From positions 1 to 48,326 of the forward strand of contig CADCIB010000028.1 in assembly GCA_902801375.1 (NCBI GenBank): DNA of 48,326 bases. The letters run 5' to 3'. Below the pieces are notes generated by a model. The model saw nothing but the letters and a program-made list of their open reading frames with translations, was not told the DNA's origin and did no database searches. Source of the DNA: an uncultured Prevotellaceae bacterium. Its GTDB lineage: Bacteria; Bacteroidota; Bacteroidia; Bacteroidales; Bacteroidaceae. The position numbers and the translations under genes were made by a program. Shown here one piece after another: positions 1 to 48,326 of this stretch. Positions within the stretch are counted from its first letter, which is position 1; the number at the start of each line of letters is the position of its first letter.

Positions 1-24
1 CTGATAATTCCCGTATATCCCTGT

Positions 25-504
25 TTATTCTACACAATTCTCATTGAAATAATATAAAAAGGTGGCAAATCCTTCCATCGCCCACTTTTCTTCTTCTGCG
101 ATTTCCACCTGAAACCTGATTTCTGCCTTGGTGATGCCTCGCAGGTTTTTCAGTGAATGCAGATAGGCGGCCACACGTATTCTCTGCCCGGACAGCACGG
201 GCTGACCAAACTTCACTTTGTCAATGCCGTAGTTCACCATCATGCGCAGATTGTTCACCTGGATAATCTGGTTCCAGTGATATGGCAGCAGCGAAAGGGT
301 GAGAAACCCATGGGCGATAGTCGTATGATAAGGGCTTTCGGCCTTGGCCCGTTCCATATCCGTGTGAATCCACTGGTTGTCATAGGTAGCTCTGGCAAAA
401 GTGTCAATACACTCTTGCGTTATCACCATGAATTCTGAGGTGCCGATATGTTCCCCCTCAAGCCGTTTTAAGTCCTCGAAACTGTTTATAACCACTTTAC
501 TCAT
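25..504 (-). CDS. MaoC-like (R)-specific enoyl-CoA hydratase family protein
   Basis: A 159-residue single hotdog-fold protein of the MaoC dehydratase family, which hydrates or dehydrates enoyl/3-hydroxyacyl thioesters in the cytoplasm. The hydratase signature is visible: D42 and H47 lie in YDNQWIHTD, followed by IAHGFLTLSLLPY at about 63-75, the helix and strand that close the active site. The length fits a stand-alone MaoC protein. I start it at ATG 504, four bases after an AGGAC stretch; an in-frame extension to 543 runs through the -7 promoter box and is unlikely to be translated. It is a single gene read away from the neighbouring regulator remnant. The physiological substrate cannot be inferred from context. 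Confidence 0.88.
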   Translation of the reverse strand: MSKVVINSFEDLKRLEGEHIGTSEFMVITQECIDTFARATYDNQWIHTDMERAKAESPYHTTIAHGFLTLSLLPYHWNQIIQVNNLRMMVNYGIDKVKFGQPVLSGQRIRVAAYLHSLKNLRGITKAEIRFQVEIAEEEKWAMEGFATFLYYFNENCVE

Positions 505-540
505 TGTCCTGCATTCTAAAAAAAACTGCTTTTTTAGGTG

Positions 541-548
541 CAAATTTA
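541..548 (-). promoter_or_regulatory. Bacteroidota -7 box for the MaoC-like gene
   Basis: On the minus strand the octamer reads TAAATTTG, matching TAnnTTTG, 36 bases before the chosen ATG. No convincing -33 TTTG is present at the expected distance. Confidence 0.5.
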
Positions 549-688
549 GAGAAAAGTATCGAGAACGGCTGTTCTGAAAAGGTTAAAGATTCCGGCCTGG
601 TAGCCGTTCTTTTACATCGAGTACAACATCTGAGAAGTTGAGAACACCCGCAGATGAGACATACGTGTTGTTTACGATGCTTCTTCCC

Positions 689-1410
689 TTAATTGACAAA
701 GCCGAGGCTGTCGGAGATTTCCTTGATGCTCATCGTGGTACACTTCAGGGCGTGGCGCACATCCTCCACCACATACTGGTTAATCCACTCCGAGGCGGCC
801 TTGTTGCTATGGTGCTGACAGACCATCGTGAGGTATTTGGGCGTCACGGCCAGGTGACCTGCATAGTAACTCACCGGCCGGCGCTTCACGCTCTCTGCGG
901 CGAGCATGGAGAGGAAGCGGTCGAAGAGCGTGCGCCCGGAGGAGGGCCGCACGTCGGGCTGCCCCGTGAGCTGGCTCTCAAGCACCACGCAGAGGTCGAA
1001 GAGCAGGGCGCGGATGATGGCCTGCATCGTCTCGCGGCTGTAGGGACGCTCCGCCGGAGCCGTCATCTTATGGCAGATGAGGGCGTAGTAGAGGCTGAAC
1101 TGCGTCACCTCCTCGTCGGGCAGACGCACGATGTTCATGCGGCGCACGTAGACGGCGCTGTTCCATGTCTCGATGTTCAGGCGCAGCAGTTCCTGGATGA
1201 TGCGGTTGGAGAGGCAGAGTATCTTGCAGTCGAAGTCGGCAGAGAACATGAAACCTGAGAGCATGGCCCCCGGTGAGGAGAACAGCACCTCGTTCAGCAC
1301 AGGATAATGAGATTCTGGCTTGGAAGCCGCTGATACTGCTCTTCCAAGTGCCGCACATTGTCGATAATCATCACGTCGCCGTCGGTGTATCCCACTTCAC
1401 TGTTGTTCAT
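689..1410 (-). pseudogene. Degenerate AraC-family transcriptional regulator
   Basis: Remnant of an AraC-type regulator. The 5' part opens at ATG 1410 behind AGGAC and reads 38 residues, through RHLEEQYQRLPSQNLIILC, before a TGA at about 1295. The reading frame then changes and continues from about 1300 as LNEVLFSSPGAMLSGFMFSADFDCKILCLS, the usual second half of the sensor domain. Roughly 20 residues normally lie between these blocks, so a deletion plus frameshift is likely. The C-terminal helix-turn-helix domain starts normally (HLAVTPKYLTMVCQ...IKEISDSLGF) but stops at TAA 689, before the conserved end of the second helix-turn-helix (FxxYFKKHTGxSP). Neither other frame restores it. The gene is divergent to the TolC/HlyD/ABC-2 operon, the usual position for its regulator. 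Confidence 0.75.
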
Positions 1411-1442
1411 TATAGTCCTATATGATTGTCGTTTTTACGGCA

Positions 1443-1450
1443 CAAAGGTA
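1443..1450 (-). promoter_or_regulatory. -7 box upstream of the AraC remnant
   Basis: Minus-strand TACCTTTG lies 33 bases upstream of ATG 1410. It matches the Bacteroidota TAnnTTTG box, so the remnant may still be transcribed. A -33 TTTG at 19-21 bases is not seen. Confidence 0.5.
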
Positions 1451-1604
1451 GTCAAAATATTCCAATGTCAGTGTACCATACCGCATAAATATTGTTTTCT
1501 TTGGTAAGTATGCGCTATCCGATACAATGTCGGCGAAATCGGGAACAGCTGCGTATGGCGGATGATTGGTAATTTTGCCGCCGGAATTTTTAATAAGTAT
1601 TGAA

Positions 1605-3161
1605 ATGAAAAGACTATTGGCGGTTTTGTCATTTGTCATTTGTCAGTTGTCGTTTAGCGTAGCGCAGACGTTGCTGACGCTCGACAGTTGCCGGGCGATG
1701 GCGCTGCGGAACAATAAGCAGATGCGGGTGGCGGAGGTGAGGCGCAACGTGGCGGCTGATGTTCGCAGGTCGGCCCGCACTAAATATTTGCCGCACGTCA
1801 GTGCCTTGGGAGCCTACGAGCATACCAGCCGCGAAATATCCCTGCTGAGCGATGCACAGAAGTCGGCATTGGGAAGCCTGGGTACAACTGTGGCGATTGG
1901 TCTGCAAGGCAGTCTGGCGACTTACGCACAGATGCTGCCCGCAGCCATGCAGCAGCAGTTGGGCACCGACCTTGGGCAGGCCGCGACGGCCCTCAACGGC
2001 GCGGGCGAGCACCTGGTGGATGCGCTGCGCACCGACACACGCAACCTCTGGGCAGGCTCCATCCTGCTGACGCAACCCCTGTATATGGGCGGCGCCATCG
2101 TGGCAGCCAACAGGATGGCCGACCTCTCGGAAGAGATGGCGGCGAATGCGGAAGAGGCACAACGCCAGGCCACGCTCTACAGGGTGGATCAGACTTACTG
2201 GCAGGTGGTGTCGCTGGAACACAAGCAGCGGTTGGCTGAGAGTTACCTACAGTTGGTAAAGAAGTTTGATGCCGATGTTACGAAGATGGTGGGCGAGGGC
2301 GTGGCCACCCGCAGCGACGCGCTGAGTGTCAGCGTGAAGGTGAACGAGGCGGAGATGGCTCTCACGAAGGTTACTGACGGACTGACACTGTCGAAGATGC
2401 TGCTGTGTCAGATTTGTGGACTGCCAGTTTCGGAGAGTGAAAAGTTAATAGTGAAGAGTGAAGAAGGTTTAGCTCGGCGGCCCGAAGGGGAAAGCCAATT
2501 TGCTAGCGCACAAGGTGGCGAGGCTTCTATCGCGGCAGCAAATCGGCTTTCCCCTTCCAGCGCGGCAGCAGATTCTTCATTCTTCACTCTTCATTCTTCA
2601 TTTGAAAACCGCCCGGAACTGAGGATGCTTCAGAACACCGTGGACATTTCGCGCCAGGCAACGAACCTGATGAAGGCGGGCAACCTGCCGCAGGTGATGC
2701 TGACGGGCGGCTATGCAGTGTCGAATCCCAATACTTTCAACGGTTTCGAGCGGAAATTCAGCGGATTCTGGAATGTCGGGGTGCTGGTGCGTGTGCCTGT
2801 GTGGAACTGGGGCGACGTGAGATATAAGGTGAGAGCCTCAAAAGGGCTGACCGCCATCCGGCAACTTGAACTGGACGAGACACGCGAAAAGATAGAGCTA
2901 CAGGTCAGCCAGAGCTCTTTCCGTGTGGACGAAGCCAGGAAGCGGCTTGCATTGGCACAGGCAAGCATAGCACGCGCCGATGAGAACCTGCACACGGCCA
3001 ATGTCGGATTCAAGGAAGGTGTCATCACGCCCACCACGGTCATGGAGGCACAGACGGCATGGCTGCAGGCACAGTCGGAGCGGGTGGATGCAGAGATAGA
3101 GGTGCGCATGGCACATACCGACCTGAAGAAGTCGCTCGGAACACTTGGAAACAATCAGTAA
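1605..3161 (+). CDS. TolC-family outer membrane efflux protein
   Basis: A 518-residue outer-membrane channel subunit of a tripartite exporter. After a signal peptide ending near SVAQ (about residue 21) come the two OEP repeats: residues about 25-270 (TLDSCRAMALRNNKQMRVAEV..., then TQPLYMGGAI...) and about 330-515 (RPELRMLQNTVDISRQA..., PVWNWGDVRYKVRASK, TPTTVMEAQTAWLQAQSE). The start is ATG 1605, which begins the signal peptide; the longer in-frame start at 1566 would precede it with a non-signal stretch. Residues about 278-333 (DNA 2436-2603) are a low-complexity insert made from inverted repeats, and the signal-peptide core is encoded by heptamer repeats (1625-1652). It is the first gene of an operon with HlyD-like and permease genes, starting 17 bases before the next ATG. 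Confidence 0.9.
   Translation: MKRLLAVLSFVICQLSFSVAQTLLTLDSCRAMALRNNKQMRVAEVRRNVAADVRRSARTKYLPHVSALGAYEHTSREISLLSDAQKSALGSLGTTVAIGLQGSLATYAQMLPAAMQQQLGTDLGQAATALNGAGEHLVDALRTDTRNLWAGSILLTQPLYMGGAIVAANRMADLSEEMAANAEEAQRQATLYRVDQTYWQVVSLEHKQRLAESYLQLVKKFDADVTKMVGEGVATRSDALSVSVKVNEAEMALTKVTDGLTLSKMLLCQICGLPVSESEKLIVKSEEGLARRPEGESQFASAQGGEASIAAANRLSPSSAAADSSFFTLHSSFENRPELRMLQNTVDISRQATNLMKAGNLPQVMLTGGYAVSNPNTFNGFERKFSGFWNVGVLVRVPVWNWGDVRYKVRASKGLTAIRQLELDETREKIELQVSQSSFRVDEARKRLALAQASIARADENLHTANVGFKEGVITPTTVMEAQTAWLQAQSERVDAEIEVRMAHTDLKKSLGTLGNNQ
1625..1652 (+). repeat. Heptamer tandem repeat inside a signal-peptide sequence
   Basis: Four tandem heptamers, TTTGTCA three times then GTTGTCG, encode the hydrophobic core FVICQLSF of the TolC-like signal peptide. 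Confidence 0.8.
2436..2603 (+). repeat. In-frame inverted-repeat insert in the TolC-like gene
   Basis: A 168-bp (56-codon) segment bounded by opposed heptamer arrays: AGTGAAG-type units at 2436-2465 and TTCTTCA-type units at 2573-2603. An inner perfect inverted repeat pairs GAAGGGGAAAGCC (2484-2496) with its complement (2545-2557). It codes for residues of no recognisable domain between the two OEP repeats and keeps the frame. Confidence 0.78.
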
Positions 3162-3178
3162 AGAAAGGACATAAATAT

Positions 3179-4165
3179 ATGGTATCAGCAAAGAAACAGC
3201 ACAGGAACATCATTCTTGCCATCACCATCTTCAACATCTGCGTGCTGGTGGTGGTACTCATCGGCGTGTTTGCCACCGACGAAGGCTCAGAGCCCATCCA
3301 GGGGCAGGTGGAGGTAACCGAATACCGCGTGTCGGGCAAGGTGCCCGGCCGCATTTTCGAACTGCGGGTGCAGGAGGGCGACCATGTGGAGGTGGGCGAC
3401 ACGCTCGCCATCATCGACGCTCCCGAACTGCGTGCCAAACTCGAACAGGCGCAGGGAGCCGAGGGGGCGGCAGCGGCCCTGGAGCAGAAAGCGCGCAACG
3501 GCTCCCGCGAGGAGCAGATACGCGGTGCCTACGAGCAGTGGCAGCAGGCCAAGGCCGGGCGCGAGATTGCCGAGAAGTCATACCAGCGTGTGGAACACCT
3601 CTTCCAGGAGGGCGTGATGAGCGAGCAGAAACGCGACGAGGCACGTGCCAACTACAAGGCTGCCGAGGCCCGCGAGAAGGCTGCGCAGAGCCAGTACGAC
3701 ATGGCGGTGAACGGGGCCCGTGAAGAAGAACGGCGTGCCGCTGCAGCACAGACAGAACGAGCACGCGGAGCCGTCAGCGAGGTAAACAGTTACTTGGGCG
3801 AGACCGTGCAGATGGCACAGATGGCCGGCGAGGTGAGCAGCGTCTATCCGAAGGTGGGCGAGCTGGTGGGCACGGGCAGTCCCATCATGACCATCGCGGT
3901 GCTCGACGACGTGTGGGCCACGTTCAACGTGCGCGAAGACCGTCTGGCCCACCTGCGCATGGGCGACGAGTTCACCGCCTACATTCCCACCTTCGACCGC
4001 GACATCCGCATGAAGGTGTTCTACATCCAGCCGCAGGGCAGCTATGCCGTGTGGAAAGCCACCAAGGCCAATGGGGGCTACGACCTGCGCACCTTCGAGG
4101 TGAAGGCACGGCCGGTGGAAGCCACCGACGGTCTGCGCCCCGGCATGAGTATCATCATCAAATAA
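3179..4165 (+). CDS. HlyD/EmrA-type periplasmic membrane fusion protein
   Basis: A 328-residue adaptor linking inner-membrane transporters to the TolC channel. One N-terminal membrane anchor (about 12-32, ILAITIFNICVLVVVLIGVF) is followed by a biotinyl-lipoyl-like half (VSGKVPGRIFELRVQEGDHVEVGDTLAIIDAPE, about 50-82), an alanine/glutamate-rich coiled coil (about 84-205), then the second lipoyl half (AGEVSSVYPKVGELVGTGSPIMTI) and a beta-barrel. The start is ATG 3179, 17 bases after the TolC-like stop and preceded by AAAGGAC; the in-frame upstream extension overlaps the TolC-like gene and lacks homology. The next gene begins 4 bases after the stop. Confidence 0.9.
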   Translation: MVSAKKQHRNIILAITIFNICVLVVVLIGVFATDEGSEPIQGQVEVTEYRVSGKVPGRIFELRVQEGDHVEVGDTLAIIDAPELRAKLEQAQGAEGAAAALEQKARNGSREEQIRGAYEQWQQAKAGREIAEKSYQRVEHLFQEGVMSEQKRDEARANYKAAEAREKAAQSQYDMAVNGAREEERRAAAAQTERARGAVSEVNSYLGETVQMAQMAGEVSSVYPKVGELVGTGSPIMTIAVLDDVWATFNVREDRLAHLRMGDEFTAYIPTFDRDIRMKVFYIQPQGSYAVWKATKANGGYDLRTFEVKARPVEATDGLRPGMSIIIK

Positions 4166-4169
4166 GGAT

Positions 4170-5345
4170 ATGCAAAACTATCTCAGACTTATCGCAAAGG
4201 TCACACGGAGGGAATGCCGGATGCTGGCTCATCGTCCGGTGTTTCTCTTCGTGATGATCATCGCCCCGCTCACCTGCACGCTGTTCTTCACCTCGCTCAT
4301 GCAGGAGGGACTGCCCACCACCATGCCTGCGGGAATGGTGGACGAGGACAACACGGCCACCACGCGCAAACTGTGCCAGGTCATCGACGGGATGCAGCTG
4401 ACCGACATACGCTATAAATACCACTCTTTCAGCGAGGCACACGAGGCCATGCGCAGGGGTGACATCTACGCCTTCTTCTACATCCCGCCGGGCACAACGG
4501 AAAAGGCACTGGCCTCGCGCCAGCCCCGCGTGTCGTTCTACACCAACGACAGCTACCTCGTGCCTGCCAACCTGCTGATGAAGGAGCTGAAGACCTCGAG
4601 CGAACTCATCAGCCTGGCCATCTTCCGCGAGAAACTGCGGGCCAAGGGTGTGCGTGAGGAGGACATGCTGGCGTGGCTGCAGCCCATCGCCATCGACTGT
4701 CACCCCGTGGGTAACCCTACGCTCGACTATAACGTCTATCTGTCGAACATGGTGGTGCCGGGCATCTTCATCCTACTCATCCTCATCACCATAGTCTATA
4801 CCATAGGCTATGAATGGAAACAGCGCACACAGCGGGTGCTCTACAAGATAGCGGGCGAGTCGCAGACGGTGGCCATCATCGGCAAACTGCTGCCGCAGAC
4901 GGCCATCTACACGCTGCAGTTCTGGCTGATGGACTGGTGGTTCTTCGTGCATTGCGGCTTCCCGTGCCACTGCGGCATCGGCATGATGATGCTGCTCGGA
5001 CTGCTCACGGTGCTGGCCTCGCAGGGCTTCGGCGTGCTGCTCTTCGGACTGATGGCCGGTGCCATGCGCATAGCCCTTTGCATCTGCTGCCTGTGGGGCA
5101 TCCTGTCGTTCTCACTGGCAGGCTTCACCTATCCCGTCACAGACATGCACCCCGTGCTTCAGGCGCTTTCCGTGTGGTTCCCCCTGCGCCACTACTATCT
5201 CATCTATGTCAACCAGGCACTCGACGGTTTCCCCATCACCTACGTGTGGTCGTCGGTGGTGTGGCTCGTGGCCTTCTGTCTCTGTCCGTTAGTGGTGAAC
5301 TACCGCTACCGCAAGGCGTTCCTGCAATTTGAATACATGCCGTGA
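4170..5345 (+). CDS. ABC-2 type transporter permease (first of two)
   Basis: A 391-residue inner-membrane protein of the ABC-2 permease group (YhhJ/YbhR-like). One membrane segment at about 23-42 is followed by a large periplasmic loop (about 45-190), then a cluster of five segments (about 194-375) containing GIFILLILITIVYTIGYEWKQRT and the terminal FPLRHYYLIYVNQ typical of the family. The ATG follows AAGGAT, 4 bases after the adaptor gene. With the next gene it would form a heterodimeric membrane part of an exporter. No ATP-binding subunit is encoded in the operon, so either a distant ATPase serves it or the pair works differently. Confidence 0.87.
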   Translation: MQNYLRLIAKVTRRECRMLAHRPVFLFVMIIAPLTCTLFFTSLMQEGLPTTMPAGMVDEDNTATTRKLCQVIDGMQLTDIRYKYHSFSEAHEAMRRGDIYAFFYIPPGTTEKALASRQPRVSFYTNDSYLVPANLLMKELKTSSELISLAIFREKLRAKGVREEDMLAWLQPIAIDCHPVGNPTLDYNVYLSNMVVPGIFILLILITIVYTIGYEWKQRTQRVLYKIAGESQTVAIIGKLLPQTAIYTLQFWLMDWWFFVHCGFPCHCGIGMMMLLGLLTVLASQGFGVLLFGLMAGAMRIALCICCLWGILSFSLAGFTYPVTDMHPVLQALSVWFPLRHYYLIYVNQALDGFPITYVWSSVVWLVAFCLCPLVVNYRYRKAFLQFEYMP

Positions 5346-5380
5346 GGATTTACGATTTACATATTTACGATTTACGATTT
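5346..5380 (+). repeat. Heptamer repeats between the two permease genes
   Basis: The gap between the permeases holds GATTTAC twice, an 8-base ATATTTAC, GATTTAC again and a final GATTTGG. It is another degenerate 7-bp array of the kind seen elsewhere in the window. Confidence 0.7.
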
Positions 5381-5390
5381 GGCTACCGCA

Positions 5391-6566
5391 ATGAGAATAA
5401 CGAGAACTATACGCAATATATTTTACCACGAGTTGATGGACATTCTGAGGGATGAGGGCATTTGGCTCTTCATCTTCTTCGTGCCGTTGTTCTATCCGTT
5501 GCTCTATTCGTGGGTATATAACAACGAGGTGGTGCGCGAGGTGCCTGCCGTGGTGGTCGATGAGTGCGGCTCGGAGCGCAGTCGCGAGTTTATCCGCAAG
5601 GTGGACAGTTCGCCCGATGTGCGAATCGTGGCCCGCTGCCGCTCGGTGGAGGAGGCCCGCGGCTGGGTGATGCGCCATGAGGCTTACGGCATCTACCAGA
5701 TTCCCAGCCATTTCGACCTCGACCTTTTGCAACTCCGCCAGACCGTCGTGGCCCTCTACAGCGACATGAGTTCGATGCTCTACTACAAGGCGCTGCTGCT
5801 CAGTGCCACCGAGGTGTCGCTCGAGATGGACAAGGACATCCGCATCGAGCGCGTGGGAGCCGCCACCGCACGCGACGAGGAAATCACGCGGATGCCCGTG
5901 GAGTACGACCATGTCAGACTGTACAATCCGTCGAGCGGCTTTGCCTCGTTCCTCATCCCGCCCGTGTTGATGCTCATCCTTCAGCAGACGCTCCTGCTGG
6001 CCATCGGCATGCAGATGGGACGCACCCGCGAGCGCAACATGGGTTTCATCATCCCCTTCAACCGTCTGTATAAGCACCCCGTCACCATCGTCACGGGCAA
6101 AATGCTGGTCTATCTCGGCATCTACATCGTCATGGGCATCTATGCCTTCGCGCTCGTCACGCGGTGGTTCCAGCTGCCGCAGCTGGGCCACTACCTCACG
6201 TTCCTCTGCTTCCTCGTGCCCTATCTGCTGGCCTGCATCTTCCTGGCCATGACGCTCTCGGCACTCATCTACCGCCGCGAGGACTGCATCCTTATCTTCG
6301 TGTTCCTTTCGGTGCCCCTGCTGTTCCTCAGCGGCTTCTCGTGGCCCGAGTCGGCCATGCACCCCTTCTGGCGTGCCGTGTCGTGGTTCTTCCCCAGCAC
6401 CTTCGGCATGAACGGTTACGTGCGCATCACATCCATGGGCTGCTCGCTGCGCGACATCAGCACGGAGTGGCTCGCTCTCTGGGCACAGGCCGCCGTCTAT
6501 TTCACCACTGCCTGCCTGATGTACCGCCGCCACATCCTAAAGATGGTGAGGACGAAAGAGAGATGA
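5391..6566 (+). CDS. ABC-2 type transporter permease (second of two)
   Basis: A 391-residue paralogue of the preceding permease with the same plan: a membrane segment near 23-43 (EGIWLFIFFVPLFYPLLYSW), a soluble periplasmic stretch (about 48-180), and five to six segments from about 185 to 378, including SFLIPPVLMLILQQTLLLAIG and the FSWPESAMHPFWRAVSWFFPST signature. I start it at ATG 5391 (MRITRTIRN); the upstream in-frame codon at 5379 is TTG inside the heptamer repeat. It is the last gene of the TolC-HlyD-permease-permease operon and converges with the patatin gene, whose stop is 9 bases away. Confidence 0.87.
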   Translation: MRITRTIRNIFYHELMDILRDEGIWLFIFFVPLFYPLLYSWVYNNEVVREVPAVVVDECGSERSREFIRKVDSSPDVRIVARCRSVEEARGWVMRHEAYGIYQIPSHFDLDLLQLRQTVVALYSDMSSMLYYKALLLSATEVSLEMDKDIRIERVGAATARDEEITRMPVEYDHVRLYNPSSGFASFLIPPVLMLILQQTLLLAIGMQMGRTRERNMGFIIPFNRLYKHPVTIVTGKMLVYLGIYIVMGIYAFALVTRWFQLPQLGHYLTFLCFLVPYLLACIFLAMTLSALIYRREDCILIFVFLSVPLLFLSGFSWPESAMHPFWRAVSWFFPSTFGMNGYVRITSMGCSLRDISTEWLALWAQAAVYFTTACLMYRRHILKMVRTKER

Positions 6567-6575
6567 ATGGGACTT

Positions 6576-7421
6576 TCAATACAGAAATCCCAAGATCTCC
6601 CCCAATCTTTTCCTTGCTACGCGACGACCTATCTCATATGTCTGCCGCATACGCTGCCGGTCGTGGGAGATGCGGCCGATGGGGAGCACGTCATCGGGAC
6701 AGATGACGAGCGTTAAGCCCTTTATGGCCTCTTCTGCCACATAGCGCAGTTGTCTGTTATACATCTCGTGGCGTCGCGCCATGGCATCGGTCAGGTTGGG
6801 ATATTGCCGTAACATAACCCTTATGAAAGGCATCATCGGCATGGGCTTCTTTTCGTAACCTATCGGCTGGGTAAGCACCACTACATTCCTCTCATACCCT
6901 AACGACTGGAAATAGCGGAGAGGGATGGAGTCGGCTATACCACCATCGAGAAACTCCCGGCCTTCAATACGGACCGTCTTCGACACAATGGGCATCGACG
7001 AGGAGGCACGCAGCCATTCGTAGAGACTTGCCCCTCCGTGTTCTACTTGTTTGTAGAAGGCCTGCCCTGTCGTAACATCAGTAGCCACGAGATGAAACTC
7101 CATCGGATTGCGCTCGAAGGCCTCGTTGTCAAAGATGTCGAGCCTGTCAGCAATGGTATGGTAAGCAAATTCGGCACCGAAAAGATTACCTGTCGTCAGC
7201 CACGACCACAGGCTGCAATAGTGTCTGTCCTTGGCATACGCCAGATTATACCTCAGCGCGCGTCCGTTCTGCCAGCTCTTGAAATTGCAACCGAAGGCCG
7301 CTCCCGCTGAGACACCAATCATTCCGTCGAACGACACACCACTTTCCAGCAGCACGTCAAGCACGCCACAGGTGAATAGCCCTCGCATGGCTCCTCCTTC
7401 CAACACCAGTCCTGTCTTCAT
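6576..7421 (-). CDS. Patatin-like phospholipase family protein
   Basis: A 281-residue patatin-fold serine hydrolase (RssA/YjjU-like), expected to cleave acyl esters of phospholipids. The oxyanion loop GGAMRG is at 9-14, the nucleophile elbow GVSAG at 36-40 (Ser38), and the catalytic Asp in DGG at about 159, giving a complete Ser-Asp dyad. No signal peptide is seen, so it is probably cytoplasmic or membrane-associated. I start it at ATG 7421, which overlaps the stop of the upstream kinase-like gene as ATGA, implying translational coupling; a TTG 30 bases further up is in frame but inside that gene. The coupling suggests both act on envelope lipid. Confidence 0.9.
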   Translation of the reverse strand: MKTGLVLEGGAMRGLFTCGVLDVLLESGVSFDGMIGVSAGAAFGCNFKSWQNGRALRYNLAYAKDRHYCSLWSWLTTGNLFGAEFAYHTIADRLDIFDNEAFERNPMEFHLVATDVTTGQAFYKQVEHGGASLYEWLRASSSMPIVSKTVRIEGREFLDGGIADSIPLRYFQSLGYERNVVVLTQPIGYEKKPMPMMPFIRVMLRQYPNLTDAMARRHEMYNRQLRYVAEEAIKGLTLVICPDDVLPIGRISHDRQRMRQTYEIGRRVARKRLGEILGFLY

Positions 7422-7999
7422 CTCCGTGTTCTTTTGAAACAATAGTACCAACCATTGATTTTTATGCGGTTGATGTCAATCTGGGCGAAGTGGTAGCCAT
7501 CGTCACGCTTGTACACTAATGTATTATCGGGGTTGGAATCGGTAATAGTGATGCCCTTTTCCGCCAGTAGCCGACGAAACGCCGTATATCCTTTCGTCAG
7601 CATGTCGTGCTCGCGCGGCACCTTGACCAGTTTCCACATCCGTCGGAAGGGAATGTAAGGCAGATACTCCGAGATGAAATAACTGGTGTGGTAGAACCCC
7701 ATGCGATGAACCACAATATAAGCCACGGGGGGAGCCGTCTCAATACCCTGCCGCAACAGGTAATCGGCTTTCTCGTATGCTTGTTGTGCCTTGCTTTTCA
7801 AGATGGTAGAATAGAGCGCTTTCTTTATAAGAGGGACATTGACATATCTCTTCACAACAAAACTCTTCCCTCCGACGGAGATACGACCCACGAAATTGCG
7901 CCCGTCCTCATAAACCTGTTCATAGTTCACTTCGTCGCGTGGCACCTTGACGAGCATTTGTTCAAACTCGCCGAATGCTGGATTCATCTTTATTTGCAT
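7418..7999 (-). CDS. Lipopolysaccharide kinase-like (InaA/WaaP family) protein
   Basis: A 193-residue small kinase-fold protein resembling the Bacteroidales InaA/WaaP-type LPS kinases, which phosphorylate lipid A or inner-core sugar. A glycine-rich turn and lysine strand (ISVGGKSFVVKRY) are followed by IETAPPVAY and FISEYLPY. The catalytic loop reads ITDSNPDN: D154 and N159 fit the general-base Asp and metal-binding Asn, but the usual loop His is Ile. DINR follows in place of DFG. The start is uncertain: ATG 7999 or 7987 are best, since the -7 box at 8034-8041 places transcription start near 8027 and excludes the longer reading back to 8221. The stop overlaps the patatin start. Confidence 0.75.
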   Translation of the reverse strand: MQIKMNPAFGEFEQMLVKVPRDEVNYEQVYEDGRNFVGRISVGGKSFVVKRYVNVPLIKKALYSTILKSKAQQAYEKADYLLRQGIETAPPVAYIVVHRMGFYHTSYFISEYLPYIPFRRMWKLVKVPREHDMLTKGYTAFRRLLAEKGITITDSNPDNTLVYKRDDGYHFAQIDINRIKINGWYYCFKRTRR

Positions 8000-8033
8000 G
8001 TCCATTACCATTGTCATTCTGCCTATTTGGATG

Positions 8034-8041
8034 CAAAGATA
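8034..8041 (-). promoter_or_regulatory. -7 box for the kinase-patatin pair
   Basis: Minus-strand TATCTTTG matches TAnnTTTG and lies 34 bases before the chosen kinase ATG. TTTG occurs upstream but at only about 14 bases, shorter than the usual 19-21. Confidence 0.55.
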
Positions 8042-8203
8042 ACGCAATCTTGCCGCAAACCGGTGTTCTGGATTTCCTGGGAATTGTATGATACGGAAAA
8101 CATTGGTCATCCAGACCATCATTTCTTCCATCCGGAGGAAGGACTCTTGGAAATTCTTCCGATATTTGCAGTCTAAAATGAGCATGGATATAAATTTTAC
8201 CAA

Positions 8204-8629
8204 ATGACGATGAGGATACATGGTGAAGGAATCAAAGGACTAATTCCACAGCGAGATCCAATGATAATGGTGGACGAGTTTGAATCGGAGGACAACAGTA
8301 TGGCCCAAACCATCATAAACGTCCGGCCTGACAACATGTTTGTCAGCCAAACGGGCAAAATGCTGGTGTCTGGAGTCATCGAACACATGAAGCAGTCAGT
8401 TCTTGCACTTTCTGCGTGGAACAACGGTCGTCTCCGCACCACGCCATATATAGGCTATCTTTGTGAGGTAGACAATTTCGTATGTCGAAGTCAGCCAAAA
8501 ACAGGCGACAGGATAGAGACAACCGTAGGCATACGGTTTTCGCTTGGCAACTCGATTCATGCTCATGCCATTTCCTCCATCGATGACGAGGTATTTGCCG
8601 AGTCTGACTTAGTTGTTATCTTGAAATGA
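8204..8629 (+). CDS. FabZ-like hotdog dehydratase-family protein
   Basis: A 141-residue hotdog protein related to 3-hydroxyacyl-ACP dehydratases. The FabZ entry motif LPHRxPxxxVD appears here as IPQRDPMIMVD, so the catalytic His is Gln16. The second motif PGVxxxEAMAQ appears as SGVIEHMKQS, keeping the acidic residue at E60. Loss of His argues against ordinary FabZ activity; relatives in aryl-polyene or flexirubin pathways and ACP-binding hotdog proteins are alternatives. It is divergent to the LPS-kinase/patatin pair. A GATATTTG box at 8161-8168 is a plausible -7 element, supporting a start at ATG 8204 (8210 is also possible). Confidence 0.72.
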   Translation: MTMRIHGEGIKGLIPQRDPMIMVDEFESEDNSMAQTIINVRPDNMFVSQTGKMLVSGVIEHMKQSVLALSAWNNGRLRTTPYIGYLCEVDNFVCRSQPKTGDRIETTVGIRFSLGNSIHAHAISSIDDEVFAESDLVVILK

Positions 8630-8672
8630 TAAATATATACATAATCTTTCTGCACAATTCCACTTCATTTCT

Positions 8673-9176
8673 CTAAATCCTCAGTCCCCGTTTCTTTTTC
8701 TTTCTTTGTAAACGGCGGCGGAAATCTTCATCTTCGGGGTCATAGACAGGGTTGTTGGTGTCAAACAAACCCAATGAGGGAATGACGATGGACGAGCCTG
8801 GCGAGTGCTGATGTGATTCCTTTTGACGTTCTTCCTGTCTAGGATTTGGCTCTTGTCTGGGCTCGTCATTCTGTCTTGCCTGTTGCTGATATGTGGTCTT
8901 AGCCTCCTGTTCCTTCTTCGCATTTTCGTCCAGATACAAGACGATATTTGTAAATGTAAGGTCGCGCTTTATCTGTGAGGCCTTAAAGGTCAGCCCGTCT
9001 TTCGTGAATCGGAGGCCCTGTATGTCCTTATAGTCCCTGCTGCCTCTCCGCTTCATCACAACCTCAACCTCCACGCCACGCTTTTTGATGTTTGCCTCAA
9101 ACTCTTGCCACGACTTTGACTGAATCCATAGTGTGGGGGATGTATATATGCCGTTCACCAAGAAAAGAAAAAGCAC
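8673..9176 (-). pseudogene. C-terminal fragment of a relaxase/mobilization protein
   Basis: About 155 residues matching the C-terminal half of Bacteroidales MobB-type relaxases: IQSKSWQEFEANIKKRGVEV, a YKDIQGLRFTKDGLTFKASQ block, then a Gln/Glu-rich linker and a basic tail (RRRLQRKKKKRGLRI). The catalytic N-terminal half with its His triad and Tyr is missing. The open frame runs to a GTG at 9176, but its first residues are encoded by the tRNA terminator hairpin, so the true fragment begins near 9130. It lies directly 3' of tRNA-Met, as expected of a decayed integrated mobilizable element. Translation is doubtful. Confidence 0.7.
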
Positions 9177-9199
9177 CTACAAAATCCTTGTAAGTGCTT
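9162..9199 (-). terminator. Terminator after tRNA-Met
   Basis: Read on the minus strand, AAGCACTTACA pairs with TGTAGGTGCTT around a short loop (9171-9199), followed by TTTTTCTTTT. It sits 12 bases past the tRNA 3' end. Confidence 0.75.
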
Positions 9200-9210
9200 G
9201 ACTTTCAGTG

Positions 9211-9284
9211 TGGACCAGCCAGGGCTTGAACCTGGGACCTCCAGATTATGAGTCTGTTGCTCTAACCAACTGAGCTACAAGTCC
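9211..9284 (-). tRNA. tRNA-Met (CAT anticodon)
   Basis: A 74-base cloverleaf: GGACTTG acceptor, GCTC/GAGC D stem, loop CTCATAA with anticodon CAT, T stem CCAGG/CCTGG with TTCAAGC loop, discriminator A, CCA not encoded. Two weak pairs are visible: U6-U67 in the acceptor and A27-G43 at the top of the anticodon stem. From sequence alone it could be elongator Met or the CAU-reading Ile tRNA; Met is more likely. Confidence 0.88.
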
Positions 9285-9336
9285 GATGAAAGGTACTTCT
9301 GGAAGAACGAAGTCTGAGAAGGAATCTTTCAGGTTG

Positions 9337-9368
9337 CAAAGGTACGAAGTTTTGGTGAAACCGCCAAA
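9337..9368 (-). promoter_or_regulatory. Full -33/-7 promoter of tRNA-Met
   Basis: Minus-strand TTTG (9365-9368), 20-base spacer, then TACCTTTG (9337-9344): an exact Bacteroidota promoter, about 53 bases ahead of the tRNA. Confidence 0.8.
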
Positions 9369-9406
9369 TTTTTCGTGAAAAAGATGAATAAAAGAAGGAA
9401 TATTCG

Positions 9407-9414
9407 TAACTTTG
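9407..9414 (+). promoter_or_regulatory. -7 box upstream of the P-type ATPase
   Basis: TAACTTTG matches TAnnTTTG and ends 31 bases before ATG 9446. No -33 TTTG is seen. Confidence 0.5.
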
Positions 9415-9445
9415 CAGGCGAAATGACAGACTTGAAGAAAACAAC

Positions 9446-12109
9446 ATGACAGATTCAGAAGTAATTGTCAGTAGGGCGAAACACGGCTCAAATGTGCTTA
9501 CGCCGCCTCCAGAGACTCCGCTTTGGAAGCTTTACCTCGAGAAGTATCAGGACCCCATCATCAAAATCTTGCTGGTGGCGGCCTGCGTCTCGTTGGTACT
9601 GGCCTTTGTCGATCAGGAGTTCGTGGAGACCATCGGTATCTTCATTGCTATTTTCTTGGCCACGACGGTGGGATTCGCTTTTGAAAGAGATGCGGCAAAG
9701 AAGTTCCGGATCTTGAACCAACTTGACGAGGACAAAGCGGTGAAAGTCATCCGTAATGGCCAGGCAACCACCATTCCACGACGCGACGTGGTGGTGGGCG
9801 ACACGGTGATTTTGGAGGCAGGAGACGAAGTTCCTGCCGACGGGCTACTGACAGAGAGCAACGGCCTGCAGGTGGACGAGTCTTCGCTCACGGGAGAGCC
9901 TATTACAAACAAATCTGTTGACGGGCATCAGGGAGAACACACTTACCCACAAAACATGGTGTTGCGGTCGTCGATGGTGATGGATGGACGGGGAGTCTGC
10001 CTTGTGACGGCGGTGGGCGATCAGACAGAGATTGGCCATGTGGCTCGCAACAGCACGGAACAGACGAATATCAAGACCCCCTTGAACATCCAGCTTGACC
10101 GATTGGCCAAGCTCATCAGCAAGGTGGGTACGGGCGTGTCGATGGCGGCTTTTCTGCTTTTCCTTATTCACGATATACTTGTAGACGATGCCATTTGGCG
10201 CAGTGGCGACTATTTTGGCATGCTCCATGTGGTGCTGAACTACTTCATGATGGCTGTGACACTCATAGTCATGGCCGTACCCGAAGGACTGCCGATGGCG
10301 GTGACGTTGGCTTTGGCCCTGAACATGCGACGCATGTTGAAGAGCAACAACTTGGTGCGACGACTCCATGCCTGCGAGACGATGGGAGCCGTAACCGTCA
10401 TTTGTACGGATAAGACAGGAACGCTGACGCAGAATCGGATGAAGGTGGTGGAAATAGAGGAGAGAGGAGAGAGGAGAGAGGAAAAAAGAGGAGAGAGGAA
10501 AGAGGAAAGAGGAGACGAAAGAAAATCGGAAACGAGAGATTTGTTGTATAAAGCTATTGCTGCAAACACCACGGCGCATCTCAACGACAAGGGGGGCGGT
10601 ATTGGAAATCCCACCGAGGTGGCGTTGCTGCAATGGATGAAGTCGCAGGGCGAGGACTATCTTGTCCATCGCCAGCAAGCCAGAATCGTGGAGCAAATAC
10701 CCTTCTCTACGGAGCGGAAATACATGCAGACCACAGCAGTGGTTGACGGTAAGGAATACCTTTTTATAAAAGGTGCACCAGAGATTATATTAGCTCGCTG
10801 TCAGATGGCCGACGAAGAGCGCAAGGCTGTTGAGGAGAAACTGATGGAATGGCAGCGAAAAGCCATGCGGACATTGGCTTTTGCCGCTGTCGCCCTCTTA
10901 TCCCCGCAAGATGAGAAGAAGGAACGAAAAGACCTTTGTTTTCAGGCTGTGGTTGGTATCAGTGATCCATTGCGCGATGATGTGCCCCAGGCAGTCAGAC
11001 AATGCAGGAAGGCTGGCATCGAAGTGAAAATCATTACGGGCGACACCTCGGCCACAGCCCTTGAGATTGCAAGGCAAATAGGGATTATAGAGGAGAGAGG
11101 AGAGAGGAGAGAGGAGAGAGACTGCCGATCAAACGAGGAGAGAGATTGTCATATCAGTGGAGCGGAATTTGCGGCATTGAGTGATGAGGAAGCCCTGCGA
11201 CGTGCACCTTACATCCGCGTGATGAGCCGTGCGCGGCCCAACGACAAGCTGCGTCTGGTGCAAATGCTCCAACGGCAGGGCGAGGTGGTGGCTGTGACTG
11301 GCGATGGCACCAACGACGCGCCGGCCCTCCATTATGCCCATGTGGGTTTGTCGTTAGGTTCTGGAACCAGTGTGGCAAAAGCGGCTTCCGACATCACCAT
11401 CATCGACGACTCGTTCAGAAGCATCGCCTCAGCCGTGATGTGGGGCCGGTCGCTCTATCAGAATATACAGCGTTTCCTCTACTTCCAACTGGTGGTCAAC
11501 GTCACTGCACTGCTATTGGTGCTGGCGGGCGCGTTCATCGAGACCGACCTGCCGCTGACGGTGACGCAGATTCTCTGGGTGAACCTCATCATGGATACCT
11601 TTGCAGCGATGGCCTTGGCCTCGTTGCCCCCGTCGCGCGAGGTGATGAACAAACCGCCACGCCGACAAGACGAGTTTATCATCACGAAACCTATCCGCCG
11701 TGCCATCCTGATGGTGGGGCTTACTTTCTTTGCAGTCAGCTTCGGCCTATTGGTCTACCTTCGTCACTACGACAGCGATCCGGGAATCCTGCTTCACGAC
11801 TTGAGCCAGTTCTTCACATTCTTCGTGATGTTGCAGTTCTGGAACCTGCTCAATGCCAAGGTGCTGGGCAGTAGTCATGGCCTATTGCATGGTTTACAGC
11901 GGTCGCAGGGGCTGCTCTTGGTGATGGCCTTTATTCTGTTGGGACAATGGTTTATCGTCACTTTCGGCGGACGCATGTTCCGCACCCATCCGCTCAAGCC
12001 AGAAGAGTGGCTTGCCATTATAGCCGTCACATCGCTGGTCTTGCTCTTCTCGCCCCTGCTCAAGCAGCGCGCGACTCGCACAACATCACACCAACCCTAT
12101 CAATCATAA
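9446..12109 (+). CDS. Calcium-translocating P-type ATPase (PMCA/SERCA type)
   Basis: An 887-residue P2-type cation pump, probably exporting Ca2+ across the inner membrane. Visible landmarks: actuator-domain DESSLTGEP at about 146, the membrane motif PEGLP at 279-283, the phosphorylation site DKTGT with Asp322, the hinge GDGTNDAP with Asp at about 620, and a C-terminal group of four to six helices (LVVNVTALLLVLAGAF, NLIMDTFAAMALA). Two charged Glu/Arg low-complexity inserts interrupt it: about 337-362, just after DKTGTLTQNRM at the start of the nucleotide-binding domain, and about 548-566 in the phosphorylation domain. Both come from the same purine heptamer repeat. ribF follows 17 bases later, then a CPBP protease, so the three are likely cotranscribed. 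Confidence 0.93.
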   Translation: MTDSEVIVSRAKHGSNVLTPPPETPLWKLYLEKYQDPIIKILLVAACVSLVLAFVDQEFVETIGIFIAIFLATTVGFAFERDAAKKFRILNQLDEDKAVKVIRNGQATTIPRRDVVVGDTVILEAGDEVPADGLLTESNGLQVDESSLTGEPITNKSVDGHQGEHTYPQNMVLRSSMVMDGRGVCLVTAVGDQTEIGHVARNSTEQTNIKTPLNIQLDRLAKLISKVGTGVSMAAFLLFLIHDILVDDAIWRSGDYFGMLHVVLNYFMMAVTLIVMAVPEGLPMAVTLALALNMRRMLKSNNLVRRLHACETMGAVTVICTDKTGTLTQNRMKVVEIEERGERREEKRGERKEERGDERKSETRDLLYKAIAANTTAHLNDKGGGIGNPTEVALLQWMKSQGEDYLVHRQQARIVEQIPFSTERKYMQTTAVVDGKEYLFIKGAPEIILARCQMADEERKAVEEKLMEWQRKAMRTLAFAAVALLSPQDEKKERKDLCFQAVVGISDPLRDDVPQAVRQCRKAGIEVKIITGDTSATALEIARQIGIIEERGERREERDCRSNEERDCHISGAEFAALSDEEALRRAPYIRVMSRARPNDKLRLVQMLQRQGEVVAVTGDGTNDAPALHYAHVGLSLGSGTSVAKAASDITIIDDSFRSIASAVMWGRSLYQNIQRFLYFQLVVNVTALLLVLAGAFIETDLPLTVTQILWVNLIMDTFAAMALASLPPSREVMNKPPRRQDEFIITKPIRRAILMVGLTFFAVSFGLLVYLRHYDSDPGILLHDLSQFFTFFVMLQFWNLLNAKVLGSSHGLLHGLQRSQGLLLVMAFILLGQWFIVTFGGRMFRTHPLKPEEWLAIIAVTSLVLLFSPLLKQRATRTTSHQPYQS
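10454..10530 (+). repeat. Purine heptamer array in the ATPase gene, copy 1
   Basis: Nearly pure purine tract built from GAGAGGA-type heptamers, then variants. Its first 29 bases (10454-10482) are identical to the second array at 11087. In frame it encodes Glu/Arg-rich sequence. Confidence 0.85.
11087..11150 (+). repeat. Purine heptamer array in the ATPase gene, copy 2
   Basis: Begins with the same 29-base purine sequence as copy 1 (11087-11115), about four GAGAGGA heptamers, then a diverged GAGAGA-containing tail to about 11150. It encodes EERGERREERD and a short polar stretch before the conserved ISGAEF. Confidence 0.82.
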
Positions 12110-12126
12110 ACCGCAATAATAGCACC

Positions 12127-13020
12127 ATGTATTCGGCAACTATCGGTTTCTTCGACGGTGTGCATCGTGGTCATCGTTTTCTCATCGACCATCTTATTGA
12201 CGATGCGCAGCACCATGGCACACAGTCGATGGTCATCACCTTTGATGAGCATCCGCGTAAAGTGCTGGGCAGCAACTTCCAGCCCAGTCTGCTCACCACA
12301 CCCGAGGAGAAGTGCCACCTGTTGCGACAGACAGGCATCGACCGTCTGGAGGTGATGCACTTCGACCGTACGCTCTCCACCCTTTCTGCGCGTCAGTTCA
12401 TGGCCGACGTGCTGTCAGCGCGTCTGCATGTCAGCCGGCTTTTCATCGGCTACGACAACCGCTTCGGCCACAACCGCGAAGAGTCGTTTCCCGACTATGT
12501 GGCTTTCGGACGCGAATTGGGCATGGAAGTGATGCAGACACCACAGATGGAACTTTCCGACCATCACGTCAGCAGCTCATCCATCCGTAAGTTTCTTGCG
12601 GGAGGTTGTGTGGAAGATGCAACTTTGTGTTTGGGCTATCCCTATTGTCTCAGTGGTGAAGTGGTGAGTGGCTGTCAGGAAGGGCGGAAAATAGGATTCC
12701 CGACAGCCAATATCCTACCCGACCATCCTGACAAACTTATACCCAGGGCCGGAGCGTATGCAGTCAGTGTCCGCATTGACGATGAGCCTATGGAACGTCC
12801 AGCTATGATGAACATCGGCCAGCGGCCAACGTTTGGCGGTCACACCACTACCCTTGAGGTGCATCTGATCGATTACCATGCCGACCTTTACGGACATCGA
12901 CTTACTGTCGGTTTCCGTCACTGGCTCCGTCCAGAGCAGCCGTTCTCTACGCCCGAGGCCTTGGCCCAACAGTTGCAGAGCGATCGTGAAGCCGCCCTTC
13001 GTGTTTTGAGTCTTCAATAA
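12127..13020 (+). CDS. ribF: Bifunctional riboflavin kinase / FAD synthetase
   Basis: A 297-residue cytoplasmic enzyme converting riboflavin to FMN and FMN to FAD. The N-terminal FAD-synthetase half shows the nucleotidyltransferase motif GFFDGVHRGH at 7-16 and SSSIRKFLAGG near 155. The C-terminal kinase half has SGEVVSGCQEGRKIGFPTAN (about 178-197), RAGAYAV and MNIGQRPTFGG. I start it at ATG 12127, directly before the first strand; the N-terminus is some 15 residues shorter than many homologues, and the in-frame extension to 11947 overlaps the ATPase in another frame without homology. It lies in a tight run with the ATPase upstream and the CPBP gene 15 bases downstream. Confidence 0.92.
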   Translation: MYSATIGFFDGVHRGHRFLIDHLIDDAQHHGTQSMVITFDEHPRKVLGSNFQPSLLTTPEEKCHLLRQTGIDRLEVMHFDRTLSTLSARQFMADVLSARLHVSRLFIGYDNRFGHNREESFPDYVAFGRELGMEVMQTPQMELSDHHVSSSSIRKFLAGGCVEDATLCLGYPYCLSGEVVSGCQEGRKIGFPTANILPDHPDKLIPRAGAYAVSVRIDDEPMERPAMMNIGQRPTFGGHTTTLEVHLIDYHADLYGHRLTVGFRHWLRPEQPFSTPEALAQQLQSDREAALRVLSLQ

Positions 13021-13035
13021 ACAAAAAACAAAACA

Positions 13036-13938
13036 ATGAAAAAATCCATATTCTACATCGTGATGTTTTTCTTCCTCCAGGTGTTTGCATTGGCTGTGGC
13101 TTGGACTGGCAATCGGTTGACGAATGGTGCTGGCGCATCGATGTCTGTGACATGGGCCATTGTGATGCAGGCAGTCTTCACGATATCGTGCATCATAGTC
13201 TTTCTCTGGAGGCGTTGGTCGCCCATTGAATCTTTTCGCTTAATCTTGGCAAAGACGCCCTCCCTTGGGACACCCGGCAAGAAGCCGTACTCCGATGAAC
13301 GTCGCACAAGCAAACGACTGATGCGCCTCTCGGCCTGGGCATTGTTGGCTTGGGCCACAATAGCGGCACTGGGTAGCATTGTTCCTTCGATGTGGCTGCA
13401 GGAACATCTCTCGTTTTTGCCCGACCTGACTTCCGACGACATGATGGAACTGATACATCATCCATTGGGTTATTTCATTATAGGCATTCTGGCACCGCTT
13501 TCTGAAGAAATCGTCTTCCGGGGTGCCATTTTGCGCGAGTTGTTCTGTTGGTTGTCGGAACGTCCTGAAGAAAGTGGTTCTATTCCATATTCACGCTCCC
13601 GTTCGTGGATGGCCATCTGCCTGTCGGCCTTATTCTTTGCTGCAGCTCACATGAACCCTGCTCAGATGCCCCACGCTTTTCTTTTGGGAGTGTTATTGGG
13701 CTGGCTCTATTGGCGCACAGGCAGCATCGTGCCTGGACTGGTAGTACATGTGGTGAACAACACCGTAGCTTTCATCCTGGCTCGTGCCTATCCTTATATG
13801 GACGACCTCACTCTGGAGCAGCTTTTCGGCGGTAGCCAGCGCCATGTGCTGATGGCCATCGGTTTCTCCTTATGCCTGCTGTTGCCTGCCCTTTTCCAGC
13901 TTCATCAGCGCATGCCTCATCGACTTGATGACCAATAA
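13036..13938 (+). CDS. CPBP-family intramembrane metalloprotease (Abi family)
   Basis: A 300-residue polytopic membrane protein of the CAAX-protease/bacteriocin-processing family. Helices lie at about 5-25, 36-55, 98-117, and then the core domain from about 140. Conserved motifs are intact: EEIVFRG at 157-163, His205 in FAAAHMNP, and HVVNN at 238-242, which together form the metal and catalytic site. The family processes prenylated or peptide substrates and sometimes acts in bacteriocin immunity; the substrate here is unknown. It is the last gene in the run with the P-type ATPase and ribF. Confidence 0.88.
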   Translation: MKKSIFYIVMFFFLQVFALAVAWTGNRLTNGAGASMSVTWAIVMQAVFTISCIIVFLWRRWSPIESFRLILAKTPSLGTPGKKPYSDERRTSKRLMRLSAWALLAWATIAALGSIVPSMWLQEHLSFLPDLTSDDMMELIHHPLGYFIIGILAPLSEEIVFRGAILRELFCWLSERPEESGSIPYSRSRSWMAICLSALFFAAAHMNPAQMPHAFLLGVLLGWLYWRTGSIVPGLVVHVVNNTVAFILARAYPYMDDLTLEQLFGGSQRHVLMAIGFSLCLLLPALFQLHQRMPHRLDDQ

Positions 13939-13971
13939 ATCCGCAAAAAACACAAATAAAGTGGAAAAATA

Positions 13972-14002
13972 TTTGGTGTTTCCTTTTTTTTGTTTATATT
14001 TG
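13972..14002 (+). promoter_or_regulatory. -33/-7 promoter of the first BspA-like gene
   Basis: TTTG (13972-13975), 19-base spacer, TATATTTG (13995-14002): full Bacteroidota promoter, 68 bases before ATG 14071. Confidence 0.72.
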
Positions 14003-14070
14003 CAGTGTCTTTTTGATGAGAAAGAAGGACAAACCGAACGATTCGCGTATTAACCCTAACAGAAAAAGAT

Positions 14071-17000
14071 ATGAGAAGAGTAATCCAAACAATGGTTGCC
14101 ATAGCGGCGGTGTTGCTATGGACAACGCAGGCCTTTGCCGGAACCTGGACGGTTTATTCCGGCGGCGTCCGCTACCAGATTGATGGCGATAAGAATCAGG
14201 CCACCATCATGGGACTGCAATCTGGCTACGAGGACATCACCGAACTGGTGTTCCCGAGTTCGAAAGTGGCCGGTGGCGACAGCTACGACTACCCCATCAC
14301 GAAGGTGAATATCCAGGCCTTCTACACCTCGAAGCTGCAGAAAGTGGATATGTCGAAACTAACCTCGCTGCAGGAGTTCGACTACAATGTCTTCAGGAAC
14401 AGCAAAGACCTGAAGGAGGTCATTCTACCTGAGGGACTGACCAGCTTAGGTACCAGCACATTCGATGGCTGTTCGAGCTTAGAGGAAATCACGCTACCTT
14501 CGACGCTGAAGTCTATCGGGAGCTACGACTTCAAAGGTACGGCCATCACGGAGCTCACCATTCCTGCCAGCGTGACGTACGTGGGTCGTGAGATATTTGG
14601 CTTCTGGGACAACCTCCTGCGCATCAACATGGAGAACCCCGTGCCGCCCACGGGCTTCGACAAGGATGCCTTCTACGAGGCACTGCACCGCCGCCCTGAC
14701 CTGGCGCTGTTCGTGCCGGTCGGCTCGGTGGACGACTACCAAGCCAGCGAGTGGTGGAGTTCGCGCTTTACCAACATCAAGAGCGACGACCTGGGCGACG
14801 TGTTCAACTACGGACACTTCCGCTATGAGCTGAAAGAAAGCTCTGGTACGCGCTATGTGGACATCGTAGGCGTGGCCGACGACAACGGCACCGAGTACGA
14901 ATGGATGTTAGACATGGAAGGCGTGCAGTACAATGGGCGCATCTATCCCGTATGGAATGTACAGCCGGAATCCTGCAAGGACTACCGCTGGGCGGAACTC
15001 GACCTGAGCCGCAATATGTTCAAGGACCTGATGACAATCGGCAAGGAAGCCTTCTTTGGCAATACCACCATCACGAAAGTGAAGCTGGCCAACGACATCT
15101 GGTGGATTGGCGAGAGTGCCTTTGCATGGTGTTCTAACCTGGAGTCGGTAGATATGCCTTATTATCTTAAAACGATTGACTACGAGGCCTTCAGACGTTG
15201 TATCAACCTGAAGAGGGTGACGTTCGGTCCGAAACTCTTGAACATCAGGGAGCGTGCCTTCGATGACTGCTGGGAATTGAAGAGCGTATATCTGCCAGCC
15301 AATCTGCAGGAAGTGGGCTATCGCGCTTTCTCAAGTACAGGCCTCGAGTGGATAGTCTTGCCGCCCAACACGAAGATGTCCTACGAAAGCATGCTCGGAT
15401 GTAATAAGCTGAAATACATCTTCCCCATGTACAGCGACCCCACGGCCACCACTTCGGCCAAGAACATCTTCTTCATGAGCGATTCTCCCGGTACACTCGA
15501 TGCTACCGTCATTGTGCCGTCAGGCAAACTCAACGCCTACAAATCGTCAGACTGGGGTCAGGTGTTCAGCGACATACGCGACACGACCGTCGGACTGACC
15601 TTGGACAATGACACCGTCATCTACAGTCTCGATTCCAACATGCAGATGGTCGTATCGGGCGAATACATCGATACGGATATATCTCTTGGCCATGCCTCCA
15701 TCATCGGCCTGTCGCCCAATTGCGAGAATTTCGATGTTGAGATTCATGGTATGAGCGGAATAGGGTTCAAAGGTGCTCAGCAATTAGGTCCGTTGACCAT
15801 CTGGGCTACGAAAATTGGCAAGCGTGCCTTCAAGGACAACAAGCAGCTCAAAAGCTTTGATATCAGCGAAATGCCTTGGCTCGACATCGAGTATCAGGCC
15901 TTCGCCGGATGCAGCAACCTGACCAGCATCGGTGATGGCACTACAGTGACCTTTATCCGCGAAGAAGCTTTCATGGGTTCGGGCTTGGAGCAATTCACCT
16001 ACAATCACAACTTGCAGATTATCGGAAGTCGCGCCTTTGCCAACTGTCAGAAACTGAAGCGAGTGGACTATATCGATGATGGCTATGGAGGTGTCAGCAT
16101 CGGCAACAGTGCCTTTGAGAACTGCTCCGCCTTGGAGTGGCTCAGCATAGGCTCAACGGTGTATGAGATTGGCTACTCAGCCTTCGCCAACTGCACGGCT
16201 TTGAAACGTGTAACATCGGGCATCAATCCGCCCTATGCCATTGACGAAAGTGTCTTCGAAGGCATCGTGAAAGAGAGCGTTCCACTCTATGTGCCATACG
16301 GAACCGTCGACACTTATAAGACTACAGATGGTTGGAAGGACTTCTTCGGCAACAACATCAAGGACACCAACGATGGCGTGCAGATAGACGACGGCGTGTT
16401 CGTCTATGAGATTTACGATTCTGGGACTTCTCCCGACAACGATGCCGACATGGCCATGATTGTCGGCTTGTCGCCAGACATCTCGCAGAAGAAGGCTGTC
16501 ATGGACAAGCCCGCCATCACGTTGGATGGCCGCGACTATCCCGTGAACATGATCAACAGCTATGCCTTCCAGAACCTCGTGTTCGTGGACGAGATGGACT
16601 TCTGCGCCGCCGACCAAACATTGGAAGTGAGCTACCAAGCCTTCTATAACGCCAAGTCGCTGAAGCACATCAAGTTCAACGAGTCAGCCGGATGGACAAT
16701 GGGCTACGAAGCCTTCTCCGGTGCCACCAGTCTTGAGGACATCGTGGTCACCAGAGACGTGAGTCCCTATGCATTCTATGGATGCACCAAGCTGAAGAAC
16801 GTCAGCTTCACTTCAGATTGTTCATATATCGGTGACTACGCCTTTGACGGTTGCACCAGCCTGGAGGAAATCTCGCTGCTGAGTGCCACAGAGATGACCA
16901 TTTACTCCAATGCCTTCTCGAACAGCGGACTGAAGAAGCTCACCATCCCCGACTGCTACCCATTCTATATCCAAGGTTACGCATTCGAAGGCTCACAGCT

Positions 17001-17313
17001 CACCGAAGTCATCTCCTACATCGAGTGGCCCGAAGTCCTCGATGCCGATGCTTTCACGGGCATTCCCGCAGAGGCCACGCTTTCCGTACCCTACGAATCA
17101 CAGTACCAATATGAGTATCAGACTGGCTGGGACCACTTCTTCGGTCACATCGAGGAGCGTCCGTATGTACCCACGGGTGTGGAAAGTATCAACCATCAGC
17201 CGTCAGCCGTGCAAATCTATGATCAACAAGGCATTCGCCAGAACGAACTGAAGAAGGGTCTGAACATCGTCCGTCAGGCCGATGGCACCACTCGCAAGGT
17301 TGTGATGAAGTGA
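14071..17313 (+). CDS. BspA-like leucine-rich repeat surface protein (LRR_5 type)
   Basis: A 1080-residue secreted protein. A signal peptide (MRRVIQTMVAIAAVLLWTTQAFA, about 1-23) is followed by four blocks of LRR_5 repeats with the recurring pattern 'xAFxxCxxLxxVxxPxxLxxIGxxAF', for example FDGCSSLEEITLPSTLKSIG and FENCSALEWLSIGSTVYEIG. Blocks are separated by short strands ending in 'vPxGxxxxYxxxxxWxxxFxNI', the usual cap of each unit (about 215, 485, 755 and 1035). The last 40 residues carry IYDQQGI...KKGLNI...RKVVMK, a sorting-signal-like tail. Family members act in adhesion to host proteins; the ligand is unknown here. The stop lies inside a 76-bp tandem duplication. Confidence 0.9.
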   Translation: MRRVIQTMVAIAAVLLWTTQAFAGTWTVYSGGVRYQIDGDKNQATIMGLQSGYEDITELVFPSSKVAGGDSYDYPITKVNIQAFYTSKLQKVDMSKLTSLQEFDYNVFRNSKDLKEVILPEGLTSLGTSTFDGCSSLEEITLPSTLKSIGSYDFKGTAITELTIPASVTYVGREIFGFWDNLLRINMENPVPPTGFDKDAFYEALHRRPDLALFVPVGSVDDYQASEWWSSRFTNIKSDDLGDVFNYGHFRYELKESSGTRYVDIVGVADDNGTEYEWMLDMEGVQYNGRIYPVWNVQPESCKDYRWAELDLSRNMFKDLMTIGKEAFFGNTTITKVKLANDIWWIGESAFAWCSNLESVDMPYYLKTIDYEAFRRCINLKRVTFGPKLLNIRERAFDDCWELKSVYLPANLQEVGYRAFSSTGLEWIVLPPNTKMSYESMLGCNKLKYIFPMYSDPTATTSAKNIFFMSDSPGTLDATVIVPSGKLNAYKSSDWGQVFSDIRDTTVGLTLDNDTVIYSLDSNMQMVVSGEYIDTDISLGHASIIGLSPNCENFDVEIHGMSGIGFKGAQQLGPLTIWATKIGKRAFKDNKQLKSFDISEMPWLDIEYQAFAGCSNLTSIGDGTTVTFIREEAFMGSGLEQFTYNHNLQIIGSRAFANCQKLKRVDYIDDGYGGVSIGNSAFENCSALEWLSIGSTVYEIGYSAFANCTALKRVTSGINPPYAIDESVFEGIVKESVPLYVPYGTVDTYKTTDGWKDFFGNNIKDTNDGVQIDDGVFVYEIYDSGTSPDNDADMAMIVGLSPDISQKKAVMDKPAITLDGRDYPVNMINSYAFQNLVFVDEMDFCAADQTLEVSYQAFYNAKSLKHIKFNESAGWTMGYEAFSGATSLEDIVVTRDVSPYAFYGCTKLKNVSFTSDCSYIGDYAFDGCTSLEEISLLSATEMTIYSNAFSNSGLKKLTIPDCYPFYIQGYAFEGSQLTEVISYIEWPEVLDADAFTGIPAEATLSVPYESQYQYEYQTGWDHFFGHIEERPYVPTGVESINHQPSAVQIYDQQGIRQNELKKGLNIVRQADGTTRKVVMK

Positions 17314-17447
17314 GAGAAGAACTGAGCTTGCTCGAGTTCTTCCAAACGTGAACGAGCTCGAGCTTCAGCTCAAGGTCGTGATGAAGTGAGAGAAGAACTG
17401 AGCTTGCTCGAGCTCTTCCGAACGTGAACGAGCTCGAGCATCAACTC
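17296..17447 (+). repeat. 76-bp tandem duplication spanning a stop codon
   Basis: Two copies (17296-17371 and 17372-17447), differing at only a few bases. Copy 1 begins with the last codons of the LRR gene (KVVMK and stop) and continues into GAAGAACTGAGC / GCTCGAGTTCTTC, which form a hairpin. Because 76 is not a multiple of 3, copy 2 is out of frame. Confidence 0.9.
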
Positions 17448-17485
17448 AGAGCTAATATCAAATAACCATAATAAGCCAAGACAAT

Positions 17486-19951
17486 ATGAATAAGCTATTT
17501 AAGAACCTGCTATTTTTGCTTGTTGCGATGGCTGCGAGCATGAGGGTTTCAGCCGGCACTGCCACATCGTTTTACGCCAACTTCTACAACGGTGTGCTGA
17601 CGTTCTACCACGACTCACAATCTAATTCCCGTTCAGGTACGAACTATTTCTTTCTGGAGGATTGGCATAACTACGAATGGTTGACGGAACAGAAGACAAC
17701 CGTCACGAAAGTGGTGTTCGACAGTTCTTTCCATGACTACAAGGCATCGGACTGGTCGCACATGTTCTTTGGGCTGGAGAACCTGACCACGGTAGAGGGC
17801 ACGGAGAACCTTAACCTGAGCAAGGCGCAAGACATGACACAACTGTTTGACGGTTGCAAGAGCTTGACCACCATCAACGTAAGCAACATGGATATGAGCC
17901 ATGTGACCAATATTGAATACATGTTCCGCAATTGCCAGTCGTTGGAGTACTTAGACGTGAGCAACTGGAACGTGAGCAACATATTCACTATGCAGGGCTT
18001 GTTCGATGGTTGTTCGAAGCTGAAGAGAATAGATGTCAGCAAATGGAACGTCAGCAGCGTCATGACTATGGCTTACATGTTCCGGAATTGCATATTTACA
18101 GTCATAGATTTGGGCGACTGGAATACCTCCAGCGTTACGGATTCACAAAGTATGTTCTCTGGTTGTGAAAATCTTACGACAATCTATTGCGAGCATTCTT
18201 TCAGTACGGCGAGCATACTTTCCTCTCCTAACATGTTCCTCAATTGCTTCAACCTCGTGGGCGAAAGAGGTACGAAATACAACCCATCGTATGTCGACTT
18301 TACCTACGCCCGCATTGATGGAGGGACGGGAAATCCTGGCTACTTCACGTCAAGGTCGATTCCCATCGACGCAGCTCACTTCCCGGATGCCAACTTCCGG
18401 ATAGAATTGAAGGGAATGGAAATAGGTGAGGACAACAAACTGACTGTTGATGAGATATTTGATACGGAAGACTTGGATTTAGATTATACCGGAGAGATGG
18501 AAGACCTGACGGGCATAGGCTACTTCACTGAATTGGAATATTTGAATTTTAACTACAACAAGGTAAAGTATGCTGACCTGTCGAGAAATACAAAATTGAA
18601 AAGTATCTACTGCATCTGTAACGAACTCTATGACGAGACGATGGACTACCTCGTCGCCCATCTGCCCAAGGTCGGCAATGCCCGACTATATGTCTACGAC
18701 AGCTACCACGGAGCTTGGTTGGAACGAGAAGACCATAACGAGATGACACCCGAACAAGTGGCTGCTGCCAACCAGAAAGGCTGGACGGTGAAGGTGTGGG
18801 ATGAAAACATTGGCAATGAAGGTGAATGGAGTGAAACCCAGGGGTTCTGGCAGATCAACGAGGAGCGATTCCCTGACGAGAACTTCCGCCGCAACCTCCT
18901 TGAAAATGGGAACCTCCGCTGCATGGGCATTCTGACGAAAGAAGATGTCGAAGTTTGCAGTGAACTCGACCTGGGAGGTTGGGACATCAGCGACTTGACA
19001 GGCATCGAATACTTCTCTGCTTTGGAATATCTATACTTCACTCTGAACAATGTGAAAACTGCTGACCTGTCGCACAATACATCGCTTATTTATATCACGT
19101 GCCCCATTAACCAAATCAGCGGGGCCAACATGGACTTTTTCGTGAACCATCTGCCTTTCACAAACAATGGTATTATTCATGTCTACGACGGTAGCATTAG
19201 CAACTGGCCGGATGCCAACGAGATGACGCCCGAACAGGTGGCCATAGCCAACCAGAAGGGATGGAAGGTGAAGATATATGATGAAACCCAAGGATATCAT
19301 GGTGATTGGGCTGAAACCCAAGGGATTTGGCTCATCAGCGAGGAGCGATTCCCTGACGAGAACTTCCGCAGCTATCTGTCTTCACGGTATCCAATATGTA
19401 CGGGAGCCATCACCTATGAGGAAACGATGGAAGATGAAATGTTACCGTGCAATTCGGAAATAAGTGATCTTACGGGCATCGAACTCTTTATAGGCCTGGT
19501 TCATCTCGACTGTAGTTGTAACCGTCTTACCTCTCTTGACCTATCCGGCAATGAGAATCTTCGATGGGTTGACTGTAGCCAAAACCGGATTAAGGGCTCG
19601 GCCATGGATAACTTTATTGCCAGTTTATGCATCGTTCCAAGAGGTGAAGATGAGGGTCAGCTTCATATCCTAAATGATGCTGACAGCCATCATCCGGAAG
19701 GCAATGAGGTCACCGCAGCTCAGGTAGAGGCTGCCAAGAGAAGAGGATGGATTATGTATGCCTACGAAAAAGGCAATTGGGTAGAATATCATGGTCCCAC
19801 GCCGACAGGCATCACTTCATCCCCCATTGCCCAGCATCCTGCACCTATCTACGACCTGCAAGGTCGGCGCATCGACACCCGTCAGTCCTCGAATGGCACC
19901 TTGCGAAAAGGCGTCTACATCGAAGACGGCAAGAAGGTGTTGGTGAAGTAA
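17486..19951 (+). CDS. BspA-family leucine-rich repeat surface protein (DUF285-containing)
   Basis: An 821-residue secreted protein. Signal peptide at about 1-24 (LFLLVAMAASMRVSA). Residues about 65-265 are DUF285/BspA repeats of the pattern 'MFxxCxxLxxIDVSxWNVSxVxxM' (about six copies). Three longer modules follow, each opening with 'FPDxNFR' (about 296, 466 and 622), then an SDLTGIEYFxxLxxLxxxxNxxxxxDLSxNxxL leucine-rich core and a closing NEMTPEQVAxANQKGWxVK segment. The C-terminus (PIYDLQGRRI...LRKGVYIEDGKKVLVK) is a classic Prevotella-type sorting-like tail. It follows another BspA-like protein after 172 bases. Likely an adhesin; ligand unknown. Confidence 0.9.
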   Translation: MNKLFKNLLFLLVAMAASMRVSAGTATSFYANFYNGVLTFYHDSQSNSRSGTNYFFLEDWHNYEWLTEQKTTVTKVVFDSSFHDYKASDWSHMFFGLENLTTVEGTENLNLSKAQDMTQLFDGCKSLTTINVSNMDMSHVTNIEYMFRNCQSLEYLDVSNWNVSNIFTMQGLFDGCSKLKRIDVSKWNVSSVMTMAYMFRNCIFTVIDLGDWNTSSVTDSQSMFSGCENLTTIYCEHSFSTASILSSPNMFLNCFNLVGERGTKYNPSYVDFTYARIDGGTGNPGYFTSRSIPIDAAHFPDANFRIELKGMEIGEDNKLTVDEIFDTEDLDLDYTGEMEDLTGIGYFTELEYLNFNYNKVKYADLSRNTKLKSIYCICNELYDETMDYLVAHLPKVGNARLYVYDSYHGAWLEREDHNEMTPEQVAAANQKGWTVKVWDENIGNEGEWSETQGFWQINEERFPDENFRRNLLENGNLRCMGILTKEDVEVCSELDLGGWDISDLTGIEYFSALEYLYFTLNNVKTADLSHNTSLIYITCPINQISGANMDFFVNHLPFTNNGIIHVYDGSISNWPDANEMTPEQVAIANQKGWKVKIYDETQGYHGDWAETQGIWLISEERFPDENFRSYLSSRYPICTGAITYEETMEDEMLPCNSEISDLTGIELFIGLVHLDCSCNRLTSLDLSGNENLRWVDCSQNRIKGSAMDNFIASLCIVPRGEDEGQLHILNDADSHHPEGNEVTAAQVEAAKRRGWIMYAYEKGNWVEYHGPTPTGITSSPIAQHPAPIYDLQGRRIDTRQSSNGTLRKGVYIEDGKKVLVK

Positions 19952-19975
19952 AAAGCCTTTTATAGAGTGCCTGAT

Positions 19976-20018
19976 AAGATATGCCGCAAACGAATCCGTC
20001 GTTTGCGGCATATCTTTT
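19976..20018 (+). terminator. Strong hairpin terminator between convergent genes
   Basis: An 18-bp perfect stem (19976-19993 with 19999-20016) around loop ATCCG, followed by a short T run. It separates the LRR gene from spmAB, whose stop is at 20048, and may act in both directions. Confidence 0.8.
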
Positions 20019-20047
20019 GCCCGATTGCGTCAATCGACAAATTGGTT

Positions 20048-21373
20048 TCAGCCAAAGAAGAGATAGGCGATGGCGATGGCGGCGATGATGCCTGCCAAGT
20101 CGGCCAATAGTCCGCACGGCACGGCATGGCGCGTGTTCTTGATGCCCACCGATCCGAAGTAGACGGCCAGGATGTAGAATGTGGTGTCGGTACTGCCTTG
20201 GAAGATGCACGACAGACGGCCCACAAACGAGTCGGCTCCATATTGCGTCATGGCATCGACCATCATGCCGCGCGCACCACTACCGCTGAGGGGTTTCATC
20301 AGTGCGGTGGGCAAGGCACCCACAAAGTCGGTGTTGCCGCCGCATGCCGTGACACACCAGCCGATGCCGTCGATGAGCATGTCCATGGCTCCCGAAGCAC
20401 GAAACACACCTATGCCCACGAGGATGGCCACTAAGTAGGGGATGATGCGCACCGCCGTTTGGAAGCCTTCCTTGGCACCTTCGATGAAAGCGTCGTAAAC
20501 ATTCACCTTCTTCCGCACACCGGCCAGGATGAAACTCACGATGACCACCATTAGCAAGATGTTGGCCACCAGGGTAGACACGGTGTTCATTTGGTCTTTG
20601 GGCATCTGTGAAAAACCCCAGATGATGCCCGCCACCGCAGCACACATTCCTCCCAAGGTGAGCAGGATGGTGCGGTTCAGAAGGTTGATGCGTTGGTAGA
20701 TCGAGGTCACGACAATGCCTGCCAGGGTCGAGAAAAATGTGGCCAAGAGGATGGGGATAAAGACATCCGTTGGCTGAGCCGCTCCCATCTGTGCCCGGTA
20801 GACAAGAATGGAAACGGGGATAAGTGTCAGTCCACTGGTGTTCAGCACCAGGAACATAATCATCGAGTTTGAAGCGGTATCCCCCCTTTCTCCCCCTCCA
20901 AGGGGGGATACCCCGGATGCGCCCTGCTCTTGAGCCTGCCTTTTGGATGCTTCCCCCTCTTGGGGGGATGTGAGGGGGGCCTTATTCAGCTCCTGCAATT
21001 GCTCCATCGCCTTGAGTCCTAGGGGCGTGGCGGCATTGTCGAGTCCCAGCATGTTGGCGGCGATGTTCATGAAGATGCTGCCAGTGACGGGATGTCCCTT
21101 GGGGATCTCAGGGAAAAGCTTGGTGAAGATGGGGCTCAACAAACGCGCAAAGAGATTGATGACTCCTCCCTGCTCGCCAATCTTCATAATGCCAAGCCAT
21201 AGCGACAGCACGCCCGTCAGACCGAGGGAAATTTCAAACGCGGTCTTCGACGTATCGAACGTAGAGTTCATCATCTCGGGGAAGACCTCCATGTCGCCCA
21301 TGAATACCAGGCGGAACAAAGCAATGACAAAAGCTATCACGAAGAAAGCTATCCAAATGTAATTCAGTACCAC
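20048..21373 (-). CDS. Fused SpmA/SpmB nucleoside-recognition membrane protein
   Basis: A 441-residue inner-membrane protein fusing the two spore-maturation-type 'Gate' domains. The SpmA half has MNSTFDTSKTAFEISLGLTG, then FMNIAANMLGLDNAATPLGLKAM at about 105-127. The SpmB half has LASxFFSTLAGIV and ASGAMDMLIDGIGWC, then TALMKPLSGSGARGMM and the end FGSVGIKNTRHA. In non-sporeformers the role is unclear, perhaps transport or envelope maintenance. I start it at GTG 21373: the promoter is at 21402-21432, so the longer reading to 21547 cannot be transcribed from it. Residues about 133-165, after LQELNKAP, are a hairpin-repeat insert lying between the two halves. Confidence 0.86.
   Translation of the reverse strand: MVLNYIWIAFFVIAFVIALFRLVFMGDMEVFPEMMNSTFDTSKTAFEISLGLTGVLSLWLGIMKIGEQGGVINLFARLLSPIFTKLFPEIPKGHPVTGSIFMNIAANMLGLDNAATPLGLKAMEQLQELNKAPLTSPQEGEASKRQAQEQGASGVSPLGGGERGDTASNSMIMFLVLNTSGLTLIPVSILVYRAQMGAAQPTDVFIPILLATFFSTLAGIVVTSIYQRINLLNRTILLTLGGMCAAVAGIIWGFSQMPKDQMNTVSTLVANILLMVVIVSFILAGVRKKVNVYDAFIEGAKEGFQTAVRIIPYLVAILVGIGVFRASGAMDMLIDGIGWCVTACGGNTDFVGALPTALMKPLSGSGARGMMVDAMTQYGADSFVGRLSCIFQGSTDTTFYILAVYFGSVGIKNTRHAVPCGLLADLAGIIAAIAIAYLFFG
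20876..20985 (-). repeat. In-frame GC-rich hairpin insert in spmAB
   Basis: Contains CCCCCCAAGAGGGGG and CCCCCTTGGAGGGGG hairpins; the latter is nested in a longer palindrome GGTATCCCCC...GGGGGATACC (20876-20912). It translates to a Gly/Ser/Glu-rich loop and keeps the frame. The CCCCCTCAC-type end resembles the 28399-28568 element. Confidence 0.75.
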
Positions 21374-21401
21374 GTTTCTAACATAGATTGGTTTTGGAGG
21401 G

Positions 21402-21432
21402 CAAAGGTAAGGTGAATTTCTTAAAAAACAAA
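21402..21432 (-). promoter_or_regulatory. -33/-7 promoter of spmAB
   Basis: Minus-strand TTTG (21429-21432), 19-base spacer, TACCTTTG (21402-21409), 28 bases before the GTG start. Confidence 0.75.
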
Positions 21433-21480
21433 AATTACTCAGCACAATTTGCCAAAAAACACATCTTTTTTGCAATAATT

Positions 21481-21508
21481 GTAAATTGTAAATGGTAAAT
21501 TGTAAAAT
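21481..21508 (+). repeat. Heptamer repeat in the spmAB-pnp intergenic region
   Basis: Four tandem heptamers: GTAAATT, GTAAATG, GTAAATT, GTAAAAT. Confidence 0.8.
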
Positions 21509-21514
21509 AATTCT

Positions 21515-21522
21515 TACCTTTG
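21515..21522 (+). promoter_or_regulatory. -7 box of pnp
   Basis: TACCTTTG followed by GCACG, about 57 bases before the pnp ATG. The expected -33 position falls in the heptamer array and has no TTTG. Confidence 0.6.
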
Positions 21523-21578
21523 CACGCTGTATGCGCAAAGTGCACATACATTTTTATTTATAGATGTTTTAATTTTAG

Positions 21579-23942
21579 ATGAACGTAATTACAAAGACGA
21601 TTCAATTGGCTGATGGAAGGACCATCACCATTGAAACCGGGAAAGTGGCAAAACAAGCCGACGGAAGTGTGGTGCTCCGCATGAACAACACCGTCTTATT
21701 GGCCACTGTTTGTGCCGCAAAAGATGCAGTTCCCGGAACAGATTTCATGCCGCTACAGGTAGACTACAGAGAGCAGTATTCAGCAGCAGGGCGTTTCCCT
21801 GGAGGTTTTACACGCCGTGAAGGCAAACCGTCGGACACCGAAATCCTGACCAGCCGACTGGTCGACCGTGTGCTCCGCCCGTTGTTCCCCTCAAATTATC
21901 ATGCAGAAGTTTTTGTCAATGTGATGTTGCTCAGCGCCGATGGCGTTGACCAGCCCGACGCTTTGGCAGGTTTCGCCGCTTCGGCCGCATTGGCATGTTC
22001 AGATATCCCGTTCGAATGCCCCATCAGTGAGGTGCGTGTGGCACGCGTCAATGGCGAGTATGTCATCGACCCGACATTCGAGCAGATGAAGCAAGCCGAC
22101 ATGGACATCATGGTGGGAGCTTCGGCTGAAAACATCATGATGGTGGAAGGCGAGATGAAGGAAGTGAGCGAGCAAGACCTGCTCGGCGCTCTCAAGGCCG
22201 CCATGGATGCCATCAAGCCCATGTGCGAGCTGCAGGCAGAGCTGTCTAAAGAGCTGGGCAAGGATGTGAAGCGCGAATACGACCACGAGGTGAACGACGA
22301 GGAACTGCGCGAGCAGATGAACCGTGAGCTCTACCAGCCCGCCTACGACGTGACGAAGCAGGCTCTGGAGAAGCATGCCCGCCAAGAGGCTTTCGACAAT
22401 ATTCTGGAAGACTTTAAGACAAAATATGCTGAGACCCATGCCGAGCTGACCGAAGACGAGATGGAGGAAAAGGTGGCCATGATGGAGCGCTACTACCACG
22501 ATGTGATGCGCGATGCCATGCGCCGTTGTATCCTCGACGAAGGCATTCGTCTTGACGGCCGCAAGACCGACGAGATACGCCCCATCTGGTGCGAAGTGGA
22601 GCCTCTGCCCATGCCTCACGGAAGTGCTTTGTTCACTCGCGGTGAGACACAAGCCCTCGGCACTTGCACCCTTGGTACAAAGCTCGACGAGAAGCTCGTC
22701 GACGATGTCTTGGAGAAGTACTACCAGAAGTTCCTGCTCCATTACAACTTCCCGCCGTTCTGCACGGGCGAGGCCAAGGCTCAGCGCGGCACTGGTCGTC
22801 GCGAAATAGGTCACGGCCATCTGGCATGGCGTGGACTGAAGGGCCAGATTCCTGAAGATTTCCCCTACACCGTGCGCCTCGTCTCGCAGATTCTTGAGTC
22901 GAACGGTTCATCATCGATGGCAACCGTCTGTGCCGGCACAATGGCCCTGATGGATGCTGGTGTTCCCATGAAGAAGCCTGTCAGCGGTATCGCTATGGGG
23001 CTCATTAAGAACCCCGGTGAGGATAAGTATGCCGTGCTGAGCGACATCCTCGGCGACGAGGACCATCTGGGCGACATGGACTTCAAGACCACAGGTACAC
23101 GCGACGGTCTGACCGCCACACAGATGGATATCAAGTGCGACGGACTCTCGTTCGACATCCTCGAGAAAGCCCTCATGCAGGCAAAGGCCGGTCGTGAGCA
23201 CATTCTGAAGTGCATCACCGACACCATCGCCGAGCCGCGTGCAGAGCTGAAACCGCACGTGCCACGCATCGAACAGTTCGAGATTCCGAAGGAGTTCATC
23301 GGTGCCGTCATTGGCCCGGGTGGAAAAATCATCCAGCAGATGCAGGAAGACACGGGTGCTACCATCGTCATCGACGAAATCGAAGGCGTGGGCAAGGTGC
23401 AGGTGTCTGGTCCCAATAAGGAAGCCATCGACGCTGCCATCAGCAAAATCAAGGCCATCGTGGCCATCCCCGAAGTGGGCGAGGTCTACGAGGGTACCAT
23501 CCGCTCTATCATGCCTTATGGCTGCTTCGTAGAGATCATGCCGGGCAAGGACGGACTGCTCCATATTTCGGAAATCGACTGGAAACGCCTCGAGACCGTA
23601 GAGGAAGCCGGACTGAAGGAAGGCGACAAGATCACGGTGAAGCTGCTTGAGATCGATCCGAAGACGGGTAAGTACAAACTCTCGCACCGCGTGCTTATTC
23701 CGAAACCCGAGGGATATGCCGAGCGTGAACGCCGCCCACGTCCTGAGCGTGGCGAGCGTCGTCAGCGCCCCGAGCGTGGACAGCGCAATGGCGACCGCCG
23801 CAACAACCACTCCAACGGCAATTCCTTAGGCGACCGCATGCCGAAGAACTTTGGTCAGGAGCGCACTAGCGACTACCACGACCCGCAGGAACAGCATGAG
23901 CCGAAGGACTTCAGTGATGCCCTCGACCACATGGATTTCTAA
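21579..23942 (+). CDS. pnp: Polyribonucleotide nucleotidyltransferase (PNPase)
   Basis: A 787-residue phosphorolytic 3'-5' exoribonuclease of RNA decay. Two RNase PH domains lie at about 5-230 ([22 protein letters not shown], [16 protein letters not shown]) and about 315-550 ([33 protein letters not shown]). A helical linker separates them. A KH domain follows at about 567-625 ([17 protein letters not shown]), then an S1 domain at about 638-705 ([20 protein letters not shown]). The tail (about 715-787) is rich in Arg/Pro/Glu and Gln/His, as in many Bacteroidota PNPases. It is monocistronic, with its own promoter and a strong terminator. Confidence 0.97.
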
Positions 23943-23967
23943 GTAATCATCCACCACATGTATAGAA

Positions 23968-23999
23968 AACAAGGACTCCTTCCGGGTCCTTGTTTTTTT
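23968..23999 (+). terminator. pnp terminator
   Basis: AACAAGGAC pairs with GTCCTTGTT (23968-23993) around a short loop, followed by a run of T to 23999. Confidence 0.85.
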
Positions 24000-24098
24000 G
24001 TTCGGTACTGATGCTGGTGTGTCTTGGCATAAACAAAAGTTCCAAGAAAACTTATCGTCTTCTTGGAACCCTCTTTACCCTTTAAATGATTATGAACG

Positions 24099-24172
24099 TG
24101 TCGACACTTGGATTCGGACCAAGGACCCCCACCATGTCAAGGTGATACTCTAACCAACTGAGCTATGCCGAC
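24099..24172 (-). tRNA. tRNA-Val (GAC anticodon)
   Basis: A 74-base cloverleaf: acceptor GTCGGCA/TGTCGAC, D-stem GCTC/GAGT, anticodon stem TCACC/GGTGG with loop TTGACAT (anticodon GAC), and a T arm with GGTCCGAAT-type loop. Discriminator A; CCA not encoded. It lies 59 bases 3' of tRNA-Leu in the same orientation, so both are probably processed from one transcript. Confidence 0.9.
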
Positions 24173-24231
24173 TTCTTGCCATCGCACTGGATGAAGCAAG
24201 CGCATATTGAAAGTAGCTTCCCCCCGTCCTG

Positions 24232-24313
24232 TACCCAGAGCCGGGGTCGAACCGGCACGGGTTGCCCCACTGGTGTTTGAGACCAGCGCGTCTACCGATT
24301 CCGCCATCTGGGC
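24232..24313 (-). tRNA. tRNA-Leu (CAA anticodon)
   Basis: An 82-base class II tRNA: acceptor GCCCAGA/TCTGGGT, anticodon stem CTGGT/ACCAG with loop CTCAAAC (anticodon CAA), a variable arm, and T arm GCCGG/CCGGC with TTCGACC loop. Discriminator A; CCA not encoded. It is the first tRNA of the Leu-Val pair. Confidence 0.92.
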
Positions 24314-24355
24314 AGAGGTATGTGGCGTCAGCCGTGCAACCTTTCAAATGCGGTG

Positions 24356-24386
24356 CAAAGGTACACATATTTTTTGAATCTCCAAA
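24356..24386 (-). promoter_or_regulatory. Promoter of the tRNA-Leu/tRNA-Val unit
   Basis: Minus-strand TTTG (24383-24386), 19-base spacer, TACCTTTG (24356-24363), about 43 bases before tRNA-Leu. Confidence 0.8.
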
Positions 24387-24531
24387 TTTTTCGGCGCTAA
24401 ATATGTTGTTTTCATTCATTTTTTGCAAAATAATCTGAAAAATAGGGGGTGAAACTTGCTGATTCTGTTTTTTGTGTGTATCTTAGCAAAGAAATAATGC
24501 TTATAGAATCTATCATCTGCAAATTAGGCTT

Positions 24532-25623
24532 ATGGACATTCAAAACAACAACTATTGTGTCATCCTGGCTGGCGGTCGAGGAAGAAGGCTTTGGCCGTGC
24601 AGTCGGAGCAAACATCCCAAGCAGTTTCTGGATTTCTTCTCTACCGGCCGTACGCTTTTGCAAGCCACCTTCGATCGGTTGAGCAAGATGATTCCTGTCG
24701 ACCATATCTACGTCAGCACCAACCACGAATATGCTCATTACGTGTTGGAGCAGTTGCCAGAACTGCCCAGAGAGAATGTGCTGAGCGAGCCCATCCATCG
24801 CAATACAGCTCCCAGTGTGGCGTGGGCCACTTATCGTATCTGGCGGCGCAATCAGCAGGCCAACATGATTGTAGTCCCTTCTGACCAGGCTGTTTTCAAG
24901 GAAGACTTGTTCTTGAAAGACATCGAAGAAGCGCTCAACATGGTTCACGAGAGCGATTTTGTGATGGCTCTTGGCATCAAGCCCACACGGCCAGAACCTG
25001 GATACGGCTATCTGCAATTGGGCGATCCCGTCAATTCTGGCGTCGTCTACCGCGTCAAGTCGTTCACCGAAAAGCCCGACCGTGAGTTTGCTCGCGTGTT
25101 TATGGACAGCGGCGAGTTCTTGTGGAATACGGGTATCTACATTTCCAGTGTCCGTCACATGCGCGACTGCATGCACCGCATCTTCCCCAATGTGATGGCC
25201 GAGACCGAACAGTTGTCTACGGCCATTGAACTGGAGCAGGAACTGTTGTTCATTGAAGAGCATTTCCCCGCCTATCCCAATGTGTCGCTCGATTTTGGCC
25301 TGATGCAACACCATGAGGATGTGTGCGTGATGAAGGGCGACTTCGGGTGGGCCGACCTCGGCATGTGGCACAGCACCTACGAGAGTCTGCGGAAGAGCGA
25401 CGACGACAATGTGGTCATCGATTCGAAGGTGATACTCGAGGAAGCCAAGGGCAACATCATCAAACTGCCGAAGGGCTGTCTGGGCATCATCAACGGTCTC
25501 GAAGGCTATATCGTTGCCCTTGAAGGCAACGTCCTGATGGTCTGCAAGAAGGGCGATTCCTCTGCCCTTATCCGTAAGTACGTGAACGAGGTGCAACTGA
25601 AATACGGCGACGAATACATCTAA
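24532..25623 (+). CDS. manC: Mannose-1-phosphate guanylyltransferase
   Basis: A 363-residue nucleotidyltransferase making GDP-mannose from mannose-1-phosphate and GTP, for polysaccharide and glycan synthesis. The nucleotide-binding signature AGGRGRRLWPCSR is at about 13-25 with KHPKQFLDF after it. Further family motifs are EPIHRNTAPSVAWATY, VVPSDQAV (about 111), RPEPGYGYLQLG, SFTEKPD (about 178) and FLWNTGIY (about 199). The length fits the short form without the isomerase domain seen in bifunctional ManC/AlgA enzymes. It starts at ATG 24532. A TATCTTAG sequence about 45 bases upstream may be a weak -7 box. Confidence 0.92.
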   Translation: MDIQNNNYCVILAGGRGRRLWPCSRSKHPKQFLDFFSTGRTLLQATFDRLSKMIPVDHIYVSTNHEYAHYVLEQLPELPRENVLSEPIHRNTAPSVAWATYRIWRRNQQANMIVVPSDQAVFKEDLFLKDIEEALNMVHESDFVMALGIKPTRPEPGYGYLQLGDPVNSGVVYRVKSFTEKPDREFARVFMDSGEFLWNTGIYISSVRHMRDCMHRIFPNVMAETEQLSTAIELEQELLFIEEHFPAYPNVSLDFGLMQHHEDVCVMKGDFGWADLGMWHSTYESLRKSDDDNVVIDSKVILEEAKGNIIKLPKGCLGIINGLEGYIVALEGNVLMVCKKGDSSALIRKYVNEVQLKYGDEYI

Positions 25624-25655
25624 CCAGATAACCTCACGCGTTTCTGCAACAAACG

Positions 25656-25695
25656 TTCCGCCCCGTCGTTCCCATAGAGGAGCGGCGGGGCGGAA
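25656..25695. terminator. GC-rich hairpin between convergent manC and HIT genes
   Basis: TTCCGCCCCG (25656-25665) pairs perfectly with CGGGGCGGAA (25686-25695). It sits midway between the two stops and probably serves as a shared terminator, though there is no long T run on either side. Confidence 0.55.
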
Positions 25696-25716
25696 AAGTT
25701 GTAGGTTGCGTTTTCC

Positions 25717-26106
25717 TTAGAAGGCGGCGCGAATCTTGGCGGCAATCTCCTGGAACTCCTCATCGGAGAGTTTCAGCTTGGGGTTGGCCATGTTCATGTC
25801 CTTCTCGCTCTGCATGGGAATGAGGTGGATATGTGCGTGGCGCACTTCCAGTCCGATGACCTCCATGCCGACCTTCTCGCAGGGGAAGGCCTTCTTCAGG
25901 GCTACGGCCACCTGCTTGGCGAACTGCATGAACTCGCCGATTTCCTCGTCGTCCATGTCGAAGATGTAGTCCACTTCCCGGCGGGGGATGACCAGCGTAT
26001 GGCCTTTCACCAGCGGGTTGATGTCAAGGAATGCGTAGAACTTCTCGTTCTCGGCGCATTTGTAGCTGGGAATCTCCCCAGCGGCAATCTTACTGAATAT
26101 ACTCAT
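25717..26106 (-). CDS. HIT-family (histidine triad) nucleotide-binding protein
   Basis: A 129-residue HINT-like protein: FSKIAAGEIPSYKCAEN at the N-terminus and the catalytic triad HAHIHLIP (His90, His92, His94) near the end. The family hydrolyses AMP-linked substrates such as adenosine phosphoramidates in the cytoplasm. I start it at ATG 26106 (MSIFSKI), the conserved beginning; an in-frame extension to 26169 overlaps greA. It lies 22 bases after greA on the same strand and is probably cotranscribed. Confidence 0.93.
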   Translation of the reverse strand: MSIFSKIAAGEIPSYKCAENEKFYAFLDINPLVKGHTLVIPRREVDYIFDMDDEEIGEFMQFAKQVAVALKKAFPCEKVGMEVIGLEVRHAHIHLIPMQSEKDMNMANPKLKLSDEEFQEIAAKIRAAF

Positions 26107-26128
26107 AAAAGTAATGTTGGGGTGAACG

Positions 26129-26593
26129 TCAAATGCTGATGCTGTCGATGCGCAGATGGATGGTGCCACGCGGTATCTTCACTTCCACCTCGTCGCCGAC
26201 CTTGTGGTTGAGCAATCCCTGGGCAATGGGGGTGGTGATGCTGATCTTCCCTTCGCGCAAGTTGGCCTCGCTCTCGCTGACGATGGTATACTTCATCTTC
26301 GCCTTGGTAGCCAGATTGGTCATCTCCACGGTGGAGAGTATCTGCACACATTCGCTGCTCAGCCGCGAGGTGTCCACGATCTTTGCCTCAGCCAGCGTTG
26401 CCTTCATCTGGTTGATCTTGTTTTCCAACTTGAGCTGGGCTTCCTTGGCAGCCTCATACTCGCTATTCTCGCTCAAGTCGCCTTTGTCGCGGGCCTCGGC
26501 AATGGCAGCCGACGCTGCAGGGCGCTCGATACTCTCCAATCTTTGGAGTTCGGCCACGAGTTTATCGTAGCCTTCTTGTGACATATAAGCCAT
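26129..26593 (-). CDS. greA: Transcription elongation factor GreA
   Basis: A 154-residue factor that stimulates RNA polymerase to cleave backtracked transcripts. The N-terminal coiled coil carries the catalytic acidic tip (ARDKGDLSENSEYEAAKEAQ, about 34-53), and the C-terminal FKBP-like domain ends with PIAQGLLNHKVGDEVEVKIP. It may start at ATG 26593 (MAYMSQEGY) or ATG 26584. The leader contains a long palindrome (26634-26701). The HIT gene follows closely. Confidence 0.95.
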   Translation of the reverse strand: MAYMSQEGYDKLVAELQRLESIERPAASAAIAEARDKGDLSENSEYEAAKEAQLKLENKINQMKATLAEAKIVDTSRLSSECVQILSTVEMTNLATKAKMKYTIVSESEANLREGKISITTPIAQGLLNHKVGDEVEVKIPRGTIHLRIDSISI

Positions 26594-26633
26594 ATTTTTA
26601 TTTGTTTATTGATTTTCAGTATTCACTTAGCAT

Positions 26634-26701
26634 AACGACTAAAACACGAGGAATTCCGACATCATTTTCCAATGTCGGAATCCCTTTGTGCAAAAGTCGT
26701 T
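26634..26701. repeat. 68-bp imperfect palindrome in the greA leader
   Basis: Outer arms AACGACT/AGTCGTT and inner arms ATTCCGACAT/ATGTCGGAAT pair across about 29 bases per side, with a small loop. It lies between the -7 box (26717-26724) and greA, and would be transcribed as a stable hairpin. It could be a regulatory leader structure or a small palindromic element. Confidence 0.75.
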
Positions 26702-26716
26702 ATTATTATTCGGCTG

Positions 26717-26724
26717 CAAATTTA
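26717..26724 (-). promoter_or_regulatory. -7 box of greA
   Basis: Minus-strand TAAATTTG followed by GCAG; the -33 element is weak. Confidence 0.55.
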
Positions 26725-26790
26725 AGTAAAAAAACTGAGCCGACCATCAATTGCAATGAAAAATTAATCTATTTTATCAAATCATTGGAA

Positions 26791-27198
26791 TCAATACATC
26801 TGACGAACTCGCACCCGCATACGCATGATGTCTTGAATATTGCTTACAATGCTGATGAGGCCACATGTCATCAGCAGAGAAAGGGCTGTCGTGGTGATGA
26901 GGCGTGAGTTCTCGGCAAGCCACAGCAGCACACCCGACTGCACGTGGAGAGTGAAGAGGGGAGCGTCCGTCGGCAAGGAAAGGACGTGCGTGATGGTGAC
27001 GGCGCCGCTGATGATTCCCACGACAAAGGCCATGACCATTGCCATTTTGTAGCGGCGAATCATTGCTTCCTGATGCTGTTTGATATACTCCACGGCATCC
27101 AAACGCTTTGTGAGCGATGCCATGAAGGCGTCGCTGTCCTCGAAATGTGGCTTCTGTGCGAGGAAAAGATTCTCAAGAGCTTTGTCTTTGTTCATCAT
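26791..27198 (-). CDS. Small membrane protein in an ECF sigma operon
   Basis: A 135-residue protein of unrecognised family. The N-terminal 45 residues are charged (FEDSDAFMASLTKRLDAVEYIKQHQEAMIRRYK). Two membrane segments follow at about 51-74 (MAMVMAFVVGIISGAVTITHVL) and about 99-120 (LITTTALSLLMTCGLISIVSNI). The protein ends in a basic tail. It starts 21 bases after the sigma-factor stop on the same strand. Position and topology (cytoplasmic N-terminus, then membrane) fit an anti-sigma or sigma-linked sensor, but no zinc-binding anti-sigma motif is present, so this is inference from context. Confidence 0.75.
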   Translation of the reverse strand: MMNKDKALENLFLAQKPHFEDSDAFMASLTKRLDAVEYIKQHQEAMIRRYKMAMVMAFVVGIISGAVTITHVLSLPTDAPLFTLHVQSGVLLWLAENSRLITTTALSLLMTCGLISIVSNIQDIMRMRVRVRQMY

Positions 27199-27219
27199 TG
27201 ATCATTCATTATTTCCTTG

Positions 27220-27702
27220 TCAACTTGTCAACTTCAATACCTCCTTTAATTTGTCGCGTCCGCGTGAGAGCTGTTTCTTGACGGCATCTTCCGATGTGTC
27301 GGTAATCAAGGCAATTTCCTTGATGCTGTGGCCGTTGAGGTAGAACAGCGTGATGGACGAGCGTTCCTTCGGCGGCAGGGTGCGCAGGGCGAGGTATAGC
27401 TCTTGGTGTTCGAACGACGATTCCGCTGAGGTACTGCTGACCAGTGTCCGCGCCTCGTCGATGCTCTCCATTGTTCGACTGCCCGCCTTGTGGTTCAGGA
27501 ACGTGTTGTAGGCTATCTTGAAGAGCCATGAGCGGAAGCGTCCTTTGTCTCGATAGCCCGCCGACGAGAGGTAGGCCTTCACCAACGCATCCTGCGCCAA
27601 GTCGTCGGCATCGCCCTTGTTGCCACAGCAGAGGGCGAGCAAGAAACCTCGAAGTGCCTCCTGCTCGCGCTCCACGTGTGTGATGAATGCTTCGCGAGTC
27701 AC
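27220..27702 (-). CDS. ECF-type RNA polymerase sigma factor
   Basis: A 160-residue sigma-70 family protein with regions 2 and 4 only. Region 2 reads DADDLAQDALVKAYLSSAGYRDKGRFRSWLFKIAYNTFLNHK (about 31-72). Region 4 reads ALRTLPPKERSSITLFYLNGHSIKEIALITDTSEDAVKKQLSRGRDKLK (about 105-154), a normal helix-turn-helix. It probably drives an extracytoplasmic stress or signalling regulon. The upstream membrane-protein gene ends 3 bases before it and a two-helix membrane protein follows, giving a compact three-gene unit. Confidence 0.93.
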   Translation of the reverse strand: MTREAFITHVEREQEALRGFLLALCCGNKGDADDLAQDALVKAYLSSAGYRDKGRFRSWLFKIAYNTFLNHKAGSRTMESIDEARTLVSSTSAESSFEHQELYLALRTLPPKERSSITLFYLNGHSIKEIALITDTSEDAVKKQLSRGRDKLKEVLKLTS

Positions 27703-27705
27703 GGT

Positions 27706-28155
27706 TCAAGCCTTTGCGGTCAGTTTGCGTTCCTCTGCTTCAATCTCCTTGGCAAGCATCTTCTTGCCTATGCTATAATTAATCAAGAAGGCAATGCCGA
27801 TGGCCAACAGTGTCAGACCGAAACACACGGCGGTCGTTGGATCGTCGCTGCCGCCTATGTTGTTCACGCCGAGATAAACGCCGAAGCCTACCAGTCCGAG
27901 GCCGACCAAGAAGGTGATGCATCCCCACAAGAGTTTCGTCAGCAGTTTTTCCTTCAACAGTTTCTTCTTGGGAGAGATTTTCCTGAGCAGCTCCTCAATG
28001 TCCATATCGGGATTCTTCTCGATGGCGGCCAGCACAATCTGCGTATGCTTGTTGGTGTCGTTCATTTTTTTTCGAACGGTTAACAATATGGCCACGATGG
28101 GGAGAATACACCCGCAGGCAATGGGAACTAAAACGAATACTAATTCTTTAGACAT
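27706..28155 (-). CDS. Membrane protein with DUF6249-like layout, upstream of the ECF sigma factor
   Basis: A 149-residue protein. One membrane segment at about 7-27 (VFVLVPIACGCILPIVAILLT) is followed by a cytoplasmic stretch with HTQIVLAAIEKNPDMDIEELLRKISPKK (about 37-64), then two further segments at about 74-95 and 108-127, and a Glu/Lys-rich tail. The layout matches small proteins often annotated DUF6249 next to Bacteroidales ECF sigma factors; the family name is from memory and not certain. It is the first gene of the sigma operon, with only 3 bases before the sigma start. Confidence 0.75.
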   Translation of the reverse strand: MSKELVFVLVPIACGCILPIVAILLTVRKKMNDTNKHTQIVLAAIEKNPDMDIEELLRKISPKKKLLKEKLLTKLLWGCITFLVGLGLVGFGVYLGVNNIGGSDDPTTAVCFGLTLLAIGIAFLINYSIGKKMLAKEIEAEERKLTAKA

Positions 28156-28647
28156 AATTCTTTTGTTTTATGATGTTAGACTTCTGTTTGTTGAAACAGT
28201 TCACTTATATAACAGGTCTGAGCGGCAAAAGGTGACATCGTTGATAAAGTTTTTTCTAATTTTGATTTCTTTTGTTGCTACACAATACGAATAATTGCCG
28301 AACCATACAAACAATTGGGATGTTCTGCATGATTGAGTGATGCATATGCATTTTTTAAGCAATAAAATAGAAGTAGACCCGAAAAGGTTCGCAGGTGTAT
28401 GACCTCCCCTCGCCCCTCCTGCAGGAGGGGAACGATTTGTTATGACGCTCCTGTAGGAAGAGGACGATTTGTTGTGACCTCCTGTAGGAGGGGGACGATT
28501 TGTTGTGACACTCCTGCAGGAAGGAATGATTTGCCCCCCTCCTACAGGAGGGGTGAGGGGGAGGTCATGAAGGTCAAATGTTATATCATTGCCTCATGAA
28601 TTCTGCGCGACGCGAGCCATGGTTAGCAGGTTATTCCATAAAATTGC
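28156..28647. other. Intergenic region with a repeat element
   Basis: The 492 bases between the sigma operon start and the ADP-ribosylglycohydrolase stop hold no credible gene. The part from 28156 to about 28300 is AT-rich and would contain the sigma-operon promoter. From 28399 to 28568 lies the inverted-repeat element described separately. Confidence 0.7.
28399..28568. repeat. 170-bp element with terminal inverted repeats and internal tandem units
   Basis: The left end ATGACCTCCCCTCGCCCCTC continues into CTGCAGGAGGGG. The right end, read in reverse, is nearly the same (ATGACCTCCCCCTCACCCCT then CCTGTAGGAGGGG), giving about 32-bp terminal inverted repeats. Inside, units of about 30-34 bp repeat as CTCCTGTAGGA...ACGATTTGTTGTGAC, each with its own small palindrome CTCCTG(C/T)AGGA. 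It encodes no protein and is MITE-like in structure. Confidence 0.8.
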
Positions 28648-29436
28648 TTAAAACAGCTTTTTCAGATGTTCGTAATATTGGGCGATAACCTCGAGCATAT
28701 CGTTGGGCAGATACTCCAAGGCTGTCTTCACAAACTCCTCTGGAATCTCATAGAAAGCCTCGGCCAGCGCCCCTGTGATGTCGGCCTTGGTGTCGGTGTC
28801 TCCGTCGGCCAGCACAGCGATGCGGATAGCATCTTCGAAATTCTGCGACTCCAAAAAGCAACGTATTGCCATCGGCACGGTCTCCATGCAGGTGCCGTCG
28901 AAGTGGTTTTCTGCACCTATCTTATATATATCGTGCAAGGAGGGCAATTCGTAGCCCCATACAGTTGCGGCTTTCTTCTCCACCTGATGGCGGGTGATAC
29001 GAGTGGTACGCAGCCAGTAAATGAGCGTGGCTATGCACTCCGCACCTTTGATGCCCTCGGGATGGTTGTGTGTGGGCATGGCCGATAGCCGCGCTTGCTC
29101 CTGTACGTCGTCGATATTGTCGAAGAGCCAAGCCACAGGACTGACACGCATGGCTGATCCGTTGCCAAACGAGTTGTAGGGTTGGGGATGGTCGGAAAGC
29201 ACCCAGTCGTGGAAGCGTCCGCCATAGCCTCCCATGGGCGACGGGTAGCGTCGGCACCACTCGTGGAGTGTCTCGCCATAGTCTTTGCCGTTCAGCGCGG
29301 CATCCGCCACGGCAATGGTACAGATGGTGTCGTCGGTATAGTTGCATTCCGGGGTGAAAAGCTTGAAACCCGGCTCTGGTGCTTCGCCAAATTCGAAACG
29401 CGAACCTACAATGTCGCCTATGATTGCTCCGAGCAT
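28648..29436 (-). CDS. ADP-ribosylglycohydrolase family protein (DraG-like)
   Basis: A 262-residue all-helical hydrolase that removes ADP-ribose from proteins or small molecules. Metal-binding motifs are intact: GDIVGSRFE at about 7-15, TDDT at 34-37, and DGDTDT near 210. GNGSAMRVSP and HNHPEGIKGA are conserved family blocks. It appears cytoplasmic, with no signal peptide. It is a single gene between the repeat element and tRNA-Arg. No ADP-ribosyltransferase partner gene lies in the window, so the target is unknown. Confidence 0.92.
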   Translation of the reverse strand: MLGAIIGDIVGSRFEFGEAPEPGFKLFTPECNYTDDTICTIAVADAALNGKDYGETLHEWCRRYPSPMGGYGGRFHDWVLSDHPQPYNSFGNGSAMRVSPVAWLFDNIDDVQEQARLSAMPTHNHPEGIKGAECIATLIYWLRTTRITRHQVEKKAATVWGYELPSLHDIYKIGAENHFDGTCMETVPMAIRCFLESQNFEDAIRIAVLADGDTDTKADITGALAEAFYEIPEEFVKTALEYLPNDMLEVIAQYYEHLKKLF

Positions 29437-29480
29437 AATGAAGATTCAAGTTAAAGGATGAGGTATGACGTAATGAAAAG

Positions 29481-29552
29481 TAGTCCCACCGAGAATCGAA
29501 CTCGGATCTAATCTTTAGGAGAGACTTGTTCTATCCATTGAACTATGGGACC
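29481..29552 (-). tRNA. tRNA-Arg (CCT anticodon)
   Basis: A 72-base cloverleaf: acceptor GGTCCCA/TGGGACT, D arm GTTC/GAAC, anticodon stem AGTCT/AGATT with loop CTCCTAA (anticodon CCT), and T arm CGAGT/TCTCG-type with TTCGAT loop. Discriminator A; CCA not encoded. Confidence 0.9.
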
Positions 29553-29588
29553 AGGGGTTTTCAATTAACAGATTGACTATTCTGGGTG

Positions 29589-29620
29589 CAAAGGTACTGC
29601 GTTTTGGCCGTTCTTCCAAA
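29589..29620 (-). promoter_or_regulatory. Promoter of tRNA-Arg
   Basis: Minus-strand TTTG (29617-29620), 20-base spacer, TACCTTTG (29589-29596), 37 bases before the tRNA. Confidence 0.8.
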
Positions 29621-29757
29621 TTTTAGATGGAAAAAAGTTGGTTTACACCGACTTTTTCCTTGCCTCGGCATAGTCCAAGCGAGCTTGGCCTCTGCTCTCG
29701 GCTGCAAGAAAAAGTTAAATAATGGGCTGGTTTATGGGCTGTTTGTGGAAAAAGTAG

Positions 29758-29765
29758 TAACTTTG
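29758..29765 (+). promoter_or_regulatory. -7 box of the flippase gene
   Basis: TAACTTTG followed by GCGC, 28 bases before ATG 29793. A -33 TTTG at the standard distance is lacking. Confidence 0.5.
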
Positions 29766-29792
29766 CGCACTTGGAAAGAACAAAGTGCAATC

Positions 29793-31277
29793 ATGGCAAA
29801 CCTGAAATCGTTAGCTAAAGACACCGCCATCTATGGTCTGTCGAGCATCGTGGCACGATTCATTAACTACTTGCTGGTGCCTATTCAGACGGTGCGCTTC
29901 GCTGCATCGGGCGGTGAATACGGCATCATCACCAATGTCTATGCCTATGTCTCGCTGTTGATCATCCTGCTAACCTTTGGCATGGAAACGACCTTCTTCC
30001 GCTACATGACCAAAGAGGGGGAAAACCCGCAACGCATCTACTCCACCTCGCTGCGCATGGTGGGATTCACCTCGCTAACCACAATCATCCTCGTGCTGCT
30101 GTTTCTCAACCCCATAGCAGCAGCCACTGGCTATGCCGACCATCCGGAATACATCGCAGTGATGTACATCACGGTGGCCATCGATGCCTTCACGGCTATT
30201 CCCTTCGCTTACCTGCGCATACAGCACAGACCCATCAAGTTTGCCTCGCTGAAGATTGCCAATATCCTGATGAACATTATCCTCAACCTGCTTTATCTCG
30301 TGATACTGCCAGAGCTGAAGATCGACCCGTTTGGCATCTACGACGACAGTTTCACGCTCAACGTGGTGTTTGTGTTCTACATTAACCTCATCTGCACGCT
30401 CTTCACGCTGTTTTTGCTCTACAAGGAACTGCGCGGCATCACGTCGGGCTTCGACAAGTCAGCCTGCCGACGCATGCTCTCCTACGCATGGCCTTTGCTG
30501 GTAATGGGGCTGGCGGGGCAGCTCAACCAGGCAGCTTCGCAAATCTTGTTTCCTTATTTTTATGACGGCGACATCAGCGAGGCACGCGCCCAGCTTGGCA
30601 TCTATGGTGCTTGCATCAAGATAGCCATGATCATGGTGATGATCACCCAGGCGTTCCGCTTTGCCTACGAGCCCTTTGTGTTCAGCAACAAAGATGCCGA
30701 CAAGCGCGAGACCTACGCCAAGGCCATGAAGTACTATGTCATCTTTACCCTCTTGGCATTCCTCGCCGTGATGGGTTACATGGACATCCTGCGCTTCCTC
30801 GTGGGCGCAAGCTACTGGGAAGGACTGCGTGTGGTGCCCATCGTCATGGCAGCAGAGATCATGTTCGGCGTATTTTTCAACCTCTCGTTCTGGTACAAGC
30901 TGACCGACCGCACCATCTGGGGCGCTTATTTCTCAGGCATTGGGGCGGTGGTGCTGATTGTCATTGACATTCTTCTCATACCTCGTATCAGCTACATGGC
31001 CTGCGCATGGGCTGGCTTTGCCGCCTATGGTGTATCGATGCTGCTGTCGTATTTCATCGGTCAGCGATACTACCGCATCAACTATCCCCTTCGCGAGATG
31101 TTCATGTATGTTGGCATCGCCGCGGTATTGTTCATCGCCATCACCCTCAGCAACGACCGTTTGCCCGTGTGGGCAGCACTCACACTGAATACGCTGATCT
31201 TGCTGGCGTTTGCAGTTTTTGTGGCAAAGCGCGACCTCCCTTTAGGCATAATCATCAACAAAATAACCAAAAAGTAA
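29793..31277 (+). CDS. Polysaccharide biosynthesis flippase (Wzx/MurJ-like, MOP superfamily)
   Basis: A 494-residue polytopic membrane protein with about 14 helices. The N-terminus NLKSLAKDTAIYGLSSIVARFINYLLVP is typical of lipid-linked oligosaccharide flippases; later family blocks are GEYGIITNVYAYVSLLIILLTFGMETTFFRY and MLSYAWPLLVMGLAGQLNQAASQIL. It would flip undecaprenyl-linked sugars or O-antigen/exopolysaccharide units across the inner membrane. I start it at ATG 29793, just after the -7 box; an in-frame extension to 29586 would precede the promoter. The S46 peptidase gene follows after 16 bases. Confidence 0.9.
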   Translation: MANLKSLAKDTAIYGLSSIVARFINYLLVPIQTVRFAASGGEYGIITNVYAYVSLLIILLTFGMETTFFRYMTKEGENPQRIYSTSLRMVGFTSLTTIILVLLFLNPIAAATGYADHPEYIAVMYITVAIDAFTAIPFAYLRIQHRPIKFASLKIANILMNIILNLLYLVILPELKIDPFGIYDDSFTLNVVFVFYINLICTLFTLFLLYKELRGITSGFDKSACRRMLSYAWPLLVMGLAGQLNQAASQILFPYFYDGDISEARAQLGIYGACIKIAMIMVMITQAFRFAYEPFVFSNKDADKRETYAKAMKYYVIFTLLAFLAVMGYMDILRFLVGASYWEGLRVVPIVMAAEIMFGVFFNLSFWYKLTDRTIWGAYFSGIGAVVLIVIDILLIPRISYMACAWAGFAAYGVSMLLSYFIGQRYYRINYPLREMFMYVGIAAVLFIAITLSNDRLPVWAALTLNTLILLAFAVFVAKRDLPLGIIINKITKK

Positions 31278-31293
31278 ATTGTAAATCATTATC

Positions 31294-33414
31294 ATGAAGA
31301 AAAAGTTTTTCGTTTCCATCCTCATGATGTTGGCCGTGGCTGGTGCCAAGGCCGATGAGGGCATGTGGACCCTGATGAACCTGCCGCAGGCTGTCTACGA
31401 GCAGATGGTGGCAGAAGGGTTCTCGCTGAGCTACGACGACCTGTACAAGTCGCCTGATGCCATCAAGAACTATGTCGTGAACTTCTCGGGCTATTGCTCG
31501 GGTGTGGTGGTGTCGCCCAACGGACTGGTGTTCACCAACCATCATTGCGGCTTCGAGAGCATTCGCAGCCATTCCACCGTCGAGCACGACTACATGCTCA
31601 ACGGCTTCTTTGCCAAGAGCTATGAAGAGGAGTTGCCCAACAAGGACATGTTCGTGGCTTTCATGCGTGAGGAGATTGATGTCACGCCGAAACTCATGGC
31701 TTTGGGCATCGACGACATGGAACGCATGGATGCCGAGGTGCTGATTGACTCCCTGGAGCAGGCCATGAACGACTCAGTGAAGAAGATTGACAAGACGCTC
31801 TCCGTGGAGATCAAGCCTTTCTACGAGCGCAATGCCTATTATGCCACTGTCAATCAGATCTTTGGCGACCTGCGCTTGGTGTTCGCCATCCCCAAGTCGA
31901 TGGGTAAGTTCGGTGGTGAGACCGACAACTGGATGTGGCCGCGCCAGACGTGCGACTTCTCCGTGTTCCGTATCTATGCCGACCCTGAGACTAATGGCCC
32001 GGCCGAGTACAGCGAGCGCAACGTGCCTTATCACCCCGCCTCATGGGCACCTGTCTCCATGCAGGGCTACAAGGATGGCGACTTCTCCATGACCCTCGGC
32101 TATCCCGGCAGCACCAGCCGTTATCTCTCGTCGTTTGGCATCCGTGAGATGCGCGATGCTGAAAACAGTACGCGCGTGCAGGTGCGCGGTGTAAAACAAG
32201 AGGTGATGAAGCGCCACATGGATGCATCCGAGGCCGTGCGCATCAAATATGACTCGAAATACGCTCAGAGCTCCAACTACTGGAAGAACTCCATGGGCAT
32301 GAACAAGTGTATCGACTCCATCGGCATCATCCGCCACAAGGAAGAGACCGAGGCCAAGATTCGCAAGTTCCAGCAAGAGACAGGATTCCTGAAGGACAAG
32401 CTCAACCTCGACAAGATGAAGGAGTGCTACGCTCAGCGCTTTGATGCCGACCGTGCGTGGATGTATTTCACAGAAACCTTCTGGCGCACCAACGAACTGA
32501 CCTCGCGCGCGCTGGCTGCCAATATGGGCATGGTGGAGTTGAAAGGTCCGGAAGACAATCTGAAGAAGCAGTATTTTGAGTTCCCCGACAATAGCGAGGA
32601 GTGGGACGAAGCCCTCGATAAGGAGGTGCTCGCCGTCTTGCTGAAGAACTACCGCGAGCATGTCGATGCCAAGTACCTGCCCGAATTTTTCCAGACCATC
32701 GACCGTAAGTTCAAGGGCAACTACAAAGCCTACGTCGACCACCTCTTCAAGAAGTCTCTCCTCATGAAGAAGGGTGCCAAGATCTATCCCGCCAAGAAGA
32801 GCTTCCAGAAAGATCTCGGCGTACAGATGGGTATCGACCTGGCCACACTGATGGGTCAACTCCGTGGCGAGATGAGCGAGAGCAGCGTGGAGATCGACAA
32901 GCAAGAGAAGTATCTCTGTGCCGCCAAACTGCGCATGGAGGAAGACCTGCCGCACTACAGCGATGCCAACTTCTCGATGCGCATGAGCTACGGACAGGTG
33001 AAGGAGTATCTCCTGGGCGGCAAGCCCTCGGGATGGTACACCACCGCTGAGAGCCTCTTGGAGAAGATGAAGCGCGTCAACGAGAACGAGGAATACTTCG
33101 CTGAGCCCATCATGCACGAGCTCTTCTCGCAGAAAGATTATGGCAAGTACACTGACCCACGCACTGGCAAGTTCCAGCTCTGCTTCCTCACCACCAACGA
33201 CATCACGGGTGGTAACTCCGGTTCGCCAATGTTCAACGGCAAGGGAGAACTCATCGGACTGGCCTTTGACGGCAACTGGGACAGCCTCTCGAGCGACATC
33301 AACTTCGACAGCCGCCTGGCACGCTGCATCGGCGTGGACATCCGCTACGTGCTGTTCATGATGGATCAGTGGGGACATGCCGACCGCCTCATCCGCGAAA
33401 TTAGCCCCCGTTAA
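31294..33414 (+). CDS. S46-family dipeptidyl-peptidase (DPP7-like)
   Basis: A 706-residue secreted serine exopeptidase that removes dipeptides from peptide N-termini in the periplasm. Signal peptide at about 1-20 (FFVSILMMLAVAGAKA). The chymotrypsin-fold His region is GLVFTNHHCGFESIR (His84), the Asp region is TDNWMWPRQTCDFSVFRIYAD (about 210-230) and the nucleophile is Ser642 in GGNSGSP. Eighteen residues after Ser642 is Gly in FDGNW. In the family Gly at this place marks DPP7 (hydrophobic P1), while Arg marks DPP11 (Asp/Glu). Length is standard. It follows the flippase after 16 bases and may share its transcript. Confidence 0.93.
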   Translation: MKKKFFVSILMMLAVAGAKADEGMWTLMNLPQAVYEQMVAEGFSLSYDDLYKSPDAIKNYVVNFSGYCSGVVVSPNGLVFTNHHCGFESIRSHSTVEHDYMLNGFFAKSYEEELPNKDMFVAFMREEIDVTPKLMALGIDDMERMDAEVLIDSLEQAMNDSVKKIDKTLSVEIKPFYERNAYYATVNQIFGDLRLVFAIPKSMGKFGGETDNWMWPRQTCDFSVFRIYADPETNGPAEYSERNVPYHPASWAPVSMQGYKDGDFSMTLGYPGSTSRYLSSFGIREMRDAENSTRVQVRGVKQEVMKRHMDASEAVRIKYDSKYAQSSNYWKNSMGMNKCIDSIGIIRHKEETEAKIRKFQQETGFLKDKLNLDKMKECYAQRFDADRAWMYFTETFWRTNELTSRALAANMGMVELKGPEDNLKKQYFEFPDNSEEWDEALDKEVLAVLLKNYREHVDAKYLPEFFQTIDRKFKGNYKAYVDHLFKKSLLMKKGAKIYPAKKSFQKDLGVQMGIDLATLMGQLRGEMSESSVEIDKQEKYLCAAKLRMEEDLPHYSDANFSMRMSYGQVKEYLLGGKPSGWYTTAESLLEKMKRVNENEEYFAEPIMHELFSQKDYGKYTDPRTGKFQLCFLTTNDITGGNSGSPMFNGKGELIGLAFDGNWDSLSSDINFDSRLARCIGVDIRYVLFMMDQWGHADRLIREISPR

Positions 33415-33446
33415 ACATCCTTTCCCGTCGATTGTGGAAATGCTTT

Positions 33447-33494
33447 GAGAATTGCGTCGATTCTTTCTGAGATTGGCGCAATTCTCTTTTTTTT
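33447..33494 (+). terminator. Terminator of the S46 peptidase gene
   Basis: GAGAATTGCG (33447-33456) pairs with CGCAATTCTC (33477-33486), followed by eight T. Confidence 0.82.
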
Positions 33495-33620
33495 GATTAG
33501 CGGCAGTTGTTTTTGACACAGGAACTACACCACACACTACTAAAGTGGAACTTCTCTTAGTTGTCAAAAAAGACGAATGAAGTTATTTTTATTGAAAAAA
33601 TATACATTTTTGGGAAAAAG

Positions 33621-33652
33621 TTTGCAAGTTACTTTTATTATTTGTATCTTTG
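33621..33652 (+). promoter_or_regulatory. -33/-7 promoter of the first module protein
   Basis: TTTG (33621-33624), 20-base spacer, TATCTTTG (33645-33652), 80 bases before ATG 33733. An exact Bacteroidota promoter with an AT-rich leader. Confidence 0.82.
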
Positions 33653-33732
33653 CCGCCGTGATACCAACAGCATTTTACTACTGCATTTAGTGTTTAATCA
33701 ATAATATTATTAATTTAAAGAAAAGAAAGCTT

Positions 33733-36700
33733 ATGAAAAAACTGACTTTCATGTTTGTTATGTTACTCATGGCTGTGGTTTCTTTTGCTCAGGAAGTTAC
33801 CCTTCCCGAGGGCTTAACTACAGAGGAGTATGAGTTTACTGCTACGAAACTCGCTTCGGGCTTCGGTCTCGATGAAGAGGTTTCCCGCACGGTGAACGTT
33901 GCCTTCGATGGCAATGATGTCTACGTGCAAGGTCTTAGCAATAACGAAACCTATGCTTCCAGTTGGGTGAAGGGTGTCGTCAATGGCGATCAGATCACCT
34001 TCGAGAAGGAGCAGGAACTGTATGTGCTGGATCTGGGATTCCTGTTGATTAAAGGCGTATTCAATCCCAACAGCGATGTTGTGTTTGCTTACGACGCAGC
34101 CAACAACAAGATGACTGCCGACGCTTACGAGATTAGCGAAGACAACGGAGAAGGCTACCACGCTATTGAGCAGTATGCCAACGTCGTGATTGCCAAGGCT
34201 GGCGGCGAGACTCCCGTTGATGAGCCCACGGTGGTGACTCTCCCCGAGGGCGTAACCGCTGTTGACTATCAGATGACAGCTACTACGCTGAAGAACTACA
34301 ACCGTGTCGATGTGAACCGCACCGTAAAGGTGGCCGTCGACGGTACTGACGTATACATGCAGGGTTTGGCAGAGTGTCTGCCCGAGGCTTGGGTAAAGGG
34401 TATGCTTGGTGGCGACGAGGTTGTGTTTGAGGGCAGCCAGCTCTTAGGCGACAACGATGGTTTCGATGCTATGTTCGAACCCGACCACGAGCACATTGCT
34501 TTCACTTACGATGCAGCAGCTGACAAGTACACCATCAGCGCTTATGAACTGCAGGCTAAGTCTGACACTTGGGAACTGTACGAAAGTGTTGTGATTACAA
34601 AGGCCAACGGCGGCGATGAGCCGGGCGACGATCCCATTGAGCCGCAGGGCGACTTCACCATCAGCCCAGAAGGTGTGCAGCAGACTAGCCTCAGTACATT
34701 CGTCATCACCTTCAACAACTACACGGTGAAGTCATTCATGGGCGAGGCTACGGCTACACTGACAAACACAACCACAGAGAACATACAGACGGTTGCTGTG
34801 GAAGTGAGTGAAGATGGCAAGACTGCCACGATGAACTTCGAAGAGACCACCGAACCGGGTAAGTACACGCTGCAAGTGGTTGATCTCTGCACAGAAAACT
34901 ATAAGTTCCTTGACGATGAACTGGTATTCAACTATGAGATTGCTGGATTCGAGGAACCCATCGAATGGACCGCTACTCCGGAAGCCGGTGAGGTTGAGAA
35001 GATTGAGGTCGTAACCATCAACTTCAACAAGATGCTGGAAGTGGCCGATGGCACTCAGGCTTATCTGTTCAAGGGCGAAGAGGAGCTCCAGGCCAAGGAC
35101 ATCACGCTTACTGGTGGCGACAAGGCCGTGTATGTGGCATTCGACGAAGTGACCGAAGCTGGTGAATATCAGGTGGTCATTCCTGAAGGCATCAGCACCA
35201 TTGCTGGTGAGGCCGTTCCCGAAATCGCCATCAACTACACCATCGCCGGTTCTGAGCTTCAGGACGACTATACCATCAGCCCCGAGGGCGTACAGCAGAC
35301 CAGCCTCAGCACATTCGTTGTGACCTTCAATAACTTTGGCGTTTCCACGCTGGGATCTGAGGAGAATGCTACACTGAAGAACAACACCACAGGTGTCGAG
35401 CAGACTGCTGTCATGGAGATCAGCGAAGACAAGAAGGTGGTCACCATGAACTTCGAGGAAACCACCGAGCCGGGTAAGTACACCCTGACTCTGGGCGACC
35501 TCTGGAATGCTTCTACTTACCAAGTGCTCGATCCCATTACTGCCAATTATGAGATTGCAGGTGCCGTTGAGCAGCTGACATGGACCGCTACTCCGGAAGC
35601 CGGAGAGGTTGAGAAGATTGAGATCGTTACCGTTAGCTTCAACAAGATGGTGGAAGTGGCCGATGGCACTCAGGCCTATTTGTTCAAGGGCGAAGAGGAA
35701 CTCCAGGCCAAGGACATCACTCTTACTGGTGGCGACAAGGCTGTGTTTGTAGCATTCGACGAGGTGACTGAGGCTGGCGAATACCAGGTGGTCATTCCTG
35801 AGGGCATCAACACCCTCGAGGGTGAGGCTGTTCCTGAAATCGCTATCAACTACACCATCGTTGGTGAGGCTCCCGAACTGGCTTGTGAAATTGATCCCGC
35901 AGCAGGCGAGGTGACCAGCATCAAGGACTTCACACTGACCTTCAACGGTGAGGTTGGTCTTGACGCTTACGAGGCTCAGGCCGTTCTGACTGGTGGAAAC
36001 CTCGAGGAAGCAGTGAAGGCTCCCCTGGCCATCAGCGAAGACCACAAAGTGGTGACCTTCTCGTTCGACGAAATCACAGAGGCCGGTGAGTACACACTCA
36101 CTATCCCCGAAGGTGCTATCTTCAACCGCGCAACCTTCGAAGATGTAGCAGAAATGACCTTCAACTACACCATCGTTGGTGGTGAAGACGATCCCACTCA
36201 GCCTGTGGTTGTTCCCGCAACAGCTACTATCGAGGACTGGACACTCGAAGGTTCTCTCTATGCTTCCAGCGGCATTCAGACTCTGAATCAGGGTACAAAG
36301 GTTGCTTTCGAAGGTGAGAACATCTACATTCAGGGTCTCTGCCAGTATCTGCCCGAGGCTTGGGTGAAGGGTACGTTCGCCGACGGCAAGGCTGTTCTGA
36401 AGTCAGGTCAGATTTATGGCACCCTTGAGGAAGGTGGCGAAACCTATGAGTTATATATGATGGGTGCTAATGCTGATAGCGAAGGCAATCTGACATTAGT
36501 CGATGAGTTCGTTTTGAACTACGATGCCGATGCAGAGAAGTTCACCCTTGAGGACGGTGTCTATATCCTTGACAACAGCAATAATACAACTCCGAGTTTC
36601 TACGACCTGTTCATGTCTCTCGTCCTGACTAAGGGCAAGTACGTAGCTCCTGAGGTGGTGGAACTTCCCGAGGGTGCTGTGGTGGAAGATTGGCAGTATG

Positions 36701-37605
36701 AAGCCTACGACAACTACTATCAGGAAACTGTCACACGTCCTTCACAGGTGGCATTCGTTGGCAATGAGGTCTATGTGAATGGTATTACTGAAGTTCTGCC
36801 CGAAGCTTGGATCAAGGGTACGCTCGACGGTGACAAGGTAACCTTTGCTGCCAACCAGTATCTGGGCCACTACGAGAGCAGCTATGGTAGCCTCGACTTG
36901 TTCTTCAACCCCGAAGCCGACGTGGTATTCGGCTATGATGCTGAGGCAGGCAAGCTCACCGCTGCTGAGTACGTGACATTCACGGGTTCCTACAATTACG
37001 ATGAGATGTCAGATGTTGTCATCACAAAGGTTCCTGAGGCTGCAGCTGTTCCGGCTATTCCCACCATCAACGAGGTTGAGATTGCCACCTATTCGTACAT
37101 GGGTGCTACCATCCCCGCAACAAGTGTCGATGGCGAGCCTCTTGCAGCCAGCAAGCTGTACTACATGATTCTCGTTGAGAAGGCAAAAGACCAGAGCGAA
37201 CCGTTCGTTCTGAAAGCAGAGAATTATACTCCTTATGAAGAGGATATGACCGAGATTCCTTACATGTTCAACGATGCTGAAAATTATTACATCCAGGCTT
37301 ATGGCGACGTGCACTACGTATACCTGCTGACCGATGCTGAGGAAATCGACACTTGGTACAGACTGGGTGTGAAGAGCATTTACTACGGTGGTGGTGAGGT
37401 CAACGAGTCTGAAATTGCTTGGTACACCATCAAGGAATATCCCACTTCCGTTACGGGTATCAGCGAGATTGCCGCTGAGGATGAAGGCTCTGTCTACTAC
37501 GACGCTATGGGTCGCCGCACCAACAGCCAGGCTAAGGGTCTGCTCTTGAAGCAGGTTCGCATGGCCGACGGCTCGGTGAAGACCGTGAAGATTGCCCGCA
37601 AGTAA
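33733..37605 (+). CDS. Large secreted repeat protein: 'VYIQGL' modules and Ig-like domains
   Basis: A 1290-residue secreted protein I do not recognise as a named family. Signal peptide at about 1-19 (MKKLTFMFVMLLMAVVSFA). Four modules of about 130 residues share 'xVAFxGxxVYxQGLxxxLPEAWVKGxxxGDxVxFxxxQxLG': around residues 53-95 and 195-240, then 860-905 and 1005-1055. Between them (about 308-815) are five Ig-like domains of about 100 residues; the first four form a duplicated pair (TISPEGVQQTSLSTF type, then TATPEAGEVEKIE type). A final domain (about 1115-1255) leads to a tail YYDAMGRRTNSQAKG...KTVKIARK. The architecture suggests a cell-surface binding protein; the ligand is unknown. Confidence 0.85.
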   Translation: MKKLTFMFVMLLMAVVSFAQEVTLPEGLTTEEYEFTATKLASGFGLDEEVSRTVNVAFDGNDVYVQGLSNNETYASSWVKGVVNGDQITFEKEQELYVLDLGFLLIKGVFNPNSDVVFAYDAANNKMTADAYEISEDNGEGYHAIEQYANVVIAKAGGETPVDEPTVVTLPEGVTAVDYQMTATTLKNYNRVDVNRTVKVAVDGTDVYMQGLAECLPEAWVKGMLGGDEVVFEGSQLLGDNDGFDAMFEPDHEHIAFTYDAAADKYTISAYELQAKSDTWELYESVVITKANGGDEPGDDPIEPQGDFTISPEGVQQTSLSTFVITFNNYTVKSFMGEATATLTNTTTENIQTVAVEVSEDGKTATMNFEETTEPGKYTLQVVDLCTENYKFLDDELVFNYEIAGFEEPIEWTATPEAGEVEKIEVVTINFNKMLEVADGTQAYLFKGEEELQAKDITLTGGDKAVYVAFDEVTEAGEYQVVIPEGISTIAGEAVPEIAINYTIAGSELQDDYTISPEGVQQTSLSTFVVTFNNFGVSTLGSEENATLKNNTTGVEQTAVMEISEDKKVVTMNFEETTEPGKYTLTLGDLWNASTYQVLDPITANYEIAGAVEQLTWTATPEAGEVEKIEIVTVSFNKMVEVADGTQAYLFKGEEELQAKDITLTGGDKAVFVAFDEVTEAGEYQVVIPEGINTLEGEAVPEIAINYTIVGEAPELACEIDPAAGEVTSIKDFTLTFNGEVGLDAYEAQAVLTGGNLEEAVKAPLAISEDHKVVTFSFDEITEAGEYTLTIPEGAIFNRATFEDVAEMTFNYTIVGGEDDPTQPVVVPATATIEDWTLEGSLYASSGIQTLNQGTKVAFEGENIYIQGLCQYLPEAWVKGTFADGKAVLKSGQIYGTLEEGGETYELYMMGANADSEGNLTLVDEFVLNYDADAEKFTLEDGVYILDNSNNTTPSFYDLFMSLVLTKGKYVAPEVVELPEGAVVEDWQYEAYDNYYQETVTRPSQVAFVGNEVYVNGITEVLPEAWIKGTLDGDKVTFAANQYLGHYESSYGSLDLFFNPEADVVFGYDAEAGKLTAAEYVTFTGSYNYDEMSDVVITKVPEAAAVPAIPTINEVEIATYSYMGATIPATSVDGEPLAASKLYYMILVEKAKDQSEPFVLKAENYTPYEEDMTEIPYMFNDAENYYIQAYGDVHYVYLLTDAEEIDTWYRLGVKSIYYGGGEVNESEIAWYTIKEYPTSVTGISEIAAEDEGSVYYDAMGRRTNSQAKGLLLKQVRMADGSVKTVKIARK
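34654..35860 (+). repeat. Tandem ~612-bp duplication inside the Ig-like region
   Basis: Two head-to-tail copies (about 34654-35265 and 35266-35860), each encoding two Ig-like domains. The second half of each copy is nearly identical at DNA level over the stretch coding for EVADGTQAYLFKGEEELQAK and onward. Confidence 0.85.
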
Positions 37606-37628
37606 GTAAATCCTAATCATACAATGTG

Positions 37629-37671
37629 TCTCCCCCACGCTGCCAAAAGCTCCGTGGGGGAGATTCTTTTT
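37629..37671 (+). terminator. Terminator of the 1290-residue protein gene
   Basis: TCTCCCCCACG (37629-37639) pairs with CGTGGGGGAGA (37653-37663), followed by TTCTTTTT. Confidence 0.85.
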
Positions 37672-37760
37672 GGACTAACTTTATACTGTCGGCCCCAAAT
37701 GCCGGCCTCACCTGGGTGGTGTCAGCTATCAATATGCGGCAAACTGCAACCGTAGGTTAA

Positions 37761-37826
37761 TAATCTACGCTGCCTACATTATTAACCTACGCTGCCTACA
37801 TTATTAATCTACGCTGCCTACATTAA
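37761..37826 (+). repeat. Three tandem 22-bp repeats
   Basis: Contiguous copies at 37761, 37783 and 37805, with core CTACGCTGCCTACATTA, differing at one or two bases. A reversed partial copy (CGTAGGTTAA, 37751-37760) precedes them. Confidence 0.88.
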
Positions 37827-37944
37827 TAACATAGCATTGGGATTCAACTTGTTTTACCAGCCGAAACGACATCGGAGAGCCTCGGACAGATCACACCTGA
37901 GAAAATCGCCGATACACGAAAAGCGCATCTTTTTCTCGCTTTTT

Positions 37945-37976
37945 CTTGCGCCTCTCCGTGATTTTGCTTATCTTTG
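37945..37976 (+). promoter_or_regulatory. Promoter of the second module protein
   Basis: CTTG (37945-37948, one mismatch to TTTG), 20-base spacer, TATCTTTG (37969-37976), 40 bases before ATG 38017. Confidence 0.7.
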
Positions 37977-38016
37977 CACCGTGACTTAATCACTAATTCA
38001 TCAAATCAAAAGACCA

Positions 38017-40206
38017 ATGAAAACAATCCTCTCTATCTGTCTGTCGCTTCTGACAATGGCTTCCATAGGTGCACAGACCTCAGAAAGCCCAGTAGGGGCG
38101 GCGCAACATGTCCGCCAGCAGACAAGCGAAACGGTGCTTCCGCCCGCTGACCTTTGGACAGATGTGTTCACGATGGACTATTCCCTTTCCGATGTTTCCG
38201 GGGAGAGCCATGGCCAGTCGCTTGTCAATGTTGGCATCTACGATGGCTATTGCGACCTATACAAGCACATTTACAGTGGCACCATCTATATGCAGGGCCT
38301 CTGCCCGCAGTTGCCCGAAGCTTGGGTGAAGGCAGCAATTGCCAACGAGATTCTTGAGTATGGCGTGATGCCAGGTTCCATAGAAGTTTACGCCCAACTG
38401 AAAATCAGCCTGCCGCAATATCTTGGTCATGATGAACAGCAGGGCGACCTATATCTGACGGCTTTCGACCCAACCACAGGCGAATCGCTCAGCGAGGTGG
38501 ATATGGAGTACCGCCCGTTCTATAATACCATCAACAATCTCTCGGCACCCCTCTGCATTGGCAATTCCCCCACAGAGAAATCCAGTATCATGGAATATAC
38601 CTCCCTGTCGCTGCAATTCGACGTCAAGATCATTGAAGACAGTCCGGCGGGTACGGAGTTCGTTTATAGCCGCAGTGGCGGTGTGGTGAAGGAAGTGGAA
38701 AAGCTGCCTGGCAACGAGGACAACCCTTACGAAATCACTTACGCCACACAAACCGGCACCATCAACATTGTCTTTGGTGCCGACAACAAAGTGTATCTTC
38801 AGCAGCCCATTTCAGAGATGACCTATTATAGCGGTTGGGTGGAAGGGACGCTGAGTGAGGACGGGAAAACCATCACCGTACCCACAGGCCAGTACCTCAG
38901 CTATACGCGAAGCTTCAACATGGGTGTACAGATGTGGATGTGTCGCTATGATGAGTCGTTGCAAAGTTTCGTGGCCGACCGTTCCATCCAGGAAGTCACC
39001 TATACCATAGACAATGGCGAGATACGGCTGAACGGCTCATCCACAACCTGTGGCTTGGGGTGCGTGAACCGTGCATTCGGACTGGTGTACACCTATCTGA
39101 ATGGCGAATGGCTTCAGACTTGCGACTATGAGTCGGTCTATGCCCCCTTCGACGAGGAGCCGTTGGAAGCCCCCGACGACCTGCTGACCGATACCTACCA
39201 CCTGACCACTTGTTACTTTATCGCTGAATGGAGCCCCTTGGATGTCGACGTAGAGATAGGCTTCAACGGCGACGAAGTGTGGCTCAAAGGCATCTGCCAG
39301 TATCTGCCCGATGCTTGGATTAAGGGCTGGCGCGATGGTGACAAGCTGGTGTTCCCCTCTGAACAGTATCTGGGCTCCGCATCTGGCGTGCCCGTTTATT
39401 TTAAAGATGTGAGATTGGAAAACGGTAATACCGTCGTGAAAGACATGGAATTGATTTTCGACGGCACCGACACCTATACCACAACCGACTATATCTTCAT
39501 TGTCACGGCTAAGGGAACGCTCGAGTACCTGAACTACTACATGGGTGCCACCATCTCTAAGCACACCGACGAACTGGTGGAAGTCCCAGAGGGTATCACC
39601 ACTTCATTCTATACTTTCTCTTACGAGACCGTGCTCGACGAAGAGGGCACCCGGGTGGAAACTCACCATCGTGTGCACATAGGCTACGACGGCAACGATG
39701 TATACATCCGTGGCCTATGGGAAGGATTGCCCGATGCCTGGGTGAAAGGCACGCTTACGGCCGACAATCTCTTGGTGCTCAGCCTGCCGCAATACATGGG
39801 TGTCTATACGGATGAGTATCTCGGCGCCTATCCCATCTACCTGACCGCATTCGATGAGCAGACAGGCGAACTGCTTCCCGAATTGACATTTTGCTACAAA
39901 CGCTACGGCTCCAATGAAGGCACCGTTCGCTTCGACCAGCCCTCGCTCCCCATCAGCATCGGTATCTGCAAAACAGGCTACTTGGGTCTGCAGGATTTCT
40001 ACGAGCAGGTGATTGCCAACGGCGAACCCACGGGAATTGGAAACAACTACCAATATGCAACCACCAATACCCATTCCGCGCTCTATGATCTTCAGGGGCG
40101 TAGGGTTGCCAGTGGCACTTCGCTTGTCAACAGCGGTCCTTGTCAGAAGGGTGTGCGCATCATGCGCATGGATGATGGTGCAGTACGCAAGGTGATGGTG
40201 AAGTAA
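38017..40206 (+). CDS. Secreted 'VYIQGL' module protein
   Basis: A 729-residue secreted protein of unrecognised family. Signal peptide at about 1-19 (MKTILSICLSLLTMASIGA). Four copies of the module found in the preceding 1290-residue protein make up nearly all of it: GTIYMQGLCPQLPEAWVKA (about 88), NKVYLQQPISEMTYYSGWVEG (diverged, about 257), DEVWLKGICQYLPDAWIKG (about 418) and NDVYIRGLWEGLPDAWVKG (about 562). Each is followed by a QYLG/QYMG strand. It ends with ALYDLQGRRV...KGVRIMRMDDGAVRKVMVK, a sorting-like tail. The Ig-like domains of the neighbour are absent. The two genes appear to be paralogues, each with its own promoter. Confidence 0.85.
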   Translation: MKTILSICLSLLTMASIGAQTSESPVGAAQHVRQQTSETVLPPADLWTDVFTMDYSLSDVSGESHGQSLVNVGIYDGYCDLYKHIYSGTIYMQGLCPQLPEAWVKAAIANEILEYGVMPGSIEVYAQLKISLPQYLGHDEQQGDLYLTAFDPTTGESLSEVDMEYRPFYNTINNLSAPLCIGNSPTEKSSIMEYTSLSLQFDVKIIEDSPAGTEFVYSRSGGVVKEVEKLPGNEDNPYEITYATQTGTINIVFGADNKVYLQQPISEMTYYSGWVEGTLSEDGKTITVPTGQYLSYTRSFNMGVQMWMCRYDESLQSFVADRSIQEVTYTIDNGEIRLNGSSTTCGLGCVNRAFGLVYTYLNGEWLQTCDYESVYAPFDEEPLEAPDDLLTDTYHLTTCYFIAEWSPLDVDVEIGFNGDEVWLKGICQYLPDAWIKGWRDGDKLVFPSEQYLGSASGVPVYFKDVRLENGNTVVKDMELIFDGTDTYTTTDYIFIVTAKGTLEYLNYYMGATISKHTDELVEVPEGITTSFYTFSYETVLDEEGTRVETHHRVHIGYDGNDVYIRGLWEGLPDAWVKGTLTADNLLVLSLPQYMGVYTDEYLGAYPIYLTAFDEQTGELLPELTFCYKRYGSNEGTVRFDQPSLPISIGICKTGYLGLQDFYEQVIANGEPTGIGNNYQYATTNTHSALYDLQGRRVASGTSLVNSGPCQKGVRIMRMDDGAVRKVMVK

Positions 40207-40231
40207 CTATTAAAGAATCCTAAAACAATCA

Positions 40232-40260
40232 AGGCAGGTGTACCCCATCTGCCTCTTTTT
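40232..40260 (+). terminator. Terminator of the second module-protein gene
   Basis: AGGCAG (40232-40237) pairs with CTGCCT (40249-40254), followed by CTTTTT. Confidence 0.65.
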
Positions 40261-40497
40261 GCGTTTTAAGAGTAAAGCTTTCTTTTCATAAATAACCAAA
40301 AACAACACACACTCTCTCAATGACGACGGTCGCCGTGCGGCGGCTGTCGTTTCTCAATGGATTCGCTTAACTTGCCTTTTTCTTCCCACACCTCCTTCAT
40401 AAGCCCTTTATTCACAACATGCAGGGGGGAACGTTAATTATTTCAAAAAGTTTGCAGTCTTCAGTACCACTTTTAGGTGTATGAACGTATTTATTAG

Positions 40498-40505
40498 TAA
40501 CTTTG
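40498..40505 (+). promoter_or_regulatory. -7 box of the UPF0597 gene
   Basis: TAACTTTG followed by GCAACG, 61 bases before ATG 40567; no clear -33 TTTG. Confidence 0.55.
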
Positions 40506-40566
40506 CAACGTCGCAATTTGCTGTGGCATAAAAGAGAGATTCTTCAAAACAGAGATAATGTAACCT

Positions 40567-41898
40567 ATGATTACAAAGGAAGAAAAATTACAGATTCTTC
40601 AACTGATAAAAGAGCAGGTGGTGCCTGCCATCGGTTGTACCGAACCCATCGCTGTGGCCCTTTGCGTGGCCAAGGCAACGGAACTGTTAGGCCAGAAGCC
40701 CGAGCACATTGAGCTGCGCCTGAGTGCAAACATCCTGAAAAACGCTATGGGCGTGGGCATCCCTGGCACCGGCATGGTGGGACTTCCCATCGCCATTGCC
40801 TTGGGAGCGCTCATCGGAAGACCCGAACTGGAGCTGGAGGTCCTTCGCGACTGCAACCGCGAGGCCGTGGAGGCAGGCAAGGCCTATATTGCTGAGGACC
40901 GTATGCATATCGCCCTGGAAGAGAACGATCCCGACAAGCTGTTCATCAATGTCATCGTGACCGCCGACGGCCATGAGGCGGAGGCACGCATCAAGACCCA
41001 CCACACGAATTTCGTCTTACTGAGGAAAGACAAGGAGGTTCGTGGGGGCGAGAATAGTGTATGCCCAGAAGGTAATCTCGCCCCCTCGCACCCCCACACC
41101 CCCGCATCCTCGAATAACGCCCCCTCGACATTCCTCACCCTTCGCAAGGTCTATGACTTCGCCACAGAGACCGACATCGACGACTTGCGTTTCATCCTCG
41201 AAGCCAAGCGGCTCAACGAGGGGGCTGCAGAGGCTGGCCTGCGTGAGAACTATGGCCACCAGTTGGGCAAGACCATGTGTTCGCCGCTGGGTCGTGGCAT
41301 CATGGGCGACAGCATCTTCTCGAAAGTGCTCTCCGTCACCAGTTGTGCCTGCGATGCCCGTATGGCTGGAGCCATGGTGCCCGTGATGAGCAATTCCGGC
41401 AGCGGCAACCAAGGCATTTGCGCCACGATGCCTGTGGTGGTCTTCTCCAAGGAGAACCACAACACGGAGGAAGAGCTTATCCGCGCCCTCATCATCAGCA
41501 ACCTTACTGCCATATATATCAAACAGAGCCTTGGTGCTCTTTCTGCGCTTTGTGGCTGTGTGGTGGCTTCCACGGGGTCAGCCTGTGGCATCACCTACCT
41601 CATGGGCGGCACCTACGAGCAGATGTGCTACTCGGTGAAGAACATGGTGGCCAACCTCACAGGAATGATCTGCGATGGAGCAAAACCGTCGTGCGCCTTG
41701 AAACTCACCAGCGGCGTGAGCACCGCCGTGATGAGTGCCATGCTGGCCATGCAGCATAAGTATGTCTCTTCAGTGGAAGGCATCATCGAAGACGATGTAG
41801 ACCGCTGCATCCACAACCTCACCGCCATCGGCTCAAAGGGCATGGACGTAACCGACCGTTTCGTGCTCGACATCATGACGCATAAGAAAAATAAGTAG
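40567..41898 (+). CDS. UPF0597 / L-cysteine desulfidase (serine dehydratase alpha-like) protein
   Basis: A 443-residue cytoplasmic protein of the YhaM/CyuA family, whose studied members are iron-sulfur cysteine desulfidases releasing pyruvate, ammonia and sulfide. Conserved cysteines are visible: Cys24 in AIGCTEP, SCACDARMAGAMVPVMSNSGSGNQG (about 261-285) and CDGAKPSCALKLTSG (about 374-388). Other family marks are NAMGVGIPGTGMVGLPIAIALGAL near 59-82. Residues about 157-190 are a low-complexity Gly/Pro/Ser/His insert encoded by a hairpin repeat (41033-41135), between the NFVLLRK strand and FLTLRKVYDF. The exact substrate (Cys or Ser) cannot be decided from sequence. Confidence 0.86.
   Translation: MITKEEKLQILQLIKEQVVPAIGCTEPIAVALCVAKATELLGQKPEHIELRLSANILKNAMGVGIPGTGMVGLPIAIALGALIGRPELELEVLRDCNREAVEAGKAYIAEDRMHIALEENDPDKLFINVIVTADGHEAEARIKTHHTNFVLLRKDKEVRGGENSVCPEGNLAPSHPHTPASSNNAPSTFLTLRKVYDFATETDIDDLRFILEAKRLNEGAAEAGLRENYGHQLGKTMCSPLGRGIMGDSIFSKVLSVTSCACDARMAGAMVPVMSNSGSGNQGICATMPVVVFSKENHNTEEELIRALIISNLTAIYIKQSLGALSALCGCVVASTGSACGITYLMGGTYEQMCYSVKNMVANLTGMICDGAKPSCALKLTSGVSTAVMSAMLAMQHKYVSSVEGIIEDDVDRCIHNLTAIGSKGMDVTDRFVLDIMTHKKNK
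41033..41135 (+). repeat. In-frame GC-rich hairpin insert in the UPF0597 gene
   Basis: GGGGGCGAGA (41044-41053) pairs perfectly with TCTCGCCCCC (41076-41085); C-rich runs CGCACCCCCACACCCCCGC follow. The segment keeps the frame and interrupts an otherwise conserved domain. Confidence 0.75.
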
Positions 41899-42017
41899 TG
41901 AAGGGTGAGATTTTGTGCGTTAAATTAATCAAAATCTGCCCCTGTCGTGTACCCATTATGGCTTAATGCGCGTATAGAATGTAGTAAAGAAATCTAAATC
42001 TATTAAATAAACAAAGC

Positions 42018-44039
42018 ATGAAAAGAACATTCGGAATGTTGACCCTGTTGTTTGCAGTGGTTGCAACCTGGGCACAGATGCAGGATCCGACACACTTCAA
42101 GGTGTCGCAGAAGCAGGTGTCGCCAACAGAAGTAGAAGTCGTTTTCTCTGGAACCATCGAGAAAGGATGGCATGTGTATTCAACCGGTCTGGCCGACGAC
42201 GGCCCCATCTCTGCCACAGTAACCACCGAGAAGGCCGAAGGTGCCAAGCCCAAAGGCAAGCTGCAGGCACGTGGTAAGGAAATCAACACCTTCGACAAGG
42301 TGTTCGAACAGCAGTTGCGCTATTTCGAAAACTCCGTACAGTTTGTTCAGAAGTACGAAATCACAGGCAAGACCTACGACATCAAGGGTTTCTTGGAATA
42401 TGGCTGCTGCAACGACGAGATGTGCATGCCTCCGGGCAATGTGGAGTTCAGTTTCCAGGGCAAAGGTCCCGAAGATGCACCTGAAGCCACAGAGGAAACG
42501 ACAGAGGAAAAGGCGAATCCCGACTCTCTCGCCGCCGCCCTCGTGCCTGGCGATAGCATTGCCGCCGACACCACTGGCGTAGCAACGGGCGACCTTTGGA
42601 AACCCGTCATCAAGGAGTTGCAGGCTTACAACGGCGACGACAACAAGAACAGCTCCCTCTGGTACATCTTCCTGATGGGAATCCTTGGCGGTCTCGTGGC
42701 CTTGTTCACCCCCTGTGTGTGGCCCATCATTCCGATGACCGTCAGTTTCTTCCTCAAGCGTGCCAAGGACGATAAGAAGAAAGGCATCAAGGACGCCATC
42801 ACCTATGGCATCTCGATCGTCGTCATCTACGTCACTCTCGGACTGCTCATCACCGGCATCTTCGGAGCCAGTGCCCTGAATGCACTCTCCACCAATGCCG
42901 TGTTCAACATTTTCTTCTGTCTCCTCCTGGTGGTGTTCGCCCTCAGCTTCTTTGGCTGGTTCGAGCTGACGTTGCCTTCGTCGTGGACTAACAAGGTCGA
43001 CTCGAAAGCTTCGTCCACCAGTGGTTTGCTCAGCATCTTCCTCATGGCATTCACCCTTTCGCTGGTAAGCTTCTCCTGCACAGGCCCTATCATCGGTTTC
43101 CTGCTCGTCGACTTTGCCACCAGTGGCAGCTTCTGGGGACCCGCCATCGGCATGCTTGGCTTTGCCATTGCGTTGGCTTTGCCGTTCACACTCTTCGCTA
43201 TGTTCCCCACTTGGCTGAAGTCCGCACCGAAGTCGGGTGGCTGGATGAACACCATCAAGGTGGTGCTTGGTTTCATTGAGTTGGCTTTCGCTCTGAAGTT
43301 CTTCTCCGTGGCCGACCTGGCATATGGTTGGCGACTGCTCGACCGCGAAGTGTTCCTCTGCCTGTGGATTGTCATCTTCGGTGCCCTCGGTCTGTACCTC
43401 ATCGGCAAACTGAAGTTCCAGAGCGACTGGGAAGGCGGTGAGATGGACAAGCCCATGCCTGTAATTTGCATCATGATGGGCCTCTGCTCCATCGCATTTG
43501 CCATCTATATGGTGCCGGGTCTGTGGGGCGCTCCCTGTAAGGCAGTCAGCGCATTTGCACCGCCCATGTCCACACAAGACTTTAATCTCTACAAGGCCAA
43601 CGTCGTAGAGGCTAAATATAAGAACTACGAGGAAGGTATGGCTGCCGCCAAAGCGATGGGCAAACCCGTAATGGTCGACTTCACGGGCTTCGGTTGCGTG
43701 AACTGCCGCAAGATGGAAGCTGCCGTTTGGACCGACCCGCAGGTAGCCCAGAAACTGGAGAACGACTATGTGCTCATCTCGCTCTTTGTCGACGACAAGA
43801 CCCCGCTTGCCAAGCATATTGAGGTGACCGAGGAGAACGGTCAGAAGCGCACCCTACGCACCGTGGGTGACAAGTGGAGTTACTTGCAGCGCTCGAAGTT
43901 TGGTGCCAACGCCCAGCCGTTCTACGTGACGCTCGACAACGAGGGCAACCCCCTTGGCCCGTCAGCCGTCTACAAGGAGGACATCAACCTCTACCTGAAG
44001 TTCCTCGACACGGGTTTGAAGAACTATCGTAAAAAGTAA
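42018..44039 (+). CDS. dsbD: Thiol:disulfide interchange protein DsbD
   Basis: A 673-residue inner-membrane reductant carrier that passes electrons from cytoplasmic thioredoxin to periplasmic proteins. Signal peptide at about 1-20. An N-terminal periplasmic domain (about 25-150) has the Cys-containing motif YGCCNDEMCMPP. An acidic Ala/Thr linker follows (about 155-190), then eight membrane helices (about 212-505) with the redox cysteines FTPCVWPIIPMT and SFSCTGPIIGFL. A C-terminal thioredoxin-like domain carries GFGCVNCRK (Cys560, Cys563). All three redox pairs are present. A long T-tailed terminator follows. Confidence 0.94.
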   Translation: MKRTFGMLTLLFAVVATWAQMQDPTHFKVSQKQVSPTEVEVVFSGTIEKGWHVYSTGLADDGPISATVTTEKAEGAKPKGKLQARGKEINTFDKVFEQQLRYFENSVQFVQKYEITGKTYDIKGFLEYGCCNDEMCMPPGNVEFSFQGKGPEDAPEATEETTEEKANPDSLAAALVPGDSIAADTTGVATGDLWKPVIKELQAYNGDDNKNSSLWYIFLMGILGGLVALFTPCVWPIIPMTVSFFLKRAKDDKKKGIKDAITYGISIVVIYVTLGLLITGIFGASALNALSTNAVFNIFFCLLLVVFALSFFGWFELTLPSSWTNKVDSKASSTSGLLSIFLMAFTLSLVSFSCTGPIIGFLLVDFATSGSFWGPAIGMLGFAIALALPFTLFAMFPTWLKSAPKSGGWMNTIKVVLGFIELAFALKFFSVADLAYGWRLLDREVFLCLWIVIFGALGLYLIGKLKFQSDWEGGEMDKPMPVICIMMGLCSIAFAIYMVPGLWGAPCKAVSAFAPPMSTQDFNLYKANVVEAKYKNYEEGMAAAKAMGKPVMVDFTGFGCVNCRKMEAAVWTDPQVAQKLENDYVLISLFVDDKTPLAKHIEVTEENGQKRTLRTVGDKWSYLQRSKFGANAQPFYVTLDNEGNPLGPSAVYKEDINLYLKFLDTGLKNYRKK

Positions 44040-44057
44040 TCAGCATTCCATACATTG

Positions 44058-44096
44058 TGGGGCGCATCGGAATCAGCCGGTGCGCCCCATTTTTTT
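44058..44096 (+). terminator. dsbD terminator
   Basis: TGGGGCGCATCGG pairs with CCGGTGCGCCCCA (44058-44089), followed by seven T. Confidence 0.88.
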
Positions 44097-44222
44097 GTAA
44101 ATAGACTTTCGGTCTGTTATTGTCCACTTACCCAATAGCACTGAGCTATAATTACCATCAGAATTTAGGTTATTTAAACTATTTTATAGGATTCAATGCT
44201 GCATGTTGCAGCCGTTTTTGAG

Positions 44223-44240
44223 AAGAAACGATCGTTTCTT
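44223..44240. promoter_or_regulatory. Perfect 18-bp palindrome, possible operator
   Basis: AAGAAACGATCGTTTCTT is fully self-complementary. It lies about 405 bases ahead of the first fimbrillin gene in a non-coding region. A regulator-binding role is inferred from symmetry alone. Confidence 0.4.
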
Positions 44241-44645
44241 TCGTTTCGAAGTAACAATTTGAAAGCCTATTTGAAAGCACTCGGCATAAAAAGCACTTCG
44301 AATACTAATATGCTGATTACAGCCATATTTCCCACAACATCTTCATTAAAAAAAGCCGTCTTATCCATCTTTCTTGTCTTGAATGAATATAGATAAGACA
44401 GAATCATTACAAAACCAACTGCTTTTTAGTTAAATCGTCGATTTGTTTGTCGATACAATCAGTGTGATTTTATGTAAAGAAATCTCTAATTATTTTACTT
44501 TTTGCAAAATCATTCCCTTATGTTCAAGATTCGTTCGAGTTGGCGATATTTATCGATTAAAAATTTTTACAATAGTGAAATTCTTATATTTTAACAAAAC
44601 AACAAGATTTGAAATAATTGGTATTAATAATTTAAATTTTAGAGT

Positions 44646-46460
44646 ATGAAAAAATTTATGTATTTTGGCATCGCCGCCATCGCACTCAGCATGGCCGCAT
44701 GCTCCAGTGACGACGAAGTCGCACAGCCCGAGAACTTCGGCGAGGCTGTAAAGGCTCAGTTCACCATTTCGTTCCCGACAAAGACGGACACTCGTATGAC
44801 TTCCGCTGTTGTTCAGCAGGCTGGAACAATCGAGTCCTTCCGTGGTATGGAGAAGATTGCATTGATTCCGTTCGACCATGCTCCCATGGTGAGCACCGAC
44901 ACCCGTATGGGCGACAACATCTCGCTGACCAGCATGATTGTTCCCACGACTGCCACTGTTGAGAACTCTATTCCTGCTGCTACGCTGCAAGCTGTCAACA
45001 ACGCCGTGCTCTACAACAACGTTGAGGTGAAAGTGGGTACTGCAGGCTTCTTGTTCTATGGTAAGGCCATCGACAAGGCAGTAGGCGCTGACATTGCTAC
45101 TGGCAACACAGCTGATGCTGACATGCACACCTATGGTTATCTGACAGCTCCTGACCTGACAGGTAATCCCGCTTCGTTCACCTTCACGCCGAAGCAGATT
45201 TATACCGCTGCTCCTACAAGTGATGTGGGTACTAAGCTCGTGCAGTATCTGAACAATATTGCTCATGCAACAGGTTGGTTCAACACAGAGAATCAGGGTT
45301 ATCTCGACCTATTCACCAACTTTACTTCTATGCGCGCTGGTGCATCTGGTGATGTGAAGGCTTTGGTTCAGGATCTCTATGCTGAGATTTATTCAAATGC
45401 TGATGCTGTGGCAACTGCCATTAAGGCACAGATTGTTGCTGAAGGCTTCGCAACAGCAACAGAAGGTAGTGATGTGCTGACATTCGATACTTCTCTCGAT
45501 GGATTCCCCGCTGACCTGAACCTTCCCGATGGTGCTGCCGTGCTGAAGTTTACTGCCAATACCGATAATGGTGGTTCTTTCTCTCTCGTGACTGGCGAAA
45601 TCGTAGCTGGTACCAATCCCGACAACACCGGCCTGAACGTCGCTGCTTTGACAGACTATGTCTATCCTGCTGCTCTCTGGTATCGTGCCAACAGCCCCAT
45701 CAATATTGCTGCCGAATCCAAGAAGGCAGAATACGAAGAAGCACAGAATTGGACTGCAGTTCTTGGTGAATACGACGAAGAGAAGTCAGCCGTGAAGCTG
45801 AACACAAAGTCTATTGCTATCTACGATCCCATCCAGTATGCTGTGGCTCGTCTCGACATGACTGTACAGGCTGGTGCTGCCAAACTGGCTGACTTCAAGA
45901 CTCCCGCAGAGAATCCTTCAGATGATGAGCTCGTCATTCTGGCAAGTGCTGGCTTCCCTGTGACCGCAGTGCTTGTCGGTGGACAGAAGGCTGTTGACTT
46001 TGAGTTTAAACCCGTCACAACAGCTGATGCAGCAGAGTATACCATCTACGACAACACTCTGACTGGTGTAAATGCATTGAATGGTAATCCTTCTGCAACG
46101 AATTACACGCTCGTCCTTGAGACTGCTGAGTCTGCTAAGGTGAATGTCGCCATCGAGTTGACCAACAACACCGGCAAGGACTTCTTCGGCATCGAAGGCA
46201 GGCGCATCCCCGCAGGCTGTAAGTTCTATCTCGTTGGTGAGCTGGATCCCGCCAAAGGTATTGCACCCACTAATGGCTCCAAGCTGAACCAGGTGTTCAA
46301 GCAGGACTACTACACTACAGTCAACTTCACGATTGCTGACCTGAAGAAGGCTTACAACGTGATTCCTGACCTTCGCGCTCCGAAGCTCGAGCTCGGTCTG
46401 AGCGTAGACTTGACATGGCAGGAGGCCAACACCTATAATGTTACATTACAGGCAGAATAA
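44646..46460 (+). CDS. Fimbrillin-family lipoprotein (Mfa1/FimA-like), first copy
   Basis: A 604-residue surface pilin candidate. Lipoprotein signal peptide with lipobox SMAAC (Cys19), then an acidic SSDDE stretch. Arg50 in TKTDTRM lies where type V pilins are cut by an Arg-specific protease before assembly. The body alternates beta-rich segments (EKIALIPFDHAP, YPAALWYRANSPI, IQYAVARLDMTVQAG, VTAVLVGGQKAVDFEFKP). The C-terminal strand LELGLSVDLTWQEANTYNVTL resembles the donor strand of Mfa1-type fimbrillins. It shares most of these blocks with the next gene. Family assignment is by architecture and end motifs; overall similarity to named pilins is low. Confidence 0.78.
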   Translation: MKKFMYFGIAAIALSMAACSSDDEVAQPENFGEAVKAQFTISFPTKTDTRMTSAVVQQAGTIESFRGMEKIALIPFDHAPMVSTDTRMGDNISLTSMIVPTTATVENSIPAATLQAVNNAVLYNNVEVKVGTAGFLFYGKAIDKAVGADIATGNTADADMHTYGYLTAPDLTGNPASFTFTPKQIYTAAPTSDVGTKLVQYLNNIAHATGWFNTENQGYLDLFTNFTSMRAGASGDVKALVQDLYAEIYSNADAVATAIKAQIVAEGFATATEGSDVLTFDTSLDGFPADLNLPDGAAVLKFTANTDNGGSFSLVTGEIVAGTNPDNTGLNVAALTDYVYPAALWYRANSPINIAAESKKAEYEEAQNWTAVLGEYDEEKSAVKLNTKSIAIYDPIQYAVARLDMTVQAGAAKLADFKTPAENPSDDELVILASAGFPVTAVLVGGQKAVDFEFKPVTTADAAEYTIYDNTLTGVNALNGNPSATNYTLVLETAESAKVNVAIELTNNTGKDFFGIEGRRIPAGCKFYLVGELDPAKGIAPTNGSKLNQVFKQDYYTTVNFTIADLKKAYNVIPDLRAPKLELGLSVDLTWQEANTYNVTLQAE

Positions 46461-46505
46461 GCTGACACATTATTTATATATTAATTAACTAATCCATTTT
46501 AAAGT

Positions 46506-48152
46506 ATGAAGAAATTTTTTATTTTTGGAATGATTGGTGCCATGGCACTCTCATTCAACGCTTGTACTTCGGACGACGAAGTGGCAAACGAGAAGATTGA
46601 TCAGAAGGAAGTGAAGACCCGCTTCGCCCTTTCTCTGACCAACAGTGTAAAGACCCGTATGGACGCTAACCTCGCACAGGTTGACGAGCAGTTCCGCGGT
46701 ATGTCTGGCATCCAGGTGTTCGCTTTCAACGATGACGTTACAGCCAACAGCACCATTGCCAACAACCCCATTGCTCTGGCTGACTTCACCGCTTTCGACG
46801 CAGAGAACGTGAACGCCAAGGTTTACACCGACGTGACCATCCCCGTGGGAACATCAGACTTCCTGTTCTATGGTAAGATTGCCGACAACGGTGACGAAGG
46901 TGAGCTCATCGCTTCCTACGACAAGGAGACCCTGCAATTGGGTGCTTCCGTAGCTGACGCCATCAACTTCGACCTCGTGCCCATCGTGGACGATATTGAC
47001 TTCAGCGGTGGTGACGACATCGTCGCTGGCCTGAACGCAGTTTACGCTGCTATCCCCGAGGATGCTTCTTGGGATGAGCTGCGTGCTGCTTTCGAGACCC
47101 TGAAGGCTGGTTCTTGGAACTCTGTCGCTGCTTTCATGGAAGATCTGTATCAGGCTGTGGTGGCTGGCGATCCCAATGAGACAACGATCACCGGTGCCAT
47201 CGTGGCTGCAGGCTTCGTTACCGACAATGGTTATGCTGTGGTGAAGGACAACGGCTTCCCCCGCGACCTCGGTCTGCCCGACGGCGCCGTGCAGGTTGCT
47301 TTCGCTGACGGTGAATTCGCATACACCTATCCTTCCGTCGATGGTATGGACGTTCCTGCCATGACCGCCTACACGCATCCCGCCGAGCTCTACTACACCG
47401 TGAACACTAAGGGTGTCATTGACGAGGAGACCACTCACGCCCCGAACTTCAACAACTATGAGGTATGGAACGACGTGATTACAACTGAGTATGCTGAAAA
47501 CGTTGCTCCTGTGACCCTGACTACCAAGTCTGTGGTCCTGCTCGACCAGGTTCAGTATGCCGTAGGTCGTCTGGATGCTACCGTGAAGGTGAGCGCGGAG
47601 ACCGTGAAGGACAGCGGTGCTGAAGGTGGCGTGGCCAACTACGTGGCTGTTCCCGCTGACGGCTATCCCGTTACTGGTATCCTGATTGGTGGCCAGAAGC
47701 AGGTAACTTGGGACTTCACTCCCGTTGAAGACGCAGACGAGTTCACCATCTACGATGCCAACGTGGAAGGCGCTGCCGTTGTAGGCACAGCTTCTGAGCC
47801 CATGTACACCCTGGCTCTTGAGACAGCTTCTGACCAGGTTGTCAACATCGCTGTTGAGTTCGAGAACACTGGCGACGACTTCTACGGCATCAACCATCAG
47901 GTGATCCCCGCCGGCACGAAGTTCTATCTCGTTGCACAGCTCGACCCGACCAAGGCTAAGAACTATGCCTCTGGCGAACTCGACAAGGTGTTCTTCCAGG
48001 ATCACGCCACCAAGCTTGACCTGACCATCGGTGAGCTTTCTCTGCAGAACGCTTACAACGTGGTTCCCGACCTCCGCAGCCCGAAGCTCGAGTTCGGTCT
48101 GAGCGTGAACCTCGAGTGGCTTGAGGGTCTGATCTTCGAGCACACTTTCTAA
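46506..48152 (+). CDS. Fimbrillin-family lipoprotein (Mfa1/FimA-like), second copy
   Basis: A 548-residue paralogue of the preceding protein. Lipobox SFNAC (Cys20), TSDDEVAN after it, and VKTRM with Arg51 at the same distance from the lipidated Cys. Shared blocks include VGTSDFLFYGKI, HPAELYYTVNTKG, VQYAVGRLDATVKVS, VTGILIGGQKQVTWDFTPV and NVVPDLRSPKLEFGLSVNLEW. The last residues differ: the tail ends LEGLIFEHTF, so the terminal strand may be altered. It lies 45 bases after the first copy behind a similar AT-rich leader (ATTTTAAAGT before the ATG). Confidence 0.78.
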   Translation: MKKFFIFGMIGAMALSFNACTSDDEVANEKIDQKEVKTRFALSLTNSVKTRMDANLAQVDEQFRGMSGIQVFAFNDDVTANSTIANNPIALADFTAFDAENVNAKVYTDVTIPVGTSDFLFYGKIADNGDEGELIASYDKETLQLGASVADAINFDLVPIVDDIDFSGGDDIVAGLNAVYAAIPEDASWDELRAAFETLKAGSWNSVAAFMEDLYQAVVAGDPNETTITGAIVAAGFVTDNGYAVVKDNGFPRDLGLPDGAVQVAFADGEFAYTYPSVDGMDVPAMTAYTHPAELYYTVNTKGVIDEETTHAPNFNNYEVWNDVITTEYAENVAPVTLTTKSVVLLDQVQYAVGRLDATVKVSAETVKDSGAEGGVANYVAVPADGYPVTGILIGGQKQVTWDFTPVEDADEFTIYDANVEGAAVVGTASEPMYTLALETASDQVVNIAVEFENTGDDFYGINHQVIPAGTKFYLVAQLDPTKAKNYASGELDKVFFQDHATKLDLTIGELSLQNAYNVVPDLRSPKLEFGLSVNLEWLEGLIFEHTF

Positions 48153-48178
48153 GAAGTACATCGGTTTTCAATCCTTTA

Positions 48179-48215
48179 AAGGATGTCCGCTGCGACAACG
48201 GCGGCGGGCATCCTT
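48179..48215 (+). other. Hairpin between the second fimbrillin and the next lipoprotein gene
   Basis: AAGGATGTCCGC pairs with GCGGGCATCCTT (48179-48215) with one G-U pair. No T run follows, so it may be an attenuating or mRNA-stabilising hairpin rather than a full terminator. It could let major pilin mRNA exceed that of downstream genes. Confidence 0.55.
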
Positions 48216-48241
48216 CCCCAAACATCTAAAAAACAACCAGA

Positions 48242-48326
48242 ATGAGAAACCTGAAATACTGGGCACTCTGTGCCTGCTGTGCCATGGGCCTCGTGCCCGC
48301 AATGACCGCCTGCAACGGTATCGACG
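48242..48326 (+). CDS. Start of a lipoprotein gene, cut by the window end
   Basis: Only 28 residues are visible: a signal peptide (MRNLKYWALCACCAMGLVPA) with lipobox AMTAC, so Cys24 would be lipidated, then NGID. It lies 89 bases downstream of the second fimbrillin on the same strand. By position it is probably the next pilus subunit (anchor or tip protein), but the visible part cannot prove this. Confidence 0.65.
   Translation, partial: MRNLKYWALCACCAMGLVPAMTACNGID

Follow-up and report, generated by a model that had tools for sequence, protein, structure and literature searches.

The analysed window comprises the 48,326 nt of contig CADCIB010000028.1 (assembly GCA_902801375.1) of an uncultured Prevotellaceae bacterium, a gut-type relative of Prevotella. 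Two neighbouring genes, found at the ORF positions given by the first-pass annotation, encode the proteins here called A and B. Protein A is ordered as signal peptide, two modules, Ig-like array, two further modules, FN3-like domain and sorting-like tail; protein B consists of a signal peptide, four modules and a sorting-like tail. Module scores in the following list refer to the external profile described below.

33733..37605, + strand: protein A, 1290 aa
33733..33789, + strand: predicted signal peptide of A, residues 1-19, presumably cleaved before the Gln that follows SFA
33793..34215, + strand: A module copy 1, 113.8 bits; lacks LPEA, has ASSWVKG
34231..34617, + strand: A module copy 2, 118.6 bits; AlphaFold2 model m297a703557f3, pLDDT 93.4
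34654..36192 (ends approximate), + strand: Ig-like array of A, between the module pairs, with Big_5 (PF13205) and CelD_N (PF02927) matches
36211..36651, + strand: A module copy 3, 132.2 bits
36655..37050, + strand: A module copy 4, 130.2 bits; within AlphaFold2 model m523926f3056d, pLDDT 95.1
37042..37431, + strand: companion domain of A, fibronectin-III fold
37456..37602, + strand: C-terminal sorting-like tail of A, YYDAMGRR...KGLLLKQ...K
38017..40206, + strand: protein B, 729 aa
38017..38073, + strand: predicted signal peptide of B, residues 1-19, presumably cleaved before the Gln that follows IGA
38128..38640, + strand: B module copy 1, 47.2 bits; has insertions and WVKA
38647..39129, + strand: B module copy 2, 53.8 bits; divergent, with Glu for Lys (YSGWVEG)
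39151..39579, + strand: B module copy 3, 112.2 bits
39571..40017, + strand: B module copy 4, 96.2 bits
40033..40203, + strand: C-terminal sorting-like tail of B, ALYDLQGRRV...KGVRIM...K

The putative signal peptides, already proposed in the first-pass annotation, are readable in the sequence, and both presumed cleavage sites conform to the Bacteroidetes Q-rule (PMC5837995). The Ig-like array of A contains an internal 615-bp duplication (300-nt stretches 86% identical at a spacing of 615).

The proposed fourfold occurrence of a single module of roughly 130 residues in both A and B was borne out by a profile of 195 modules from other loci, from which the window rows were excluded. All eight copies were recovered at 47–132 bits, compared to 5.9–10.7 bits for the best of 500 shuffles per copy. 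A leave-one-out profile built from the window copies alone recognised seven of the eight; copy 2 of B scored 13.5 vs. 13.6 for the best of its 999 shuffles and is thus recognised only via its relatives. The signature proposed at first proved idealised, as LP[E/D]AW[V/I]K was present in six copies and missing from A copy 1 and B copy 2, and only the Trp and one Gln were invariant in the eight-row alignment. Copy length was 127–171 residues and varied with the choice of ends. The retrieved loci, some of which represent the same contig twice, contained 284 modules in 105 ORFs, with one to six per ORF.

The first-pass annotation knew no named domain with this signature, and we likewise found no match to a characterised family in Pfam, NCBIfam or the PDB sequences. 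Scans of whole A and B against Pfam and NCBIfam placed no family on the module, and no family in either library was matched by more than one of the 130 modules searched (best E 0.0049 in Pfam and 0.0015 in NCBIfam). PHROGs yielded weak matches only (best E 0.0022), and PDB sequence searches nothing better than E 0.49. Lipase_bact_N matched 5 of 96 module-plus-FN3 sequences in the Pfam scan (best E 1.6e-4) and none of the 130 modules alone at E 0.01, so its match probably sits in the companion domain. Two candidates for remote kinship were rejected: for PF13944 (Calycin_like), represented by 15 members taken from related genomes, the hhalign probability was 0.2 (positive control 99.6), and for PF12888 (Lipid_bd), with four members, it was 0.1. 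Titles and abstract openings in an open-access collection yielded no literature on the module, and a full-text query with AWVKG returned unrelated work only. Judged by its sequence, the module is a domain without a name in any family library searched.

AlphaFold2 predicted the module as a ten-strand meander (pLDDT 93–95), in agreement with the compact all-beta fold guessed earlier. Among the matches listed, the nearest solved folds were small up-and-down beta-barrels, without support for kinship to them. The best Foldseek match in the PDB was NHBA (probability 1.00, E 3.6e-3, TM 0.52, identity 11%), and no PDB match was found at E <=0.001. Among viral structures, the best Foldseek match was p58 of Myxococcus phage Mx8 (E 1.9e-4, probability 1.00, TM 0.47). 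Strand pairing and hydropathy, considered without coordinates, tentatively place the conserved residues on the outside of the predicted barrel rather than in its lumen: the core would be hydrophobic, and a Tyr/Gln – Trp/Lys/Thr – Gln patch on strands 3–6 would face outward. A lipocalin- or avidin-like carrier, holding a small molecule or peptide inside a barrel whose end is closed by the conserved GLxxYLPEAW loop, appears improbable; the hydropathy pattern argues against a polar lumen.

Column conservation was high for the patch residues Tyr42 (0.97), Lys56 (0.96) and Gln70 (0.94); the conserved Tyr/Trp/Lys/Gln set corresponds to Tyr208, Trp220, Lys222 and Gln236 in copy 2 of protein A. Conservation by context was counted for 280 of 285 module matches, five being left out for poor coverage. 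The Trp was kept in 94 of 108 modules preceding another module, 98 of 100 preceding an FN3 domain, 65 of 72 otherwise and 13 of 13 sole modules. The corresponding values were 102/108, 94/100, 58/72 and 12/13 for the Lys, 97/108, 85/100, 65/72 and 10/13 for Gln70, and 83/108, 83/100, 43/72 and 8/13 for the moderately kept Gln44. Because the patch was retained in every context counted, a contact to one fixed neighbour domain is not favoured as its role.

We tentatively interpret the modules as a new family of domains that are carried by exported surface proteins and would bind an extracellular ligand via the conserved Tyr/Trp/Lys/Gln face, a reading to which we assign a probability of roughly 0.48. 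The small up-and-down barrel with its hydrophobic core would present the outward patch on strands 3–6, and this patch, joined by the conserved loop that precedes the Trp and by the variable loops of that end, may contact an extracellular polymer, either glycan or protein. Tandem modules would allow avid binding at the surface, with the Ig and FN3 domains as spacers. Both the ligand and its binding are inferred here, and the conserved Trp, Tyr and Gly could equally have a structural role. The last point belongs to a different explanation, unlikely in our view yet the strongest of the rival readings, in which the modules are rigid stalk beads without a ligand of their own that hold the Ig array, an adhesin or an enzyme off the cell, the conserved residues being fold determinants. 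The variable number of modules per ORF (1 to 6), their position next to FN3-fold and Ig-like domains, which are frequent spacers, and the possibly structural conservation of Gly and Trp are consistent with such a stalk. However, conserved Lys56, Gln70 and Tyr42 opposite the hydrophobic face seem in excess of the needs of a spacer, sole modules retain the Trp and Lys almost throughout (13/13 and 12/13), and protein B consists nearly entirely of modules.

The domains found with the module are of extracellular kinds. A companion with the beta-sandwich fold of FN3, which often follows the module, was present in 82 of the 105 ORFs, and partners in module proteins (n = 81) included Cleaved_Adhesin (10), Dockerin (2), a C10 peptidase (1) and a BspA-type LRR (1); of four paralogues scanned in the window's genome, one had CBM26 and X25.

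Consistent with surface location, SprA and the T9SS sortase (NF033707, 945 bits) were both above cut-off in the window's genome. SprA was present in 45 of 45 module-bearing vs. 25 of 35 module-lacking genomes (Fisher p 1.1e-4; seven module-bearing genomes of other families were left out of the test). The ten genomes lacking it were spread over nine genera, and within module-holding genera the difference was not significant (45/45 vs. 21/23, p 0.11): the contrast is mostly a between-genus one. TIGR04183 had 55 matches in the window's genome, 23 of them above cut-off. The sorting-like tails noted in the first-pass annotation were upheld in part. A profile of pooled module-protein tails, that of B among them, matched 15 T9SS tails of the same genome (hhalign probability 94, E 1.4e-7; 20 column-shuffle values, one of which is a duplicate, were <=0.3), whereas TIGR04183 recovered no match at the tails of A and B at E <=1, and they are therefore labelled only as T9SS-like. 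Export of A and B would probably proceed by the T9SS itself.

Within the family to which the window belongs, the module had a patchy distribution, with 40 of 301 genomes positive. It was rare across the order (9 of 393 sampled genomes), and the phylum sample (1 of 395) contained it only in the genome of the window itself. In many genomes only part of the first-look candidates were scored (e.g., 10 of 40 in one genome), so match counts, and perhaps genome counts too, are lower bounds. No polysaccharide-utilisation genes were seen among the scanned neighbours of A and B, and an S46 peptidase gene (31294–33414) lies directly upstream of A. For a wider comparison, the nearest gene of 150–1500 aa per side was taken at loci L048–L117, later loci and some others being excluded. 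No recurrent neighbour emerged among these 117 flanking genes: considering the best 25 of 101 families, DUF4302 and Ribosomal_L13 were on top with five genes each, and peptidases of families M6 (3), S46 (2), C10 (2) and C69 (2) were also found. The peptidases, counted here without a background rate, together with the S46 gene in the window and the one module-carrying C10 peptidase, would fit modules with a part in protein foraging, where they would bind peptides or proteins, or present them, close to surface peptidases. We regard this as improbable: in the four of ten relatives with the dehydratase gene that were compared, DsbD adjoined that gene in three, but A, B and the S46 gene were beside it in none.

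An extended form of the ligand-binding interpretation, in which the family belongs mainly to gut and rumen Bacteroidales and has its ligand site on the outer barrel wall, the tandem T9SS copies form a capture system apart from SusCD loci, and a Glu-for-Lys subtype has another specificity, is rather doubtful. Surface proteins of these abundant bacteria determine attachment and digestion targets, and many of their domains are nameless. With hundreds of occurrences in the retrieved loci, a confidently predicted fold and clear boundaries, the module is ready for domain databases, and its conserved Tyr/Trp/Lys/Gln set offers direct targets for binding assays.

In comparison with known systems, the module in its predicted fold resembles the C-terminal barrel of NHBA and those of TbpB, HpuA and fHbp in being a small beta-barrel of surface proteins, but its identity to NHBA is 11%, with no profile match among PDB sequences. 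All four belong to lipoproteins found in Neisseria and related bacteria, not to T9SS-type proteins. PF13944, going by its name a calycin-like barrel, is present in the same genus without profile kinship to the module, and BT_2261 (PF12888) of Bacteroides likewise has no profile similarity to it. A precedent for ligand binding by such a domain is Cel5A_C (PMC5831590), a hypothetical domain which binds Avicel and forms part of a T9SS cellulase. It is similar by description as a nameless accessory domain of a T9SS protein from a rumen bacterium; it differs in that A and B have no catalytic partner and binding by the module is only predicted. The T9SS multidomain surface proteins with type A tails (TIGR04183) were also compared. 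Although the tails of A and B do not match TIGR04183 and the module is absent from the libraries searched, A and B share with these proteins the signal peptide, a C-terminal tail of the form YDxxGRR...G.xI...K, a genome with T9SS genes, and Cleaved_Adhesin, Ig or FN3-fold companions.

The repeated module of the neighbouring secreted proteins A and B is an unnamed, repeated beta domain that very probably acts outside the cell. This reading had been proposed in the first-pass annotation and holds; to it are now added a confident predicted fold, a partner domain with an FN3 fold, a candidate binding face, and the domain's taxonomic spread. The two proteins are encoded as follows:

33733–37605, + strand: open reading frame (ORF) of protein A, 1290 aa
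38017–40206, + strand: ORF of protein B, 729 aa

The count of four copies in each protein was borne out by an external profile, for which 195 modules from elsewhere were aligned and the window's own copies excluded. Copies 1–4 scored 113.8, 118.6, 132.2, and 130.2 bits in protein A and 47.2, 53.8, 112.2, and 96.2 bits in protein B, vs. at most 10.7 bits for shuffled controls (500 shuffles per copy). Module length varied between 127 and 171 residues across copies, reflecting insertions and the choice of ends, with about 130 being typical. Leave-one-out searches with the window copies alone recovered seven of the eight; the exception was B copy 2, which scored 13.5 bits when the highest of its 999 shuffles reached 13.6. 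The originally described signature was less general than the domain itself: LP[E/D]AW[V/I]K was present in six of the eight copies but missing from the first copy of A and the second of B. All four A copies had their nearest relative in another locus rather than in a sister copy, and the nearest relatives of B copies 2, 3, and 4 were successive copies within one protein of L073, a locus from another species, so the module duplications are probably old. In L073, two module genes adjoin (3288–6392, four modules; 6408–8021, three modules), the second being co-linear with B copies 2–4, so that the paired arrangement recurs in another species.

The proposed check against protein families gave no characterised family for the module in Pfam or NCBIfam, in agreement with the view that the domain has no name. 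Above curated Pfam cut-offs, protein A matched only Ig-like domains, in its central part, and protein B had no Pfam match below E 0.2. NCBIfam held no family for the module of either protein and gave no match to B; a CopC match in the Ig-like part of A (residues 325–381) reached 32 bits, far below the cut-off of 95. When 130 modules were scanned, no family matched more than one member in NCBIfam (best E 0.0015) or Pfam (best E 0.0049). Lipase_bact_N (Pfam) matched 5 of 96 sequences comprising module and FN3-fold domain (best E 1.6e-4) and none of the 130 isolated modules. PDB sequences, compared with the proteins and two profiles, gave a best E of only 0.49. The Ig-like part of A includes two 615-bp units (34638–35867) with stretches of 82–86% identical DNA, an intragenic tandem duplication.

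AlphaFold2 predicts a meander of ten strands, probably a small up-and-down beta-barrel. Among the strongest columns of 130 aligned modules (numbered from residue 167 of protein A) were Tyr42 (0.97), Lys56 (0.96), Trp54 (0.95), Gln70 (0.94), and Gln44 (0.85), together with glycines 38, 45, 57, and 73 (0.90–0.97). Strand pairing, inferred from the turns that join strands 2–3, 4–5, and 5–6 of the predicted fold, was used to pick two sets of positions, which were thus not chosen blindly: 32, 34, 36, 41, 43, 55, 57, 59, 64, 66, 71, and 73 on side one (mean hydropathy +2.44), and 33, 35, 37, 40, 42, 44, 54, 56, 58, 63, 65, 67, 70, and 72 on side two (mean hydropathy −1.39). Strand 6 fitted this pattern less well, position 72 being hydrophobic. 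As the model has no further element packed against the barrel's exterior, the hydrophobic side is most likely the core, with the conserved set forming a patch on the outer wall. This patch was kept whatever domain comes next, also in sole modules, so that a role as the contact to a single fixed neighbour is disfavoured. The lysine was missing in 26 of 280 modules, four of which carried Val in its place and had lost the Gln; a divergent subtype, to which B copy 2 belongs, has Glu instead of the lysine. Beside the candidate binding face, the main rival explanation is that the modules are spacers.

The fetched loci (L031–L127) and the window together held 284 modules in 105 ORFs, not all independent, as a few loci represent one contig fetched twice. 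The FN3-fold companion occurred in 82 of these ORFs, among them protein A but not B, and never without the module among these loci. Simple text patterns found a signal-peptide-like start ending in AQ in 70 of the 105 ORFs and the tail pattern in 90, some ORFs being cut by contig ends. According to one published study (PMC5837995), most substrates of signal peptidase I in Bacteroidetes are, as a rule, cleaved so that Gln is exposed. Pfam partners among 81 full-length relatives were Cleaved_Adhesin (10), Dockerin, Big_5, and Flg_new_2 (two each); C10 peptidase, Big_2, BspA-type LRR, and others occurred once each. Four paralogues scanned from the window's genome carried, respectively, CBM26 and X25, Cleaved_Adhesin and CARDB, an Omp28-like stretch below cut-off, and no matches. 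In the first of these (L031, 1969–4464; sequence including a run of unknown bases), the X25 and starch-binding CBM26 matches precede two modules.

The window's genome itself contained 19 module matches in nine ORFs, or 22 modules with a wider profile. In genome samples that each include this genome, the module was detected in 7 of 40 relatives (E 1e-3), 40 of 301 family members (E 1e-6), 9 of 393 order members (E 1e-5; this genome and its genus account for two), and 1 of 395 phylum members (E 1e-5; this genome). A pattern scan of one genome per species (84,980 species) gave 260 matches, of which 183 encoded relatives and 80 were kept; their titles named Bacteroidales-type organisms and, in one case, an uncultured bacterium, and at least 25 mentioned a ruminant host or foregut compartment.

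Two genes precede those of A and B, one for an S46 peptidase and one matching a polysaccharide biosynthesis family; serine dehydratase alpha-chain and DsbD-like genes follow. Ten relatives had the dehydratase gene; in the four checked, DsbD adjoined it in three, and A, B, and the S46 gene were found beside it in none, which makes A and B look like accessory genes. Among 117 flanking genes, no family recurred often (at most 5 members). The A–B gap holds a 22-nt tandem repeat (37757–37830; 3.4 copies, 90% matches; unit TTAATAACCTACGCTGCCTACA) about 190 bp upstream of B, its core having no other site in the window at up to three mismatches. Elsewhere in the window lie a 76-bp unit present twice (17295–17448; 93% matches), mostly beyond ORF 14071–17313 but with its start at the end of that ORF, a 31-bp unit CCTCCTGCAGGAGGGGAACGATTTGTTGTGA (28415–28533; 3.8 copies, 83% matches) where no ORF of at least 150 aa is listed, and the gene of another surface-type protein (17486–19951; 821 aa), which matches DUF285 and leucine-rich repeats.

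For export, comparison was made with type IX secretion (T9SS). Genes for SprA and a T9SS sortase (945 bits) are present in the window's genome, and 23 of its tails exceed the cut-off of TIGR04183, the curated sorting-tail model; the tails of A and B were not among its 55 TIGR04183 matches up to E 1. At that loose threshold, 13 of 14 control genomes gave matches, over the cut-off in one. The pooled tail of module proteins aligned to 15 genuine tails (probability 94, E 1.4e-7, vs. no more than 0.3 for column-shuffled controls). SprA was present in 45 of 45 module-bearing vs. 25 of 35 module-lacking genomes (Fisher p 1.1e-4), seven module-bearing genomes of other families from the order sample being left out; the ten genomes lacking SprA span nine genera, most without a module-bearing genome in the sample, and inside module-holding genera only the comparison was 45 of 45 vs. 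21 of 23 (p 0.11). The module proteins are thus likely exported by T9SS, a link of moderate strength.
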